Assembly (NCBI RefSeq): GCF_019200975.1
Contig: NZ_JAHTMR010000001.1
Span: forward strand, 637,400-701,399
From: Pseudomonas sp. PD9R
Lineage (GTDB): Bacteria > Pseudomonadota > Gammaproteobacteria > Pseudomonadales > Pseudomonadaceae
Reading direction: 5' to 3'
Length of the DNA: 64,000 nucleotides
Below are positions 1 to 64,000 of this stretch, one piece after another (the stretch's first letter is position 1; each line of letters starts with the position of its first letter). Under the pieces are notes generated by a model. It was not told where the DNA came from. It did not search any database and saw nothing but the letters and a program-made list of their open reading frames with translations. The translations under genes were made by a program, and so were the position numbers.

Positions 1-1914
1 CACACCGGAGACGAAGTTCTTCACGATCTCCTGCAGGCCGAAACCGATCCCCACCGACAAGGCGCTGACGATCCAGGCCAAGTTGGTCCACTTCACCCCC
101 AGTGACGACAACGTCATCAGGATCACCAGCGCATAACCGATATTGGTGAACAATGTGCTGAGCGAGGCGCACATGCCGGGGTCCATCTCGGTCTTGGGCA
201 GGAATTCGTTGTCCAGCCAGCGGCTCAACGCGCGAATCAGGTAGACACCGATCATCAGCGCCAGCACGGCGTGCAGCAGGTTGCCCGGGACAATGTTCAG
301 TTTGCGCAGGCCGTCGCCACCGAGTATCGCCAGGGTGTTGTTTGCCAGTTGCCCGAGCGTCGATCCGACCCCACCCACCAACAGCGAGATACAAGCGATC
401 AGCAACAACGCGGCCCGACCTGCGCCGGACAAAATGATCGAAATCTGCTCCAGGCGAGCATCGCCAATGCCCAGCAACTGTTTGATCGCCTTGCCAGTGG
501 GTTGCCGGGGTGAAAACAGGTATTCGCAGCCGTCCTTCAATAGCTGTATCAGCAAGTAGAAACCGGCAAAAATGATAAACAGCCAGACCAGTTCGTAAGT
601 GATGAAGCGCGACAACGATACGTAGCCAATTAGCAAGGCAAGCAGGGAAACCACGGTCGCGATGCTGGCGAACGCATAAATGACCCCGGCCAGCGTCCGG
701 CCTGCCTCGGGCGCTGCACCGGCCAGGACCATGGCCCGGCGGGTTCTGTTTACGCGCAGCAGCAGGGTACCGATCAATATTGAGATAACTAATGCGACGA
801 AGCCTCTGACGGAAATCACCACCTCGGTGCTCATGCCGGTGGCATTGGTCACCTGCGCCATCGATACCAGCACCAGCAGGGCGAATGCCAATCGGGCGGG
901 GAAGGGTTTGATGACCAGGGCCACCGGGTCGGCAATGGCCGGCAATCGCCACGAAGGGTGTTGGTTGGACAGGAGCGCACGGCTTAGGCCGGTGATCAGC
1001 ACGCAGGTATAAACGATCCTTTCGAAATCCTGGGAAAACCCCGTCAGTTGCGGCGTCAGCGGCAGTTGCCGGGTCAGGGCAAAAAACAGCAGCTGCAAGG
1101 CCAACCAGGCCGCCAATATCGTGGCGAGCACCGAGGCCAGCGCCAGGGCGCTGCGCCTCAGGCGACCTTCAGGCACTCGATGGATGCACAGCCAGGTCAG
1201 CCCTCGTTCCGCCAGGCCACGCCCCAGGATCCAGACGGCCAAGGCCAATGAGACCAGTACGACGGTGAGCAGACGCTGGCCCGGCTGCCAGATCGATTCG
1301 AGGGTGGTGCCAATTTGTTGCATGAACGAGCTCAGCCGTTGCCGATCCTCCACCGGGGGATTGAGCATCGGTAACCAGAACCAGGGGTTGAGCACGCTCT
1401 TGGTCTGTTGGGTCACCTCGGTTTCCAGCAGGCTACGGCGAATGGCGGCAATCTGGGTGAGCAACTCGGCGGCACTGGCTTTGATCGCCACCAGGGTTTT
1501 GAGTTTGAAATCGACCCTGTTCTTTTGCTCGGTGAGCGAGGCCCGTTGACTGGCAATATCGGACTTCTCCAGATCGGCCTCAGCCAGCGGTGCAGGGGCC
1601 AGCACGCCCAGTTGGGCCTGTAATTGACTTTGTTCGGGCAGCAGCAGGGCTGACAGGCGATCCACATTCTGGATGAGCGCTTGAACCAGATCCTGCGGGG
1701 CTTCGAGCTGGCTGTAATTGTTGGCCTGGGAAACCTGTTGTTTGAGGCTGTTGAGTTGACCTTGCAGTACTTCCAGATCGCTGTCGGAAACACTGACTGC
1801 GGCCGCTATGACGGAGGAAGAGGGGTCGAGCGGTTGCGCTGCCGACAGCGTGCCGGGGTTCGCTGCAAACAGCGCGAACGCGATGAAAATCACTGACCTC
1901 AATGCATTGCGCAT
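1..1914 (-). CDS. MscS-family mechanosensitive channel with large N-terminal region (3' end outside window)
   Basis: The frame is open from an ATG at 1914 to the left edge, giving 638 residues without a stop. It starts with a signal peptide (MRNALRSVIFIAFALFAA). A periplasmic, partly coiled region rich in Gln and Leu follows (about residues 45-180, resembling the DUF3772 type), then many hydrophobic segments. The last visible residues, VGIGFGLQEIVKNFVSGV, are the hallmark of the pore helix and start of the MscS beta domain. The C-terminal cytoplasmic domain lies outside the window. Family role: a tension-gated inner-membrane channel for osmotic downshock. The family call is firm; the exact subtype is inferred. 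Confidence 0.88.
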   Translation of the reverse strand, partial: MRNALRSVIFIAFALFAANPGTLSAAQPLDPSSSVIAAAVSVSDSDLEVLQGQLNSLKQQVSQANNYSQLEAPQDLVQALIQNVDRLSALLLPEQSQLQAQLGVLAPAPLAEADLEKSDIASQRASLTEQKNRVDFKLKTLVAIKASAAELLTQIAAIRRSLLETEVTQQTKSVLNPWFWLPMLNPPVEDRQRLSSFMQQIGTTLESIWQPGQRLLTVVLVSLALAVWILGRGLAERGLTWLCIHRVPEGRLRRSALALASVLATILAAWLALQLLFFALTRQLPLTPQLTGFSQDFERIVYTCVLITGLSRALLSNQHPSWRLPAIADPVALVIKPFPARLAFALLVLVSMAQVTNATGMSTEVVISVRGFVALVISILIGTLLLRVNRTRRAMVLAGAAPEAGRTLAGVIYAFASIATVVSLLALLIGYVSLSRFITYELVWLFIIFAGFYLLIQLLKDGCEYLFSPRQPTGKAIKQLLGIGDARLEQISIILSGAGRAALLLIACISLLVGGVGSTLGQLANNTLAILGGDGLRKLNIVPGNLLHAVLALMIGVYLIRALSRWLDNEFLPKTEMDPGMCASLSTLFTNIGYALVILMTLSSLGVKWTNLAWIVSALSVGIGFGLQEIVKNFVSGV

Positions 1915-2010
1915 AGGAGTGCTCGACTGGTTGTTAGTCACTCAGCCTATGAGGTTAGGTCATGACTCGCACCGTCGAGGGTTTTTTGGTCGGTTGAGTC
2001 AAAAGCAGGA

Positions 2011-2043
2011 TCAAAAGATCGCAGCCTGCGGCAGCGCCTACAG
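2011..2043. repeat. Single (half) REP element, GATCGCAGCC type
   Basis: One arm of the REP family with core AAAGATCGCAGCCTGCGGCA lies between the sensor kinase stop and the channel start. Only one orientation is present, unlike the paired copies at 10555 and 26011. It may fold into a short hairpin on its own. Confidence 0.7.
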
Positions 2044-2067
2044 GGGATGTCTCTTTTGATCTTCTCT

Positions 2068-3480
2068 TTATTCACCCAGCCGCCGCGCCGGGAAAAACAG
2101 CTCAAAACACGTCACACCCTCGGCACTGCTGACGCTGTATGCACCGTTATGCAGTTGCATGATCGTCGCCACGATCGACAACCCCAAACCATTGGATTGC
2201 GCCGAGCGTTCGCGGGATTCGTCGACGCGGTAGAAGCGTTCGAACAGCTTGGGCAGGTGTTCGGCAGGGATGGTCTGGCCGTGGTTGCGCACTTGCAAGC
2301 GGATGCCGTCGGCCGTCGGCGTGGCGCGGATGGACAGTTCGGAGTCGGGCGCGCCGTACTTGATGGCATTGGCGCACAGGTTGGCCAGGGCACGGCGCAG
2401 CAGCATCGGTTCGGCCCAGATCAGTCCGCTGCCCTTGGCGTCGATGTACATACCGACATCCGCCGCGAGCCCTTCGAAATAGTCGGCGATGCGTTCCATT
2501 TCATCTGCTGCGTCCAGCTCCTGGCGTTGACGCAGGGCGCTGGACGGATCGGTGCGCGCCAGAAACAGCATGTTGTCGAGCATCCGTGCCAGGCGCTCCA
2601 GTTCCTCGACATTCGAGGCAAGCAACTGTTGATAGGCTTCGATGCTGCGGTTCTGCTGCAGTGCGACCTGGGTTTCGCCCAGCAGGTTGTTGATTGGCGT
2701 GCGCAGTTCATGGGCCATATCGGTCGATACCTGGCCCAGTTGTACAAAGCCCTTGCCCAAGCGGTCGAGCATGGCATTGAAAGCCTCGATCATTGGCAGC
2801 AACTCCAACGGCGCATCCCGGCTGTCGAGGCGTTCGTTGAGATTGCCAATACCGATGCCCTGGGCATGTCGAGCAAGGTGACGCACCGGCAGCAGGCCTC
2901 GGTCCACCAGCACATAGCCGGAAAACGCCAGCAGAATCGCCGCGACGCTGGCGAACAGGTAAACGTTGAATCGGTAACTGGCGAGCACCGCGGTACGTTC
3001 GGTCATCAGGCGTCCGGTGACCACCTGCAAGCTGCCTTGATCGCCGGAATCAATGATTGCCGCCAATGCCGAAAACGGTACGCCGTTGACGTTGGGCAAG
3101 TGCTGCACGTCGCTAAGCGCCAGCGGATGATTGATGGGCATTGGTGGCAATGCGGGCATGTTCAGATGCCCCGGATTGACCTCCAGCAATGGCGGTTGCC
3201 CGGGGGCGCCAATGGTCAACAGGGCCTCGCGGTTACCCAGCATGTTCTGGAACAGCGCCGGTTTGGTGCGGATCAGTTCCAGGGTGTTGCTGTCATTGAG
3301 GAAGGTGCGCAGTTGATCGATACGGGTCACCAGCGCGGCATCGTCGCGGCGGATCAACTCTCGTTCCAGATCACGGTAAAGCGCCACGCCGAGCAGCGTC
3401 AGCGAGACAAACGCCAGAAATGCAAACACCAACGCCAGGCGCAGCGTCAGTGAGTGGCGCAAGCGGGACAGGCTGTTCAT
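2068..3480 (-). CDS. Heavy-metal-type sensor histidine kinase (CopS/CusS-like)
   Basis: 470 aa. TM1 is at about residues 13-35 and TM2 at about 170-192, enclosing a periplasmic sensor loop of about 130 residues. A HAMP linker follows, then the H-box MAHELRTP with phospho-accepting His257, the N-box [10 protein letters not shown] and the G-box GLGLSI. The ATG overlaps the stop of the response regulator (ATGA), so the two are translationally coupled. Family knowledge: CusS/CzcS/CopS-type kinases sense periplasmic Cu, Ag or Zn/Cd. The metal cannot be told from the sequence, and no efflux or copper-resistance structural genes are adjacent. Confidence 0.9.
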
Positions 3481-4148
3481 GGCTGAGTATCGAAGCGGTA
3501 ACCGATACCGCGCACGCTGTGGATCAACTTGAGCTGGAAGGGATCGTCGATCTTCATCCGCAGGCGTCGTACTGCGACATCCACCACGTTGGTATCACTG
3601 TCGAAATTCATGTCCCAGACCCGCGAAGCGATCATCGAACGCGACAGCACTTCACCTTGATGCGTGGCGAACAGGTGCAGCAGGGCAAATTCCTTATTGG
3701 TCAGGGTGATGCGCGTGCCAGCGCGGGTGACGCGGCGTTTGAGCACGTCGATCTGCAGGTCGTCAATTTGCAGCTGTTCTTCTTCGCGGGTGGGGCCACG
3801 TCGGGTCAGGGTGCGCAGGCGCGCCACCAGCTCGGCGAAGGAAAATGGCTTGATCAGGTAATCGTCGGCGCCCAGTTCCAGGCCTTTGATACGGTCGGCG
3901 ATATCATCGCGGGCTGTGAGGAACAGCACCGGCGTGTCGGCTTCCTTGCGCAAGCGGCGCAGGACTTCCCAACCGTCCATCTTCGGCATCATCACATCCA
4001 GCACGATCACATCGAAATCGTGCTCCAGGGCCAGGTGCAGGCCATCGACGCCGTCGCGGGCCAGGCTCACGGTGTAACCGAGTTCCTGCAGGCCGTTGAG
4101 CAAGTAGTTGCCGGCCTTGGGTTCGTCTTCGACTACGAGGATGTTCAT
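3477..4148 (-). CDS. Heavy-metal response regulator, OmpR/PhoB family (CopR/CusR/CzcR-like)
   Basis: 223 aa, the usual length for this group. The receiver domain has acidic residues VVEDEP, phospho-acceptor Asp51 ([12 protein letters not shown]) and the conserved Lys in LIKPF. The C-terminal winged helix ends in the typical RRLRMKIDD...[11 protein letters not shown] segment. I chose the ATG at 4148 because it gives the canonical MNILVVEDE start; a TTG ten codons upstream would add an unconserved tail. It is the first gene of a two-gene operon with the kinase. Two candidate binding boxes (4620, 5525) precede the next two genes upstream, which suggests they form its local regulon. Confidence 0.92.
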
Positions 4149-4263
4149 CGGGGGATCTGCCTGATTCAGTGTCAGCAAGCTTCAGTTCCGCGCAGGCGGG
4201 CTACAGCGGCATACCGGTGCCGCAAGTGTAGCCCGATCATCTGCCCGTACGGTGCAACGATGA

Positions 4264-4521
4264 TCAATGATCATTGGTGCAACCGCTGCCCTCAACCAGG
4301 TAGTCCAGCTCGTGTTGCCGACCCTGGTGGTCGAGGTAGTTCAGGTGTGCAGGGACGATGCCGCATTGTTGCGAAATGTCGGTGCTGCCGACGACTTTGG
4401 CGACGTCGAGGTGGACGAACGCCGCGTCTTTGTCGTGGATCACGGGCGCGCTGCTCTGGGTGTCGGCAAAGGCCGAGCCGGTGGCGAGGAGGGCGGCAAA
4501 ACCGAGGATTAGCATTTTCAT
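4264..4521 (-). CDS. Small secreted DUF2790 protein
   Basis: 85 aa with a clear signal peptide (MKMLILGFAALLATGSAFA). The mature part of about 65 residues has two cysteines (QQCGIVP and GSGC) and the motif HLNYLDHQGRQHELDYLV that marks the Pseudomonas DUF2790 family. The function is unknown; the family is periplasmic and often sits next to metal-responsive two-component genes, as here. A CopR-like box lies about 100 bp upstream, so metal-dependent induction by the adjacent regulator is a reasonable inference. Confidence 0.85.
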   Translation of the reverse strand: MKMLILGFAALLATGSAFADTQSSAPVIHDKDAAFVHLDVAKVVGSTDISQQCGIVPAHLNYLDHQGRQHELDYLVEGSGCTNDH

Positions 4522-4619
4522 GATGAGTCTCTCTATTCAGGGTTGGAGGCTGCCGGTGGCTGTTCCTGGCAGTGAGTTCAGGTTAACCAGGCGATCCGAA
4601 CAGCCGACCAACAGCTCGA

Positions 4620-4634
4620 TGACAAAGTTGTAAT
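4620..4634. promoter_or_regulatory. Putative CopR/CzcR-type response-regulator box 1
   Basis: TGACAAAGTTGTAAT fits TGACA-N4-TGTAAT, which resembles the cop box of Pseudomonas copper response regulators. It lies 99 bp upstream of the DUF2790 start, and a second copy with the same architecture is at 5525. Binding is inferred from resemblance and position. Confidence 0.55.
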
Positions 4635-4647
4635 AAATGGGGCTGGG

Positions 4648-5421
4648 TTAGGACTGGCGACCGGCGGCAGCGACGATCAGGTCAGCGATTTCCTTGGCGT
4701 GCGACACCAGTGACAAGTGGCTCGACGGCAGTTCGATGGTGGTCGCGCCCATGCGCTTGGCGAGGAAGCGTTCCAGGTCCGGGTTGATGGTCTGGTCCTG
4801 CGTTGACACCGCGTACCAGGATGGCTTGGTGTGCCACGCGGCGACTGTCGTACGGTCGGTGAACAGGGTTTTGGCGATCGGTTGCTGCTCGGCAAACAAC
4901 TGCATGGCCTTGTCGTGGGGCACGTCGCTGGCGAAATATTTGAGGAAGGCGTCTTGCTTGAGGCTGATGTAGCCATCGTGTTCTTCGGTGCCAGCACGCA
5001 CGGGCATGGTCGGGTATTTGGCGGAGAGGGCGACGAAGTCTTCACCGGCATCCGGTGCGCGAGCAGCGACGTACACCAGCGAGCTGACTTTCGGATTGAC
5101 CCCGGCTTCGCTGACCACGGTGCCGGCGTAGGAGTGGCCGACCAGCACGGTTGGACCGTCCTGCTGATTGAGCACCCGCTGGGTGGCGGCGACGTCATCA
5201 GCCACGGAAGTCAGCGGATTTTGTACGGCGGTGACGTGCAAACCGGCGGCTTGCAAACGGGCAATCACCTCCGACCAACTGGAGCCATCGGCCCAGGAAC
5301 CGTGCACCAGCACGACGTTATTGGCCTTGACCGGTGCCGTTGCGGTGGCAGCCATGGCGGAACCGCTGCCCAGCATGAACAGGCTGGCGGCGATCAGGCA
5401 GAGTTTGCTCAATGGTTTCAT
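4648..5421 (-). CDS. Exported alpha/beta-hydrolase
   Basis: 257 aa from the ATG at 5421, which begins a standard signal peptide (MKPLSKLCLIAASLFMLGSGSAMA); an upstream in-frame extension lacks a ribosome site. After the signal come the oxyanion-hole segment VLVHGSWADGSSW, the nucleophile elbow VGHSYAG (Ser) and a late His in LPSSHLSLVSH, completing a Ser-Asp-His triad. The closest general class is the small-molecule esterase type with HGSWADGSSW (EstB/salicylate-esterase-like). The substrate is unknown. The box at 5525, 104 bp upstream, suggests control by the adjacent metal two-component system, which is odd for an esterase. Confidence 0.88.
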   Translation of the reverse strand: MKPLSKLCLIAASLFMLGSGSAMAATATAPVKANNVVLVHGSWADGSSWSEVIARLQAAGLHVTAVQNPLTSVADDVAATQRVLNQQDGPTVLVGHSYAGTVVSEAGVNPKVSSLVYVAARAPDAGEDFVALSAKYPTMPVRAGTEEHDGYISLKQDAFLKYFASDVPHDKAMQLFAEQQPIAKTLFTDRTTVAAWHTKPSWYAVSTQDQTINPDLERFLAKRMGATTIELPSSHLSLVSHAKEIADLIVAAAGRQS

Positions 5422-5524
5422 GGTTTCGACCCTTGTCATCATCAGTGGAAGGCGTGTCATCCGGTGTGGGTGACTGACGACGCCACTGTATGAATCGAGA
5501 GTGCTGGCTACGCTGACAACTCAA

Positions 5525-5539
5525 TGACAAGTTTGTAAT
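5525..5539. promoter_or_regulatory. Putative CopR/CzcR-type response-regulator box 2
   Basis: TGACAAGTTTGTAAT again fits TGACA-N4-TGTAAT. An extra TGACAAC occurs 11 bp earlier (5514), giving the direct half-site repeat expected for OmpR-family dimers. It is 104 bp upstream of the hydrolase start, nearly the same spacing as box 1. Confidence 0.55.
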
Positions 5540-5610
5540 GCTGGTTTGCAAGGAACCTCAAAAACCAGGCGAAGACGTTGGCTGGGATTTTGGTGTCCGG
5601 CATTGCCTCC

Positions 5611-5713
5611 CCTGTAGGAGCGAGCCTGCTCGCGATGGACTGTAGAACACCGCGTTTAGCCAGGACGCACGCGTTTTCTTGACGTCCATCGCGAGCAAGC
5701 TCGCTCCTACAGG
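5611..5713. repeat. Paired inverted REP element (BIME-like)
   Basis: The two arms are CTGTAGGAGCGAGCCTGCTC and its near-complement GCGAGCAAGCTCGCTCCTAC. They enclose about 50 bp of unique sequence. The right arm ends one base before the grxC stop codon at 5715. Confidence 0.9.
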
Positions 5714-5714
5714 T

Positions 5715-5966
5715 TCAGGCCAGCATCGACATCAACCCGCCCTGGCGGTCCAGTTTGGCCAGGTCGTCGAAGCCGCCGATATGCGTGTCGCCGATGAAAA
5801 TCTGCGGCACGCTGCGTCGTCCGCTGCGGCTGAGCATTTCTTCAAGTTTGCCCGGCTGGGTCTGAATGTTGATCTCTTTCAGGGTGATGCCTTTACTGGC
5901 GAGCAGGGATTTGGCGCTGCGGCAGTAAGGGCAGGTGTCGGTGGTGTACAGGGTCACAGTGTTCAT
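5715..5966 (-). CDS. grxC: Glutaredoxin 3 (GrxC)
   Basis: 83 aa, the usual size. It has the redox motif CPYC at residues 12-15, the cis-Pro loop RSVPQIFIG and the glutathione-binding GGFDDL near the C-terminus. It reduces disulfides using glutathione in the cytoplasm. It lies 26 bp downstream of an AhpD-like gene on the same strand, so the two probably form a small redox operon, divergent from an AraC-type regulator. This may be a second glutaredoxin copy, so the symbol is given by type. Confidence 0.9.
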   Translation of the reverse strand: MNTVTLYTTDTCPYCRSAKSLLASKGITLKEINIQTQPGKLEEMLSRSGRRSVPQIFIGDTHIGGFDDLAKLDRQGGLMSMLA

Positions 5967-5992
5967 GGTCGGTTCTCCGCTTTTGGCGTTGT

Positions 5993-6511
5993 TCAGGCAT
6001 TGATGGCCGGGAAGTCGATCTCGGTCAGCGCGACGTTGTTCAGGTAGTTGGTCAGCGTCTGCGAGGCCACGTGTGCAATCACCTCGATGATCTTGGCGTC
6101 GTCGATACCGGCGGCGCGTGCGGCGGCGATCTGCTCGGCGCTCAGGTGGCCACGGCTTTCAGTGATTTGCCGGGCGAGCAGGGCGAAGGCGTTGAGTTGG
6201 CCTTCCCGGGCGCTGAGGATTTCCTGGCTAGACAGCCCGGCCTTGCCGGCAAACACCGTATGGGCTGCCAGGCAGTAATCGCAGCCGTTAACTTGTGAGG
6301 TGGCGAGGAAAATCGCTTCCTTCTCAGTCGCGCTCAAGGACGTTTTGCCCAATGCCGCCGAGTTTTGTACATAAGAGGTGAGCACGGCGGGGGCGTGGGC
6401 CAGCACCCGGAATAAGTTGGGCAAGAAACCGATTTTCTTTTGCACGCCTTCCAGCAGTGGGCGGATGGTGTCGGTGGCGTGTTCCAGGCTGACAGGGGAA
6501 ATGCGGGTCAT
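5993..6511 (-). CDS. AhpD-like carboxymuconolactone decarboxylase family protein (peroxidase-related)
   Basis: 172 aa from an ATG preceded by GGAGAAT. The core carries the alkylhydroperoxidase motif around NGCDYCLAAHTVFA, with the CxxC pair and the His that form the peroxidatic/proton-relay site in AhpD-like proteins. Cotranscription with grxC suggests thiol-based peroxide handling. The family also includes gamma-carboxymuconolactone decarboxylases, but the CxxC pair argues for a redox role. The physiological peroxide is unknown. Confidence 0.87.
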   Translation of the reverse strand: MTRISPVSLEHATDTIRPLLEGVQKKIGFLPNLFRVLAHAPAVLTSYVQNSAALGKTSLSATEKEAIFLATSQVNGCDYCLAAHTVFAGKAGLSSQEILSAREGQLNAFALLARQITESRGHLSAEQIAAARAAGIDDAKIIEVIAHVASQTLTNYLNNVALTEIDFPAINA

Positions 6512-6645
6512 GGTGATTCTCCGAGGATTCAAGCGCGACAGGCGCTGGGTACGGAGTTCATGCTAAGGATTCGTGCTGGCCTGTTGGATGCAAATCGTCG
6601 ACGATATGCGACAGATCGTCCAAAACTGTTGCCGGGAGTCTCCCC

Positions 6646-7458
6646 ATGGATCGTTTATCCACGTTGCTTGCGCATTTCGGCGTCAATGCCGGCACCTTTC
6701 ACAGCGGTGCGTTTTGCGGCATATCGGCCTTCGATGGCAGCCAAACCTGCGGTCATCTGCACTTGCTGCAGGCCGGCGAGGTCGTGCTGAAACTGGCCGA
6801 TGAAGGAGAACTGCGCATCACCGAGCCGACGCTGATCTTCTTCCCCCGGCCGTACCGTCATCGCTTGTCTGCCACAGAGGCGTCCGCCACGCAGTTGGTC
6901 TGTGCGTCGCTGAACTTCGATGGCGGCTCGGGCAATGCGCTGGCCATGGCGCTGCCGGATTATCTGGTGCTTAAACTCGACGAAATCCCGACGCTGGCGA
7001 ACACGCTGGAGTGGCTGTTCAACGAGGCCTTCGATGGCACTTGCGGGCGCGAAGCGGTGATGGACCGCCTGTTTGAACTGTTGGTGATTCTGTTACTGCG
7101 GCACATCCTCAGCAGTCGCAACCAGCAACCGGGAATGATGGCGGGCCTGGCCGATGGGCGGCTGGCGCGGCCGCTGAACCTCATGCACGAAGCGCCGGGC
7201 AAGGCCTGGAGCGTGGCAGAGTTGTCGGTGGCGGCCAACATGTCGCGGGCCAGTTTCGCCGAACATTTTCGGCGAGTGGTCGGGCAGACGCCGGTGGATT
7301 ATCTGGTGAGTTGGCGCATCAGTCTGGCGCAGAAACGCTTGCGCGAGGGCAAACCCATTGCCTTGATCGCCGAAGAAGTCGGGTACGAAAGCCCATCGGC
7401 ACTGGCCCGGGCGTTCCGTCGTAAAACGGGTGTCAGCCCGCGGGAATGGAGGGGGTGA
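6646..7458 (+). CDS. AraC-family transcriptional regulator with cupin-like sensor domain
   Basis: 270 aa. The N-terminal part (about 1-165) is a cupin-type ligand domain (DGSQTCGHLHLLQAGEVVLKL). The C-terminal part (about 175-270) has the two AraC helix-turn-helix units: WSVAELSVAANMSRASFAEHF and IALIAEEVGYESPSALARAF. It is transcribed divergently from the AhpD-like/grxC pair across 134 bp, so that pair is the likeliest target. The group commonly activates genes for reactive electrophile or oxidative stress. The ligand is unknown. Confidence 0.88.
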   Translation: MDRLSTLLAHFGVNAGTFHSGAFCGISAFDGSQTCGHLHLLQAGEVVLKLADEGELRITEPTLIFFPRPYRHRLSATEASATQLVCASLNFDGGSGNALAMALPDYLVLKLDEIPTLANTLEWLFNEAFDGTCGREAVMDRLFELLVILLLRHILSSRNQQPGMMAGLADGRLARPLNLMHEAPGKAWSVAELSVAANMSRASFAEHFRRVVGQTPVDYLVSWRISLAQKRLREGKPIALIAEEVGYESPSALARAFRRKTGVSPREWRG

Positions 7459-7464
7459 GCGAAC

Positions 7465-7869
7465 ATGATCCAGTGCAAATCTGCCGTTGTTCCGGCAATG
7501 CCGGAAGACGGGCGGCGCATGCTGGTGGACCGCCAATGGCCGCAAGATGACTCAAACGATCAATTATCGTTGGATGCCTGGCTACCCGATGTCGCGCCGT
7601 CGGCTGATCTGCTTCAGACATTCAATGACGAGTTGCTCGACTTTGCCCAATTCACCGCCGCCTATCGCCAGGAACTGGCTGCCCAGCCAGCGCATTGGTG
7701 GGCGCTTTTGCAGCCTGCGCAATCAGGAATGCTGACGTTGGTGTTCACCGCAAAAGACCCGCTGCAAAACCACGCCGTGGTGCTCGCCCAGTGGCTGGAA
7801 GAGGAACTCGATCGATACCAGGGCTCCAGTTCGCCGGTGTGTTATCGGGATGAGTTTCCGGAGTATTGA
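7465..7869 (+). CDS. DUF488 family protein (YeaO-like)
   Basis: 134 aa. It has the family landmarks RMLVDRQWPQ, a WLPDVAPS segment, FTAAYRQEL and the late LVFTAKDPLQNHAVVL. It starts 6 bp after the AraC-type gene, with GGAGGGGGTGAG overlapping that gene's end as ribosome site, so the two are likely cotranscribed. DUF488 proteins are small and uncharacterised. One oddity is the WPQ where most members have WPRG, with the following Lys-rich stretch also divergent. Confidence 0.78.
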   Translation: MIQCKSAVVPAMPEDGRRMLVDRQWPQDDSNDQLSLDAWLPDVAPSADLLQTFNDELLDFAQFTAAYRQELAAQPAHWWALLQPAQSGMLTLVFTAKDPLQNHAVVLAQWLEEELDRYQGSSSPVCYRDEFPEY

Positions 7870-7940
7870 AGAGGAAAGGAACGGCCAACCTATAGCACTG
7901 GCAGGCCAAGGCGCGTTAACAGCCACTGAGAAGTTATTCA

Positions 7941-8381
7941 TCAGCGGTTATGGCGCCAGATGGAAAAATTTAACGCACCGGCAACACAAAGCCACACAAG
8001 GTAAGGGAACAGGATCAACCCGGTGATCACGTCAAACTGCAATGCCATCACCACCATTGCGGCGACCACAAGCCAGAGCAGCGTCAGGATCACCATACCG
8101 GCGAAAATGCGGCGTGCGCCGAAGAATACCGGTGTCCACAACGTATTAAGCGCAATCTGTGCCGCCCATAGCGCCAGCACCCCTTGAGTTCCAGGCATCA
8201 AGCTCAATCGATATCCGGCCCAGGCTAGCAACAGATAGATAGTCGTCCAGGCGACCGGAAACAGCCAGTTGGGCGGTGTAAAGCCGGGTTTAGTGAGAGA
8301 TTCGTACCACTGGCTCGGTTTAAAGAAGAGACCTGTGCTCGCCGCGGTACCGCAGGCTAGAAGAAAAACAAAAAAAGTCAT
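7941..8381 (-). CDS. TspO/MBR family tryptophan-rich sensory protein
   Basis: 146 aa with five hydrophobic segments. It shows the family pattern: WYESLTKPGFTPPNWLFPVAWTTIYLLLAWAGYRL near the start, ALWAAQIALNTLWTPVFFGARR in the middle and LFPYLVWLCVAGALNFSIWR at the end. ATG 8381 is preceded by AGGACAGG; a GTG one codon upstream is possible. The family binds porphyrins and other hydrophobic ligands in the membrane and modulates tetrapyrrole and stress responses. It converges on the DUF488 gene. Confidence 0.9.
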   Translation of the reverse strand: MTFFVFLLACGTAASTGLFFKPSQWYESLTKPGFTPPNWLFPVAWTTIYLLLAWAGYRLSLMPGTQGVLALWAAQIALNTLWTPVFFGARRIFAGMVILTLLWLVVAAMVVMALQFDVITGLILFPYLVWLCVAGALNFSIWRHNR

Positions 8382-8596
8382 CACCTGTCCTTAGCTGAAA
8401 TCAGCTGTCTGGGGTCAGCGCCATGGCGCAGTCTTAAACAAGGGACGCCCAGTGACGCCAAAAGTTTGGATTGAGCGATGACATTTTTTTGGTGAGCGTA
8501 GGGGTGTCAGGTGGTCTTTTGCTTTTGCCAGCCTGTAAGTTTATAAAACTCGAAAAATTCGTTTGGAACACTCGTTGCTTTATTCAGGATCTTCTT

Positions 8597-8860
8597 ATGC
8601 CGACTGACCAGGCCAGGCTACTCGCCCTCGCATTGATTGAGATCAGGAACTTGCTTGCTGATTATTTGGGCAGCGATGTAGATGCGCCAATGAGCATCCG
8701 TGTCGCGGCGCATATAGCCTATGCACTTCATAACGAGGCGCAGACCACATACAACAATGCTGACTTTCAACTCGACCACGCAACCCGGAAAATCGCCGTG
8801 ATTGATCAGATTCTTGGTGTTGCGGATGGTGCCGCGTTGTTGAGCAGGTTTGGCGTCTAG
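8597..8860 (+). CDS. Small conserved-looking hypothetical protein
   Basis: 87 aa from an ATG preceded by AGGATCTTCTT. The frame is open further upstream, but that part reads like a non-coding hydrophobic stretch. The protein is predicted helical, with MPTDQARLLALALIEIRNLLADYLG and VRVAAHIAYALHNEA-like segments. It has no signal, cysteine or known motif. It looks like the small helical cytoplasmic proteins found in many Pseudomonas genomes, but I cannot name a family. Confidence 0.6.
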   Translation: MPTDQARLLALALIEIRNLLADYLGSDVDAPMSIRVAAHIAYALHNEAQTTYNNADFQLDHATRKIAVIDQILGVADGAALLSRFGV

Positions 8861-9109
8861 ACCAAAGTGCTACTGGCTAGCGCTCAACCTGGATGACCGC
8901 CTAAGGCCGATTTCTCCCTGTCGCAACGGGCTGCTACCAGCTAGGAACTTGCGCGGATGCACGTCTACTCGGTGGGCTTCACTGGAAAAGTGACCCCTCG
9001 ATTCCTTCGATATCCTGACGGCGCCCGGTTCGCGACTACGCTAAACCCAGGCCAGCCGTCGAACAGACGTGACCCGCTGTTCGCGCTGCATCCGCTCCAG
9101 GAGCGCCCA

Positions 9110-9676
9110 ATGCCGTCCATCATCACGCGCCTGGTGGCGCTGTCTGTTCTCTGCCTGACGCTTGAAGCGCCAGCCCAGACCGACACTTGCCCAGCTGGCG
9201 AAAAACAAGTGTGCCTGGACGTTTGCATCTGTTTGCCGGATGGCCTCTATCAGATCGCGGCGCCTGCCCTGGCGCTGTGGCTGACTCAAGCCCGCGCCGA
9301 GGCCGCCACGACCGACATTCAACCCATTCCTCCGCACCTCCGCGAGCAGCTGTTGCGCTGGTACGAGCCCAGCGTCCTTGACGCTGCGCGCTACAAAGTC
9401 AGTGACAACGGCCAACTCAACGCCGCCACTGCGATACTGCAAAACCCCGATGTCGGTGCCGTGACGCTGATCGACATCATCCTCTTCCGCGACGCTCAAA
9501 CCGCCGAGCAGAACGTCGCGCTCTGGGCTCACGAACTCAAGCATGTGCAGCAATATCAGGAATGGGGGGTAGAAGGATTTGCCCAGCGCTATACACAGGA
9601 TTTCAATGCGGTGGAGGCGCCGGCTTATGCCATACAGGCTGAGGTCAGACGGGCAGTGCGGGAAACGACTGACTGA
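9110..9676 (+). CDS. Exported DUF4157-type putative metallopeptidase-fold protein
   Basis: 188 aa from the ATG at 9110, preceded by CAGGAG, which begins a signal peptide (MPSIITRLVALSVLCLTLEAPAQ). A Cys-rich segment (CPAGEKQVCLDVCICLPDG) follows. Then comes a domain ending in the zinc-protease-like helix AHELKHVQQYQEWG (HExxH variant HELKH) with a downstream acidic residue (NAVEAPAYAIQAE). This pattern matches DUF4157 proteins. Whether it is catalytic is unknown. It stands alone, with no neighbouring toxin or contractile-injection genes. Confidence 0.75.
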   Translation: MPSIITRLVALSVLCLTLEAPAQTDTCPAGEKQVCLDVCICLPDGLYQIAAPALALWLTQARAEAATTDIQPIPPHLREQLLRWYEPSVLDAARYKVSDNGQLNAATAILQNPDVGAVTLIDIILFRDAQTAEQNVALWAHELKHVQQYQEWGVEGFAQRYTQDFNAVEAPAYAIQAEVRRAVRETTD

Positions 9677-9704
9677 AAATGGGGATGACTGGCCACGCCA
9701 GTCT

Positions 9705-9771
9705 TGTAGGAGCGAGGCTTGCCCGCGAAGGCGATCTCAAGGACGCCTTCGCGGGCAAGCCTCGGTCCTAC
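9705..9771. repeat. Paired inverted REP element
   Basis: Arms TGTAGGAGCGAGGCTTGCCC and GCGGGCAAGCCTCGGTCCTA face each other with only 10 bp between, forming a near-perfect long hairpin just after the DUF4157-type gene. It could act as a terminator-like structure. Confidence 0.88.
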
Positions 9772-10055
9772 GGGTGTGGGGAATGCTTGAGAATGAAGCG
9801 TGCGTGTTCTTTTCAACAGGGTCGCAGGGTGCGTGTTTAAGCGTCCTCGAGCTTACTTCCTGAAAGCTACAAAACCTTGCGCCGTTGCCTACGCTTACGC
9901 CAGAATCCGCCGGCTTGTGCGCCTTGGAGCCTGTCGGTAGTTTGAGTCCTGTCACTGCCCATCAGTGATCGGGTTTCGCAGCCTGGGTAATCTCTAGACG
10001 CACAATGTCTTCCGTCCGTGAGCAGATACTCCATGAGGTCTGTCACTCGTGTCAT

Positions 10056-10178
10056 GGCGGCTGTGCGTGGGAGACCTTCGGGTCTGCCGGGTTCCTAGAG
10101 TCCTGGTCTGCGAACCCGCGTACAGTTGCCACCTTTTTCGTTTCGCAGCGAATGGTGGCAGCTCCATTTTTCTAGGAG
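10056..10178 (+). promoter_or_regulatory. Structured 5' leader of the DUF6124 gene (candidate RNA switch)
   Basis: Hand folding gives a three-way junction. Stem 1 is 10056-10067 with 10119-10130 (12 pairs including three G-U). Hairpin 2 is 10072-10085 (AGACC-TTCG-GGTCT, a UUCG tetraloop). Hairpin 3 is 10088-10094 with 10112-10118 (CGGGTTC/GAACCCG). A competing helix pairs TGCCACC 10127-10133 with GGTGGCA 10154-10160, which would break stem 1. CTCC 10162-10165 can pair with GGAG of the ribosome site (10174-10178). This fits a riboregulator but is inferred from sequence only. The 9772-10055 stretch before it holds no gene I can support. Confidence 0.6.
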
Positions 10179-10185
10179 TTTCACC

Positions 10186-10545
10186 ATGTTCAAAGTAACG
10201 CCAAACCCGCCAGACAGCGATCCGGCATCCCCGTACAAACTCGATTCGAACAAACTCAACGAAGCCGCCGAGCGAGCCCTCGATTATCACTTCCCGTCGT
10301 CTGCCGACATCAAAGCCACGCCGCGTACACCCAGCACACTGTTCACCGTGGACCCTGAGGTCAAGACTGAAACGTTGATGGTGTATCTGGTGGAGACGCT
10401 GGCCTCGGTCGATGTGATGGTCCATCAATTGGTCGATCATCTGGAAGGTGGAGACCGCAACGCGCTGCTGGGCATTTCCAACAGCATCATGCTGGCGGAA
10501 ATCACGGCGAATCGGGTGCTGGATCAAATCGATCCGCCGCAGTAG
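10186..10545 (+). CDS. DUF6124 family protein
   Basis: 119 aa, acidic and helical. The start MFKVTPNPPDSDPASPY and the following KLNEAAERALDYHF are the signature of this Pseudomonas-specific family, usually present in several copies per genome. The second half (LMVYLVETLASVDVMVHQLVDHLEGGDRNALLGISNSIMLAEITANRVLD) is predicted to form amphipathic helices. There is no signal peptide, membrane segment or catalytic motif, and the function is unknown. Translation starts at an ATG with AGGAG 7 bp upstream, which the leader structure may occlude. Confidence 0.85.
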   Translation: MFKVTPNPPDSDPASPYKLDSNKLNEAAERALDYHFPSSADIKATPRTPSTLFTVDPEVKTETLMVYLVETLASVDVMVHQLVDHLEGGDRNALLGISNSIMLAEITANRVLDQIDPPQ

Positions 10546-10554
10546 TTATCAAGA

Positions 10555-10627
10555 TCAAAAGATCGCAGCCTGCGGCAGCCCCTACATAAGTACACCTGTA
10601 GGAGCTGCCGCAGGCTGCGATCTTTTG
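10555..10627. repeat. Paired inverted REP element, GATCGCAGCC type
   Basis: Arms TCAAAAGATCGCAGCCTGCG and CGCAGGCTGCGATCTTTTGA are near-perfect complements around a 20-bp centre. It lies between the convergent DUF6124 and katG genes and probably ends both transcripts. Confidence 0.9.
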
Positions 10628-10652
10628 AGGGCTAACAGACGCCCGCTCTATT

Positions 10653-12983
<2,331 letters not shown>

Positions 12984-13065
12984 TCAAAGACTCAGGCTGC
13001 TGGGCCGGCATTTCGATCAATTGATCAAAGTGGCCATGCGGGTAACGCCAGACAGTTAAGGAAGT

Positions 13066-13168
13066 TTGCAGGAGCGAGCTTGCTCGCGAAAGGCCTGACG
13101 GCGACGCGTTGTTCCAGCAAGTACGCGTTATCGTTAACGTCCATCGCGAGCAGGCTCGCTCCTGCAAG
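13066..13168. repeat. Paired inverted REP element in the katG / diguanylate cyclase gap
   Basis: Arms TGCAGGAGCGAGCTTGCTCG and CGAGCAGGCTCGCTCCTGCA flank about 55 bp. This is the only feature I can support in the 12912-13480 gap apart from the upstream regions of katG and the following gene. Confidence 0.9.
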
Positions 13169-13480
13169 GGTCAGCGTTCGCTTAACTGACTGACATTCGG
13201 CCATGCGGGTATTCTTGACAGCGGCAATCGAGTTGCCAACAGGATGACCCACGGTACGCCTGGTCGGTTTCTGGCTCATTCTTATCTCGTTATCAGGTCT
13301 CGGCCGGCCAGAGAGCACCGGCGTTAGCTAATGCTAGTCGTCACTTGGCAAGTCAGCTAATAGTCGGAGTATTGGCAGGCGATAGGCGGAATCTTTTAGG
13401 CGGGCACAGAGTGTTGCAAGGGCTCATAAGCTATGTGCCACAATAGTCTTTCGTTGCAGCATCATGATCAGGCGGATTGA

Positions 13481-14608
13481 ATGGACGGCCTTGGGTTTCG
13501 GCACGAGCAGGATCGCTATATTGCACAGCAGGTGCACGCGGATCGATTACATCAGCTGTTTCGCCAATCAGTTTCAGCGGTTTTCGGCAGTTTTCTGGCC
13601 GTTATCATGTTGTGCTGGCTGTGTTGGGAGCGTTTTGACCACAACGTCATCACCTGGTGGATAGCCCTGCTGACCGGTTCGACGATGCTGCGCATCTTGA
13701 TGTTTGTCGCTTATTTCCGCAGCCCGGAAGTTCAGCGCACTCCGCAACACTGGGAGCGCCGGTACTGGGTAACGCTGGTGATATCCGCCTGCATCTGGGG
13801 GGCGGGTGCGTTAGCGGTGATGCCCAGGGACGACCTGCTGGCCCAGGCGCTGGTCATGCTTTTTACCGTTGGCATGTCGGTCAGTGCAGTGTCCTGTTAC
13901 TCGGCCTACCGCTACATGACGGTGGTATCGATTTCTCTGGTTCTGCTGCCTTGTACCCTGTGGCTGTTGTTCCAGCCGTCGGCCATACAGGTCGGCATGG
14001 CCCTGGCGGTGTTGGTGTTCGCGTCGTTTGTGTTCAGTGCAACTCGCAGCCTGGCCAATGCAGTGGAAACAGCCTTTCGGTTGACCCGCGAAATGGAACT
14101 GGCACACAGCATTTCCACCCGTGCTGCACAGACCGATGAACTCACGGGCCTGAAAAATCGCCGGGCTTTTTTCGAGCATGCCCAACAGCTATATAGCCAT
14201 TGCCGAAACTACCAGTTGCCGCTCTGCGCGGTGATGCTGGATATGGATCACTTCAAGCACATCAACGACACCTACGGGCATCAGATCGGCGATCAGGTGC
14301 TGCGGCAAATGGGTGTGGTGATTGGCAAGTCCTTTCGCGAGTGCGATGTTCACGGCCGGTTGGGCGGGGAGGAATTTGCGGTGTTGCTGCCGAACACCTC
14401 CCTTGAAACCGCCCAGATTATTGCCGAAGAACTGATCGAATCCATTTCCGGGCTGATGACCGGGCCGGTTCACTGCATAACGGCCAGTGTCGGTGTGGCG
14501 GCGTTGAACGCCAGCGACAATGATTTGCATAGCTTGATGAGCAACGCCGATAAAGCGCTGTATCGAGCCAAGGCGCGGGGGCGTAATCAGGTGGCGGTGG
14601 CGGAATAG
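13481..14608 (+). CDS. Membrane-bound diguanylate cyclase (GGDEF)
   Basis: 375 aa. Residues about 30-200 hold five or six hydrophobic helices, forming a membrane sensor module without a recognisable periplasmic domain. The GGDEF domain begins at DELTGLKNRRAF, with active-site GGEEF at residues 295-299. The inhibitory I-site RECD (RxxD) sits five residues before it, so product inhibition should be intact. It makes cyclic-di-GMP from two GTP and probably acts in motility/biofilm control. The ATG follows AGGCGG. It is monocistronic. Confidence 0.93.
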   Translation: MDGLGFRHEQDRYIAQQVHADRLHQLFRQSVSAVFGSFLAVIMLCWLCWERFDHNVITWWIALLTGSTMLRILMFVAYFRSPEVQRTPQHWERRYWVTLVISACIWGAGALAVMPRDDLLAQALVMLFTVGMSVSAVSCYSAYRYMTVVSISLVLLPCTLWLLFQPSAIQVGMALAVLVFASFVFSATRSLANAVETAFRLTREMELAHSISTRAAQTDELTGLKNRRAFFEHAQQLYSHCRNYQLPLCAVMLDMDHFKHINDTYGHQIGDQVLRQMGVVIGKSFRECDVHGRLGGEEFAVLLPNTSLETAQIIAEELIESISGLMTGPVHCITASVGVAALNASDNDLHSLMSNADKALYRAKARGRNQVAVAE

Positions 14609-14631
14609 GTTTGCAAAAAAACGTACTGCCA

Positions 14632-14661
14632 GGCGTCGTTGAGTCTCAACTCGACGACGCC
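14632..14661. terminator. Bidirectional terminator-like hairpin
   Basis: A 13-pair stem (GGCGTCGTTGAGT / ACTCGACGACGCC, one G-U) with a 4-base loop lies exactly between the convergent cyclase and binding-protein genes. Poly-A on the left (14614-14620) gives a T-tract for the minus strand, though about 12 bases from the stem. Confidence 0.55.
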
Positions 14662-14673
14662 CATTTCTTGATT

Positions 14674-15471
14674 TCAGTGTGGCCAGAGATCGACCGGGAA
14701 GTACCGTTCTGATATTTGCGTGTACTTGCCCGATTCATACAATTGCGTAAGCGCCACGTCGATGCGCGTCTTGAGCGCTGTGTCGTTCTTGCGCAAGCCT
14801 GCCCCTATACCCAAGCCGTATTTCAAAGGGTCCATTTTGACGCTGCCGGTGCCTTTTTCCTCGAACGCCAAACCGTCTTCAGACTTCAGGAAATCAATGT
14901 CGCCCAGCTTGTCGAGAAACATGACGTCAATACGGCCAGCCTGCAAGTCGGCGTTGCACTCGTCCTGCGTGTTGTAGATGCGGATGGTCGAGGCGTTGCT
15001 GTAAGCAGACCGGATGAACTCGGCGTTGGTGGTCGAGCCCTGCACACCGATGGATTTACCCGCCAGGCCTTCCGGTGTCAGTGTCAGGTTAACGTTCTTG
15101 GGGGCGACGAAAATCCCCGACGTTTCATAGTAAGGGCGCGAGAAGGCGATGACCTTCTGCCGTTCCGGGCTGATGCCCATTGAGTTGAACAGCACGTCGA
15201 ACTTGTTGGCCAGCAGCGCCGGAATAATACCGTCCCATGCCACTTCCTTGATTTCGCACTCGGCTTTCATTTGCTCGCAGAGGGCGCGGATCAGGTCGGG
15301 TTCGAAGCCGGTGAATTGCCCGGTAGGTGTCTTGACCAGGAAGGGCGGATACGGCTCCGCGGCCACCCCAAATCGCAGCGTGTCTGCCGTTGCGTTGGCG
15401 GGGGCGGTAAAGGAACACAACGTCATGCCGAGCGAGGCCAGCAACGTCAGATTGCGCAACATTCGTTTCAT
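14674..15471 (-). CDS. Periplasmic amino-acid/opine-type ABC substrate-binding protein (orphan)
   Basis: 265 aa. Signal peptide MKRMLRNLTLLASLGMTLCSFTAPANA is followed by the SBP family 3 fold: FGVAAEPYPPFLVKTPTGQFTGFEPDL, AWDGIIPALLANKFDVLFNSMGISPERQKVIAFSRPYY and GKSIGVQGSTT. This family binds polar amino acids and opines. It is the last gene of an operon of three FAD oxidoreductases, 57 bp after the previous one. No permease or ATPase lies nearby, so it must use a transporter encoded elsewhere. It resembles the binding protein at 52959, a likely paralog. Confidence 0.88.
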   Translation of the reverse strand: MKRMLRNLTLLASLGMTLCSFTAPANATADTLRFGVAAEPYPPFLVKTPTGQFTGFEPDLIRALCEQMKAECEIKEVAWDGIIPALLANKFDVLFNSMGISPERQKVIAFSRPYYETSGIFVAPKNVNLTLTPEGLAGKSIGVQGSTTNAEFIRSAYSNASTIRIYNTQDECNADLQAGRIDVMFLDKLGDIDFLKSEDGLAFEEKGTGSVKMDPLKYGLGIGAGLRKNDTALKTRIDVALTQLYESGKYTQISERYFPVDLWPH

Positions 15472-15528
15472 GGTCGAATCCTTTTTTTGTTGGAGGGATG
15501 CAGATTCATTGTTTCGATCAAGCGTTTG

Positions 15529-16698
15529 CTAAGGCCCTGGAACAGGTAACGGCAGCCATCCCTGAATGGCTCGCCAGTCAGGCTCCAGCGCCGTGAAGCG
15601 TGAGAGCGAGAAGGTGGTCAGGTCGGCAAAACTGCACGTCCCGTCGACGACAAGGTCGCGAATGGCATGGCCGCTCGCCGGCGAAAGTCCGAAACCGACA
15701 CCGGACATCGTCGCGACCGTGACGTTATCCAGTTCGGCGGGGCGATCGATGACCGGGCGGCCGTCCGGGGTGTTTTCGATGAACCCGGCCCAACTGCGGA
15801 TCATGCGTTTGTGAGCGACCTTGGGGAACAGTTCGGCGAGTCGTTTGGCGATGTTGCATTGCAGCGGCGTCGACTGCGGGCGTGTGCCGCGCAGATCCCC
15901 AAGCTCGACCCATTCGTGCGGACCACCACCATACGCCAGGTTGCCGCGCAGGGTTTGCCGGCCATACAAACCATTGCCATCGACACCGCCGACCTCTAGC
16001 AAAGGCAGCGGTTCGGTCACGATCATCTCGGCGCGCGCGGTGACGAGCGGTATGTGCACGCCAAGTTGGGCTGCCAGTTCGCCGGTATGCGGACCTGCGG
16101 CGATCACCAGGTGATCGCAGTGAATCAAGCCTTGTGCAGTGCGCACGCCCGTCACGCGGTCGCCTTCGCGTTCGATGCCGACGACCGGCGTTTGCTCAAG
16201 CACGCGACCGCCGAGATTTTTCAGCGCCCAGGCGTAAGCCTGCAAAGTACGGTGCGGATTGGCGTGACCGCCAAAATGATAGTAATAGCCCGCCAGCACG
16301 TTATCGCCAGCGAAGGGCACGAGTTCGCGCACCTGCTGCGGGTCCAGCAGGTCGGCGCGCAACCCGTACCAGGCGCATTCGTCGACGACTTTTTTATCGA
16401 GTTTGAGCTGGTGTTCGTCGAGATCGATGCTGATGCGGTCCTTGCGATACTCGGTCGGATAGCCGAGCAATTCATCCATCATCGGCCAGAGCCGCTGTTC
16501 TTCGAGAAATAGCGGGCTGTGGTGGTGCGAGCACCCGCCGCCGTTACGGCCCGAGGCGCCCCAGCCAATCAGGCTGGCTTCGAGCACCAGCACATCGACG
16601 CCATCGCGCGCCAGCCACCAGGCGGCGCTCAATCCGGTCACGCCGCCACCAACAATGACGACGGACGCGCGGGTGGACGATTTCGTAACTGCCTGCAT
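15529..16698 (-). CDS. DAO-family FAD-dependent oxidoreductase
   Basis: 389 aa. An N-terminal Rossmann dinucleotide motif (VVIVGGGVTGLSAAWWLA) is followed by the FAD-contacting segment WGASGRNGGGCSHHH, and the C-terminal motif ENTPDGRPVIDRPAELDNVTVATMSGVGFGLSPASG closes the FAD site. This is the glycine/D-amino-acid oxidase superfamily, here close to the OoxB/HcnC/SoxB type. It starts 4 bp after the HcnB-like gene, so it is tightly coupled and probably forms the substrate-oxidising subunit of a heteromeric dehydrogenase. The substrate is unknown. Confidence 0.88.
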   Translation of the reverse strand: MQAVTKSSTRASVVIVGGGVTGLSAAWWLARDGVDVLVLEASLIGWGASGRNGGGCSHHHSPLFLEEQRLWPMMDELLGYPTEYRKDRISIDLDEHQLKLDKKVVDECAWYGLRADLLDPQQVRELVPFAGDNVLAGYYYHFGGHANPHRTLQAYAWALKNLGGRVLEQTPVVGIEREGDRVTGVRTAQGLIHCDHLVIAAGPHTGELAAQLGVHIPLVTARAEMIVTEPLPLLEVGGVDGNGLYGRQTLRGNLAYGGGPHEWVELGDLRGTRPQSTPLQCNIAKRLAELFPKVAHKRMIRSWAGFIENTPDGRPVIDRPAELDNVTVATMSGVGFGLSPASGHAIRDLVVDGTCSFADLTTFSLSRFTALEPDWRAIQGWLPLPVPGP

Positions 16699-16702
16699 GC
16701 TG

Positions 16703-18349
16703 TCAGCCCTCGTTATGCGGCGGATTCATTTGACGGACGCTGTCCTGCGGGTGCCTGGCGACGGTCGGTTGCCCGGTGCACAGCCAGAACGGTGTCCACT
16801 GCGACGGCATGTCAAACCAAGCATCCCAGTGGCTTCGCATCTGCGGCGTTTCCCCGATCTGTGCAGCCTGTTGCAGTGACAGTGGGCGCACCGGCGGGCG
16901 AAACGAGGCCAACGCAATGTCTTCGACCTTCAAGCCAGCGCCGATGCTGAGCAGGGCCGCCACTTGTTCGCGGCAACGACGTCCCTGGCAGGGGCCCATA
17001 CAGGCCCGAGTCAGACGCTTGGTTACATCCGGGTTGGGTTGCGACGCTGCCATTGCGTTTGCCGACGCCGTATCGGCGGGTGTCCAGTCGAGATAGCGCG
17101 GCGGCTGTTGACCCAGAATTTCACTGGCCGTTACCTCTTCGCACAGGCAAACGAAGGGTGCGTTCTGGGCATGGACGGTCGAGGCGCGCACCCAGGCCGC
17201 GCGGTTGGCGGCGACATCGCAGACAGGCGCGTCAGGCACTGGCGCTGTGTCGTTCTGGTTGATGTCGATACCCAGTGCGGCGAGGGCACTGAGCGCGGCG
17301 ATCCGACCTTCGCGTCGGGAAACGTCGTCATCGAGACTTTTTGAAGCCCAGACGCCGGCGCAGTCCCCAGCCACCAAAACGAAGGGCAACGACGTCCGCT
17401 GTGCAGGGTCAACCATGGCGACGTGGCCACCACGCTCGGCCTGGAATGAAGTGTGGCAGCCTGTGGCTTCAACCAGTTCAATCGCCGGAATCGCGGCCAC
17501 GCCAAGCAGCACCGTGTCGCATTCGATGGCCTGCTCAGATCCGCCAATGGCTCGACCGGTCGTGTCGACAGCGACTGCGGTGATCCGCTTGACGCCGAAT
17601 GCATCCCCGACCGCCTCGCGAACCACATGCGCGGTCAATACCTGTGCGCCATGTTCGACCAACAGGCTGAGCAACGCGGGGTCACCGCTCACCTGTGCGG
17701 CCTGTTCAATGATTGCCGCGATCTGCACGCCCTTGCCAATCAGCGCATGGGCCGTCGCCAGTGCTTGGGTATCGCTGCCGACCAACACGGCGCGTTTGCA
17801 TTCCAGTGCCTCATAGACTGTCGCAAGGCGATGCGCAGCACTGACGCCCATGACGCCGGGACGGTGCCAACCATCAAACGCGAGGCCCATGTCGCGCCGT
17901 CCAGCGGCGACGATCACCTGCTTGAAGCGCAGCAGCCAGGCGTTTTCGTCGTCGGCGAGGCCGGCCACGGCACCCTCGATCCACGCCGTGGTGCGTTGTT
18001 GTGGAAACAGTCCCCAGACCGCTGTGCCGAGCCGCACATCGACCCCGGCTTCGAGCGCCTCGGCGATTTCCGGGCGTGCATCGAGAAAAGTTTGCAGCAC
18101 GCTGTTGCGGTTAGAGACCGCAGCGCCCATGCGACCACCGAAATGCAGCGGCACTTCTTCGCCCATGGTTTCCAGGGGCACCGGGTTTTCGTCGACCAGT
18201 GTGACGCGCAGGCCATGGCCGGCAGCGGTCAATGCGGCGGCGAGGCCCGCCGGGCCGGCGCCGACGATGAGGATGTCGGTCTCGTCATTGATCGGCGGCG
18301 CTTTGCCCGCCACCGACGCCGGATCGTAATAGATGTTTTCTGTTGTCAC
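16703..18349 (-). CDS. HcnB/OoxA-like FAD/NAD(P)-binding oxidoreductase with C-terminal [2Fe-2S] Cys cluster
   Basis: 548 aa from a GTG at 18349 with GGAGAATCACC upstream. Domains in order: FAD motif LIVGAGPAGLAAALTAA (about 25-45), a second dinucleotide site AVLVGSDTQALATAHAL, the FAD motif VLVAGDCAG, and a BFD-like region with four cysteines, CLCEE and CMGPCQGRRC (about 430-480). Family role: the electron-transfer subunit of octopine/nopaline oxidase, hydrogen cyanide synthase or D-hydroxyproline dehydrogenase. The reading frame stays open far upstream, but that part only shadows the next gene. The usual small ferredoxin-type subunit is absent here. Confidence 0.86.
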   Translation of the reverse strand: MTTENIYYDPASVAGKAPPINDETDILIVGAGPAGLAAALTAAGHGLRVTLVDENPVPLETMGEEVPLHFGGRMGAAVSNRNSVLQTFLDARPEIAEALEAGVDVRLGTAVWGLFPQQRTTAWIEGAVAGLADDENAWLLRFKQVIVAAGRRDMGLAFDGWHRPGVMGVSAAHRLATVYEALECKRAVLVGSDTQALATAHALIGKGVQIAAIIEQAAQVSGDPALLSLLVEHGAQVLTAHVVREAVGDAFGVKRITAVAVDTTGRAIGGSEQAIECDTVLLGVAAIPAIELVEATGCHTSFQAERGGHVAMVDPAQRTSLPFVLVAGDCAGVWASKSLDDDVSRREGRIAALSALAALGIDINQNDTAPVPDAPVCDVAANRAAWVRASTVHAQNAPFVCLCEEVTASEILGQQPPRYLDWTPADTASANAMAASQPNPDVTKRLTRACMGPCQGRRCREQVAALLSIGAGLKVEDIALASFRPPVRPLSLQQAAQIGETPQMRSHWDAWFDMPSQWTPFWLCTGQPTVARHPQDSVRQMNPPHNEG

Positions 18350-18381
18350 GGTGATTCTCCCCAGGAGGTGTGGGTATCGGA

Positions 18382-19722
18382 CTAGAACAGCGAGGAGGGC
18401 GGCTTGACGTCGCCTTCGGCAAAGCGCGACAAACGCAACTGATGCATGTCCAGTCCCGGGTCGCCAGAGTCGATCCAGTCCGCCAGGGTCTTGCCGACGA
18501 TGGGCCCCATGGCAAAGCCGTGGCCGCAGAAGCCGGTGGCGACGGCCAGGCCGCGTGGCGACGTTTGCGCGTCGATCACCGGAATGCCGTCCGGCAACAC
18601 ATCGATACCCCCCGCCCAACGGTCGGCAATTTGCGTATTCACCTGGCCGGGGAATGCCGCCTTGAGCGCGCGCATCGCCGTTCCCAGACCCTTGTCGTTG
18701 GGTGGGGTGAATGGATTGCGCTGGTGAATGCCGGCGCCCAGTCGCGACGATTCCGACCATGGCAGGCGCTGGTGCAGATCCGTCAGGCAGGCACCGTTCA
18801 AGTTGAAGCGGAACGATTTGCGGTGCGCCCACAGCGAAGGCGCATACCAATGCAGTGCGCGCAGATGACCGAGCGTCATGTCGACGTCGACATGAGCGTC
18901 GTCGGCGATGTTGAAGCTGCCATCCAGCCGTTGCCGGAAGCCCACGCCGTTGGCGATTGTGGAAATGCCGCTGAGCGTCGGTCCGGACGTGGTCCGCGCC
19001 ACCGTGCCCCTGACCAACTGCTGTGGCAAGGCGATGCCGAGTAATTTCAGCAGGCGGAACGTCGTGACACCGGCGGCGCACACCACGGTTTTCGCCTTCA
19101 CGTAACCGCGCTCGGTTTCAACGCCCACGACCTGGCCAGCGGCGACGTCGATGCCTTTGGCGCCACAGTGTTCGACGATGTGTGCACCCAGTTCACGGGC
19201 ACGCATGGCGAAGGCGCGTGCCACGAGCGTGGGCTCGGCCTGGCCGTCGCTGGCGGTAAACAGGCCGCCCAGTTGTGGCACGGCGTAGCCCGGCAGTTTG
19301 TTTGCCACCTCGCGTGGCGAAAGCATCACAGTGTCGACCGAAAAGCTGCGCGCAACGGTCAGCCACGATTCATACCCGTCGCGCTCGGCTTCATTGCCGG
19401 CGACAAAAAGACAACCGTCGTTGCGCCATCCAAGGTCGGTCTGCAGTTCGCGCTCCAGCGAGCGCCAGATCCCGATGCTGGCTTGCATCAATGGCACTTC
19501 GGCTTCGTCACGCGATTGCTGGCGAACAAAACCCCATGCGCGTGACGATTGCTGACCGGCCAGTGTGCTTTTTTCGAGGACCAGAACCTTGGCCCCCGCT
19601 TTGCTAAGGTAGTACGCGCATGCACAGCCCATCAGACCGCCGCCGATGATCGCCACGTCGACTTCACGAGGCAGGTCCTGGGGTGTCCATTGGGTGGAAA
19701 ACGCCGCTTCTGGAATGGTCAT
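18382..19722 (-). CDS. DAO-family FAD-dependent oxidoreductase (first gene of oxidase operon)
   Basis: 446 aa from the ATG at 19722. FAD motif VAIIGGGLMGCACAYYLSKAG lies at about residues 23-43, with AGQQSSRAWGFVRQQSRDEAEV after it. The C-terminal motif DVLPDGIPVIDAQTSPRGLAVATGFCGHGFAMGP is conserved in sarcosine/glycine/D-amino-acid oxidases. It begins a four-gene operon with the HcnB-like and second DAO proteins and a binding protein, and is divergent from a LysR regulator (127 bp gap). It presumably oxidises a secondary amine such as an opine or N-substituted amino acid. Two different DAO proteins in one operon suggest two substrates or two steps. Confidence 0.87.
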   Translation of the reverse strand: MTIPEAAFSTQWTPQDLPREVDVAIIGGGLMGCACAYYLSKAGAKVLVLEKSTLAGQQSSRAWGFVRQQSRDEAEVPLMQASIGIWRSLERELQTDLGWRNDGCLFVAGNEAERDGYESWLTVARSFSVDTVMLSPREVANKLPGYAVPQLGGLFTASDGQAEPTLVARAFAMRARELGAHIVEHCGAKGIDVAAGQVVGVETERGYVKAKTVVCAAGVTTFRLLKLLGIALPQQLVRGTVARTTSGPTLSGISTIANGVGFRQRLDGSFNIADDAHVDVDMTLGHLRALHWYAPSLWAHRKSFRFNLNGACLTDLHQRLPWSESSRLGAGIHQRNPFTPPNDKGLGTAMRALKAAFPGQVNTQIADRWAGGIDVLPDGIPVIDAQTSPRGLAVATGFCGHGFAMGPIVGKTLADWIDSGDPGLDMHQLRLSRFAEGDVKPPSSLF

Positions 19723-19849
19723 AGGGGGAACCGTCAGGTTGAAAATGACGCGTAGCGCAGCGTCGTTGTTTCGGCTAAGAATGTGCCTCGATTTTTTGAA
19801 TGAACAGTGATGTATCTGCATTAATCCCATGCGAGGAGCGCATAGAAAG

Positions 19850-20740
19850 ATGAGCCGCCAACTGCCATCCATCGAGCTTTTGCAGGCGTTCCTGACGGTT
19901 GCCAAAACGGGCAATTTTGGTCAGGCAGGCGAGCAACTGCACCTGAGCCAGAGCGCGGTGAGTCGACAAATCGCGCAACTGGAGGCGCGAGTGGAGAACC
20001 GCCTGTTCGAGCGGCACACGCGCAAAATCGTGCTCACCGCCGAAGGCCGGTCGCTGGTGCCGGTGGCGGAACAGGTCATCGGCCTGCTGTCGGATGCATC
20101 GCACATGCTCGCGACGGTGGGCAGAAGCGTCAGCTTGCGCGCGCACCCGACGATGGCGGCGCGTTGGCTGATTCCAAGGTTGACGGGGTTTTATCGTGTG
20201 CATCCGCAAGTGACTGTCAGTGTCGACACGGTGTATCACCGCTTTCCCGATTTCGCGTTTGAATCGATCGACGCGATGATCGCGTACGGCACCGCCACAT
20301 GGCCGGATTTCGAAGCGCTGGAGCTGTGGGAAGAAGAACTGATTCCGGTGTGCTCGCCGGACTTGCTCGCCGGCACGACCCCCGAGGAAGTGCTCAAGAC
20401 CGCACGTCTGGTGGACTCCAGCATGGATCGCCTGGACTGGCGCCGCTGGCAAGAGTACTACCCGGACTCAACCGGGACCGATAACGCCCACCTGACGTTC
20501 GATACCCTGGAGTCCGCCATCGTCGCGGTGAAATGCGGCCAGGGCATCGCGCTCGTCGACGCCGTTCTCGCACGCGATGAGTTACGCACCCGGCAACTGA
20601 CACGGGTGCACGCCGGCAGCATCATTACCGGTGGACGTTACACGCTGGTCTATCCAAAACGGGTGAAGCACTCGAGCGGTTTTTGCGAGTTCCTTGAGTG
20701 GCTGGAACAGGAGATGGCCGCGCCCGGCTCGATGAGTTGA
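19850..20740 (+). CDS. LysR-family transcriptional regulator (GcvA-like)
   Basis: 296 aa from the ATG at 19850; an in-frame ATG seven codons upstream is possible. N-terminal winged helix: LPSIELLQAFLTVAKTGNFGQAGEQLHLSQSAVSRQIAQLE, the canonical LTTR recognition region. The effector domain includes HPTMAARWLIPRLTGFYRVHPQVTVSV, typical of the GcvA/AmpR subgroup. It is divergent from the FAD oxidoreductase operon, the classic LysR arrangement, so it probably controls that operon in response to the oxidised amine or amino acid. Confidence 0.92.
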   Translation: MSRQLPSIELLQAFLTVAKTGNFGQAGEQLHLSQSAVSRQIAQLEARVENRLFERHTRKIVLTAEGRSLVPVAEQVIGLLSDASHMLATVGRSVSLRAHPTMAARWLIPRLTGFYRVHPQVTVSVDTVYHRFPDFAFESIDAMIAYGTATWPDFEALELWEEELIPVCSPDLLAGTTPEEVLKTARLVDSSMDRLDWRRWQEYYPDSTGTDNAHLTFDTLESAIVAVKCGQGIALVDAVLARDELRTRQLTRVHAGSIITGGRYTLVYPKRVKHSSGFCEFLEWLEQEMAAPGSMS

Positions 20741-20766
20741 GTTGCATTCCTGTACCGGCAGGGCGG

Positions 20767-22005
20767 TTAAATCCCACTGAACATGCCAATGATTACCGCA
20801 TTGACCAGGTCAATGAAAAAGCCACATACGAGCGGCACAATCAGGAAGGCCTGGTGCGCAGCACCGTATTTTTGAGTCACGGTCGTCATGTTGACGATGG
20901 CTGTCGCCGTGGAACCTAGGGCGATCCCGCCGAATCCGGAAGCAATCACGCTGGCTTCGTAGTCGCGACCCATACAGCGGAAGACCACAAAATACGTATA
21001 GAGGACCGTCAGCAGAATTTGCAGGGTCAATGCGCACAGAATGAACATCAATGCGCCGCTGAGCTGCCATAACTGAAGCCCCATCAGGGCCATGGTCAAA
21101 AACATGCCCAGGCAGATATCGGAGATCAGCGACAGGCCCAGGCTGGCACCTTTCCAGGTTTTCAGCCGCTGATCACCTATCACGGCGAGAACGATGTGGT
21201 GAATGACGATGCCCGCAAACAGGCAACTGACAAATTTGGGCAGGGTGACGCCGACGTCGACCAGCAGCAGGTTGAGTCCGTAGCCGAGCAGCAGGTTGAG
21301 TCCGTAGCCGAGCATCAGGCTGAGGTTGAGCCACATCCACGCCCAGAGCACGTCGTAGTAGTCCAATGCTTTGCTCGGTTGCTGTTCGAGAATGCCAACT
21401 TCAAGCGCTGCATCCCCGGAAGGCGTCAGTTGATAACGCCGAATCAGTCGATTGGCGATAGGACCGCCGATCACGCAAGCGGCAATCAGGCCAATGGTGT
21501 TGCTGGCCATGCCCAACTCATGCGCGTTACTGATGCCCAGCTTGTCGATAAAAATCGGAGCCCAGGCCAAGGTAGTGCCAGCACCCCCCGTGAGGGAAAT
21601 AGAGCCCACCATCAACCCCGCCTTGGGGTCGAGTCCAAATGCCTCGGCCACCCCCATGCCCAGCGCGTTTTGCAAGACGATGAACACAGCGGCGAGCACC
21701 AGCAGGATCAGCAGCGGGATCCCGCCCTTGAGCAGTTGGCGCATGTCTGATTTCAAGCCGATACCGGCAAAGAAATACAGCAACAAGGTATCGCGAACTT
21801 GTAGATCGAATTCGACCTGAATATCGAGACCGAAGTAAAAAACGGTCGTCACCGCCGCACACACGAAACCGCCGACCACCGATTCGGGAATACAGTATTG
21901 ACGCAGCACGGCGCTGCGCTGGACCAGGGTTTTGCCGAGGAACAGCAAGAGAATGGCGAGGGTGAAACTCACGAGGCCATGAACCGGAAAGAGCTGCGGA
22001 GTCAT
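20767..22005 (-). CDS. gltS: Sodium/glutamate symporter GltS with internal duplication
   Basis: 412 aa, about 10 longer than typical GltS. Multiple hydrophobic helices are present, with the family motifs GGAGTTLAWAPIF and GFGGIALGSTATAIVNM in the two inverted halves. It imports glutamate with Na+. An exact 24-bp tandem repeat (21265-21312) duplicates eight residues, LGYGLNLL, in the hydrophobic segment just before the second half, which accounts for most of the extra length. The reading frame is intact. It is monocistronic; the 22006-22206 gap shows nothing I can assign. Confidence 0.9.
   Translation of the reverse strand: MTPQLFPVHGLVSFTLAILLLFLGKTLVQRSAVLRQYCIPESVVGGFVCAAVTTVFYFGLDIQVEFDLQVRDTLLLYFFAGIGLKSDMRQLLKGGIPLLILLVLAAVFIVLQNALGMGVAEAFGLDPKAGLMVGSISLTGGAGTTLAWAPIFIDKLGISNAHELGMASNTIGLIAACVIGGPIANRLIRRYQLTPSGDAALEVGILEQQPSKALDYYDVLWAWMWLNLSLMLGYGLNLLLGYGLNLLLVDVGVTLPKFVSCLFAGIVIHHIVLAVIGDQRLKTWKGASLGLSLISDICLGMFLTMALMGLQLWQLSGALMFILCALTLQILLTVLYTYFVVFRCMGRDYEASVIASGFGGIALGSTATAIVNMTTVTQKYGAAHQAFLIVPLVCGFFIDLVNAVIIGMFSGI
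21265..21312. repeat. Exact 2 x 24-bp in-frame tandem repeat inside gltS
   Basis: CAGCAGGTTGAGTCCGTAGC-CGAG (24 bp) occurs twice back to back at 21265-21288 and 21289-21312, with no mismatches. A degenerate third unit follows (CATCAGGCTGAG). The exactness suggests a recent slippage event. Confidence 0.92.
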
Positions 22006-22206
22006 TCAGAGCCCACCTAAAAATATGAAAAATCATTATCAGGGTTCTGCCGTTCAATGTTCAGGCCTGGGTCAATCAACGGGGTGTGCAGCATAGCAGG
22101 CAGGCTGGAAGCTACCTGTTGGATGTGGAAGCGAGACGCAGGCCAAGCCGATTGTCTTGGGAACGGACACCATCAGGGAATAATGTTGCCCTCGCGTGTG
22201 TCCATG

Positions 22207-22788
22207 CTAGGTCAGCTCAAATCGCTCTAACGCATAGTCCTTACCTGCCAAGGTAAGTTCGAACGTGGTGGCACCAAACGTTCCCCTTGTCACTTTTTGC
22301 TTCACAAGGCGTTTAGCCTGGAGCTGCTTCAGACCGGCTTCAACTTCGGCTGTGCTGATTGAGACAAGTTTGCAAACCGAGTTTAAGGTTGCAACTTTTC
22401 TGAAGTTCGCATGATAGGTTAAAGCTTCCATTAATAGCGTTTGGTTATCTGTCAGTTGCGGAAATTGAGGGTTGTTATTTTTGTAAACTTTTCGCTCTAT
22501 CTCGTGTAGCTCAACGCAAGCGCCGTCAGTGGTGCGGGCGTAGTAAATCGCTACAGACGAAGTGCTGATTAGGATCATGGCAATCATCAGCAATGACCAA
22601 TTCGGCACTGGCGTTTCCAACGAAAGCCAGTCCCAAAAATGTCGCAGCCAGCCCGTGGTATCTGCCAATAACGTGAGCTCGAAGTAAGTGTTGAGCAGTT
22701 TTATGGCAACCCAACCCACAAGGAAAATTCCAGCCGCGTAGGCCATCGCCTTGAACGTGAACGGGGAACGCTCGCCTTGTGCTGCCAT
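22207..22788 (-). CDS. Membrane-anchored winged-helix protein of unknown function
   Basis: 193 aa from the ATG at 22788 (MAAQGERSPF). Earlier in-frame starts up to 22911 are possible but less likely. Two hydrophobic helices (AMAYAAGIFLVGWVAIKLL and WSLLMIAMILISTSSVAIYYA) come first. A cytoplasmic domain of about 110 residues ends in a probable winged helix: TLNSVCKLVSISTAEVEAGLKQLQAKRLV followed by KVTRGTFGATTFELTLAG. I recognise no named family. Base composition is visibly more AT-rich than the neighbours, suggesting transfer. It could be a membrane-bound one-component regulator. Confidence 0.65.
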   Translation of the reverse strand: MAAQGERSPFTFKAMAYAAGIFLVGWVAIKLLNTYFELTLLADTTGWLRHFWDWLSLETPVPNWSLLMIAMILISTSSVAIYYARTTDGACVELHEIERKVYKNNNPQFPQLTDNQTLLMEALTYHANFRKVATLNSVCKLVSISTAEVEAGLKQLQAKRLVKQKVTRGTFGATTFELTLAGKDYALERFELT

Positions 22789-23097
22789 GCTACTCGTCTC
22801 TAATGCAGAAACAGATGTCATGAGCATAGCAGTGGAACAGGGGCCCTCTTGCAGCCGACCTGAATATCGATGGAGTCGTGGGCATTCGCCGCCGGGTTTG
22901 CGCTGTATCAAGGGTGGGTCGGTTTTCTATGAAAGGCAGATTGGTCATGTCAAAACGGGCGTCTTGTGCGAACGCGTTTGATCACAAAAAAACATCACCG
23001 ACTAAGGAGTCCGGTACGTTTTTTTAACGAAGTGTGAACAACAGGTGTGATGTATTGAGGGGAAGGCTGACGTTAATTTTCCCTGCCAGCATGCCTA
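22789..23097. other. Intergenic stretch between divergent genes
   Basis: 309 bp separates the winged-helix protein from the phosphoesterase. It contains A/T tracts (ACAAAAAAACATC, ACGTTTTTTTAACG) consistent with divergent promoters, but no gene, REP or clear operator. Confidence 0.5.
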
Positions 23098-24162
23098 GTG
23101 AGTCACCGATTGAAACGCACAATTTCCCCCTCGATGGTTGCAAAGCGTTTGGTGCTCGGAAGGATCGTGCTTTGCGCTGGCGTCACCTTCATTCTTCTGC
23201 TGATCACGGGTGGTTGCTGGCTCTACATACCCCCCTCGCCGTATGTTCCGCTGAGCGGTCTGGATCCCGCCTCGGTGTCGATGATTGCTGTGGGCGATCA
23301 AGGCAGTGGTGATCTTCAACAGTGGCGGGTGGGGCGAGCCATGGAGCGAGTCGCGGTCCATGAGGGGCGGCTGGATATGGTGGTGTTCCTGGGTGACAAC
23401 TTCTATGGCAAGCCGTTAGCCAGTACCCATGACCACAACTGGCAAACCAAATTCGAGCGGGTGTATTGGGGGCGCTGGTTGAGTCATGTGCCGTTCTACG
23501 CGGTGCTGGGCAATCACGATTACCCAATGTCGCAAAAGTACGAGATCAAGTACGGACAACAGCACAAGGGATCGGGCCGCTGGCAGATGCCGACGAATTT
23601 TTACGTCAAGGATTTCGGTGACGTCGGCGGTCGCCCCTTGGTGCGAATGGTGTTTCTCGACACCTCGGCGCCGCGTGAAAACTTACAACAGCAAATCGAC
23701 TTGATTGATCAGGCGTTCCAGGCACCGGGTCCGGCTCCGGTATGGCGAATCGCTGCGTCCCATCACCCGGTGCGCAATCTCGGCGAACATGGTGAGGAGT
23801 CGGATCTGGTTGCAAGGCTTTTGCCTGTGTTGCAACGCAACAAAGTCGATCTGCTTTTGTCAGGCCATGATCACAATCAGCAACTGTTGTTGCGTGCGGG
23901 GGAGCCCGCGTGGGTCATTTCCGGTGCTGGGGGGCAGAAACTGTATGCCCTGAAAACGCCTGCGCTGGATAGCACGTTCGCCGCATCGCGCGCCGGGTTC
24001 GCCAAACTCGACCTGGATGCCCGGCAACTGCGCTTGGCGTATTACAACGATCGTGGCGATCTGGAAACCGGTTATCGCTGGGCCAGAGACTGCCCGTGGA
24101 TGGCCAAAGGCTGTTTATTGCCCGAGGGGGCGCAAGAGGCCACCGCGCAGTTGGCGCAATGA
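23098..24162 (+). CDS. Membrane-anchored metallophosphoesterase, purple/tartrate-resistant acid phosphatase-like
   Basis: 354 aa from a GTG at 23098; an ATG at 23134 is an alternative and neither has a good ribosome site. An uncleaved signal anchor (about 20-42, ILLLITGGCWLYI) precedes the dimetal catalytic motifs in order: GDQGSGD, GDNFYG, GNHDYP, ASHHPVRN and GHDHNQQL. This is the full calcineurin-like set, with the Tyr after GDNF typical of purple acid phosphatases. It probably hydrolyses phosphomonoesters in the periplasm. The C-terminus has a Cys pair (CPWMAKGC). It stands alone. Confidence 0.87.
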   Translation: MSHRLKRTISPSMVAKRLVLGRIVLCAGVTFILLLITGGCWLYIPPSPYVPLSGLDPASVSMIAVGDQGSGDLQQWRVGRAMERVAVHEGRLDMVVFLGDNFYGKPLASTHDHNWQTKFERVYWGRWLSHVPFYAVLGNHDYPMSQKYEIKYGQQHKGSGRWQMPTNFYVKDFGDVGGRPLVRMVFLDTSAPRENLQQQIDLIDQAFQAPGPAPVWRIAASHHPVRNLGEHGEESDLVARLLPVLQRNKVDLLLSGHDHNQQLLLRAGEPAWVISGAGGQKLYALKTPALDSTFAASRAGFAKLDLDARQLRLAYYNDRGDLETGYRWARDCPWMAKGCLLPEGAQEATAQLAQ

Positions 24163-24198
24163 AGCCGCGTCAGTGTCGATCGCTGACGGTCACCGCCC

Positions 24199-24561
24199 TT
24201 ATCCAAGAATGAAATACACCTTGCGCACCGCCGTGAGGTTTTCCCAGGTGCCGCGAAATCCCGCGGCGACCACGAACGAAGAGCCAGGGCCAAAGGTACG
24301 ACTGACGCCATGCTCGTCGGTCAAGCGCGCAGTGCCTTCGAGGATGTGACACAGCTCGTCGTAGTCGCACTGGCAACGTTCCAGGTGCGGACCGGCCTCC
24401 CAAATACCGGCTACGGCGTTTTTCTGCGGCGCCAGAAAATGTCGCCAGCTGCGGCTGCGATAAGGCGCATCGACCAGCGCCGGGTCGTTGATTTCCAGTT
24501 CTTTGGGCAGCAGGTCCGGGTTGGCGAAGTCGATGATGTGCTGGGGCAGGGCGGTGGACAT
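24199..24561 (-). CDS. Small cupin protein (DUF861-like), copy 1
   Basis: 120 aa from an ATG preceded by GGAGACTCGC. It is a single cupin barrel: CQCDYDELCHILEGTARLTDEHG and FGPGSSFVVAAGFRGTWENL match the (S)-ureidoglycine aminohydrolase-type cupin_3 domain. The same layout recurs in two more copies at 33881 and 34392. It lies 13 bp downstream of the PuuB-like oxidase, and such cupin/amine-oxidase pairs are frequent in Pseudomonas polyamine loci. The function is not known; it may bind a carboxylate or amine intermediate. Confidence 0.85.
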   Translation of the reverse strand: MSTALPQHIIDFANPDLLPKELEINDPALVDAPYRSRSWRHFLAPQKNAVAGIWEAGPHLERCQCDYDELCHILEGTARLTDEHGVSRTFGPGSSFVVAAGFRGTWENLTAVRKVYFILG

Positions 24562-24574
24562 GCGAGTCTCCGGA

Positions 24575-25972
24575 TCAAGAATCGAAGCCGATGCCAAAGG
24601 CATCGAAGGTTTTGAGCAAAAGGTCGCGGTGGCCATCGCGGTCTTCGCGGGCCAGTGAGCGCTGTGCCATTTTTACCCCCGCAAAGCGCAACGGTTCTGG
24701 CGGGAAGCGAAACGGCGCCTTGGAGGTCATCAGCAGCTCGGTTCGCTCCGTGCGTTCGCCGGCCAGCAAGTCGAGCATGTTCAGCGCCGCGAAACGGCTG
24801 GCCGATACGCCTTGCCCGGTGAAGCCGAGGGCATAGGCAACACGGCCCTGCATTGCACAACCGGTGAACATCGTCGTGCGCGCGGAGGTATCGATGATCC
24901 CGCCCCATGCGTGGCTGAAACGGACCTCGCGCAATGATGGAAAGGCTTGCCGAAACTGCTCGGCGAGGCGGTTGAAGCTTTCCGGTCTTTGGGTCAGTGC
25001 TTCGTCGCGGCGACCGCCGAAGTGATAGATCGCATCAAAGCCGCCCCAAAGAATGCGGTTGTCGGCGGTCTTGCGCAGGTAGTGGAACTGGTTGCCTGAG
25101 TCGGCGATGCCGTAGCGTCCGGTCCAGCCGATGGCTGTCAGTTGGGCATCGCTCAGCGGCTCGCTGACCAGGGTGTAGTCGTAGACCGGAATCACGCTGG
25201 AGGCCAGGTGGCCAAGCAACGGCGGGGCGATGTTGGTGGCGAGGGCAACGTGCCCGGCGCTCATGTCGCCATCGGCAGTGCGCAGGCGCAAAAGGTTTTT
25301 GCCCTCCATTAGCTCCAGCACCGGGCTTTGCTCGAATAGTCGGATGCCTTGTGCAAGGCAGACCCGGCGCAGTTCGGCGGCCATTTTTGCCGGGTTGAGC
25401 AGGGCGTAGTTAGGTTCGAACACCCCCGCACCATAGAGCGGAGAGTCGAGCTTCCTGGCCAGTTCGCTGCCTTCGAACCATTCGCACTCAATGCCGAATC
25501 GCGCGTAGTTGCGCTGCATCGAGCGCAGACCGTCGATCTGCCAGGGCTGGCTGGCCACGTTCAGTTTGCCTTCGCGCTCGAATTCCACCTGCATGCCGAA
25601 GTGCTGCAGATCGGCGGCCAGTTCGTCTAGATTCTGCCGACCCAGGCGGATCAACTTCTCGGCTTCCTGTGGCCAGCGTTTGAGCGCATTGGAGACGCCA
25701 TGGGAGATGCTGGGTGCGCAGAAACCGCCGTTGCGTCCGCTGGCTTCGCCACCACAGCGACGTGCCTCGATGATTGTGATGTTCAGGGTCGGCGAGCGTC
25801 GGCGAGCCAGCAGGGCCGTCCACAAACCGGTGAATCCGCCACCGACAATGGCCAGGTCGCATTCCAGGCTACCGGCCAGAGATGATGCGGTCGGAGCTGG
25901 TGCGACGGTGTCCTGCCAGAACGGGTGAGGCTGGATGTTGTGGAGCGAATCGTGGCACGGTTGCGACGTCAT
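24575..25972 (-). CDS. PuuB/PauB-like FAD amine oxidoreductase
   Basis: 465 aa. After about 40 residues (HNIQPHPFWQDT) comes the FAD motif VGGGFTGLWTALLARRR (about 43-58), then GGEASGRNGGFCAPS and the C-terminal AYALGFTGQGVSASRFAA. This is the gamma-glutamylputrescine/polyamine oxidase branch of the DAO superfamily, which deaminates a primary amine (free or gamma-glutamylated) to an aldehyde. It is followed by a cupin and preceded by a glycosyltransferase on the same strand. The aldehyde could go to the dehydrogenase at 35796 or 43765. Confidence 0.88.
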   Translation of the reverse strand: MTSQPCHDSLHNIQPHPFWQDTVAPAPTASSLAGSLECDLAIVGGGFTGLWTALLARRRSPTLNITIIEARRCGGEASGRNGGFCAPSISHGVSNALKRWPQEAEKLIRLGRQNLDELAADLQHFGMQVEFEREGKLNVASQPWQIDGLRSMQRNYARFGIECEWFEGSELARKLDSPLYGAGVFEPNYALLNPAKMAAELRRVCLAQGIRLFEQSPVLELMEGKNLLRLRTADGDMSAGHVALATNIAPPLLGHLASSVIPVYDYTLVSEPLSDAQLTAIGWTGRYGIADSGNQFHYLRKTADNRILWGGFDAIYHFGGRRDEALTQRPESFNRLAEQFRQAFPSLREVRFSHAWGGIIDTSARTTMFTGCAMQGRVAYALGFTGQGVSASRFAALNMLDLLAGERTERTELLMTSKAPFRFPPEPLRFAGVKMAQRSLAREDRDGHRDLLLKTFDAFGIGFDS

Positions 25973-26010
25973 TCAGGAGCTCCGGTGGTGAATCGAGCAG
26001 TCAGAGGATT

Positions 26011-26082
26011 AAAAGATCGCAGCCTTCGGCAGCTCCTACATGGAAATGCGCACACCCTGTAGCTGCCGCAGGCTGCGATCTT
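26011..26082. repeat. Paired inverted REP element, GATCGCAGCC type
   Basis: Arms AAAAGATCGCAGCCTTCGGC and CCGCAGGCTGCGATCTTGTC flank a 20-bp centre. It ends one base before the glycosyltransferase stop codon at 26084 and may separate that gene's expression from the downstream oxidase. Confidence 0.87.
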
Positions 26083-26083
26083 G

Positions 26084-27367
26084 TCAGGCGTCGGGCAGCG
26101 CCAGAATCGCCCGTGCAGCAATGTCCGTGCCGCGAGTCGCCTGCATGCTCCGGCTGAACGCTTGCAGACGCTGTTTCATCACCTGGTCAGCCAGCAATTG
26201 TTCGAGGGCTGCGGGCAATGCGGCCAGCGGATTGGCGAAGCGTGGCAGGTAGCGACCGACACCGGTTTCCTCGGCGCGCGCGGCATTGTCGTGGCCGTCC
26301 CAGCAGTAAGGAATGATCAGCGACGGCAAGCCGAAGTACAGCGCCTCACAGAAGCTGTTGTTGCCGCCGTGATGGATGAACAGCTCGCATTCCTTGAGCA
26401 CCGCGGGCTGTGCAAACCAGCTGTCGAGGTACACGTTGTCCGGGACGGTGGTGTACATGTCGCGGTAGGCGCCGACATTGATCAGGAAGCGATAGGGCAA
26501 GGTTTCGATAGTGTTGATCAACCGCTTCATCATGTCGGTGTCGGCGGCGCCGAGGCTGCCGAAGCTGATGTAGATCAGCGGTGCTTCGTTGTGCCGTGGA
26601 AAGTCCGGAACAATGTACGGCGCTTCGCGGCGCACGCAGCCGTCGAGGTAGACATAGCGCTGCGGGTCCAATGGTTGACTGCGTTCATAGCGCACCGGCG
26701 TCGGTGACAGCAGCAAATTGAGCCAAGGCGAATCGACGAGGAATTGGCCGGGCGGGCAGGGAGCCGTGCCGTTGCTGGCAAGAAACTGCGAAAAGCGTTC
26801 ATGGGCCGGTGCGACGGCTTTCAAGTAATGATCGTTAAAACGTTCACGTTCTTCTGCTTCGCCGCTCAAGCATCCTGACAAATAGGGCGGCACGTTGGCG
26901 TCCGGCAATTCGGTTTCAGCGCAGGACACCATCCGCACCCAAGGGCAGCCGGCGTTGGCGATGGCCGGGAACATGACCACGTTGTCGAGGACGATAACGT
27001 CCGGCTTCAGTCGGCTGAGCAACTGCTGCAGCGGTTTTTCCGCTTCGATGGCTGTGTCGATGATCGCGTCCCAGGCCGGTGCTACATAGCTGTCGATCTG
27101 TGCCAGCGGGGTCTGGTCGAAGTAGGGAATGTTGCGCTCGATGAAGCGCTCCCAGTAGTGCTGGTGTTCCGCCGCCGACAATGGGCTGGCTTGCGGGATC
27201 GGGTACTCATCGAAACCGTATTCGGCGAAGAGCCCCTGAAAATGTTCGTGGCAGATGAACACGGGTTTGGCGCCCAGTTCACGCAGCGATTGGGCGATGC
27301 CAATGCAGTTCAGGGCCGCGCCGAAACTGGCTTCCGGAAACAGGGCGATCAGTTTTTGTTTTTGCAT
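26084..27367 (-). CDS. GT1-type UDP-glycosyltransferase (MGT-like), copy 1
   Basis: 427 aa. The N-terminal acceptor domain begins LIALFPEASFGAALNCIGIAQ. The C-terminal donor domain has IYISFGSLG, the UGT-like nucleotide-sugar motif FIHHGGNNSFCEALYFG and YCWDGHDNAARAEETG. It transfers a sugar from a nucleotide sugar to a small hydrophobic or polar acceptor, with inverting chemistry expected for the family. A paralog of identical length lies at 32605 across the GntR gene. A GT in an amine-catabolic setting is unusual; it may mask a toxic substrate or make a glycosylated product. Confidence 0.88.
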   Translation of the reverse strand: MQKQKLIALFPEASFGAALNCIGIAQSLRELGAKPVFICHEHFQGLFAEYGFDEYPIPQASPLSAAEHQHYWERFIERNIPYFDQTPLAQIDSYVAPAWDAIIDTAIEAEKPLQQLLSRLKPDVIVLDNVVMFPAIANAGCPWVRMVSCAETELPDANVPPYLSGCLSGEAEERERFNDHYLKAVAPAHERFSQFLASNGTAPCPPGQFLVDSPWLNLLLSPTPVRYERSQPLDPQRYVYLDGCVRREAPYIVPDFPRHNEAPLIYISFGSLGAADTDMMKRLINTIETLPYRFLINVGAYRDMYTTVPDNVYLDSWFAQPAVLKECELFIHHGGNNSFCEALYFGLPSLIIPYCWDGHDNAARAEETGVGRYLPRFANPLAALPAALEQLLADQVMKQRLQAFSRSMQATRGTDIAARAILALPDA

Positions 27368-27384
27368 GGCGATGCCATATCCAT

Positions 27385-27401
27385 GGCGGGGAAACCCCGC
27401 C
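27385..27401. other. Short GC-rich hairpin in the glycosyltransferase leader
   Basis: GGCGGGG-AAA-CCCCGCC is a perfect 7-bp stem with a 3-base loop, 18 bp before the glycosyltransferase start. No T-tract follows on the minus strand, so it is more likely a leader element or weak pause site than a terminator. An A/T-rich stretch (27430-27458) beside the GntR stop may form the actual terminator. Confidence 0.45.
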
Positions 27402-27466
27402 GTTCCTGAAGATGATTGGATGCTGTCTTATTTTATAAAAAAAATCATCATGTTTTTTGAGGTGCC

Positions 27467-28399
27467 TCAGCGGCGACCGAACAGATGGCCCTGAGGGATA
27501 CCGCGGTTTGCGGTTTGCGGGCGTTGCGCGGCGCTCAGGCGCAGGTGCAGGCGTAGCAGGTCGGCGGCGATCTCCATCTGCCCGCGTTCGATGTGCGCAA
27601 TGATTTGCAGGTGTTCGCGCAGCGCCTCTTGCAAGCGGTGCACGCTGACCGATGGCAGCAGATTCGGCAGGCGTCGCAGGCTCTGATGTTGGAGCAGGGC
27701 GTCGCCAATAAAGCGGTTGCCGCAGCTCTGGGCGAGGAGTTCGTGGAAGCTGATGTCCAGCTCACGGAACTGCTGGGTATCGAAGTCTTCTACGGGTCTT
27801 GAAAGCAGCGATTGCATGGCTCCGCGCAGCAATGCCAGGCGTTGTGGGTCGGCATTGAAGTGCGAGCCGAGCAGTGCCTCCGGCTCCAGAATCAGGCGGA
27901 ATTTCAGGCTTTCTTCAAGTGCCGCGAGGCTGTTCAGTGAGGGGCGAAACAGCCAGGACTGGCCGGGACCACGCTCGATGGCCTGACTTTCGCTCAGTTG
28001 TTGCAGGGCTTTTTGTGCCGCGGGGCGGCCAATGTCGTAACGACGCATCAGCTCGCTGATGCTGATGCTGTCGCCCAGGCGCCCGGCCATGCGATCGCGC
28101 AAGACCGAGGCGGCCAGCTCTTCCTCTTCCGCTTGCGGCAACGCGGCGTTGAACGCCTGGCCTGCTGGCGCTGGGAGCAGGCGATAGCCTTTGCCGGCTT
28201 CATGGCTCAGCAGGTTTTCTTCCAGCAACACTTTCAGTGCGCCGCGAATCAGCGTGCGCGAGACCTGAAAGGTTCGCGCCAATGCCTGCTCGGCAACCGG
28301 GTCGCCGGCCACCAGCCCGGCTTCCTGTGTGTGCTCCAGAATCCGCCGGGCAAGTTCGAGGTGGTTGCTGCGGGGTTTTTTCTCGGCTGTTGTGCTCAA
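27467..28399 (-). CDS. GntR-family regulator with two winged-helix domains and FCD domain
   Basis: 310 aa from a TTG at 28399 with GAGATAAG upstream. The first winged helix (about 12-72) reads ARRILEHTQEAGLVAGDPVAEQALARTFQVSRTLIRGALKVL. A second one (about 98-155) reads LGDSISISELMRRYDIGRPAAQKALQQLSESQAIER. The FCD effector domain follows (about 165-290), with acidic/His residues for metal and carboxylate binding (EALLGSH, DISFHELL, LREHLQIIAHIERG). It divides two divergent gene sets containing the paralogous glycosyltransferases and probably represses both. Confidence 0.85.
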   Translation of the reverse strand: MSTTAEKKPRSNHLELARRILEHTQEAGLVAGDPVAEQALARTFQVSRTLIRGALKVLLEENLLSHEAGKGYRLLPAPAGQAFNAALPQAEEEELAASVLRDRMAGRLGDSISISELMRRYDIGRPAAQKALQQLSESQAIERGPGQSWLFRPSLNSLAALEESLKFRLILEPEALLGSHFNADPQRLALLRGAMQSLLSRPVEDFDTQQFRELDISFHELLAQSCGNRFIGDALLQHQSLRRLPNLLPSVSVHRLQEALREHLQIIAHIERGQMEIAADLLRLHLRLSAAQRPQTANRGIPQGHLFGRR

Positions 28400-28485
28400 G
28401 CGTCTTATCTCGGTTCGGTCGCTTCGGACTCAGGTGCTCATCTTATGTCATGCGTTGCGCAATCGTCAGGGTGTACATCTCCAAT

Positions 28486-28503
28486 GCTGCGGCAGCGCCT
28501 ACA
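28486..28503. repeat. Short REP remnant
   Basis: CTGCGGCAGCGCCTACAAGG matches one arm of the GATCGCAGCC-type REP but lacks the other arm, in the GntR/ABC intergenic region. Confidence 0.5.
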
Positions 28504-28556
28504 AGGTTTGCGTTGCCTGTGTGTGCCGGGCGTACGTGATGAATCGGAAAAAAGCG

Positions 28557-28585
28557 TTGACATCTTTTCTTGCTGGTCCTAATTT
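28557..28585 (+). promoter_or_regulatory. Candidate sigma-70 promoter of the amine ABC operon
   Basis: TTGACA (28557-28562), a 17-bp spacer and TAATTT (28580-28585) form a good promoter ahead of the binding-protein gene, giving a leader of about 75 bp. An A-tract (28588-28596) and ACACATGT follow, where the adjacent GntR protein could bind. Inferred from consensus match. Confidence 0.5.
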
Positions 28586-28666
28586 CTAAAAAAAAACACA
28601 TGTAGTCGTTTCTCGTTTAGCCGTACTGCCTTCGAAACAACAATAAACAATCGTCGGGTGAGTATT

Positions 28667-29722
28667 ATGAGAAAGCTGAAAGACGTGCTGTGCATAGGGT
28701 TGGCCGTTTCCCTGGCGATCGCTGCGCAGGCTGCAAGCGCGAAAGACATGGTGATTTCCATCTGGGACGGCTACATGGCCCCGGATGCGCTGGACAAGTT
28801 CAAGGCCGCCAGCGGCGTTGAAGTCGACAAGTCCCTGCACGCCACCAACGAAGAAATCATGGGCAAGCTCATGGCGTCCGGTGGTGAAGGTTATGACGTG
28901 GTCTTTGTCTCCTCGCCCTTCGCTGAAATCCTGCACAAACAAGGGCTGCTGGCCGACATCGATCCGGTCAAGGTGCCCAACCTCAAAAACCTCTACCCCG
29001 AAGCCAGTCGCCTGGAATATGACCCCGGCAACCACTTCTCCGTGCCTTACACCTGGGGCACGACCGGCATCTGCTATCGCACCGACAAGGTGGCGCCAGC
29101 GCCGCAAAGCTGGAACGATCTGCTCAATCCAAGCGATGCGCTCAAAGGCAAGGTCACGATGTTGGCCACCGATCGCTGGATGCTCGGCGCCGGTTTCCTT
29201 GCCAAGGGTTGGTCGGTCAACGACAGCGATCCGGCTCAGATCGCCGCGGTTCGCGATCAACTGATCGCCACCAAAAAACGCATTCTCGCCTTCGACGACA
29301 CCACGTTCTATTCCAAGCTCGCTTCCGGTGAGTCGCTGATGGCGCACGCCTGGGATGGCTGGTGCAACTACGGCACCCAAGCCAATGCGGCGATCAAATT
29401 TGTGGTGCCCAAGGAAGGTTCCGACCTGTGGGTGGACACCATGGTCGTGCTGAAAAGCTCGAAGCATCAGGACGAAGCCTTCAAGTTCGTCAACTTCATG
29501 CTGGCCAAGGAAAACCACGCCTGGGTCGCGGAAAACATCCTCTACAAAGTCCCCAACCAAGCCGCCATGGCCGACCTCTCCCCGGACCTGCTCAAGCAAT
29601 ACCCCAACTTGACCATCGCCCCGAGCGAGCTGGTAAAAATGGAACAATTGCGCGATCTGGGCGGCACCACGCAAAAGGCCTACACCCGGGCCGTCACCGA
29701 AATCATGGCTGCACAGAACTAA
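28667..29722 (+). CDS. Polyamine-type ABC transporter substrate-binding protein (PotD/PotF-like)
   Basis: 351 aa from the ATG at 28667; a GTG three codons upstream is possible. Signal peptide LCIGLAVSLAIAAQAASA is followed by the PotD-like start MVISIWDGYMAPDALDKFKAASG. Conserved regions include GYDVVFVSS, YTWGTTGICYRTDKV and AHAWDGWCNYG. It captures an amine in the periplasm for the following permeases. Whether the ligand is putrescine, spermidine or something else cannot be told. It is the first gene of a nine-gene same-strand run to 37304. Confidence 0.9.
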   Translation: MRKLKDVLCIGLAVSLAIAAQAASAKDMVISIWDGYMAPDALDKFKAASGVEVDKSLHATNEEIMGKLMASGGEGYDVVFVSSPFAEILHKQGLLADIDPVKVPNLKNLYPEASRLEYDPGNHFSVPYTWGTTGICYRTDKVAPAPQSWNDLLNPSDALKGKVTMLATDRWMLGAGFLAKGWSVNDSDPAQIAAVRDQLIATKKRILAFDDTTFYSKLASGESLMAHAWDGWCNYGTQANAAIKFVVPKEGSDLWVDTMVVLKSSKHQDEAFKFVNFMLAKENHAWVAENILYKVPNQAAMADLSPDLLKQYPNLTIAPSELVKMEQLRDLGGTTQKAYTRAVTEIMAAQN

Positions 29723-29836
29723 GCCTCAAAAAACGTAAGCCGCGCAACACGTAAGCCGTACACAACCGAGGCATGCCCCGCATGCCTTCGCCACGCTCGC
29801 AGGCCGCCTCTGTTCGGAGGCGGGAGGATATGGGTA

Positions 29837-30697
29837 ATGAGTGCTTTGCATGCTGACAGGCGCCTGTCGGCCTGGCTTCTTGCGCCCGGCTTCGGCTGGC
29901 TGCTGACTTTTCTGGTGATTCCTTGCTTGCTGGTGCTGGTCTACAGCTTCGTCGAGCGCGGTGCTTATGGCGGTATCGACTGGCTGTTTACCTGGGAAAA
30001 CTACCAGCGCGCGTTTGACCCGCTGTACCTCGGGATCTTGCTCAAATCGGCAAAAATCGCGGGTCTCGCCACGGTGTTTGCGGTGCTGATCGGTTACCCG
30101 GCAGCGTATGCGATCGCCCGTGCGCCACGGCGTCGGCAAGCGGTGTTTCTGTTTCTGGTGATGTTGCCGTTCTGGAGCAACTACCTGATCCGCACCTATG
30201 CCTGGATCGTCCTGCTCAATCGCGAAGGTTTGATCAACCGCCTGCTGCAACTGTTCGGCTACAGCGGCGAACCCATCAGCTTGCTGTACACCGAATCGTC
30301 GGTAGTGCTGGGGCTGGTCTACAACTACATCCCGTTTGTGATCCTGGCGATTTTCTCTTCGCTGTCGCGCATCAATAACGAACTCTGGGACGCCTCGAAA
30401 GACCTCGGTGCTTCGGGCTGGATGACCTTTCGACGAATCATTCTGCCGCTGAGCGTGCCCGGCATTGCCGCCGGCGCGGTGTTTGTCTTCGTCCTCAGTA
30501 TCGGCAACTTCATCACCGCCGACTTGCTGGGCGGCAAGCAGGTGCAGATGGTCGGCAACCTGATCTACTCGCAGTTCCTCACGGCGCGGGACTGGCCGTT
30601 CGGCGCAGCGCTGAGCTTCTTCCTGATCGCCATCATGCTGATCCTGTTGTTCATCCAGGCACTGGTGGCCCGCCGTGCAGAAGGGGCGCGCTCATGA
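29837..30697 (+). CDS. ABC transporter permease (PotB-like)
   Basis: 286 aa with six hydrophobic helices. It has the EAA loop NELWDASKDLGASGWMTFRRIILPLSVPGI typical of polyamine permeases and the N-terminal PGFGWLLTFLVIPCLLVLVYSF. It has a strong ribosome site (GGAGGATATGGGTA). Its end overlaps the next permease by 4 bp (ATGA), so the two subunits are translationally coupled. Forms the membrane channel with the 30694 gene. Confidence 0.92.
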   Translation: MSALHADRRLSAWLLAPGFGWLLTFLVIPCLLVLVYSFVERGAYGGIDWLFTWENYQRAFDPLYLGILLKSAKIAGLATVFAVLIGYPAAYAIARAPRRRQAVFLFLVMLPFWSNYLIRTYAWIVLLNREGLINRLLQLFGYSGEPISLLYTESSVVLGLVYNYIPFVILAIFSSLSRINNELWDASKDLGASGWMTFRRIILPLSVPGIAAGAVFVFVLSIGNFITADLLGGKQVQMVGNLIYSQFLTARDWPFGAALSFFLIAIMLILLFIQALVARRAEGARS

Positions 30698-31500
30698 GTC
30701 AACCACGTTCTGTCGGCGGTACAGTGCTCAGTGCGCATCTGGGGTTGGTCTACGCCTTTCTCTATGTGCCGATCCTGGTGTTGATCCTGTTGTCATTCAA
30801 TAAGTCCGGTTTGCCGACGGCGTGGGGCGGTGTGTCCCTGAAGTGGTACACGGCGCTGGCGCATAATTCGGCGATTTTGTCGGCGGCACTCAACACCTTG
30901 ATCGTCGCGTTGTCGGCGACCTTCATTGCCTGTGTGCTCGGCACGCTGCTGGCGCTGGGCATCGAGATGCGCCGCAAGGGCGATGATAAGGGGCAAGTGG
31001 TCGACACCTTGCTGATGGCGCCGATGATCATTCCCGACATCGTCCTGGCCATCGCGCTGTTGAGCTTCTTCAACCTGCTCAAGGTTGGATTGGGCCTGCA
31101 CTCGATCATCATCAGCCACGCGGTGTTCAACATCGCTTTCGTCTGTGCGGTGGTGCGCACGCGGCTCAAGCATTTCGACTATTCGATTCTTGAAGCCTCG
31201 ATCGACCTTGGCGCGAGTTGGTTCACCACCTTTCGCCGGGTGCTGTTGCCAGCGATTTTTCCCGGTGTGCTGGCGGGTGGTTTGCTCGCGTTCACCCTGT
31301 CGGTGGACGAATTCATCATCGCCTTTTTCAACTCGGGCTCCGGCCAGGCTTCCACCACGTTACCGATGCAGATCTACGCCATGATCCGTTTCGGCGTGAC
31401 CCCGGAAATCAACGCTCTGGCGACGCTGGTGATGCTGGTCAGCATTACCGCGCTGCTGGCTTCGCAGCGTCTCAACAAGGCTCCTCGCACCCATGAATAA
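30694..31500 (+). CDS. ABC transporter permease (PotC-like)
   Basis: 268 aa with six hydrophobic segments. It has an EAA loop (YSILEASIDLGASWFTTFRRVLLPAIFPGVLAGGLLAFTLSVDEFIIAFF), including the SVDEFIIA signature of PotC-type subunits. It starts within the stop of the first permease and overlaps the ATPase start by 8 bp, so the transporter genes are tightly coupled. Confidence 0.92.
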   Translation: MSQPRSVGGTVLSAHLGLVYAFLYVPILVLILLSFNKSGLPTAWGGVSLKWYTALAHNSAILSAALNTLIVALSATFIACVLGTLLALGIEMRRKGDDKGQVVDTLLMAPMIIPDIVLAIALLSFFNLLKVGLGLHSIIISHAVFNIAFVCAVVRTRLKHFDYSILEASIDLGASWFTTFRRVLLPAIFPGVLAGGLLAFTLSVDEFIIAFFNSGSGQASTTLPMQIYAMIRFGVTPEINALATLVMLVSITALLASQRLNKAPRTHE

Positions 31501-32572
31501 TTCTTCTGCGGTACTTATCCTGGACAAAGTCAGCAAGTCTTATGGCAATGGTCTGGCCGTCGACGAGGTGTCGCTGAACATCCGCGAGAACGAGTTCTTC
31601 GCGCTGCTGGGGCCGTCCGGCTGCGGCAAAACCACGCTGTTGCGGATGCTCGCGGGGTTTGAGACGCCTAGTGGCGGCTGCATCTATCTGGACGGCAAGG
31701 ACATCTCGCCGCTGCCGGCCAACAAGCGTCCGCTGAACCTGATGTTCCAGTCCTATGCGCTGTTCCCCAACATGACCGTACGCAAGAACATTGCCTACGG
31801 CCTGGAAATGGAGCGCTTGCCGGAAGCGGAAATCCGCCGCCGGGTCGATGAAGTGCTGAGCACCGCGCAACTCGGTGAACTGGCCGAGCGCAAGCCGGAT
31901 CAGCTCTCCGGTGGTCAGCGTCAGCGCGTTGCCCTGGCACGGGCGCTGGTCAAGCGACCACGGGTGTTGCTGCTCGATGAACCGCTGGGCGCACTGGATA
32001 AGAAGCTTCGGGAAAAAATGCAGCTGGAACTCAAGCGCCTGCAACTCGAAAGCGGCATAACGTTCATCATCGTCACCCACGATCAGGAAGAAGCGTTGGT
32101 GATGTCTGATCGCATGGCGGTGCTCGACGGCGGCAAGGTCTGCCAGTGCGGCAGCCCGACCGAACTTTACGAAAACCCCAACAGCCGGTTTGTCGCCAAC
32201 TTCATCGGGGTCAGCAATCTGTTTGAAGGTGTTCGTTCAGGGGAGCGCTCGGTACGGGTCAACGGCCAGGAGTTGGTAGTCGAGACCGACGCGCCGCTCG
32301 TGCCCGGTCAATCAGTCGCCGTTGTGGTGCGCCCGGAACGTCTGCAAGTGTTGGGCGAGCAGAGCAGCGATTGCGCCAACCAGGTCAGCGGCAAGATCGT
32401 TGAAATTGCCTACCACGGCCTTGACACCAACGTGCATGTGCAGACGTCGCTCAGCGACAAAGCCTTGATCGTCCGCGTGCCTTCTTCGCAATTCGAATTC
32501 GCTCATTTTGCTATCGGTATGACCATCCGCTTGGGCTGGCAGCCTCGCCATGCCCGTGTTTTGACGCGCTGA
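31493..32572 (+). CDS. ABC transporter ATP-binding protein (PotA-like)
   Basis: 359 aa. Walker A GPSGCGKTT (about 40-48), Q-loop MFQSYALFPNMTV, signature LSGGQRQRVALARAL, Walker B RVLLLDEPLGALD and the switch His in VTHDQEEAL are all intact. The C-terminal third is a TOBE regulatory domain (VVVRPERLQV). It powers the importer. It overlaps the upstream permease and is followed 32 bp later by a glycosyltransferase. Confidence 0.94.
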   Translation: MNNSSAVLILDKVSKSYGNGLAVDEVSLNIRENEFFALLGPSGCGKTTLLRMLAGFETPSGGCIYLDGKDISPLPANKRPLNLMFQSYALFPNMTVRKNIAYGLEMERLPEAEIRRRVDEVLSTAQLGELAERKPDQLSGGQRQRVALARALVKRPRVLLLDEPLGALDKKLREKMQLELKRLQLESGITFIIVTHDQEEALVMSDRMAVLDGGKVCQCGSPTELYENPNSRFVANFIGVSNLFEGVRSGERSVRVNGQELVVETDAPLVPGQSVAVVVRPERLQVLGEQSSDCANQVSGKIVEIAYHGLDTNVHVQTSLSDKALIVRVPSSQFEFAHFAIGMTIRLGWQPRHARVLTR

Positions 32573-32604
32573 ACAATAAAAAGACCAGGCAGGAGTATCT
32601 CTCG

Positions 32605-33888
32605 ATGAAACAGAAAGTGATCGCCTTCTTTCCGGAAGCCGCCTATGGCCCGGCGCTGAACTCAGTCGGTATCGCCCAGGCCTGCGAGGCCCTCGGCCAC
32701 AAAGCCGTGTTCCTGACCGATCCCGGAATGAGCGGGGTGTATGCCGGGTACGGCTTTGAAGAACACATGGTCAACATGTCGGCGCCGATGCCGGCCGAAG
32801 AAATGGCCCGTTACTGGGTCGACTTCATCAACGGCCACATTCCCAACTTCCGCAAGACACCGCTGGAGCAGATCGACAACTACGTGAAGGAGTGCTGGTC
32901 GGCCATCGTCGACACCGCCAAGTGGGCGCAAAAGGACTTGCCAGCGGTGCTGGACAAAGTCAAACCCGATTTGATCTGCGTCGACAACGTGATCCTGTTT
33001 CCGGCGATCAAGCAATACGGCAAGCCATGGGTGCGGATCATTTCCTGCTCGGAAAACGAGATCGAAGACCCGGACATTCCGCCGCACCTGTCGGGCATGA
33101 GCATCGACGACAAGGCCGGTCACGCGCAGTTTCGCCAGCGCTTTGAAGAGGTGGTCGGGCCGATCCACGAAGACTTCAACCAGTTCCTTCAAGCTCACGG
33201 TGAACAGCCGTATCCGCTAGGCACGTTCTTCGAAGCCTCACCCTACATGAACCTGCTGCTGTACCCGGACGCGGTCAAATTCGAACGCCGTCATCCGTTG
33301 CCGGCCGAGCGTTTCCACTACCTGCAAGGCTGTGTGCGGCATGACACGGCGTACGAGATTCCGCAGTTCCGCGCACACAACGACAAACCGCTGTTGTACG
33401 TCAGTTTCGGCAGCCTCGGTTCTGGTGATGTCGACTTGCTCAAGCGCCTGATCACGGCGGTAGGCCAGTTGCCGTATCGCGCGTTGTTCAATGTCGGCGA
33501 GCACCTCGATGAGTACCCGGAGCTGCCGGACAACGTGCAGATTTCCAACTGGTTCCCGCAGCCTTCGGTGATTGCCCAGGTCGATGCGGTGATCCACCAC
33601 GGCGGCAACAACAGCTTCACCGAGTGCCTGTTTTTCGGCAAACCGGCAATTGTCATGTCCTACGTCTGGGACGGTCACGACAACGCCATGCGCGCCGAAG
33701 AAAGCGGACACGGTTTCAAACTCGATCGCTACGACTGGAGCGAAGCGCAGCTGGCGGAAAAACTCGCTGCGTGCCTCAACGACGAGGCGATGCGCCAACG
33801 CTTGCAGCGCACCAGCGCGCAGATGCAATCACGCAAGGGGCCGGCAGACGCGGCGGCCATTCTCGACAAGGTGCTCAACGATGCCTGA
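32605..33888 (+). CDS. GT1-type UDP-glycosyltransferase (MGT-like), copy 2
   Basis: 427 aa, identical in length to copy 1 and clearly homologous throughout (shared VIAFFPEAAYGPALNSVGIAQ start, LLYVSFGSLG, and donor-site HHGGNNSFTE at residues 331-340, WDGHDNAMRAEESG). It has AGGAG before its ATG. It sits between the importer and two cupins in one operon, so the acceptor is probably the imported molecule or its product. The sugar donor and acceptor are unknown. Overlaps the next cupin by 8 bp. Confidence 0.88.
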   Translation: MKQKVIAFFPEAAYGPALNSVGIAQACEALGHKAVFLTDPGMSGVYAGYGFEEHMVNMSAPMPAEEMARYWVDFINGHIPNFRKTPLEQIDNYVKECWSAIVDTAKWAQKDLPAVLDKVKPDLICVDNVILFPAIKQYGKPWVRIISCSENEIEDPDIPPHLSGMSIDDKAGHAQFRQRFEEVVGPIHEDFNQFLQAHGEQPYPLGTFFEASPYMNLLLYPDAVKFERRHPLPAERFHYLQGCVRHDTAYEIPQFRAHNDKPLLYVSFGSLGSGDVDLLKRLITAVGQLPYRALFNVGEHLDEYPELPDNVQISNWFPQPSVIAQVDAVIHHGGNNSFTECLFFGKPAIVMSYVWDGHDNAMRAEESGHGFKLDRYDWSEAQLAEKLAACLNDEAMRQRLQRTSAQMQSRKGPADAAAILDKVLNDA

Positions 33889-34249
33889 TCAATCCACCAC
33901 GGCGGGTTTTACGCCGTACCTCGAAGACGTCAGCAGCCGCACCGATCTGGTGGACTGGGGCGTGCAGAGCGACGCCGTCGAAGGTGTCTCGCACTCCAGC
34001 GGACGCCTGCTGTTCAAAGGCCCGAACAACAGCCCGGAAACCGGGTTGTGGGTGTGCACGCCGGGGCGCTGGCGACTGTCGATTCCCCGTGACGAGTTGT
34101 GCCATTTCATCGCGGGTGACGCGACGTACCGTAATGACAATGGCGAAGTGATTGAAGTGCGCCCTAACACCCTGGTGCTGTTCCCGGCCGGCTGGACTGG
34201 CGAATGCCACGTCCGCGAAACCCTGCGCAACGTTTACATGCTCGCTTGA
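33881..34249 (+). CDS. Small cupin protein (DUF861-like), copy 2
   Basis: 122 aa from the ATG at 33881, overlapping the glycosyltransferase stop by 8 bp. The frame is open further upstream, but that part overlaps the GT in another frame. The cupin core is DELCHFIAGDATYRNDNGEVIEVRPNTLVLFPAGWTGECHV, the cupin_3 pattern ending in RNVYML. It is closely related to the copies at 24199 and 34392. Confidence 0.86.
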   Translation: MPDQSTTAGFTPYLEDVSSRTDLVDWGVQSDAVEGVSHSSGRLLFKGPNNSPETGLWVCTPGRWRLSIPRDELCHFIAGDATYRNDNGEVIEVRPNTLVLFPAGWTGECHVRETLRNVYMLA

Positions 34250-34259
34250 GCCTGCCCTT

Positions 34260-34361
34260 TGTCGGAGCGAGCTTGCTCGCGATGGGCGTTAACGATGACG
34301 AGGGCTGTCTGAATGAACGCGGTGCCCTTACGTTCTTCGCGAGCGAGCTCGCTCCTACAAG
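34260..34361. repeat. Paired inverted REP element between two cupin genes
   Basis: Arms GTCGGAGCGAGCTTGCTCGC and GCGAGCGAGCTCGCTCCTAC flank about 60 bp. It sits inside the operon and could attenuate or stabilise the mRNA between cupins 2 and 3. Confidence 0.88.
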
Positions 34362-34391
34362 TTGAGCCTGACTTTTTTCTGGAGAAGATCA

Positions 34392-34736
34392 ATGACTACC
34401 CCGTTTCTGTACAACCCGCTGAGCATCACTGACGTCAAGGATTGGGGCGTGATCCCGACCATGCTCGAAGGTGAGTCCCGTGTCTCTGGCGTGGTGCTGC
34501 ACAAAGGCCCTGAAGGCCAGTCCGAATGTGGCGTGTGGATCTGCACACCGGGCAAATGGTTTTGCCATGTCACCAGTGACGAGTTCTGCCATTTCCTCGA
34601 AGGCCGCTGCACCTACGTGCACGAATCCGGCGAAGTGATCGAGATCAAGCCTGACACCGCAGCTTTCTTCCGCAAGGACTGGAAAGGCGTGTGCACCGTC
34701 CACGAGACCGTAAAAAAGGTCTACATGATCCGGTGA
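34392..34736 (+). CDS. Small cupin protein (DUF861-like), copy 3
   Basis: 114 aa from an ATG preceded by GGAGAAGATC. The core EFCHFLEGRCTYVHESGEVIEIKPDTAAFFRKDWKGVCTVHETVKKVYMI aligns throughout with copy 2, so the two arose by local duplication. Members of this fold use a metal-bound or carboxylate-binding barrel; the extra Cys (GRCTY, GVCTV) are a feature of this copy. It is followed 5 bp later by the kinase. Confidence 0.86.
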   Translation: MTTPFLYNPLSITDVKDWGVIPTMLEGESRVSGVVLHKGPEGQSECGVWICTPGKWFCHVTSDEFCHFLEGRCTYVHESGEVIEIKPDTAAFFRKDWKGVCTVHETVKKVYMIR

Positions 34737-34741
34737 TTGTC

Positions 34742-35815
34742 ATGACAGAAGCTCTTGCTTCACTGCCCACCCGTGAAGACCAGCGCGCAGCCTTTCTGGC
34801 ACGTGCCGGCTTCGCGGGCGCGCGGCAGGTTGCGTTGCCGGCGGATGCCTCGACCCGGCGTTATTTCCGTCTCGACGGCGCCGGGTTGTTGCTGATGGAT
34901 TCGCCACCCCACAGCGAGCCAATTGGCCCGTTTGTTCAGGTTGCCCGGCAATTGCAGCAGCTGGGCTTGTCCGCCCCGGCTCTGCAGCAGGTCGACGAAG
35001 AAGCCGGGTTGGCGTTGATCGAAGATTTCGGTCACGACACCTATACCCGGTTACTGGCGGCCGGGCATCCGGAACGCGAGTTGTATCGCCTGGCGGTGGA
35101 TACGTTGGTGGCATTGCATGGCGCGACGCCTGGCGCGGAACTGGCGGCTTATGACGCTCGACAATTGAGTGACGAGTGCGCGCTGTTCATCGATTGGTAT
35201 GCGCCGCTGTTGATTGGCAAGGAGCCGGCGCTGGCGTTGCGCGAGTCGTACCTGGCGCTGTTTGGCAATGTCTTTGTCGATGTCGCGCAACGTCGCGAAG
35301 CGTTGGTGCTGCGTGACTTCCACGTCGACAACCTGATGCTGCTGGAAGGGCGCGAAGGCGTAGCGGCCTGCGGTTTGCTGGACTTTCAGGACGCACTGGT
35401 CGGCGCAGCCGCGTATGACTTGATGTCGCTGCTCGAAGACGCTCGTCGCGACATCTCGGAAGGGCTTCGTGTGGCGTTGCTCAGTCACTATCTGGTGCAG
35501 CGCCCGGAACTCGACGCCCCGCGTTTTCTTGAGGATTACCGTCGCCTGTCCGCCCAGCGTCACGCCAAGGTGTTGGGGATTTTCGTGCGCCTGGCCGGGC
35601 GCGATGGCAAGCACGGTTACCTGGCTCATCTGCCGCGCACCCTCGGCCTGTTTGTTCGAGCGCTGAACACCGAAGCCTTGGCGCCGCTGCGCGAATGGCT
35701 CGACCGGCACCTGCCGGGCTGGCGCGAGCCATTACCCGCCGAGACCCTGGCGATGTTGCGCGACACCCCTTATCGATTGGTTCAAGGATCAGCCCATGGC
35801 CACGTTCAATACTGA
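34742..35815 (+). CDS. AmgK-like sugar/amine kinase (aminoglycoside phosphotransferase fold)
   Basis: 357 aa. The N-lobe has LPADASTRRYFRL, matching the DAS.RRYFR segment of AmgK anomeric N-acetylmuramate/N-acetylglucosamine kinases. The catalytic loop is LRDFHVDNLMLL (Asp), and the metal-binding DFQDA follows. So it is an ATP-dependent small-molecule kinase, presumably of a sugar or glycoside. It is unlikely to be the housekeeping AmgK, because no MurU uridylyltransferase follows and it is embedded in the glycosyltransferase/cupin operon. Its last 20 bp overlap the aldehyde dehydrogenase start. Confidence 0.82.
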   Translation: MTEALASLPTREDQRAAFLARAGFAGARQVALPADASTRRYFRLDGAGLLLMDSPPHSEPIGPFVQVARQLQQLGLSAPALQQVDEEAGLALIEDFGHDTYTRLLAAGHPERELYRLAVDTLVALHGATPGAELAAYDARQLSDECALFIDWYAPLLIGKEPALALRESYLALFGNVFVDVAQRREALVLRDFHVDNLMLLEGREGVAACGLLDFQDALVGAAAYDLMSLLEDARRDISEGLRVALLSHYLVQRPELDAPRFLEDYRRLSAQRHAKVLGIFVRLAGRDGKHGYLAHLPRTLGLFVRALNTEALAPLREWLDRHLPGWREPLPAETLAMLRDTPYRLVQGSAHGHVQY

Positions 35816-37304
35816 CACCGCCTTACGTTTTATCAACGCCGAGTTCCTGCCACTGACCAGCGAGCGCGTGCGCGAAGTGCTGGACCCGGCGACCCTGCAA
35901 CCGGTCGGGCAGGTCGGCCTGTGCAACGAAACCGACGTGCAGGCGGCCATTGATGCCGCGACTGCCGCACAAAAACAGTGGCGCCAGGTCGATGCCAAAA
36001 GTCGCGCCGCTATCCTGCACAAACTGGCCAACGCCATTGAGCAGGACGTCGCCTGCAACCGTGAGGTCGCGCGCCTGATGACCCTGGAAATGGGCAAGCC
36101 GTTTCCGGAAGCCATGGGCGAGTTGGCTAACTGCGCGCCGATCTTCCGCTACTACGCGGAAATGGCCCGCGACGACGCCGGCAAGGTCGCCGGCACCACG
36201 CAAATCGGCTCCTTCCAGCATGTGCGCTATGAGCCGTATGGCGTCAGCGTGCACATCATGCCGTTCAACTTTCCGATTCTGCTGATGTGCTGGACGGTCG
36301 CTGCCTCGCTGGCGGCGGGCAACGCCTGCATCGTCAAACCGGCGGAAGCCACGACCTTGTGCACCCTCAAGTTCATGGAGCATTTCAGGGCGTTGTTGCC
36401 GGGCCTGATGTCTTGCGTGCCCGGCGATGCCGCCACTGCGCAGTTACTGGTGAAGTCTTCGGGTACTCACGCCGTCGCCTTTACCGGCAGCGTCGCTGCG
36501 GGCCAAGCGGTGGCAGTGGCCTGTGCCCAGCAGATGAAACCCAGCGTGATCGAGGCCGGGGGCAGCGATCCGTTGATCATCTCCAGACACGCACCGCTTG
36601 AAGTCGCCGCTGCCGGTGCAGTGACCGCCGCGTTCCACCTGAGTGGGCAGATCTGCACCTCGGCTGAACGCTTCTACGTGGTCGACGAGATTCACGATGA
36701 GTTCGTCGCACGGTTCGCCGAGCGCACCCGTGCACTGCGTATCGGTCATGGCCTGGAGCGTACGGAAATCGGGCCGATGGTCAGCGAAGCTGCGCGTAAT
36801 AAAGTCATGCGCCTGGTTGACGACGCACTGGCCAAAGGCGCGACGCTGGTCTGCGGTGGGCGCATACCGCCGCAGCACACCGTGGGCTGGTTTTATGAGC
36901 CGACCATTCTCACCGGCGTCACCGCTGAGATGGCGATTCTTCAGGAGGAGTGCTTCGGGCCAGTAGCGGCGATCTGTCGGGTCAGCGATTTCGACGAAGC
37001 CGTACGCCGGGCCAACGATTCGCCATTCGGTCTCGGCGCGTCGTTGTTCTCCACCGATCTTGCCGAAGCCATGGAGGCCGCTGATCGTCTGGAGGCCGGG
37101 ATGGTCTGGGTCAATAACCCGCTGATAGACAATGACGCGCTGCCGTTTGGTGGCTGGAAGATGTCCGGCCTGGGACGTGAGTTGGGGCGTCAGGGTCTTG
37201 AAGCGTTCCGTCGCTCGAAAATGGTCATCATTGACCACCAACCGAAGATTCAGGACTGGTGGTATCCGTATGCCGACGATGTGTTTTATCGCGACCCGGC
37301 TTGA
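35796..37304 (+). CDS. Aldehyde dehydrogenase family protein
   Basis: 502 aa. The ALDH fold has NAD-binding MPFNFPILLMCWTVAASLAAGNACIVKPAE, general-base Glu in SVIEAGGSDP and catalytic Cys in SGQICTSAERF, with late EECFGPVAAI and WVNNPLIDNDALPFGGWKMSG. The Glu motif EAGGSDP instead of ELGGKSP and the resemblance to GabD-type semialdehyde dehydrogenases suggest an omega-amino or hydroxy aldehyde substrate. It overlaps the kinase gene by 20 bp and ends the operon, converging on the phosphonate-type transporter 12 bp away. Confidence 0.9.
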   Translation: MATFNTDTALRFINAEFLPLTSERVREVLDPATLQPVGQVGLCNETDVQAAIDAATAAQKQWRQVDAKSRAAILHKLANAIEQDVACNREVARLMTLEMGKPFPEAMGELANCAPIFRYYAEMARDDAGKVAGTTQIGSFQHVRYEPYGVSVHIMPFNFPILLMCWTVAASLAAGNACIVKPAEATTLCTLKFMEHFRALLPGLMSCVPGDAATAQLLVKSSGTHAVAFTGSVAAGQAVAVACAQQMKPSVIEAGGSDPLIISRHAPLEVAAAGAVTAAFHLSGQICTSAERFYVVDEIHDEFVARFAERTRALRIGHGLERTEIGPMVSEAARNKVMRLVDDALAKGATLVCGGRIPPQHTVGWFYEPTILTGVTAEMAILQEECFGPVAAICRVSDFDEAVRRANDSPFGLGASLFSTDLAEAMEAADRLEAGMVWVNNPLIDNDALPFGGWKMSGLGRELGRQGLEAFRRSKMVIIDHQPKIQDWWYPYADDVFYRDPA

Positions 37305-37316
37305 GGCGTTGCAACG

Positions 37317-38084
37317 TCAGGCCTTGACCCAGCGTTGACGACTCCAGCTGCTCAACGAATCAACGGCGAACACCAGCAACAGCATGGCCAGGATCACCGT
37401 GCTGGCCTGCGCTTCCTGGAACAGGCTGAGGCTGACATAGAGCATCTGACCCAAACCGCCGGCACCGACAAAACCGAGCACGCTGGCCATGCGGATGTTG
37501 TTCTCCCAGCGGTACAGGATGTAGGCCAGCAGCTGTGGCAGCAGGTTGGGCAGGGTGCCGTAACAGAACGCCCACACGGCATTGCCACCCTGCAAGCGGA
37601 TCGCCTCGGCCGGTTCGGGCGGGGTGTTTTCCAGCGCTTCGGCGAACAATCGGCCAAGCACGCCGGTGGTGTGCAGCGCCAATGCCAGGGTGCCGGCATT
37701 GGGGCCGAGCCCGGCGGCCAGCACCATCAACGCGGCCCACACCAGTTCCGGCACCGCACGCAGGGCGTTGAGCACCAGACGCGATGCGCTTTTGCAAGGC
37801 CAGCCGAATCGTCCCGCGGCGGGCAGTGCCAACAGCAGGCCGAACACCGCCGCGAGCAGGGTGCCAAGGGCAGACATGGCGATAGTTTCCAGCGCGCCAT
37901 GGCCGATGGCTTGCAGATGACTTGTGCTCAAATCCGGGCTGAGAAATCGCTGTGCATAGGTGCCCATCTGCTTCAGGTTGCTGCTGCCGCCCAACTCGCC
38001 GAGATCGATGCCCAGATAGACAAACGAGGCCACGATCGCGGCGACGATGCCGAGGAGCAGCGCCAGATTGATCAGGCGATTCAT
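37317..38084 (-). CDS. PhnE-type ABC permease, second subunit
   Basis: 255 aa from the ATG at 38084, which overlaps the stop of the first permease (ATGA). The frame is open upstream, but that overlaps the other permease. It has about six hydrophobic helices and the EAA-type motif [53 protein letters not shown], characteristic of phosphonate-type PhnE. It is homologous to its neighbour, so the importer uses a heterodimeric permease. Last gene of a four-gene operon. Confidence 0.88.
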   Translation of the reverse strand: MNRLINLALLLGIVAAIVASFVYLGIDLGELGGSSNLKQMGTYAQRFLSPDLSTSHLQAIGHGALETIAMSALGTLLAAVFGLLLALPAAGRFGWPCKSASRLVLNALRAVPELVWAALMVLAAGLGPNAGTLALALHTTGVLGRLFAEALENTPPEPAEAIRLQGGNAVWAFCYGTLPNLLPQLLAYILYRWENNIRMASVLGFVGAGGLGQMLYVSLSLFQEAQASTVILAMLLLVFAVDSLSSWSRQRWVKA

Positions 38085-38908
38085 GTCAGCCTCCAGCGCA
38101 GCAGGCGACTGAGTTGATCGGCAAACAGCACCAGCACGAGGAAGGTCAGCAACAGGCTGGCGACTTCGCCGCTGGCGAACATGCGCAATGACAGGTCCAT
38201 TTGCTGGCCCAGACCACCGGCACCGACGAAACCCATCACTACCGAGGCGCGGATTGCGCATTCCCAGCGGTACACCGTGTACGACAGCAGTTCCGCCGCG
38301 ACATTGGGCAGAATTCCGTAGCAAAAAGCGGCGAGCCGACCACTGCCTGCTTGCAGCAAGGCGTGGGCTGGACGCTGGTCGACCGATTCGAAAATTTCCG
38401 CGTAGACCTTGCCCAGCATGCCGCTGTAGGTAATCGCGATGGCCAGCACACCAGCTGTCGGGCCGAGTCCGACCGCGCGTACAAACAGCAAGGCCCAGAC
38501 GATTTCCGGCACGCTGCGCAGGAAGATCAGCACGCCGCGCACCGGCCAGCGCAGCAGTTGGCCCCAGTAACCCGGACGACCGCCACGGGAAGCGGCTGAT
38601 AGCGACAGCGCCCGACTGGCCAACAGGCTTGCAGGCACTGCCAAGAGCAACGCCAGTGCCATGCCGGCCGTGGCGATGGCCAGCGTCTGCAGGGTCGCTT
38701 GCAATAGCAGGTCAATGAATTCCTTGTCATGGGCCGGTGGCCAAAACGCCGAAACGAACCGGCCAATTTCGCTCCGGCTATCACCCGCCACCAGTACGCT
38801 CAAGTCCAACTCGCTGAAGTGAATGCCTGGCCATAGCAGGACAATCGCCAGCAGGCTGAGCAGCAGACGGGGCAGGGCGGCGGGATCGCGGGTATTGCGC
38901 GTCAGCAT
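38081..38908 (-). CDS. PhnE-type ABC permease, first subunit
   Basis: 275 aa with about six hydrophobic helices. It has the same motif as its neighbour ([54 protein letters not shown]). Its start overlaps the ATPase stop by 7 bp. In the phosphonate-type family the substrate can be phosphonate, phosphite, or oxyanions such as selenate; the binding protein here resembles the putative selenate type. Confidence 0.88.
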
Positions 38909-39699
38909 CGGGGAATCTGCACGTGCAAGGGCGTCGAAGGCGGTGGTGAGGAATGCAGTTGTTCGTTGGCATAGAGCTTGTCGAGCCGTTCGCGGTCGAC
39001 TTTGTCGGCGGGTAGGTCGAACAGGATCTGCCCGTCACGCAAACCGATAATCCGTGAAAAGTGCGCCAAGGCCAGTTCCACCGCATGCAGGCTGGCGACC
39101 AGGGTGACGTTGTGCTCCCGGGCGTGCCGGCACAGGACAGAAAGCGTGTGCTCGGCCAACACCGGGTCCATCGCCGACACCGGTTCATCGGCCAGCAATA
39201 CTTCGGGTGCCTGATACAACACGCGGGCAATGCCAACGCGCTGTAGCTGACCGCCGGACAGTTGCTGGCACTGGGCGAACAACTTGTCGTTCAGGTCCAG
39301 CCTGCTCAATGCCGCGTGTGCGCCCGGAATATCCAGTGGATGCAGCAGGTTGAGCAGGCTTTTGCCCAATCCCCACTGACCAATTTTCCCGGCGAGCACC
39401 GCAGTCACCACACGCTGGCGTGGCGGCAGCGGAGGTGCTTGATGCACCAGGCCGATACGCGCACGTAAACGCTGACGCTGGCGGGCAGACAATTGCCATG
39501 CGTGCTCGCCCAGCACTTGCAACTCACCGCCACTCGGACGCAGGGCGGTGGCCAGCAGGTTGAGCAGGCTCGACTTACCCGCGCCGGATGGGCCGATGAT
39601 GGCGACCTGTTCATTGGCGCCGATGTGCAGGTCCAGGCTACGCAACGCCTGGACGCCATTGGCGTGGGTAAGGCTGACGCCGCTCAGACGCAAGGTCAT
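38902..39699 (-). CDS. PhnC-type ABC transporter ATP-binding protein
   Basis: 265 aa. Walker [13 protein letters not shown], signature [15 protein letters not shown], Walker [14 protein letters not shown] and a switch His ([10 protein letters not shown], the PhnC-type form) are present. It starts within the stop codon of the binding-protein gene and overlaps the permease. It energises the phosphonate/oxyanion-type importer. Confidence 0.9.
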
Positions 39700-40547
39700 T
39701 TGAGCAGGTCGGCGGCGCGTGCGGCTTCCTCGATGCCCGTGTAGTTTTCAGGCTTGGTTTCGATGAAGCGCGTGGCGGCCTGCAGATCGAGAATCTCCTT
39801 GTCTTTAGGGTTGGCCGGGTCAAGTTTGAGGAAGGCCGCCTTGATCTTTTCGGCGAGCGCCGGGTCGAGCGTCCCGCGCACAGTCCAGTTGTAGTCGTAG
39901 TAGGCCGGGGTGGTTTCAAAGACCCTGACCTTGGTGGTGTCGACCTTGCCGGCGGCGACCAGTTTTTCCCAGACGCTGGCATTCAGCACCCCGGCGTCGA
40001 CCTTGCCGGCCTGGACCCAGGCAACGGTGGCGTCATGGGCACCCGAGTAGCCAACGCGACTGAAGTAAGTTTCAGGTTTGATGCCGTCCTTGAGCATGAA
40101 ATAACGCGGCATCAAGCTGCCCGACGTGGAGGACACCGAGCCGAAGGCAAAGGATTTGCCCTTGAGGTCGGCGAGGGATTTGACGTTCGGGTCGGCGGTG
40201 ATGAATTTGCTGGTGAACTGGGCATCCTGTTCACGCTGTACCAACGGAATGGCATTGCCGGTTTTCAGGCGTGCCTGCACAAACGTGAAACCACCCAGCC
40301 AGGCCATGTCGATGCGATCGGTGGCCAGGGCCTCGACCACGGCCGGGTAGTCGCTGACCGGCACGAACTCGACCTTCATGCCCAATTGCTGTTCCAGATA
40401 AGCGCCCAAGGGCTTGAACTTGCGCAGCAGTTCGGTGGGGGCTTCATCGGGAATGGCGCTGACTTTCAGGGTCTCGGCGGCTTGCGCCAGCAGGGTGCAA
40501 GCAGACAGGGTCAAGCCGACGGCCATTGCCAGGGTGCGCTTGAGCAT
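39696..40547 (-). CDS. PhnD-type ABC substrate-binding protein (putative selenate/oxyanion type)
   Basis: 283 aa from the ATG at 40547 with ACGGAGAAC upstream. Signal peptide [23 protein letters not shown], then [44 protein letters not shown] and [20 protein letters not shown], the PhnD fold. The [13 protein letters not shown] segment and the [13 protein letters not shown] loop recall the subgroup annotated as putative selenate-binding proteins. The assignment to selenate is family-based and uncertain; phosphite or phosphonate remain possible. It leads the four-gene transporter operon. Confidence 0.8.
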
Positions 40548-40689
40548 GGAAGTTCTCCGTTTTGGTAACGCAAGAATGTCGATGCGCCTGCGGCACGCTG
40601 AAGGCTGAACAGGCGCCTTGTGAGGGTAGACGAAACCCGAAGAAAACGGAGAACCGGGCGCTGATACCGATCGGTTAAAACACAAAACC

Positions 40690-40780
40690 TGTGGGAGCGG
40701 GCCTGCTCGCGATGGCGGCAAAACATTCAACATCAATGTTGACTGACCCGCCGCTATCGCGAGCAAGCTCGCTCCTACAA
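40690..40780. repeat. Paired inverted REP element
   Basis: Arms CTGTGGGAGCGGGCCTGCTC and GCGAGCAAGCTCGCTCCTAC flank a 45-bp centre upstream of the binding-protein gene and downstream of the APC permease stop, probably ending the permease transcript. Confidence 0.87.
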
Positions 40781-40805
40781 GTTCGTGTTCGCATGGCTAT
40801 AGCAC

Positions 40806-42371
40806 TCAACCTCCGGCGCGTTTATCCAACGCCGCTTCAGCCGCCGCAATCTCAGCCTGGCGCTTGAGAATCACGTCGCCTATCGGCGGGCCCTGGAAGC
40901 GTCGCGCTTCAAAGCCGAACCAGACGATAGCCGTCAGCACCAGAAAACCAATGGTGATGTACAGCGCCCAATCGTTGGGTGGCTGGATGCCGATGATGAA
41001 AATAATCACCATCGACACGACCGAGAGCAGAGCGAACACCGAGTACCAGAAACGCCCGATGTTCCACGGACCCATGGCCGGCCACTTCGAGGTTCCGTAG
41101 GCAAACAGGCCCAGCACGATGGGGATGATGAAGGAGAAGAACAGGAAGATCACCGTGCAGGACACCACGATCGTATAAACCGGCGTGGCACCGACCGAAA
41201 TCACCGACGATCCCCAGTCGAACAATACGGCGAGGGTGGCACCGGTCCAGATCGCCGCCACCGGGCTGCGAAAGGTCGGCGAGACCGACGACAGTGCTTT
41301 CGAACACGGCAGGCCGCCGTCACGGGAGAAGGCGAAGATCATGCGCGAAACCGAGGTCACGGTCGCCAATCCGCAGAGAATCTGCGAAACGAAAATAGCC
41401 ACGTAAAGCGCTTCCTTGATCCCCGGGCTGACCTGCGTGTTCATGGCCCAGAAAAACACGTTCCAGCCTTGCTTGGCCGCTTCATCCATATTCGGCAGCA
41501 TCAGCACGAACGCGCTGAGCATCACCCAGCCGAACAGCAACGACCAGACCACCGACATGACCATGCCCCGGGGCACGGACATGGCCGCGTTGCGGGTTTC
41601 CTCGGAGGTGTGCGCAGAGGCGTCATAGCCGGTGATGGTGTAGATCGGCAGCAGCAGGCCAAGCATGAAAATCCAGCCGTTCGAGGCCTGGGGCCAGACG
41701 CCGCCGCCGGCGTCGCCGGAATAGTTGGCAAAGGTCACCAACCGGGCGAACTCATAACTGGGGGCCGAAATCAGGCAGACGATGGTCAGCGCCAGCGCGG
41801 TGGCGAAAATCAGATAGCCCGAGAAGTCCGTGAGTTTCGCTGTCAGGCCGATCCCCAGATGGTTGCACAGCGCCTGCAGGCCGGTCAGGACAGCCAGGAA
41901 AATCACCCTGACGGTGGTGGTGTCCTCCATGCCCAGTGCCGGGCCGAAGGCACCGAAGAAAAAGTAATAGGTGCCGACGTTGATCGCGCCGAGCACCGTG
42001 ACCAGTCCCAGCAGGTTGAACCAGGCTGTCAGCCAGCCAGTAAAGCGATTGCCGAGAATCGAGCCCCAGTGATACAGGCCGCCCGCGGTGGGGTAGGCCG
42101 AGGAAATCTGTGCCATGGCCAGGGCGAACACCCCGGAGATCAGGCAACCGATCGGCCAACCGATGCCGATCGCCGCACCGCCCGCACCCGAAGTGCCCTG
42201 GGCGAGTGAGTTGATGCCGCCCGAGAGGATGCAGATGATCGAAAAGGAAATCGCAAAGTTGGAGAAAACGCCCATTCGTCGCGATAGCTGCTGGGCGTAG
42301 CCCATGCTGTGCAGCACCTTGACGTCATCGTCGTGCGGCGCGTCGGCGCCGGGCTGGCTTGCTGGGTTCAT
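40806..42371 (-). CDS. APC-superfamily amino-acid/amine permease
   Basis: 521 aa with about 12 transmembrane helices. Landmarks are NFAISFSIICILSGGINSLAQG, GWPIGCLISGVFALAMAQISSAYPTAGGLYHWG near the start (APC helix 1-2 region) and GYDASAHTSEETRNAAMSVPRGMVMSV in the middle. This places it in the BAT1/GABA-permease-like branch, which imports GABA, choline-like or amino-alcohol substrates. It is the last gene of the operon with GS-like, ALDH and alcohol dehydrogenase genes and probably imports their substrate. Confidence 0.9.
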   Translation of the reverse strand: MNPASQPGADAPHDDDVKVLHSMGYAQQLSRRMGVFSNFAISFSIICILSGGINSLAQGTSGAGGAAIGIGWPIGCLISGVFALAMAQISSAYPTAGGLYHWGSILGNRFTGWLTAWFNLLGLVTVLGAINVGTYYFFFGAFGPALGMEDTTTVRVIFLAVLTGLQALCNHLGIGLTAKLTDFSGYLIFATALALTIVCLISAPSYEFARLVTFANYSGDAGGGVWPQASNGWIFMLGLLLPIYTITGYDASAHTSEETRNAAMSVPRGMVMSVVWSLLFGWVMLSAFVLMLPNMDEAAKQGWNVFFWAMNTQVSPGIKEALYVAIFVSQILCGLATVTSVSRMIFAFSRDGGLPCSKALSSVSPTFRSPVAAIWTGATLAVLFDWGSSVISVGATPVYTIVVSCTVIFLFFSFIIPIVLGLFAYGTSKWPAMGPWNIGRFWYSVFALLSVVSMVIIFIIGIQPPNDWALYITIGFLVLTAIVWFGFEARRFQGPPIGDVILKRQAEIAAAEAALDKRAGG

Positions 42372-42503
42372 GCTGTGTGCCCCTTCAGGTTTTGATACGC
42401 GCCCCTCCGGGTTGCCGGAAGGGATGGCTTCAACCCCTTGTCGTACTGCTCCTGTTCCAACCGATACAACCTGTCCATGCGGCGCGTTGCCGTTTCTACC
42501 ATT

Positions 42504-42606
42504 CTGTAGGAGCCGAGCTTGCTCGCGATGGACGTTACGATGACGCGTGCTTCCTGAATAAACGCGTCGTCCTTGAGTCCATCGCGAGCAAACTCGGCTC
42601 CTACAG
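42504..42606. repeat. Paired inverted REP element overlapping the end of the alcohol dehydrogenase gene
   Basis: Arms CTGTAGGAGCCGAGCTTGCT and AGCAAACTCGGCTCCTACAG flank about 60 bp. The rightmost CCTGTAG lies inside the dehydrogenase coding end, and its TAG is the stop codon (42601-42603). Confidence 0.9.
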
Positions 42607-43761
42607 GCGGCCGTGGAAAGCCGCGTCGAAAATTTCTGCTGCGCCAGCCCGGGTCAATGGCAGCGGGTTGCCGCCGGCGGACGGATCGACGACCGCCATG
42701 TCGGCGATCAGATCGGCCTGCTTGTCATCCACCCCCAGTTCGAACAGCGTGTGCGGCACGGCGATGTCTTTGCGCAATTTGAGGATGAAGGCCAGGAAGC
42801 TGTCGAAGCCCGGCGAGGGCAGACGCAAATAAGCCGCCAGGCGCGTGATGCGTTCTTCAATGGCCGGGCGATTGAACTTGAGCACATAGGGCATCAAGGT
42901 CGCGTTGGTCATGCCGTGATGGGTGTCGTACAGCGCACCGATCGGATGGGCGAGGGCGTGCATCCCGCCCAGGCCTTTCTGGAACGCGGTGGCGCCCATC
43001 GCCGCAGCCGCCAGCATTTGCGCGCGGGCATCGAGGTCGGAAGGGGTGTGCACGGCGCGCACCAGCGCACTGGTCACCAGGCGCATGCCTTCCACGGCGA
43101 TGCCATCGGCCAAGGGATGAAAGCCCGGGGCACAGTACGCTTCCAGGCAGTGCGCCAACGCATCCATGCCAGTACCGGCGGTGACTTTCGACGGCATGCC
43201 GACGGTCAGTGCCGGATCGCTGATGACCACGCGCGGCATCATTTTCGGGTGGAAGATGATGCGTTTGGTGTGGGTTGCCTCGTCGATGATCACCGCTGCG
43301 CGGCCCACTTCAGAACCGGTGCCCGCAGTGGTCGGCACCGCAATAACGGGAGCAATTTTGCTTTCATCGGCGCGGGTCCAATAATCACCGATGTCTTCGA
43401 AATCCCAGACCGGGCGGGTCTGGCCACTCATGAACGCGATGAGCTTGCCCATGTCCAGGCCACTGCCACCGCCAAAGGCAATCACGCCGTCGTGCTTGCC
43501 GGCACGCCAGGCGTCGAGCCCGCCTGCCAGATTGGCTTCGACCGGGTTGGGCTTGAGGTCGCAAAACAGCGCTGCGCCCAAACCCGCATCGCGCAGGGAG
43601 TCGAGCGCGGCGGTGGTGATCGGCGCGCGCCCCAGGCCACTGTCGGTGACCAGCAACGGTCGCTGGATACCCTGGCTGCGACAGACATCGGCTAGCTCGC
43701 TGATGCGCCCGACGCCGAAGCGAATGCTCGTGGGGTAGCTCCAGTTTCCAGTCAGGCTCAT
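42601..43761 (-). CDS. Iron-containing alcohol dehydrogenase
   Basis: 386 aa, standard for the family. The NAD-binding site is VIAFGGGSGLDMGK and the iron-binding histidine stretch runs through GMDALAHCLEAYCAPGFHPLAD and GGMHALAHPIGALYDTHHGMTNA. It interconverts a primary alcohol and aldehyde. The last codons CGGCCGCCTGTAG come from or merge with a REP element. It starts 3 bp after the ALDH stop in a GS-ALDH-ADH-permease operon, so it probably oxidises an amino alcohol to the aldehyde used by the ALDH. Confidence 0.9.
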   Translation of the reverse strand: MSLTGNWSYPTSIRFGVGRISELADVCRSQGIQRPLLVTDSGLGRAPITTAALDSLRDAGLGAALFCDLKPNPVEANLAGGLDAWRAGKHDGVIAFGGGSGLDMGKLIAFMSGQTRPVWDFEDIGDYWTRADESKIAPVIAVPTTAGTGSEVGRAAVIIDEATHTKRIIFHPKMMPRVVISDPALTVGMPSKVTAGTGMDALAHCLEAYCAPGFHPLADGIAVEGMRLVTSALVRAVHTPSDLDARAQMLAAAAMGATAFQKGLGGMHALAHPIGALYDTHHGMTNATLMPYVLKFNRPAIEERITRLAAYLRLPSPGFDSFLAFILKLRKDIAVPHTLFELGVDDKQADLIADMAVVDPSAGGNPLPLTRAGAAEIFDAAFHGRL

Positions 43762-43764
43762 GGC

Positions 43765-45156
43765 TCAGATCTCGTGGCGTAAATGGAAGGATTTGGCGCG
43801 GGTCAGGTGTTCATAACCCAGGCGCGACAGGGTGACGCCGCGTCCGCTGTTTTTCACCCCGGTCCAGGCCAGCGCCGGGTCGAGGTAATCGCAGCGATTC
43901 ATGAACACGGTGCCGGTGTCGATCTGGTTGCCCAGATGCTCGGCGGCGGCAAGGTCTTGGGTCCAGATCGACGCACTGAGGCCGAACTCACTGTCATTCA
44001 TCAAGGCGATGGCCTCGTCGTCGCCACTCACCGGCATGATGCCGACCACCGGGCCAAAGCTTTCATCGCGCATGACCGACATTTGATGGCTGACATCGAC
44101 CAACACCTGCGGCGCGAGGTAAGCGCTGGCCGGCACGTCAGCAGCGAACGCCTGCGAATCGATCAGTGCCGTTGCGCCCATTTTCAGCGCTTCGGCGATC
44201 TGGCCGCGCACGAAGTCAGCGGCCCCCGGATTCACCAGCGGACCGAGCGTGGTCGCTTCGTCCAGCGGGTTGCCCAGCACGTACTGACGGGTCAAGGCGG
44301 CGAAGCGTTCGACAAACAGCGGGTAGATTGTTTGATCGACATAGATGCGTTCCACGGCGCAGCAGCTCTGCCCGGAGTTGAAGAAGCTGCCATCCACCAG
44401 GTTTTCCACGGCGTGTTCGAGGTTGGCATCTGCGCGGACATAAGCCGGGTCTTTGCCACCGAGCTCCAGGCCCATGCCGAGGAAATGCCCCGAGGCGGCG
44501 TTTTCCATAGCCTCCCCACCGGCGACCGAACCGGTGAAATTCACCTGCTGCACCTGACCAGAGGTGATGATCGCTGTGGTCCAGACATGATTGAGCACCA
44601 GGTTCTGGAACAACCCTTCGGGCAGGTTGGCGCGGCGAAAAGCCTCGGCAAAACGCTCCCCGACTAGCAGCGTTTGCGAAGCGTGTTTGAGGATGACGCT
44701 ATTGCCCGCCATCAACGCCGGAATGATCGTGTTGACCGCTGTCAGGTAGGGGTAATTCCAAGGGGCGACCACCAGCACCGTACCCAGCGGTTCACGTTTG
44801 ATAAATCGACGAAAGCCGGCGACCGGCGTCGGTTCAAGCGCGGCCAGCGCGTCAGGCGCAATGGCGATCATATGCCGGGCACGCTCTTCAAAGCCGCGCA
44901 GCTCGCCCGCGCCAAAGCGCACCGGGCGACCCATTTGCCAGGCCAGTTCCGGCACGATTTCGGCCTTCATGGCCAGCATCGCGTCCACCGCAGCACTGCA
45001 AAAAGCCGCGCGTTCGCTCAGAGGCCGACGCTTCCACTGTGCCTGAGCGGCCGACGCAGCGGCCAGTGCCTGCTCGATCTGCGCCGGATCGGCGGTCTGA
45101 CGTTCGGCGTAAACCCGGCCATCAACCGGTGAAATGAGCTGAATCTTAGAAGTCAT
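43765..45156 (-). CDS. Aldehyde dehydrogenase family protein
   Basis: 463 aa from the ATG at 45156, which has GAGACCGAG upstream. Key residues: cofactor-binding APWNYPYLTAVNTIIPALMAGNSVILKHA, Glu in LELGGKDPAYV, catalytic Cys in FFNSGQSCCAVERIYV, and RDESFGPVVGI. The two adjacent Cys are typical of this clade. It lies between the GS-like gene (10 bp) and the alcohol dehydrogenase (3 bp). It probably converts the aldehyde (perhaps gamma-glutamylated) to the acid. Confidence 0.9.
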   Translation of the reverse strand: MTSKIQLISPVDGRVYAERQTADPAQIEQALAAASAAQAQWKRRPLSERAAFCSAAVDAMLAMKAEIVPELAWQMGRPVRFGAGELRGFEERARHMIAIAPDALAALEPTPVAGFRRFIKREPLGTVLVVAPWNYPYLTAVNTIIPALMAGNSVILKHASQTLLVGERFAEAFRRANLPEGLFQNLVLNHVWTTAIITSGQVQQVNFTGSVAGGEAMENAASGHFLGMGLELGGKDPAYVRADANLEHAVENLVDGSFFNSGQSCCAVERIYVDQTIYPLFVERFAALTRQYVLGNPLDEATTLGPLVNPGAADFVRGQIAEALKMGATALIDSQAFAADVPASAYLAPQVLVDVSHQMSVMRDESFGPVVGIMPVSGDDEAIALMNDSEFGLSASIWTQDLAAAEHLGNQIDTGTVFMNRCDYLDPALAWTGVKNSGRGVTLSRLGYEHLTRAKSFHLRHEI

Positions 45157-45166
45157 AAGCTCGGTC

Positions 45167-46540
45167 TCAATAGCGCTCAAAGCCGCGTTGCAGTTCCCAG
45201 TCGGTGATCCGCCGGTCGTACTCCTTCTGTTCCCATTCGGCGGTGTGTACGTAGTGGTCGATCACTTCATCGCCGAATGCCTCACGCAACATGCTTGAGC
45301 CCTTGAGTGCGGCACTCGCCTCACGCAGGGTCTTGGAGACTTCCGGCAACTGTTCGTCGATGTACGCATCGCCTTCGAAGGGCGGTGCAAGCTCAAGCTT
45401 CTCGTCGACACCGGCCAGGCCTGCCGCAATCAATGCAGCGAAAGCCAGATAGGGGTTGAGGTCAGCCCCGCCAATGCGGCATTCAATGCGAATGGATTTG
45501 CTGCCTTCGGCACACAGACGAAAGCCTGCGGTGCGATTGTCGCGGCTCCACACCGCCCGGGTCGGGGCAAAGGTGCCGGCCTGAAAGCGTTTGTAGGAGT
45601 TGATGTACGGCGCGAGAAAGCAGGTGATGTCGTTGGCGTATTTGAGTTGTCCGGCGACCCAGGCACGCATTAGTTTCGACATGCCGAACTCGGCCTTGGC
45701 GTCGTAAAACAGCGGTTTTTTAGCGTTCTTGTCCCACAGCGAATTGTGGATATGGCTGCTGGACCCGGCCGCGTCATAGCGCCACTTGGCCATGAACGTG
45801 ATCGCCTTGCCTTGCAGTTGCGCGATTTCTTTGCAGGCGTGTTTGATGATGACGTGGTGGTCAGCCATGGTCATGGCGTCGGCGTAACGGATGTTGATTT
45901 CTTCCTGGCCAGGTCCCCATTCGCCCTTGGAGTTTTCCACGGGAATGCCGGATGCCTGAAGATGCTTGCGAATAGCCCGCAGTACCGGCTCTTCGCGGGT
46001 GGTCTGGAGGATGTTGTAATCCTCGATGTAATGGCCGGCGGTTTTCGGCTTGTGGTAGTTGCGCTTGTGGATGGCCTCGTAACTCTCGTCGAACAGATAG
46101 AACTCCAGTTCCGAGGCGAACATGCCGGTGTAGCCGCGCTCGCGCAGGCGCTCGACCTGTTTTTTCAGAATCGCCCGTGGGCTGTGTGGCAGATCTTTGC
46201 GATGGTGATGGTCGAGCACATCGCAGAGCACCAGCGCCGTGCACTCAAGCCAAGGCACTTTGCGCAAAGTGCTCATATCGGGCTTGAGCACGAAGTCGCC
46301 GTAGCCTTTGCTCCAACTGGCGGCGGCGTAACCCGGCACCGGCTCCATGTCGATGTCGTCGGCCAGCAGGTAGTTGCAGCAGTGAGTTTCTTCATGGCCG
46401 CTGTCGATGAAAAACTCGACCTGGAATCGCTTGCCGACCAGCCGTCCCTGCATGTCGACCATGCACACCAGCACGGTATCGATCTCGCCGGAAGTGGCAG
46501 CACGTTTGAGTTCGTCAAAACTGAGGAAAGGCTCGGGCAT
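45167..46540 (-). CDS. Glutamine synthetase-like gamma-glutamyl ligase
   Basis: 457 aa from the ATG at 46540; an upstream extension has no ribosome site. It has the GS fold: ASELEFYLF, GPGQEEINIRYADAMTMADHHVIIKH, AGSSSHIHNSLWD (nucleotide/Glu binding), NSYKRFQAGTF, NRTAGFRL and RIGGADLNPYLAFAA. The sequence belongs to the GlnA3/PuuA-like group that joins glutamate to polyamines or amino-alcohols rather than ammonia. First gene of the operon, supporting a gamma-glutamylated amine pathway. The amine is not determined. Confidence 0.88.
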   Translation of the reverse strand: MPEPFLSFDELKRAATSGEIDTVLVCMVDMQGRLVGKRFQVEFFIDSGHEETHCCNYLLADDIDMEPVPGYAAASWSKGYGDFVLKPDMSTLRKVPWLECTALVLCDVLDHHHRKDLPHSPRAILKKQVERLRERGYTGMFASELEFYLFDESYEAIHKRNYHKPKTAGHYIEDYNILQTTREEPVLRAIRKHLQASGIPVENSKGEWGPGQEEINIRYADAMTMADHHVIIKHACKEIAQLQGKAITFMAKWRYDAAGSSSHIHNSLWDKNAKKPLFYDAKAEFGMSKLMRAWVAGQLKYANDITCFLAPYINSYKRFQAGTFAPTRAVWSRDNRTAGFRLCAEGSKSIRIECRIGGADLNPYLAFAALIAAGLAGVDEKLELAPPFEGDAYIDEQLPEVSKTLREASAALKGSSMLREAFGDEVIDHYVHTAEWEQKEYDRRITDWELQRGFERY

Positions 46541-46648
46541 CACGGCAGTCCTGCGCAAAGAGTTTGGTTTGTCTGAAATAGCCGTTGCAGACGCTCTCCA
46601 GAAAAAACCAAAAACTGCCGTCGCGAGCATCGTGGGCAATAAGCTGCA

Positions 46649-46658
46649 CTAAGCTTAG
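46649..46658. promoter_or_regulatory. Palindrome in the divergent GS / CMD-family promoter region
   Basis: CTAAGCTTAG is a perfect 10-bp palindrome, framed by AGCTGCA and AGCTGAC, about 110 bp upstream of both the GS-like gene and the CMD-like gene. It is a plausible operator but could be chance. Confidence 0.3.
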
Positions 46659-46769
46659 CTGACTGTCGCTTTTCGCAAGTTTTCGCTGATGGAAACTTTA
46701 TGAATCGGCGTAAACATCGCCGCAGAGGGGTCCATCGATAAACCGGTATCGGCTCGCGAGGTAACGAAA

Positions 46770-47099
46770 ATGGCCAGGAAGAAAGAGCACAACACCTACC
46801 GCAATCTCAAACAGCAATACCCGGATTACCTGGACGCCGTGGAGTCGTTGGGGGCAGCTGTGCGGCATGCCGGACCGTTGGACGAGTCTGTCGTCCAGTT
46901 GATTCAACTCGGTGCCGCGGCAGCGATTCACTCGGAAGGCGCCGTACACAGCCATGCGCGGCGGGCACTGGAGGCCGGCGCGACGCCAGAGCAGATTCGC
47001 CACACCCTGATTTCGTTGACCAGCACGATCGGTTTCCCGACCGTGGTGGCGGCCATCAGTTGGGCAGACGACGTAATTGGAGCACCTCCGGTGGCGTGA
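46770..47099 (+). CDS. Carboxymuconolactone decarboxylase family protein lacking cysteines
   Basis: 109 aa. The fold is suggested by LIQLGAAAAIHSEGAVHSHARRALEAGATPEQIRHTLISLTSTIGFPTVVAAISWADD, where the AhpD-type CxxCxxxxxxH segment would be but both cysteines are missing, leaving HSEGAVHSH. The protein has no cysteine at all, so it cannot be a thiol peroxidase; a hydrolase or decarboxylase role is more likely. Its last 44 bp overlap the convergent HIT-like gene. Confidence 0.8.
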   Translation: MARKKEHNTYRNLKQQYPDYLDAVESLGAAVRHAGPLDESVVQLIQLGAAAAIHSEGAVHSHARRALEAGATPEQIRHTLISLTSTIGFPTVVAAISWADDVIGAPPVA

Positions 47100-47574
47100 A
47101 TGCCATCCGCAAACGCTCGATGATCTGTTCGATCGAAGGTCCCTGAATGCTCGGTGGCTCAAGGCTTTCGCCAAATTCACGCCAGACGAACAAGGTCATT
47201 TCCGCGCCATCGGTCGATGTCTGAGCATTGGCCGGCGCACCGAAGTTTTTCAACAACCGGTACCGCTCGTCCCGCATGAACAGTTCTTCGACCCAGTGGT
47301 ACACCGGGATGTAGTGAAAATGGATGGGGAAGCGAGGGTCATGACCGAATCGGCTGATGTAGAGCCATTTCGGCTCCAATTCCGATTGCACGGTTCGCTG
47401 GACTTTGGCGAGCAGAACCCCTAACTCGGCCAGTGCATCGTCGGGCAGGTCGGACAATGAGCGCGCTGGGTGTTTCGTCCCCAGCACCAGATAGCCCGGC
47501 AGCTTTGACGACATGTGATGATTGAGTAGCCAGTGGGCAGTTTCATGGATGATGAAGCGTGGCGCGATGTCCAT
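47056..47574 (-). CDS. HIT-like domain protein
   Basis: 172 aa from the ATG at 47574 (MDIAPRFIIHETAHWLLNHHMSSK). The HIT-type core runs to GYLVLGTKHPARSLSDLPDDALAELGVLLAKVQRTV, and the active-site-like PIHFHYIPVYHW has two of the three histidines of the canonical triad, so activity may differ. HIT proteins are nucleotide hydrolases/transferases. The C-terminal part is unlike typical HIT members. It overlaps the convergent CMD-like gene by 44 bp. Confidence 0.75.
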   Translation of the reverse strand: MDIAPRFIIHETAHWLLNHHMSSKLPGYLVLGTKHPARSLSDLPDDALAELGVLLAKVQRTVQSELEPKWLYISRFGHDPRFPIHFHYIPVYHWVEELFMRDERYRLLKNFGAPANAQTSTDGAEMTLFVWREFGESLEPPSIQGPSIEQIIERLRMAFTPPEVLQLRRLPN

Positions 47575-47854
47575 GGCGAATGTCCGTTGGTGAGGCCTGG
47601 GGATAACGGGAGATCGGTCTGCCCGTTTATATCCCATGCCATCTGCTTTGGTCTTGAAAAATCGCATCGAACAGCAGCGCGAGTGGTTCCAGGTTGGTCT
47701 TTCAGCCGCTGTCTCGCACTCCACTGCTGCAAGACACCCAGAATTCGCACCGGCAGCTCTTTGGGTGAGTCTGCCTCTGCGGATTCTAGATCCAGTTCTT
47801 CGTCGTGCGAACCATTTTTACACCAGGCGAGCTGGTGCAGCGACCCGCAGGGCG

Positions 47855-48835
47855 TCAGCCCTTGATGAACGCCAGAAGGTCGGGATTGATGACGTCGGCA
47901 TGGGTGGTGCACAAGCCATGGGGCAGGCCAGGGTAGGTTTTCAGCGTGCCGTGCTTGAGCAGTTTGATCGACAGGTGTGCCGAGTCGGCGATCGGCACGA
48001 TCTGGTCGTCTTCACCGTGCAGTACCAGAGTCGGCACCTCGATTTGCTTCAGGTCGTCAGTGAAGTCGGTTTCCGAGAAGGCGCGAATGCAGTCGTACTG
48101 CGCCTTGATCCCACCGTTCATGCCTTGGCGCCACCAATTGTCGATCGTCGTTTCGGAGACTTTCGCGCCAGGTCGATTGAATCCATAGAACGGGCCGCTC
48201 GGAAAATCACGGTAGAACTGCGCGCGATTTTCGGCCACGGCTTTGCGCAGGCCGTCGAAGACTTCCAACGGAAGGCCTCCCGGATTCTTCGCCGTGCGCA
48301 GCATGATCGGCGGCACGGCACCGATCAGCACCGCTTTGGCGACACGCCCGCGGCCATGGCGCGCTACATAGCGTGCCACTTCGCCACCGCCGGTCGAGTG
48401 ACCGATATGCACAGCATTCCTGATGTCCAGGTGCGCCATCAGTTCAGCGACGTCGGCAGCGTAGGTATCCATTTCGTTGCCGACAGCGGTCTGGGACGAG
48501 CGGCCGTGGCCACGACGATCGTGAGCAATGACGCGGAAACCCTTGCTGAGGAAAAACAGCATTTGCGTATCCCAGTCGTCACTGGAGAGGGGCCAGCCAT
48601 GGTGGAACACGATTGGCTGACCGGTGCCCCAGTCCTTGTAGAAAATGTGGGTGCCGTCCTTGACGGTGATCATCCCCGAGCCACTGGCATCGCCGTTACT
48701 CTGGTCGCCCACGGGCGCTGCTGTCGGTGCCGGTTGCGCCGCCAACACCGGTGCTGCAACGGCCAGGGCTGCTGCGGCCATGGCACCGGCGGTCATCAAG
48801 GCGCGACGGGTGGTTCCGTTTGTCTGATCAGTCAT
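47855..48835 (-). CDS. Tat-exported alpha/beta-hydrolase, haloperoxidase/esterase type
   Basis: 326 aa from the ATG at 48835. The twin-arginine signal ([25 protein letters not shown]) is followed by the catalytic core: oxyanion region [14 protein letters not shown], nucleophile elbow [14 protein letters not shown], acidic residue in [15 protein letters not shown] and His in [11 protein letters not shown]. It belongs to the cofactor-free chloroperoxidase/esterase group. Tat export suggests a periplasmic, folded enzyme. It is monocistronic and the substrate is unknown. Confidence 0.88.
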
Positions 48836-49086
48836 TATCAACACTCATATGGTTTCTGAAGCTGGCGCTTGTGCGTCCCGAGGTGGGCCTTCCGGCGACG
48901 GTTTCGGCGAATTTAGGGTCAAACGATGGCACTGACCAGTAGACATGGGTGTTTCAAATTAACGCTTTGGTATGGGCTGTTCCGGTCAGCGAGCCTGTGC
49001 CGATTTCGTCATTTCCCGTGGCCAAAGCCATCAAGCCAAATCGTCGCGAACAGCCCAACCTGACGGGTCTGTCCAAGGAGATGAAC

Positions 49087-50094
49087 ATGATCCGACTGAC
49101 CTTGATCGAAGCCCGTGAGTTGGCCGAATCGATCCTGTTGCACAACGGTTTTAGCCTGGCCCATGCGCAAGCCGTGGCGACGACGGTGATAGCCGGCGAA
49201 CGCGATGGCTGTGCCTCCCACGGGTTGTACCGGGTTCTGGGATGCGTCAATTCCCTGCGGGCCGGCAAGGTCTCTGCCGATGCGACGCCGCAAGTAGTCG
49301 ATCAGGCGCCGTCGATTGTGCGGGTGGACGCTGGCGGCGGGTTCTCGCAACTGGCGTTTCAGGCTGGGCTGCCGTTGTTAACGGAGAAAACCCGGGCCAA
49401 CGGGATTGCGGCACTGGCGATTAACCGCTGTGTACATTTCTCGGCGCTCTGGGTGGAGATCGAGCAGTTGACGGCGGCTGGCCTTGTCGCATTGGCGTGC
49501 AATCCAAGCCATGCCTGGGTGGCACCGGCCGGCGGACGTTTGCCGGTGTTCGGGACCAACCCGATTGCCTTTGGCTGGCCGCGTGTCGGGCACGATCCTT
49601 TCGTGTTCGACTTTGCCACCAGTGCCATTGCCCGTGGCGATATCGAACTGCATCGGCGCGCTGGCAAAGCAATTCCCGAGGGCTGGGGCGTGGACGCGCA
49701 GGGCCAGCCGAGTACCGATGCCAACGTGGTGCTGGATAGCGGCGCGATGCTGACATTTGGTGGGCACAAGGGTTCGGCGCTGGCGGCGATGGTGGAGTTG
49801 ATCGCCGGGCCGCTGATCGGTGACCTGACCAGCGCCGAGTCGCTGGCGTATGACGCGGGCAGCAAGTCGTCGCCGTACCATGGTGAACTGATCATCGCAC
49901 TGGATCCGCGGCGCTTTCTCGGTGACGCAACGGAGGTCCATTTGGCCAGGGCTGAAGCGTTGTTTCAGGGCATTGAAGGGCAGGGCGCGCGTTTGCCGTC
50001 ACAGCGGCGCTATGCGGCGCGCGCTCGCAGTGTGGTCGAAGGGGTGCAGATTCCCGAGGCGTTGTACAACGATCTGAAGGCGCTGCTGGCCTGA
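49087..50094 (+). CDS. Ldh-family NAD(P)H oxidoreductase (DpkA/LhpD-like imine reductase)
   Basis: 335 aa from the ATG at 49087, with AAGGAG six bases upstream; the ATG at 49081 is too close to it. Family features: AHAQAVATTVIAGERDGCASHGLYRV, GIAALAINRCVHFSALW, FGTNPIAFGWPR and FGGHKGSALAAMVELIAG, all shared with Pseudomonas Delta1-piperideine-2-carboxylate/Delta1-pyrroline-2-carboxylate reductase. It reduces a cyclic imino acid to pipecolate/proline. Nearby amino-acid transaminase and hydroxyproline genes fit, though the closest member at 50277 faces the opposite way. Confidence 0.82.
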   Translation: MIRLTLIEARELAESILLHNGFSLAHAQAVATTVIAGERDGCASHGLYRVLGCVNSLRAGKVSADATPQVVDQAPSIVRVDAGGGFSQLAFQAGLPLLTEKTRANGIAALAINRCVHFSALWVEIEQLTAAGLVALACNPSHAWVAPAGGRLPVFGTNPIAFGWPRVGHDPFVFDFATSAIARGDIELHRRAGKAIPEGWGVDAQGQPSTDANVVLDSGAMLTFGGHKGSALAAMVELIAGPLIGDLTSAESLAYDAGSKSSPYHGELIIALDPRRFLGDATEVHLARAEALFQGIEGQGARLPSQRRYAARARSVVEGVQIPEALYNDLKALLA

Positions 50095-50103
50095 TTAAAC
50101 CCT

Positions 50104-50264
50104 CTCCAGGAGCCGGCTAGCCGGCGAAGGCGGTTTGTCTGATACGTGGATGTTGAATGTGCCGACGCCTTCGCGAGCAGGCTCGCTCCTACAGTTGAAC
50201 CGGTGTCGTGCACAAAATTTCTGTGCAGCAAATTCCCCTGTAGGAGCCAGCTTGTCTGGTGCAT
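50104..50264. repeat. Inverted REP pair plus a third partial copy
   Basis: Left arm CAGGAGCCGGCTAGCCGGCG and right arm CGCGAGCAGGCTCGCTCCTA flank about 45 bp (50104-50194). A third arm CTGTAGGAGCCAGCTTGTCT follows at 50238. It fills the gap between the convergent reductase and transaminase genes. Confidence 0.82.
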
Positions 50265-50276
50265 GGGCGTTGCGCT

Positions 50277-51458
50277 TCAGTTGAGCGCCTGAAGGCGTTC
50301 GACAAACCCTGCGATGCGACCACAGGCGTCGCTCAAGGCGGCATCGGAGACGGTGAACGAGATCCGCACAAAACCGGCGGTGCTGGCGCCGAACGCGCTG
50401 GCGTCGAGTACCGCGACCCCGGTTTCACGGAATAGCTGCCAGGCAAAGTCGGTGCTCGACAAACCGCTTTCACGCACATCCACCAACATGAACATGCCGG
50501 CCTCGGGCACTTTGCACTTGAGCAGCGGCACATTGCGCAGCCCTTCGACCACCAGGTCGCGGCGCCGCAAGTACAGTGCCCGCGCCTGGCTGACCACCTG
50601 TTCATCCAGCTCCAGGGCCTTGAGGGCGGCCGCCTGAATAAAGCCCGGCAAGCCGTAAAGCATACACAGCAGCAAATTATCCAGATGGCCGATCAGTTCT
50701 TGCGGAGCCACCACCCAGCCCACCCGCCATCCGGTCATGGCGTGGGATTTGGACAGGCTGTTGAGCACCACGGTGCGGTCGGCCATGCCTTCGAGTGTGG
50801 CAACGCTCTGGTGCGGACGGTCATAAGTGAGCTGACCGTAGACCTCATCGCTGATCACCCAAAGGTTGTGACGCTGGGCGACCAGGGCCACTGCTTCCAG
50901 CTCTTCGCGGGTGTAGACGTTGCCAGTCGGATTGTTGGGCGTGGCCAGGGCGATGCCGCGAGTCTTGTCGGTGATCACCGCTTCGATGGCTGCCAGCGTC
51001 AGGCGAAAATCATTTTCCGCCGGCTGGGCAATTGGCACCAGAAGCGCCCCCGAGGCCTGAATGCTTGCGGCATACGTCAAGTACATTGGTGCCGGTACCA
51101 GCACCTCATCGCCCTGTTCGAACAGACACATGGCGGTCGCATACAAGCCGTTCTGCGCCCCGGCCACCAGCGCAACGTTATCGGCGGACACCGGTTGGCC
51201 GAGCAAGGCCGTTTGCTTGGCAGCAATGGCTTCACGCAGTTCAGGCCGACCGATCACATGCGTGTAGTGGGTGTCGCCTTCGTTCAGCGCCTGGACCGCC
51301 GCCGCGCAAATTTCATTGTCGGTAGCGAAGTCCGGATCGCCGATGCTCAGCACGATCGCATCTTCACCCCGCGCCTGCGCGTCACACGCGGCGTAGTGGA
51401 TATCCCAGGCAGTGACGGTTTCGCCACTGATGCGCTTGACCATGGACGAGTATTTCAT
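50277..51458 (-). CDS. aruH: Pyridoxal-phosphate aminotransferase, AruH-like (arginine-pyruvate transaminase)
   Basis: 393 aa from the ATG at 51458 with AAGGAG upstream, equal in length to Pseudomonas AruH. Fold type I: SIGDPDFATD, PLP-binding VLNSLSKSHAMTGWRVGWVV (Schiff-base Lys) and the AWDIHY start are shared with AruH. It transfers the alpha-amino group of arginine (or a relative) to pyruvate. It is the distal gene of a minus-strand operon with a polar amino-acid transporter and an AruI-like decarboxylase. The symbol is by similarity; a related amino acid is possible. Confidence 0.78.
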   Translation of the reverse strand: MKYSSMVKRISGETVTAWDIHYAACDAQARGEDAIVLSIGDPDFATDNEICAAAVQALNEGDTHYTHVIGRPELREAIAAKQTALLGQPVSADNVALVAGAQNGLYATAMCLFEQGDEVLVPAPMYLTYAASIQASGALLVPIAQPAENDFRLTLAAIEAVITDKTRGIALATPNNPTGNVYTREELEAVALVAQRHNLWVISDEVYGQLTYDRPHQSVATLEGMADRTVVLNSLSKSHAMTGWRVGWVVAPQELIGHLDNLLLCMLYGLPGFIQAAALKALELDEQVVSQARALYLRRRDLVVEGLRNVPLLKCKVPEAGMFMLVDVRESGLSSTDFAWQLFRETGVAVLDASAFGASTAGFVRISFTVSDAALSDACGRIAGFVERLQALN

Positions 51459-51507
51459 GTGCAACTCCTTATAAACCCTTGGGCCGATGTTTCAGGCATC
51501 CTTGAAT

Positions 51508-52197
51508 TCAGGCCTGTCGTTGGGGCGTTTTGCCGATACGGGCAAAGCTTTGTTCAATGACAATCGCCAGAATGATGTAGATCACGGCCACCACCAGCAG
51601 TGGTTCGTAGACCCGCAATGTTTGTGCACGTACCAGGTTCGCCGCCCCGAGCAAATCGGTCACCGCTACGGTCGAAGCCAGCGCCGTGGCCTTGAGCAGC
51701 ATCACGCTCTCGCCGGCCAGCGTCGGGCGCAGCATCTGCAGCGCACGCGGCATCCATACCCGACGCAATACCAGCCACGGCCGCATGCCATAGGCCCGTG
51801 CTGCTTCCAGTTCACCGCGCGGAACCGCACGCAGACCACCGCGCAGCACTTCGCCCACATACGCCGAAACGCTCAGGGTCAGGGCAAATGCCACATACCA
51901 GAAACCTTCACGCAGGTACGGCCAGAACATACTGCCGCGAATCAACGGGAAGGTGGCGAACACACTGCCAACGCCGTAGTAGAGGACGTAGATCTGCACC
52001 AGCAGCGGTGTCCCGCGCAATACGCTGGTATAAAAACGCAGCCCGTTAGCCAAAGAGCGGTGCTTCGACAACCGCCCCAAGGCCACGCCCACGGCCATCA
52101 GAAAACCGAAAAAACCCGAAATCAGCAGCAGTTGAAGTGTCAGGCCAAAGCCTCTGACCAACTCGTGGTAAAAACTGCTTAACCAGTGAAAATCCAT
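51508..52197 (-). CDS. Polar amino-acid ABC permease (HisM-like)
   Basis: 229 aa from the ATG at 52197. It is a hydrophobic His/Glu/Gln/Arg-type permease with the start MDFHWLSSFYHELVRGFGLTLQLLL and the EAA loop ELEAARAYGMRPWLVLRRVWMPRALQMLRPTLAGESVMLLKATALAS. It lies 11 bp after the first permease. The two subunits are HisQ/HisM-like and form the channel. Confidence 0.9.
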   Translation of the reverse strand: MDFHWLSSFYHELVRGFGLTLQLLLISGFFGFLMAVGVALGRLSKHRSLANGLRFYTSVLRGTPLLVQIYVLYYGVGSVFATFPLIRGSMFWPYLREGFWYVAFALTLSVSAYVGEVLRGGLRAVPRGELEAARAYGMRPWLVLRRVWMPRALQMLRPTLAGESVMLLKATALASTVAVTDLLGAANLVRAQTLRVYEPLLVVAVIYIILAIVIEQSFARIGKTPQRQA

Positions 52198-52208
52198 GAT
52201 CGCGCCCC

Positions 52209-52922
52209 TTATGCGTGCCGTGGCATCCAGCGCTCGAAGCGAACTTCGACCTGCCGGAACACCGAGCTTGAAACCAGTGTGATCAGGTAATAGAACGCAG
52301 CCACTGCGAGGTAAAACAGCAAGTAGTGTTTGGTCGACGCCGCCGCCTGGCGACCCGCCGTCAACAACTCGCTGTAACCGACCACACTGATCAACGCACT
52401 TTCCTTGACCAGCACCAGCCACAGGTTGGACAGGCCGGCGATAGCGAATGGCAGCATGGTCGGCAGAATCACCCGCCGTACCAGCAGGCTGCGGTTGATC
52501 CCGTAGGCTCGGGCGGCTTCGATCTGACCATGGGGGATCGATTCGATGGCCCCGCGGATGATTTCACCCGAGTAAGCCCCCTGCACAATTCCCAGCACCA
52601 CTACAGCGGCCATGAAGCCGTTGATTTCGACGCTCGGTTGCCCAAGCGCCGCCATTGTCAGGTTGATCAGGTCGGCACCGGCGTAATACAGCAACAGAAT
52701 CAGCAGCAACTCCGGCACCGCGCGGTACAAGGTGGTGTAGCAATTGGCGCAAACCACCATCCAGCGCGGCCCCTTGAGTTTGACCATCGCCACGATCAAA
52801 CCAATCGCCAGGCCCAGGATGAAGGCGCCCAGGGAAATGCCCAGGGTTCGTACCGTGCCCTGCGCCAAGGCTTGTAGCCAACCGTCGGCAAAAAACAACT
52901 GGGAAATTTCAGAAACTGTCAT
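52209..52922 (-). CDS. Polar amino-acid ABC permease (HisQ-like)
   Basis: 237 aa. It starts MTVSEISQLFFADGWLQALAQGTVRTLGISLGAF and has the EAA loop QIEAARAYGINRSLLVRRVILPTMLPFAIAGLSNLWLVLVKESALIS. It lies 36 bp after the binding protein. Together with the 51508 gene it forms the membrane part of a basic or polar amino-acid importer. Confidence 0.9.
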   Translation of the reverse strand: MTVSEISQLFFADGWLQALAQGTVRTLGISLGAFILGLAIGLIVAMVKLKGPRWMVVCANCYTTLYRAVPELLLILLLYYAGADLINLTMAALGQPSVEINGFMAAVVVLGIVQGAYSGEIIRGAIESIPHGQIEAARAYGINRSLLVRRVILPTMLPFAIAGLSNLWLVLVKESALISVVGYSELLTAGRQAAASTKHYLLFYLAVAAFYYLITLVSSSVFRQVEVRFERWMPRHA

Positions 52923-52958
52923 GAGCGCTCCTTTGCGGGACTGGCTGGGACAACCGGA

Positions 52959-53732
52959 TTACTGGAGGGTCGTGATGTCAGTCTTGAAGTAGCGCGCACG
53001 GATTTTTTCGTAGCTGCCGTCGTCACGCAGCGATTGCAGGGCCACGTTCAAACGCTCGCGCAACGCGTCGTTGCCTTTGCGCACACCGGCGCCCACGCCA
53101 TCACCGAACAACGGGTCAAGCGGTGCGACGCCTTTACTGGCGAGCATCGAGTTGTCTGGCTTCTCCAGCAGCGGCTCGACCACTAACTGGTCCGCCAGCA
53201 TGATGTCGACGCGACCGCTGCGCAGGTCGGCAAGGATGTCGTCCTGGTCGTTGTAGTAACGGATGTTCGATTCGCCGTAGTACTTCTTGACGAAGGCGGA
53301 GTGAGTGGTGGAGCCCTGCACACCGATGATTTTTCCCTTGAGGCCGGCCGGTGTCGGGTCCAGTTCCATGCTGCGGTCACCAATCCACAGGGCGCGGGTA
53401 AAGAAGTATGGCTGGGTGAAGTCGATCACCTGCTGGCGTTCCGGGGTGATCGACAGCGAGTTGAGTACCACGTCCACTTGCTGGGATTTCAACGCCGGGA
53501 TCAAGCCGTCCCAGGACATTTCGTTGAGGGTGCAATCGGCTTTCATGCGTGCGCAGACAGCGGTGATCATCTCAGGCTCGAAGCCGCTCCAGTCACCCTT
53601 GCCGCTCTTGAACGAGAACGGTGGATAGGGTTCCAGCGCGATGCCGAACACCAGTTTGTCCGCGGCAAACGAAGTGCTTGCGATACCGGCCAACAGGCAG
53701 GCTTGCAGGGTAACCAACAGAGTTTTTTTCAT
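52959..53732 (-). CDS. Periplasmic amino-acid-binding protein (SBP family 3)
   Basis: 257 aa. Signal peptide MKKTLLVTLQACLLAGIASTSFA precedes VFGIALEPYPPFSFKSGKGDWSGFEPEM, MSWDGLIPALKSQQVDVVLNSLSITPERQQVIDFTQPYF and GKIIGVQGSTTHSAF. The sequence is close to the orphan binding protein at 14674, so the two probably bind related ligands. It is followed by its cognate permeases. Ligand likely arginine-like or opine-like. Confidence 0.9.
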   Translation of the reverse strand: MKKTLLVTLQACLLAGIASTSFAADKLVFGIALEPYPPFSFKSGKGDWSGFEPEMITAVCARMKADCTLNEMSWDGLIPALKSQQVDVVLNSLSITPERQQVIDFTQPYFFTRALWIGDRSMELDPTPAGLKGKIIGVQGSTTHSAFVKKYYGESNIRYYNDQDDILADLRSGRVDIMLADQLVVEPLLEKPDNSMLASKGVAPLDPLFGDGVGAGVRKGNDALRERLNVALQSLRDDGSYEKIRARYFKTDITTLQ

Positions 53733-53786
53733 GTTTGAGTGCCTCTTTCAGGTTGTTGTTATCGAGGTTGAAAACATTGGTGCGGG

Positions 53787-54602
53787 TTATCCGCGGTTGT
53801 CCTGGGCCATCACAAACTGCCGGCAACGTTCGCTGCGCGGGTCGAGCAATACTTGCGAAGGCGGACCTTCTTCCTCGACCCGGCCCTGATGCAGGTAAAT
53901 GACTTTGCTCGACACATCACGGGCAAAGGCCATCTCGTGGGTGACCAGAATCATCGTGCGGCCCTCTTCGGCGATGCCTTGGATCACGCGCAATACTTCG
54001 CCTACCAATTCCGGGTCCAGTGCCGAAGTCGGTTCATCGAACAGCATCACTTGCGGGCGCATCGCCAAGGCCCGGGCGATGGCGACTCGTTGCTGCTGGC
54101 CACCGGACAGGAAGGAGGGGTAGACGTCGCGCTTGTCGATCAATCCGACTTTTTCCAGCAGATGTTCGGCATGCGCGGTGGCTTCTTTACGGTCTTCACC
54201 GAGCACATACACCGGGGCTTCGATGACGTTTTCCAGCACCGTGCGGTGCGGCCACAGGTTGAAACTCTGGAACACCATGCTCAGTCGGGTACGTAGCCGT
54301 TCGACCTGGCGCGGGTCGGCAACTTGCGCGACGCCGTTGCGACCGGTCTTCAGGTGCACCGTTTCACCATTGATTTTCAGGCTGCCGCTGCAGGGGATTT
54401 CCAACAGGTTGATGCAGCGCAGCAGGGTACTTTTACCCGAGCCGCTGGACCCGATCAGCGAGACCACTTCGCCCTCTTTGGCACGCATCGAAATGCCCTT
54501 GAGTACATGGTGATCGGCGTAACTTTTGTGCAGGTCGTCAATGGCGACGACCGAGGTATCCGTTTCCGGCTGCGGGATTTTCACGTTGGTGAGTGCTTGC
54601 AC
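53787..54602 (-). CDS. Polar amino-acid ABC ATP-binding protein (HisP/AotP-like)
   Basis: 271 aa from a GTG at 54602 with GAGGAG upstream. Walker [14 protein letters not shown], signature [15 protein letters not shown], Walker [13 protein letters not shown] and switch His LVTHEMAFA are present. It has the HisP-type subgroup features ([19 protein letters not shown], and a run [14 protein letters not shown]). It powers the importer; gene order ATPase, binding protein, permease, permease. Confidence 0.93.
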
Positions 54603-54635
54603 GTCTGGCTCCTCGAATTCTTATTGTTTTGGGGA

Positions 54636-56219
54636 CTATTCGTCTTCTCGGGCGGGAATCCACCACTCTTCACCGCGTGCGGTGCTGATGTACTCCGGCC
54701 AACGAAAGCGATGAGGCGCCTGGAAATCAGCCGGCAACAAGGGCGCCTGCCAATGTTCGCCACCGATGCCACCGCCAGTACGCTGGTTGAATTCGGCCTT
54801 GGCGGCGCTCAGCAACTCGTCGCGGCAGAACAGATCGAGCAGGGTGGTGGCAATGGTTTTCGAGGCGACGTTGATCATCGGGTCGATGGTCTGGGGAATG
54901 CCGCCCAAGGCATTGGAGACCCAGTCCGGGTAAACGTGACCGGCGGGCGCGGCGAGCATCGGACGGGCCACCAACAGGCGTACGGTCGGGCAATGCCAGG
55001 TGTATTCGGGATAGTCGTCGGAGGTCAGGTACTTCTGCCATGACGGCATTTGCAGGCGCATCTGGCGTTCGCATTCCTGCGGCTCGATCAATTGTTCGAT
55101 GGCGGGCAAGAAGGGTTCGGGCATCGGTTCCAGCCCCAGATTGCTCTGGATCTCGCGCGCGATATCGCAGGCTACGCTACCCCACTGCGGGGCGCCGATG
55201 GCCGCCAGATTGTCGTAAGTGGCCTGGGCCAGCACATGGTTGGCCAGGCCGCCGCGGGACTTGCAGACCCAGGTCTTTTTCCACTGACACCCGGTGGCCA
55301 TCGCGGCCGCAGCGGCGTTGTTGTCCATCACCGTGGAGATGGTTTCGGCCTGTTCGATCGAATCGCAACGCAACAGGTACTGGATCTGCGACAAGTGCGG
55401 TGGCAGGTTGTCGGCAGTGGCCTGGCCGGCGGTGAGGATCGCTTCGTTGTAACTCCACAGACCGGTGAACGGCAATGTGGAACGGCGCAGGCTTTCGTTG
55501 AGGTTGTAGAAGTGCATCAACGCATCGTTGGCCCCCGGTGCGCGCGCTGCCAGATGGTTTTGCGGAATCGGGCTGTAACGGTCGGCGGCGATCCAGTTTT
55601 CCGGGTCTTCGCAAGTGAAGCTATAGATGTACGCGTAAGCGATACCGCAATGGGTGTCCCAAGTGGTGGTGTTGTTCAGCGGCAGCATGTAGGTGGGGTG
55701 AAAACTGATCGCCGCATCAAGGTTGTCGTAGTAACCCTTGGCCGCGTGCACCGGTTTGGAGGCACGCAGTTTTTCGGCGGGCTCACCAAAGAAACGAATG
55801 GTGCCCTGAATGCCGAACTCGAGCATCGTCGCCTTCGCCGCCAGTACGCCGCCCAGGGCACTGATGCCCAGTGCCGAATGCGGGTCAGTGTGGCCCGGGG
55901 CAAAACGCGACAGGCCATCCCGTGGCATTTTGCGCGTCGTGGCCGCCTGGCAATTACCCGGCACCGCGTCGTATTCGGCATAAGTCGCCAGTACCGGTCC
56001 TTCGCCATTACTGAAGGTGGCGCAGAACGCGGTCGGCATGCCACCGCTGCCTTCTTCTACCGTGAAGCCTTCCTTGCGCAGCAACTCGACATACCAGGCG
56101 CAGGATTTGTATTCGCGAAACGCCGGTTCCGCGTAGTGCCAGATAATCTGGTGCCAGTCCGAGAGTTGCTGGCGGTGCTGTTCGATCCAGTTCAGGGCAA
56201 ATCTTTTCTGCAATTCCAT
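54636..56219 (-). CDS. M20-family amidohydrolase (AbgB-like)
   Basis: 527 aa from the ATG at 56219. M20 peptidase pattern: YAEYDAVPGNC, the metal segment APGHTDPHSALG, GEPAEKLRASKPVHAAKGYYDN and late GGIPQTIDPMIN. It resembles the large aminobenzoyl-glutamate hydrolase subunit/indole-acetyl-amino-acid hydrolase group, which splits N-acyl amino acids. It sits between an AruI-like decarboxylase and an amino-acid importer, so it may release an amino acid from an acylated or conjugated precursor taken up by the transporter. Confidence 0.82.
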   Translation of the reverse strand: MELQKRFALNWIEQHRQQLSDWHQIIWHYAEPAFREYKSCAWYVELLRKEGFTVEEGSGGMPTAFCATFSNGEGPVLATYAEYDAVPGNCQAATTRKMPRDGLSRFAPGHTDPHSALGISALGGVLAAKATMLEFGIQGTIRFFGEPAEKLRASKPVHAAKGYYDNLDAAISFHPTYMLPLNNTTTWDTHCGIAYAYIYSFTCEDPENWIAADRYSPIPQNHLAARAPGANDALMHFYNLNESLRRSTLPFTGLWSYNEAILTAGQATADNLPPHLSQIQYLLRCDSIEQAETISTVMDNNAAAAAMATGCQWKKTWVCKSRGGLANHVLAQATYDNLAAIGAPQWGSVACDIAREIQSNLGLEPMPEPFLPAIEQLIEPQECERQMRLQMPSWQKYLTSDDYPEYTWHCPTVRLLVARPMLAAPAGHVYPDWVSNALGGIPQTIDPMINVASKTIATTLLDLFCRDELLSAAKAEFNQRTGGGIGGEHWQAPLLPADFQAPHRFRWPEYISTARGEEWWIPAREDE

Positions 56220-56253
56220 GCGGTTCACTCCCAAAAAATCAGCGGTGTTGTGC

Positions 56254-57855
56254 TCAGGCAGATAGAAAAGCGGCAGCATCCAGTTCCAGCAGCACGGGCT
56301 GACGGGTGTCGGCCAGGCTGATGAGCACTTCGCGCAGTTGCTCGCGACTACTGACCGGCAGGTGTTGTACGTGGCAGGACTTGGCCAGGGCGGCAAAGTC
56401 CGGAGGCAGGATGTCGACGCCCAGCGGCGGGATATCGCGGGCGGTCATGTAGTCGCGGATTTCGGCATAGCAATGGTTGTTCCACAGCACCACGATCACT
56501 CCGACCTCTGCTTCGCGCGCGGCAATCAGTTCGGCACTGGAGAATTGCACGCCACCGTCGCCCACCACGGCGATGACCGGGCGGTGGGGCATGGCCAGCT
56601 TGGCGCCGATGGCGGCAGGCAAGCCGTAGCCCAGGGTGCCGAAACCGGTCCCGGCGTTGAACCAGCTATTGGCCTGAGGTGCGCGATACCCCAGCGCTCC
56701 CTGGTAAACCGGCTGGGTCGAATCGCCGACCACAATCGGCGCCGGCAGACTGTCACGCAGGGTGTCGAGCATTTGCTGCATGACGTTTTGCTTGGATGTC
56801 CAGCCAGCACGCTCGGCGGCATTGACCCGCGTCACGCTCGACTGTGCCCAGTCGCTGGCGGGGCTGTCGGGCAGTGCGTCCAGAAGTGCTTGCAGACCTT
56901 GCCCGGCATCTCCCAGCAAACCCACATCGGCACGCGCCGCGCCGAGGATTTGCAGCGGGTCGATGTCCAGGCGAATCAGCGGCGCGTTCAACGCTAAAGG
57001 CCCGAGGCCAAAGAAGTCGTAGTCGGTTTCCCCCAGTTCAGTGCCTACCGCCAACACCACATCCGCCTCTGCAAACAAGGCCCGACCATGCGCCGACGAT
57101 TGCACGCCATCGAGCAACAACGGGTGTTCAGGGGACAACAGACCACGGGCGTTGGTCGTCAGGGCGACCGGTGCTTGCAGGCGCTCAGCCAGAGCCTGCA
57201 CAGCCTGGCCGGCACGGCGTGCACCGCCACCGGCAAGGATCAATGGCTTGCGCGCCGACGCCAACAACTGCACGGCAGCGTCGATATTGGCTGCCGCCGG
57301 CGCTGGCGCTTGCGGCAAGTTACGTGGACGCAGATCGAGGTCGTCGGCCGGCATCTCCAGAACGTCCAGAGGGATTTCGATATGCACGGGGCGTGGACGG
57401 GCGCAGCTGAACAGGGCGAACGCACGAGCCAGCACTTCCGGTAGTTCCTGCGGACGCTGCAAGGTATGGCTGAAGGCGCAGACCCCGGAGACCACGGCGC
57501 GCTGGTCTGGCATCTCGTGCAAGTAACCGTGACCGAGGCGCTGGTGTTCGCGGCGGCTGGTGGTGGAGATCACCAGCATCGGCACCGAATCGGCATAGGC
57601 CTGGCCCATGGCGGTGAGGATATTGGTCATGCCGGGACCGGTGATAATGAAGCACACACCGGGTTTACCGCTGGCGCGGGCATAACCGTCGGCCATGAAT
57701 CCGGCCCCTTGCTCATGGCGGGGGCTGATGTGGCGCAGTGTGCTGCCGTGCAGTCCGCGATAAAGCTCAACGGTATGCACGCCAGGAATGCCGAATATTG
57801 ATTCCACACCGTAGCCTTCAAGCAGGCGAACGAGCGCCTGGGCACAACTGGTCAT
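56254..57855 (-). CDS. aruI: Thiamine-diphosphate decarboxylase, AruI-like (5-guanidino-2-oxopentanoate decarboxylase)
   Basis: 533 aa from the ATG at 57855 with GAGGTGC upstream. It has the ThDP enzyme layout: IFGIPGVHTVELYRGL and ISPRHEQGAGFMADGYARASGKPG (catalytic Glu region), and ThDP-binding GDGGVQFSSAELIAAREAEVGVIVVLWNNHCY. It decarboxylates the 2-oxo acid made by an AruH-type transaminase to an aldehyde. Pairing with an AruH-like gene in one operon is the reason for the symbol. A 4-guanidinobutyraldehyde dehydrogenase and guanidinobutyrase were not seen here. Confidence 0.8.
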   Translation of the reverse strand: MTSCAQALVRLLEGYGVESIFGIPGVHTVELYRGLHGSTLRHISPRHEQGAGFMADGYARASGKPGVCFIITGPGMTNILTAMGQAYADSVPMLVISTTSRREHQRLGHGYLHEMPDQRAVVSGVCAFSHTLQRPQELPEVLARAFALFSCARPRPVHIEIPLDVLEMPADDLDLRPRNLPQAPAPAAANIDAAVQLLASARKPLILAGGGARRAGQAVQALAERLQAPVALTTNARGLLSPEHPLLLDGVQSSAHGRALFAEADVVLAVGTELGETDYDFFGLGPLALNAPLIRLDIDPLQILGAARADVGLLGDAGQGLQALLDALPDSPASDWAQSSVTRVNAAERAGWTSKQNVMQQMLDTLRDSLPAPIVVGDSTQPVYQGALGYRAPQANSWFNAGTGFGTLGYGLPAAIGAKLAMPHRPVIAVVGDGGVQFSSAELIAAREAEVGVIVVLWNNHCYAEIRDYMTARDIPPLGVDILPPDFAALAKSCHVQHLPVSSREQLREVLISLADTRQPVLLELDAAAFLSA

Positions 57856-57924
57856 GCGAGCACCTCTTGTTTTTCTTATGGAGGTCAGGCGAAGAAAAAC
57901 CTGAATCGAGTGCCCTAGTATTGG

Positions 57925-57969
57925 TGACAAAATAATTACATCAATCAAAATAAATTTGCGTCATTGTCA
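57925..57969. promoter_or_regulatory. Inverted repeat in AT-rich divergent promoter region
   Basis: TGACAA (57925) and TTGTCA (57964) form an inverted pair across 33 bp in an AT-rich stretch between the AruI-like and AstE-like genes. This is a likely divergent promoter/operator region; the regulator is not in view. Confidence 0.35.
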
Positions 57970-58106
57970 AATTTAATTGAACGATTATTCCCTCGTCAGC
58001 CCCGCTGAAAGGATCATTTGGCTCACCATTGACGGGGAAATTATTCGATTGTGGGGGGCTTTCATTTTCATAAAGATGGATCGACCAACCCCATAAGGAA
58101 AACCCC

Positions 58107-59225
58107 ATGCGCGTCGAGCACCATCCCCTGTTGACCCGCAACCCGTGCACCCGGCGCGAGCTGATCAGCCTGCATTACGGCCAGGCGGGTCGCGCCGGCA
58201 AGGTGTACTTGCAAGCCAGCCTGCACGCCGACGAATTGCCCGGCATGTTGGCGTTGCATCATCTGCGGCAATTGCTGGACAGGGCCGAGGCCCGTGGCGA
58301 GATCCTCGGGGAAATCGTGCTGGTACCCATCGCCAACCCGATCGGCCTGGAACAGACATTGATGCACGATGCCATGGGCCGTTTTGACTTCAATAGCGGT
58401 GAGAACTTCAACCGACGCTACCCAGATTTGGCCGAGATGGTTGCAGGGCGCCTGGCGCATGAGCTGACTGCAGACCTTGACCAGAATCGGCAAATGATTC
58501 GTCGCGCCATGGCCGATGCGCTGAAACAGATGCAACCCGTCACCGAGATTGACTCCCTGCGCCAGGCCCAATTGCTGTTGGCGTTCGATGCCGATGTGGT
58601 TCTCGATCTGCATTGCGATGCCCAGGCCGTGGTCCACCTTTACGGCGAGACGCCTTACTCGGCGCAGATCGAACCGCTGGCGCGCTACATCGGTGCTCAA
58701 GCCACGTTGCTCGCCGAAGGCAGCGGCGCCGGCTCGTTCGACGAAGCCTGCGGTCAACCATGGTGGCGGCTGGCCGAACAGTTCGCCGGTCGTTTCCCGA
58801 TTCCGTCAGGCTGCATCGCGGCAACTGTCGAGTTGCGCGGCGAAGCGCAGGTCGAACACGCACTGGCAGCCCAGGACGCGGCTGCGCTCTATGCGTTCCT
58901 GCAACACCGCGCAATCCTTGCTGGCGCCGCACCGCCCATGCCCGCGCTGGCCCGACCGGCCACCCCCTTCGACGGCTCACTCACCCTGCATGCCCCGTGT
59001 GCGGGGCTGGTGGTATTCCTGCATCAGCCAGGCGCCTGGATTGAATGCGATGAACCCGTGGTGCACATCATCGATCCCATTGGCGGTGCAACGCAGGTGG
59101 TATGCAGTTCAGTGAGTGGGGTGATGTACATGCGCAGCGCGATCCGGTTTGCGGCGCCAGGAGTGGAGTTATGCAAGGTGGCGGGGACGACGGCGCTGGA
59201 GGGTGGGGTGGTGGTTTCGGCGTGA
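58107..59225 (+). CDS. Succinylglutamate desuccinylase/aspartoacylase family deacylase
   Basis: 372 aa. N-terminal zinc-binding HADE (His40 and Glu43 in ASLHADELPG) and a second His in DLHCDAQAVVHLYG match the M14 subfamily AstE/aspartoacylase. The long C-terminal beta domain (LTLHAPCAGLVVFLHQPGAWIECDEPVVHIIDP) is typical of the family group called DUF2817/AstE-like. It hydrolyses N-acyl amino acids. It is divergent from the AruI operon, and a good ribosome site (AAGGAAAACCCC) precedes the ATG. Confidence 0.84.
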   Translation: MRVEHHPLLTRNPCTRRELISLHYGQAGRAGKVYLQASLHADELPGMLALHHLRQLLDRAEARGEILGEIVLVPIANPIGLEQTLMHDAMGRFDFNSGENFNRRYPDLAEMVAGRLAHELTADLDQNRQMIRRAMADALKQMQPVTEIDSLRQAQLLLAFDADVVLDLHCDAQAVVHLYGETPYSAQIEPLARYIGAQATLLAEGSGAGSFDEACGQPWWRLAEQFAGRFPIPSGCIAATVELRGEAQVEHALAAQDAAALYAFLQHRAILAGAAPPMPALARPATPFDGSLTLHAPCAGLVVFLHQPGAWIECDEPVVHIIDPIGGATQVVCSSVSGVMYMRSAIRFAAPGVELCKVAGTTALEGGVVVSA

Positions 59226-59248
59226 TGAAGAGCAAAACCTGTTGTTGA

Positions 59249-59341
59249 GAGCTTGTTTGCGATGAACCCAAGGACGACGCGCTGAACCAGGCAGCCTGTG
59301 TAATCGTTGACGTTCATCGCGAGCAAGCTCGCTCCTACAGG
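59249..59341. repeat. Paired REP element with degenerate left arm
   Basis: The right arm GCGAGCAAGCTCGCTCCTAC is intact. The left arm (59249, TTGAGAGCTTGTTTGCGATG) has several mismatches. It lies between the convergent AstE-like and aldehyde dehydrogenase genes. Confidence 0.75.
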
Positions 59342-59355
59342 TGTGAGGGTGTTTT

Positions 59356-60936
59356 TTAGATTGGGTTTTTATGGCTGATGCCGTCAACCAGACGGGCGAT
59401 GCCCAGTGGATTGGCGTTTTTCAGTGGCTCCGGCAATAACGCGTCCGGGCAATTCTGATAGCACACCGGGCGTAGAAATCGCTCGATGGCCAGACTGCCG
59501 ACTGAGGTGCCGCGAACATCGGACGTGGCCGGATAGGGGCCGCCATGCACCATCGCGTCGCAGACTTCGACGCCGGTGGGGTAGCCGTTGAACAGCACCC
59601 GACCGACTTTCTGTTCCAGCAGGATCAGCAGGTCGGCGTGTTCCTCCAGGTCTTGCGCTTCGCCAATCAGGGTCGCGGTGAGTTGCCCGTGCAAGCTGTT
59701 CAGCGCCTGTCGCAGTTCGGCCTTGTCGGCCACTTCGATGATCAGGGTGGTCGGCCCGAACACTTCTTCCTGAAGCAACGGATCACCTTGCAGCAGCAGG
59801 CTGATATCGGCCTTGAACAATTGCGGTCGCGCTTGGTTGCCGTGCGGGTCATCGCCGGCCAGGCGGGTCACGCCCGGATGGCTGAGCAACGCCTGCACGC
59901 CTTTTTCATAGCTGCGCAGGGTGCCGGCGTTGAGCATGGTTTGCGCCGGTTGTTCGGCCATCAGCGCGCTTAGTGTTGCAACGAAAGCGCTGAACGCGGG
60001 GGCGCGAATGCCGAGCACCAAACCCGGGTTGGTGCAGAACTGGCCACAACCGAGCACCACGGAAGCGGCGAGTTCGCCGGCGATATTCTCGCCCCGTGCG
60101 TTCAGTGCTTCGGGCAGTACCACGACGGGGTTGATGCTGCTCATTTCGGCGAACACCGGGATAGGCTGTGGTCGTGCCGCCGCCATGTCGCACAGCGCAC
60201 GGCCACCTTTGAGCGAGCCGGTGAACCCGACCGCCTGAATCGCCGGATGCTTGACCAGCGTTTCACCGACGCCAGCGCCGTAGATCATGTTGAACACACC
60301 TTTGGGCATGCCAGTCTGCTCGGCGGCCCGAAGGATGGCATCGGCTACGCATTCGGCCGTGGCCATGTGGCCACTGTGCGCTTTGAACACCACCGGGCAA
60401 CCGGCGGCCAGGGCAGCGGCGGTATCACCGCCAGCAGTGGAGAAGGCCAGCGGGAAATTGCTGGCGCCGAACACGGCCACCGGGCCGACGCCGATTCGGT
60501 ACTGACGCAGGTCGATCCGTGGCAGCGGTTGACGCTCGGGCAAGGCGCGGTCGATACGGGCACCGTAGAAGTCGCCGCGCCGCAGGACCTGAGCGAACAA
60601 GCGCATCTGACCGCTGGTGCGACCACGTTCGCCCCGAATGCGCGCATACGGCAATGCCGTTTCGCGGGTGACCAGTGCGACGAATTCGTCATCCAGGGCA
60701 TCCAGTTGCGCGGCGATGGCTTCAAGAAAATCTGCGCGACGTGTCGCTGGCAAGCTGCGAAATACCGGGTAGGCGGCAGCGGCAGCCTGGGCGGCGGCGT
60801 GCACTTCTTCCTCGGTGGCTTGTACGAAGGAGAAGGTCAGGGCTTCGCCGGTGCTGGCGTCATGGCTGCGTAGCGTGATGCTGCCAGCGGCGCTACGGGC
60901 ACCGCCGATGTAGTTGTGGCCGAGAATCTGAGGCAT
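59356..60936 (-). CDS. 2,5-dioxovalerate (alpha-ketoglutarate semialdehyde) dehydrogenase
   Basis: 526 aa from an ATG with ACAGGAGTG upstream, typical length for the KGSADH type. The cofactor region is VFGASNFPLAFSTAGGDTAAALAAGCPVVFKAHSGH, general-base Glu in VFAEMSSINPVVV and catalytic Cys in GCGQFCTNPGL. It oxidises alpha-ketoglutarate semialdehyde to 2-oxoglutarate, the last step of hydroxyproline breakdown. Downstream of a DHDPS-type deaminase and MFS importer on the same strand, the fit to a hydroxyproline pathway is good. Confidence 0.87.
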   Translation of the reverse strand: MPQILGHNYIGGARSAAGSITLRSHDASTGEALTFSFVQATEEEVHAAAQAAAAAYPVFRSLPATRRADFLEAIAAQLDALDDEFVALVTRETALPYARIRGERGRTSGQMRLFAQVLRRGDFYGARIDRALPERQPLPRIDLRQYRIGVGPVAVFGASNFPLAFSTAGGDTAAALAAGCPVVFKAHSGHMATAECVADAILRAAEQTGMPKGVFNMIYGAGVGETLVKHPAIQAVGFTGSLKGGRALCDMAAARPQPIPVFAEMSSINPVVVLPEALNARGENIAGELAASVVLGCGQFCTNPGLVLGIRAPAFSAFVATLSALMAEQPAQTMLNAGTLRSYEKGVQALLSHPGVTRLAGDDPHGNQARPQLFKADISLLLQGDPLLQEEVFGPTTLIIEVADKAELRQALNSLHGQLTATLIGEAQDLEEHADLLILLEQKVGRVLFNGYPTGVEVCDAMVHGGPYPATSDVRGTSVGSLAIERFLRPVCYQNCPDALLPEPLKNANPLGIARLVDGISHKNPI

Positions 60937-60968
60937 TGAGCACTCCTGTCGGAACTGAGAAATGGACT

Positions 60969-61063
60969 CCTGTAGGAGCGAGGCTTGCCCGCGAAGGCAG
61001 TAAGTCAGTCGACACCAATGGTAAATGTCAGACCCCATTCGCGGGCAAGCCTCGCTCCTACAA
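60969..61063. repeat. Paired inverted REP element within the hydroxyproline gene set
   Basis: Arms CTGTAGGAGCGAGGCTTGCC and GGGCAAGCCTCGCTCCTACA flank about 50 bp between the MFS gene stop and the dehydrogenase start, so it may separate their expression. Confidence 0.9.
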
Positions 61064-61073
61064 GGGGAATGGT

Positions 61074-62468
61074 TCAGGCCAGCGAATCAGCCCGACGCGG
61101 GTTAGCCGGGGCACTGTCCAATGCAGCAATCCGCGCCGCAGCCTCGGCATCCACCGCGTGCAGCGACTTGCCACGGGTTTCACGGGTCAGGCCGACAGCA
61201 ACAATGGAGATCAGTGCCGCACCGACCAGGTACCAGGCGATGGGTGTCGAGCTGTGGTACTTGTTGAGCAGCGTGATCGCGATCAACGGTGCCAACGAAC
61301 CTGCGAAGATCGGCGCCACCTGGTAGCACAGCGACAACGCCGTGTAGCGCACGTGGGTCGGGAACATCTCGGCCATCAGCGCTGAATACGGTGCGTAGGT
61401 CATCGACTCGATGGCCAGGCCCAGGGTGATGGCGGCCATGATCAGCCAGTTATTCCCGGTGTCCATCATCGGGAAACCGATGAATCCCCAAAAAGCAGTG
61501 AGCACTGCACCGACCAAGTAGACCGGTTTGCGCCCGACCAGATCGGATAGGTAACCCATCAACGGGATCAGGAAGAAGTGCAGCAGGTGAGCGCCGAACA
61601 TCAGCAACAGAATCTCCGACGTGTCCTTGTGCACTACCAGTTTCAGGTAGGTGATCGAGAAGGTTACGACGGTGTAGTAGAGGATGTTCTCGGCAAACCG
61701 CGCGCCGATACCGACCAGCACTGAGCGCCAGTGGTGACGCAGCACTTCCACCACGCCCAGTTGTTGTTGCTTGGTGTGCGCCTGACGGGCCTGGGCTTCC
61801 TTGAAAATCGGGGCGTCATCGACGCTGGTACGAATCCAGTAACCGATCAGCACCACCACCGCCGAGAACCAGAACGCCACGCGCCAGCCCCAGGCGAGGA
61901 ATTGCTCCTCCGACAGGTTCGACGACAACAGCAGCAGGGCAACCGTCGCCACCAGGTTGCCGGCCGGCACACCGGCTTGTGGCCAACTGGCCCAGAAGCC
62001 ACGTCGGTTGTCCGGGCAATGTTCGGACACCAGCAGAATTGCGCCACCCCATTCACCGCCAAAGGCGAACCCCTGGATCAGCCGTAACAGCACCAGTAAC
62101 ACCGGCGCGGCATAGCCTATCTGCTCGAAGCCGGGCAGGCAGCCCATCAAAAAAGTAGTGATGCCGACCACCACCAGGCTCAGTTGCAGCAGGCGTTTAC
62201 GGCCGAATTTGTCACCGTAGTGACCGAACACCAGGCCACCCAGCGGGCGGGCGAGAAAGCCCACGGCGTAGAGGGCGAAGGCGGCGATGATGCCGTCGAC
62301 GGGGCTGTCGGTCTGGCGAAAGAACAACTGGCCGAAGACCAGTGCCGAAGCCGTACCGTAGAGAAAGAATTCATACCACTCAGCGACGGTGCCGGCCATG
62401 GCGGCGGCCACGACGCGCTTGAGTCCCGAGGGCGTGGTTGCGCTTTGAATGTGTTGAGGGTTGGGCAT
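61074..62468 (-). CDS. MFS transporter, metabolite:H+ symporter family
   Basis: 464 aa from the ATG at 62468. Twelve hydrophobic helices, with the start [32 protein letters not shown] and the motif [21 protein letters not shown] between helices 2 and 3. [14 protein letters not shown] is typical of the proline/betaine/shikimate symporter (MHS) group. It probably imports hydroxyproline or a related compound. It lies 72 bp after the deaminase gene and before the semialdehyde dehydrogenase. Confidence 0.88.
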
Positions 62469-62540
62469 GCTGGCGTTTCCTGTAGGGGCGCAAAAAACAG
62501 GCAGCCGGGCCGGGCCTTGAAGGGCCCGCCCGGCAATCAC

Positions 62541-63458
62541 TCAGAGACCGACGTCCGGCAGCTGTGGACGGTTGGCCAGGGCCTTGGCCATGATCTGCTC
62601 GACGAAAACCCGATCGGCTTCCGGCAGGGCCAGACGCGGCGGGCGGGTCAGCGCGCTGCCGCGACCGGCGATGGCTTCGCACAGCTTGATGCACTGCACC
62701 AGGTCGGCACGGGCATCCAGGTGCAGGATCGGCATCAGCCATTCATAGATCGGCATCGCTTCGGCGAAGCGCCCGGCCTTGGCCAGACGGAAGATGGTTT
62801 CGCCTTCTTTCGGGAACACGTTGGACATGCCCGATACCCAGCCTTCAGCACCGACGGCGATGCTTTCCAGCACCACGTCATCCAGACCGGCGAACAGCAC
62901 GAAGCGGTCGCCGACTTCATTGCGCACGTCGATGAAACGACGGGTATCGCCGGAGGAATCCTTGAAACACACCACGTTGTCGCAGTCGGCCAGGGAAATC
63001 AGGATGTCCGGGGTGACGTCGTTTTTGTAGATCGGCGGGTTGTTGTAGACCATCAGCGGCACGTCGGCGTTTTTCGCCACGTAGCGGTAGTGCTCGGCGG
63101 TTTCGAATGGCTTGGAGCCGTAGACCAGCGCTGGCATCAGCATCACACCGTCGACGCCGACCTTGCGCACCGCGTTGGCAACTTTGGCTGCTTGAATGCT
63201 GGTGAATTCGGCCACGCCGCAGATCACCGGCACGCGCCCGCGAGAGGCATCCACCGCCACTTCAGTCACGGCGATTTTTTCTTCGGCGGTCAGCGAGGTG
63301 TTTTCACCGACCGAACCGCAAACCACCAGACCCGAAACGCCGTCACGGATCACGTTGGAAATCACCTGGTGGGTTTTATCCAGGTTGATGCTGAAGTCGT
63401 CGTTGAATTGAGTGGTCACTGCTGGGAAGACGCCACTCCAGTTGATTCGCTTGCTCAT
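62541..63458 (-). CDS. DHDPS/NAL-family enzyme, likely 1-pyrroline-4-hydroxy-2-carboxylate deaminase
   Basis: 305 aa, with the strong ribosome site CCGGAGGCAAC. TIM barrel with Schiff-base Lys166 (CFKDSSGD) and Tyr138 (MVYNNP), GSVGENTSLTAEE for the substrate carboxylate. In the hydroxyproline pathway this family deaminates and dehydrates the imine to alpha-ketoglutarate semialdehyde. The adjacent epimerase and semialdehyde dehydrogenase are what make this the likely role; a plain DHDPS is less likely because of them. A palindromic operator lies just upstream. Confidence 0.86.
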   Translation of the reverse strand: MSKRINWSGVFPAVTTQFNDDFSINLDKTHQVISNVIRDGVSGLVVCGSVGENTSLTAEEKIAVTEVAVDASRGRVPVICGVAEFTSIQAAKVANAVRKVGVDGVMLMPALVYGSKPFETAEHYRYVAKNADVPLMVYNNPPIYKNDVTPDILISLADCDNVVCFKDSSGDTRRFIDVRNEVGDRFVLFAGLDDVVLESIAVGAEGWVSGMSNVFPKEGETIFRLAKAGRFAEAMPIYEWLMPILHLDARADLVQCIKLCEAIAGRGSALTRPPRLALPEADRVFVEQIMAKALANRPQLPDVGL

Positions 63459-63485
63459 TGTTGCCTCCGGTTCGTTAATTGTATT

Positions 63486-63495
63486 TCGTATACGA
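63486..63495. promoter_or_regulatory. Palindromic operator candidate (GntR type) in the hydroxyproline promoter
   Basis: TCGTATACGA is a perfect palindrome, with GTATTT and TATTTA around it, like the operators of FCD-type GntR regulators. A TACAAT -10-like hexamer follows on the minus strand (63478-63483), about 20 bp before the deaminase start, so a bound repressor would block RNA polymerase. Confidence 0.5.
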
Positions 63496-63571
63496 TATTT
63501 AAAATGAAAGGAATCGGCTAGTGGTTTTTTCGTGTTTTTTTGGGTTTATCTGGCCGTTGGTCTGGTGAAGC

Positions 63572-63710
63572 TGTGGCGAGGGAGCTTGTCGAATCGTCGC
63601 ACCGTCCCGCTTGACTGCGCAGCAGTCGTAAATCCAGAGAACTCGCTGTATCAGACACACTGCAATTGGGGCTGCTGCGCTGTCCAGCGGGAGCAAGCTC
63701 CCTCGCCACA
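63572..63710. repeat. REP-like inverted pair, divergent type
   Basis: Left TGTGGCGAGGGAGCTTGTCG and right GGGAGCAAGCTCCCTCGCCA are complementary in their cores (GGAGCTTG / CAAGCTCC), with about 95 bp between. The core differs from the other REPs of the window, forming a third type. Confidence 0.7.
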
Positions 63711-63727
63711 AAAGCCCCCGCTTGGCA

Positions 63728-64000
63728 TCAGGCACCGGGCCAAGTGTCGGACAGGCGATAGCCCTGTGGCCACGGATCGCTTGGATCGAGCAGCAACTGG
63801 TGGGTACCGGTAATCCAGGCGCGCCCGGAAATGCAGGGATAGATGGCAGCGCGCCCGGCCACTTCGGTCAGCGAATCGATCCGGCAGTGGAACTCCGAGC
63901 CGATGATCGAGCGACCGATAAAGCGGTCGCCAACCTGCATCAAGCCTTTGGCTTGCAGCACCGCCATACGCGCCGAGCAACCGGTGCCGGTGGGCGAGCG
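63728..64000 (-). CDS. 4-hydroxyproline 2-epimerase / proline racemase family (5' end outside window)
   Basis: The last 90 residues are visible. The second catalytic Cys lies in [11 protein letters not shown] at the right edge, followed by the typical tail [58 protein letters not shown]. The family interconverts trans-4-hydroxy-L-proline and its cis-D isomer, the first pathway step. Hydroxyproline rather than proline is inferred from the neighbouring deaminase and semialdehyde dehydrogenase. The first active-site Cys is out of view. Confidence 0.88.

Follow-up and report, generated by a model that had tools for sequence, protein, structure and literature searches.

In the Puu pathway, glutamate is attached to the amine as a protecting group during oxidation and is then removed. 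The sections of one report that deal with the GlnA4 route of Streptomyces describe catabolism of gamma-glutamylated amines (PMC6529630). Open-licence PMC papers yielded no description of glycosylated polyamines or of the gene set reported here. A gene and domain search of the window (the whole 64-kb stretch of DNA analysed) places this set at 24199-37304, as 13 genes in two arms flanking one GntR gene:

24199..24636, minus strand: cupA, a small EutQ-like cupin (Cupin_3; Pfam PF05899, 63.8 bits); its real start is possibly 24561
24575..25972, minus strand: FAD-dependent oxidoreductase (DAO), a predicted amine oxidase (PF01266, 180 bits); optional
26084..27367, minus strand: GTa, a paralogous GT1-type glycosyltransferase that lacks the usual His (PF06722, PF00201)
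27467..28399, minus strand: GntR/FCD regulator, between the arms (PF00392, PF07729)
28658..29722, plus strand: PotD/PotF-type solute-binding protein, a predicted amine binder (PF13416)
29837..30697, plus strand: ABC permease in the PotB-like position (PF00528)
30694..31500, plus strand: ABC permease in the PotC-like position (PF00528)
31493..32572, plus strand: PotA-like ABC ATPase with a TOBE domain (PF00005, PF08402)
32605..33888, plus strand: GTb, a GT1-type glycosyltransferase and anchor of the conserved unit (PF06722)
about 33881..34249, plus strand: cupB, a small EutQ-like cupin overlapping the end of GTb (PF05899 in frame; inferred start)
about 34392..34736, plus strand: cupC, a small EutQ-like cupin (inferred start)
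about 34742..35815, plus strand: AmgK-like sugar kinase (APH fold family), a predicted sugar-1-phosphate maker (PF01636, 77.9 bits; inferred start); optional
35796..37304, plus strand: aldehyde dehydrogenase, ALDH (PF00171, 490.8 bits)

Everything that the initial annotation had listed is present: importer, two GT1 enzymes, three cupins, FAD oxidase, kinase, ALDH and GntR gene, in two arms. The overlapping or near-adjacent genes that it had noted are also found, four junctions overlapping by 4-20 bp and a fifth by 62 bp if cupA begins at its first ATG. Elsewhere in the window, a phosphonate-type ABC adjoins the island and a GS-like gene lies at 45167-46639, about 8 kb away.

We sampled 99 related loci, 80 of which are the best 80 of at least 560 matches of a GTb-anchored scan; because of this anchoring, kinases, importers and GlmU-type (NTP) genes lacking GTb fall outside the sample. 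L098 and L119, whose contigs are equally long, are apparently from one genome, and close strains are non-independent in the locus counts. Among the 55 fully viewed loci (those extending over 7.5 kb before GTb and over 4.5 kb after it), 49 keep GTa, the GntR gene, the four importer genes, GTb, ALDH and a cupin, an arrangement beyond chance. The glycosyltransferases thus co-occur with importer, cupins and ALDH in other genomes, in line with the coupled island suggested by the initial annotation, and because they form a conserved unit with these genes they are not bystanders. Cupins could be counted only as "any cupin", because cupB and cupC queries match each other; counted in this way, one is present in 55 of 55 fully viewed loci. 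In the 99-locus sample (which includes the best 80 of at least 560 matches), a cupin is found in 96 loci, with contig ends accounting for the other three, and an AmgK-like kinase in 35; two of the 64 loci without this kinase, both archaeal, carry a ROK kinase and a mutase instead. The same sample has an FAD oxidase in 21 of 99 loci by two queries, which miss an FAD gene in L142 as well as those of the archaea, so that 78 of 99 count as being without it. The cupA gene is optional (14 of the 80 scan loci, the best 80 of at least 560) and usually adjoins the FAD gene. The FAD oxidase and the AmgK-like kinase are therefore accessory rather than core, and the invariant pair is GTb with a cupin.

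The island is common to pseudomonads and rhizobia, and its core trio of genes also occurs in two haloarchaea. In broader samples, which count the own genome wherever it is a member, matches were seen in 19/198 genomes of the family at 1e-40, 8/398 of the phylum at 1e-60 and 11/289 of the class of genome G493 at 1e-80. The initial annotation had held that finding the glycosyltransferases and kinase apart from the ABC and oxidase genes in related genomes would refute its reading, and this is partly the case: L040, L046 and L073, for instance, have GTb and cupin without the island importer. In the distant loci L134-L142, the pair lacks the importer in seven of nine and ALDH in six of nine, and therefore may have another job there. 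More diverged relatives of the GTs were seen on two plasmids, one from Streptomyces (35%) and the other from P. frederiksbergensis, neither of which carries an island around them. Around several minimal loci, the flanking genes gave no clue. L046 has amine-type neighbours, an arginase family gene and an amino acid permease.

GTa and GTb are paralogues, 48% identical to each other. The AlphaFold model of GTb (pLDDT 91.7) has a predicted GT-B fold, with a TM score of 0.90 to 7mco, the spider-mite UGT203A2. In GT1 enzymes an N-terminal His is catalytic. This position is Pro in 89 of 90 GTb relatives (Met in the other one), and all 66 GTa relatives have Ala there; the aligned spider-mite enzyme keeps the His. 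Replacement by Pro or Ala would suit an amine acceptor. The donor-site residues HHGGNN, and also the WDG.DN positions, are kept in all 90 GTb and all 66 GTa sequences.

The solute-binding protein scores 157.1 bits against the PotD model (cut-off 582), 143.1 against PotF (cut-off 636) and 158 against the solved structure 4eqb. According to the part of PMC9993111 that treats the binding site, PotD homologues share five common ligand contacts. The island protein keeps four of the five, and the fifth is Trp in 74/74 relatives, with numbering transferred by hand via the PotD alignment; in its pocket, W36, W232 and D260 are present in 74/74 relatives and W258 in 73/74.

The initial annotation had called the FAD oxidase PuuB-like; a DAO-type FAD oxidase is indeed present, and the likeness to PuuB is unsupported, as no PuuB model is among its NCBIfam matches. 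TIGR03329 is the top match there, at 228.8 bits (cut-off 632.8), and the closest solved relative of the oxidase scores only 30.5 bits. For ALDH, the best NCBIfam match is BADH (387.6 bits, below the cut-off of 668.6). A phosphonate reading was tried, TIGR03329 being a putative aminophosphonate oxidoreductase, phnR_burk a match of the regulator and the ABC next to the island of phosphonate type, and was set aside because the TIGR03329 and phnR_burk matches are far below their cut-offs and phn queries matched only L053 (phnC, 32%). Within the island of the window, we found no glutamate-amine ligase (GS-like) and recognised no gamma-glutamyl amidase (class I amidotransferase). GS-like genes occur in 7 of the 99 loci (including the best 80 of at least 560 matches). 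The P. nitroreducens-type upstream gene pairs were rejected as glutamine synthetases, the one representative scanned being DUF1254/DUF1214. A PADLOC search of four proteins for an anti-phage role gave no match.

The island kinase scores below the cut-off of both AmgK models (250.8 bits against 500; 152.3 against 550) and is only 38% identical to the genome's other relative. A GlmU-type uridylyltransferase (NTP) gene accompanies it in 20/99 loci (including the best 80 of at least 560) and never occurs without it; within Pseudomonas the link is not significant (p 0.18). The NTP copy in L045 has 321 aa, short of a full bifunctional GlmU, and scores 392.3 bits against the GlmU model, below the cut-off of 505; that in L075 has 445 aa with hexapeptide repeats. 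The uridylyltransferase motifs of the NTP protein align with those of own-genome GlmU. Six loci have the NTP domain joined in frame to another ALDH (ALDH2), and the fusion forms one public cluster of 215 sequences. ALDH2 was dropped as proof of polyamine use, since a 72% identical enzyme stands in a hydroxyproline operon. The window has no dedicated uridylyltransferase gene. The initial annotation had the kinase perhaps phosphorylating the amine. Because the kinase is AmgK-like and has the GlmU-type gene alongside in those 20 loci, the released sugar is its more likely substrate.

Our leading interpretation, held tentatively and at somewhat less than an even chance, is that an amine is imported, a sugar (probably GlcNAc) is added to its amino group, the conjugate is oxidised to an acid, and the sugar is released and recycled. 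The Pot-type transporter would bring in a small amine, and GTb, with its cupin partner, would make a glycosylamine from a UDP-sugar; GTa may serve another amine or catalyse the reverse direction. The FAD oxidase (24575-25972 in the window) would then convert the unprotected amine terminus to an aldehyde for oxidation by ALDH, with the sugar hindering cyclisation of the aminoaldehyde. Release is the weakest step: the sugar could come off without an enzyme, or a cupin or a GT working backwards could free it, and no release enzyme was recognised. The kinase would convert the sugar to a sugar-1-phosphate, from which the GlmU-type enzyme encoded in relatives' islands would remake the UDP-sugar; in this genome housekeeping GlmU perhaps does so. 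A full nucleotide-sugar cycle driving amine catabolism, with GlcNAc as a reusable protecting group and kinase and GlmU-type enzyme (at times fused to an ALDH) remaking UDP-GlcNAc, is possible but doubtful. The initial annotation had proposed that an amine is glycosylated before oxidation, or that a glycosylated amine is made and recycled; glycosylation, then oxidation, then recycling explains the gene set best, with the kinase's role reassigned and the FAD oxidase moved out of the core.

The haloarchaeal loci bear on the recycling part of this interpretation. On two haloarchaeal plasmids, the genes adjoining GTb, cupin and ALDH encode a ROK kinase and a phosphosugar mutase, and an aminotransferase and a Pot-type ABC are nearby; a class I amidotransferase is near the Natrialba trio, and a GS-like gene is also found in the archaeal surroundings. 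As part of the GlcNAc cycle reading, bacteria and haloarchaea might share one logic with different recycling enzymes, a suggestion we regard as rather uncertain.

It is unlikely that importer, oxidase and ALDH instead degrade the amine in the ordinary way while the glycosyltransferases and cupins form a separate detoxification module that captures toxic amines or aldehydes by attaching a sugar. Related GT1 enzymes do act in detoxification (macrolide-type models match the GT proteins below cut-off, and spider-mite UGTs are their nearest solved structures), and GTb-cupin stands alone in distant loci. However, GTb is more constant than the oxidase or importer, and the NTP gene and its ALDH fusion tie sugar-nucleotide supply to oxidation. 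The resemblance of the kinase and NTP gene to the AmgK and GlmU of cell-wall salvage, as presented in part of PMC5371407, could also mean that a ready-made glycosylated amine is imported and split by reverse GT action or a cupin, its sugar passing to the cell-wall pool. The altered second end of the binding protein's pocket could fit such a conjugate, but no glycosidase was seen and many islands that keep both GTs have neither NTP gene nor kinase, making salvage distinctly unlikely. We consider a biosynthetic role very unlikely, in which an imported amine would be the starting material for a glycosylated product (an amine or amino acid serving as osmolyte, signal or antibiotic): there is no exporter as conserved partner, and the importer, oxidases, ALDH, and archaeal GS-like gene and amidotransferase look catabolic, even though GT1 enzymes usually make products and the genes are found in halophilic archaea and marine bacteria. 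A loss of glycosyltransferase function in GTa and GTb, which would then bind a nucleotide sugar or a metabolite in some different role, would fit the replaced His but is highly improbable given the intact HHGGNN and WDG.DN positions.

If catabolism through a sugar-protected amine is correct, amines in bacteria and archaea would be shielded during oxidation by a sugar that is recycled, not spent, a step of which searches of open-licence PMC papers gave no description and a sugar counterpart of gamma-glutamylation. There would then be a role for this GT1 branch, for the neighbouring EutQ-like cupins, for AmgK-like kinases outside cell-wall recycling and for the NTP transferase-ALDH fusion, and the puzzle of glycosyltransferases in amine gene clusters becomes directly assayable.

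Comparison with known systems locates the differences. The PotABCD and PotFGHI importers have the same four-gene layout, and their aromatic box and one Asp are kept in the island's binding protein, which nevertheless falls far below the PotD and PotF cut-offs and has the other pocket end altered. Spider-mite UGT203A2 and macrolide (MGT) GT1 enzymes share the predicted fold (TM 0.90 to 7mco) and donor-site motif, whereas GTb has 28% identity, a replaced N-terminal His and a fixed cupin pairing. AmgK-MurU cell-wall recycling, as far as the relevant part of PMC5371407 describes it, has the same pairing of an anomeric-type sugar kinase with a nucleotidyltransferase that remakes a UDP-sugar; in the island, by contrast, the NTP is GlmU-type and sometimes ALDH-fused, the setting is amine-type, and the kinase is below the AmgK cut-off. 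The Puu pathway and GlnA4 route would offer a parallel, with amine import, attachment of a group, oxidation with ALDH and removal of the group; unlike in them, no amidase was recognised in the island of the window, and a glycosyltransferase sits where the glutamate ligase would be, together with genes for sugar recycling.

The island at 24199-37304 is a conserved unit. Its 13 genes, in a source genome of 6.88 Mb, form two divergent arms flanking a GntR/FCD gene; the start codons of cupB and cupC (two of its small EutQ-like cupins) and of the AmgK-like kinase are inferred ones. Its two GT1-type glycosyltransferases are paralogues, with 48% identity:

26084-27367, - strand, GTa, glycosyltransferase
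32605-33888, + strand, GTb, glycosyltransferase

We scanned genome contigs with a GTb alignment and, of the 560 loci confirmed, took the best 80. This sample is anchored on GTb and comes, judged from titles, from pseudomonads and alphaproteobacteria. Among these 80, identity of the window GTb to Pseudomonas loci is at most 97%. Four plasmid loci, six further stretches and nine distant stretches complete a set of 99 loci. GTa, GntR, the binding protein, both permeases, the ATPase, GTb, an aldehyde dehydrogenase (ALDH) and a cupin are all present in 49 of the 55 fully viewed loci (those of the 80 in which >7.5 kb precedes GTb and >4.5 kb follows it), the exceptions being L040, L046, L061, L073, L074 and L089. 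The cupin is found in all 55 and in 96 of the 99; in the other three (L070, L088, L097) the sequence stops <350 bp after GTb. L141 has two GT copies, and its cupin adjoins the second.

Other genes come and go. The kinase is present in 35 of the 99 loci and absent from 64, a GS-like gene occurs in seven, and a FAD oxidase gene is detected in 21 by two FAD queries, both of which miss the other FAD genes of the archaeal loci and L142. A saccharopine-dehydrogenase-like gene is found in 31 loci (one genome counted twice); in rhizobial-type islands it lies after the ALDH (L104:15650-16837 and 30 other loci). Three loci of one other family (L117, L139, L140) carry a single-strand row of binding protein, permeases, ATPase, GTb, two cupins, ALDH and FAD oxidase. 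Among the nine distant loci (L134-L142), the importer is seen in only two and the ALDH in three, and GTb and the cupin stand mostly without other island genes, which favours the GTb-cupin pair as the functional core and counts against a purely amine-bound role. A fragmented GTa-like gene (L105:10001-10995, 69% match) on a plasmid of P. frederiksbergensis adjoins type VI secretion genes, with no island around it.

The main argument for return of the released sugar to nucleotide sugar is that two unlike gene sets are predicted to yield one product. In Natrialba magadii and Natronorubrum aibiense, plasmids keep the GTb-cupin-ALDH order (GTb 60 and 59% identity), followed by a ROK-family kinase, encoded on the opposite strand, and a phosphoglucomutase/phosphomannomutase; nearby on both are Pot-type ABC genes, FAD oxidoreductases and an aminotransferase, and in Natrialba also a GS-like gene and a class I amidotransferase. 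The archaeal kinase and mutase could give sugar-1-phosphate via the 6-phosphate, and an AmgK-type kinase would give it in a single step. AmgK-type kinases are anomeric MurNAc and GlcNAc kinases, according to PMC5371407. For the predicted sugar-release step, no enzyme was recognised.

Many Pseudomonas islands also have, after the ALDH, a GlmU-type NTP transferase in which the acetyltransferase portion is mostly missing and whose uridylyltransferase motifs agree with those of the genome's own GlmU. This NTP gene is found in 20 of the 99 loci, every one with the kinase, and without the kinase in none; 15 loci have the kinase only, one of them (L027) at a contig end. Ignoring kinship, the Fisher p is 0.0045 outside Pseudomonas (2 loci with both genes, 3 with just the kinase, 0 with just the NTP gene, 62 with neither) and 0.18 inside (18, 12, 0 and 2 in the same order). 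The sugar of this proposed recycling is probably GlcNAc, judged solely from resemblance to AmgK and GlmU.

The NTP gene sits in the other arm in L075 (445 aa) and between a second ALDH and the FAD gene in L099. We compared 13 loci in which it adjoins this second, betaine-aldehyde-dehydrogenase-like ALDH. The two form one open frame of ~750 codons in six (L024, L025, L026, L029, L031, L032), lie in different frames in six, and are in frame with two stops within the stretch as cut in L030. Pfam recognises both domains in one protein of ~750 aa at L024:14772-17024, and this architecture is seen in one of the 120 best public matches (P0121, a cluster of 215 sequences). In the window genome, the only GlmU-type gene is the housekeeping GlmU (39% identity), and the genes closest to the second ALDH there (75% and 64% identity) both lie outside the window. 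A Caballeronia plasmid carries, in an operon of hydroxyproline type (L145:4782-10525), an enzyme with 72% identity to the NTP-linked ALDH; the group to which this ALDH belongs thus has roles in several pathways.

Several further genes of the window lie outside the island:

15529-16698, - strand, further FAD oxidoreductase of the DAO family (top-scoring model sarcosine oxidase beta, with 127.9 bits short of its cut-off)
37317-40766, - strand, ABC transporter of phosphonate type (a PF12974 binding protein, an ATPase and two permease genes)
40806-42371, - strand, amino acid permease
42601-43761, - strand, iron alcohol dehydrogenase
43765-45180, - strand, ALDH
45167-46639, - strand, GS-like ligase

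The phosphonate-type ATPase scores 201.3 of 266.1 bits with the PhnC model. The row at 40806-46639, ~4-9 kb beyond the island, may process an amino alcohol by a gamma-glutamyl route, which would make it a second amine-protecting strategy beside the island.

In GT1 enzymes, an N-terminal His acts as the base. When GTb is modelled with AlphaFold (pLDDT 91.7), the nearest structure is spider-mite UGT203A2 (TM 0.90, 28% identity), and the His is present in the aligned mite enzyme; at its position GTb has Pro in 89 of 90 sequences and Met in one, and GTa has Ala in 66 of 66. The motif HHGGNN is kept in all 90 and all 66. An amine acceptor could dispense with such a base; alternatively, activity may have been lost. 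The closest solved structures to GTb (window 32605-33888) are the spider-mite UGTs 7lvy and 7mco, at 28% identity. Since mite UGTs are thought to be bacterial in origin, the bacterial branch of GTb may sit near their donor.

The importer's binding protein matches the PotD and PotF models only below their cut-offs. PMC9993111 lists five contacts as common to PotD homologues. With numbering transferred by hand, W36, W232 and D260 of these are kept in 74 of 74 binding proteins and W258 in 73, and the fifth position is Trp in all 74. The region matching PotD D168/E171 reads T-D-R-W in 74 of 74, again by hand-transferred numbering. The protein thus likely holds one amine end as PotD does and differs at the other, so that a diamine, an amino alcohol, a guanidino amine or a conjugate would all be possible ligands.
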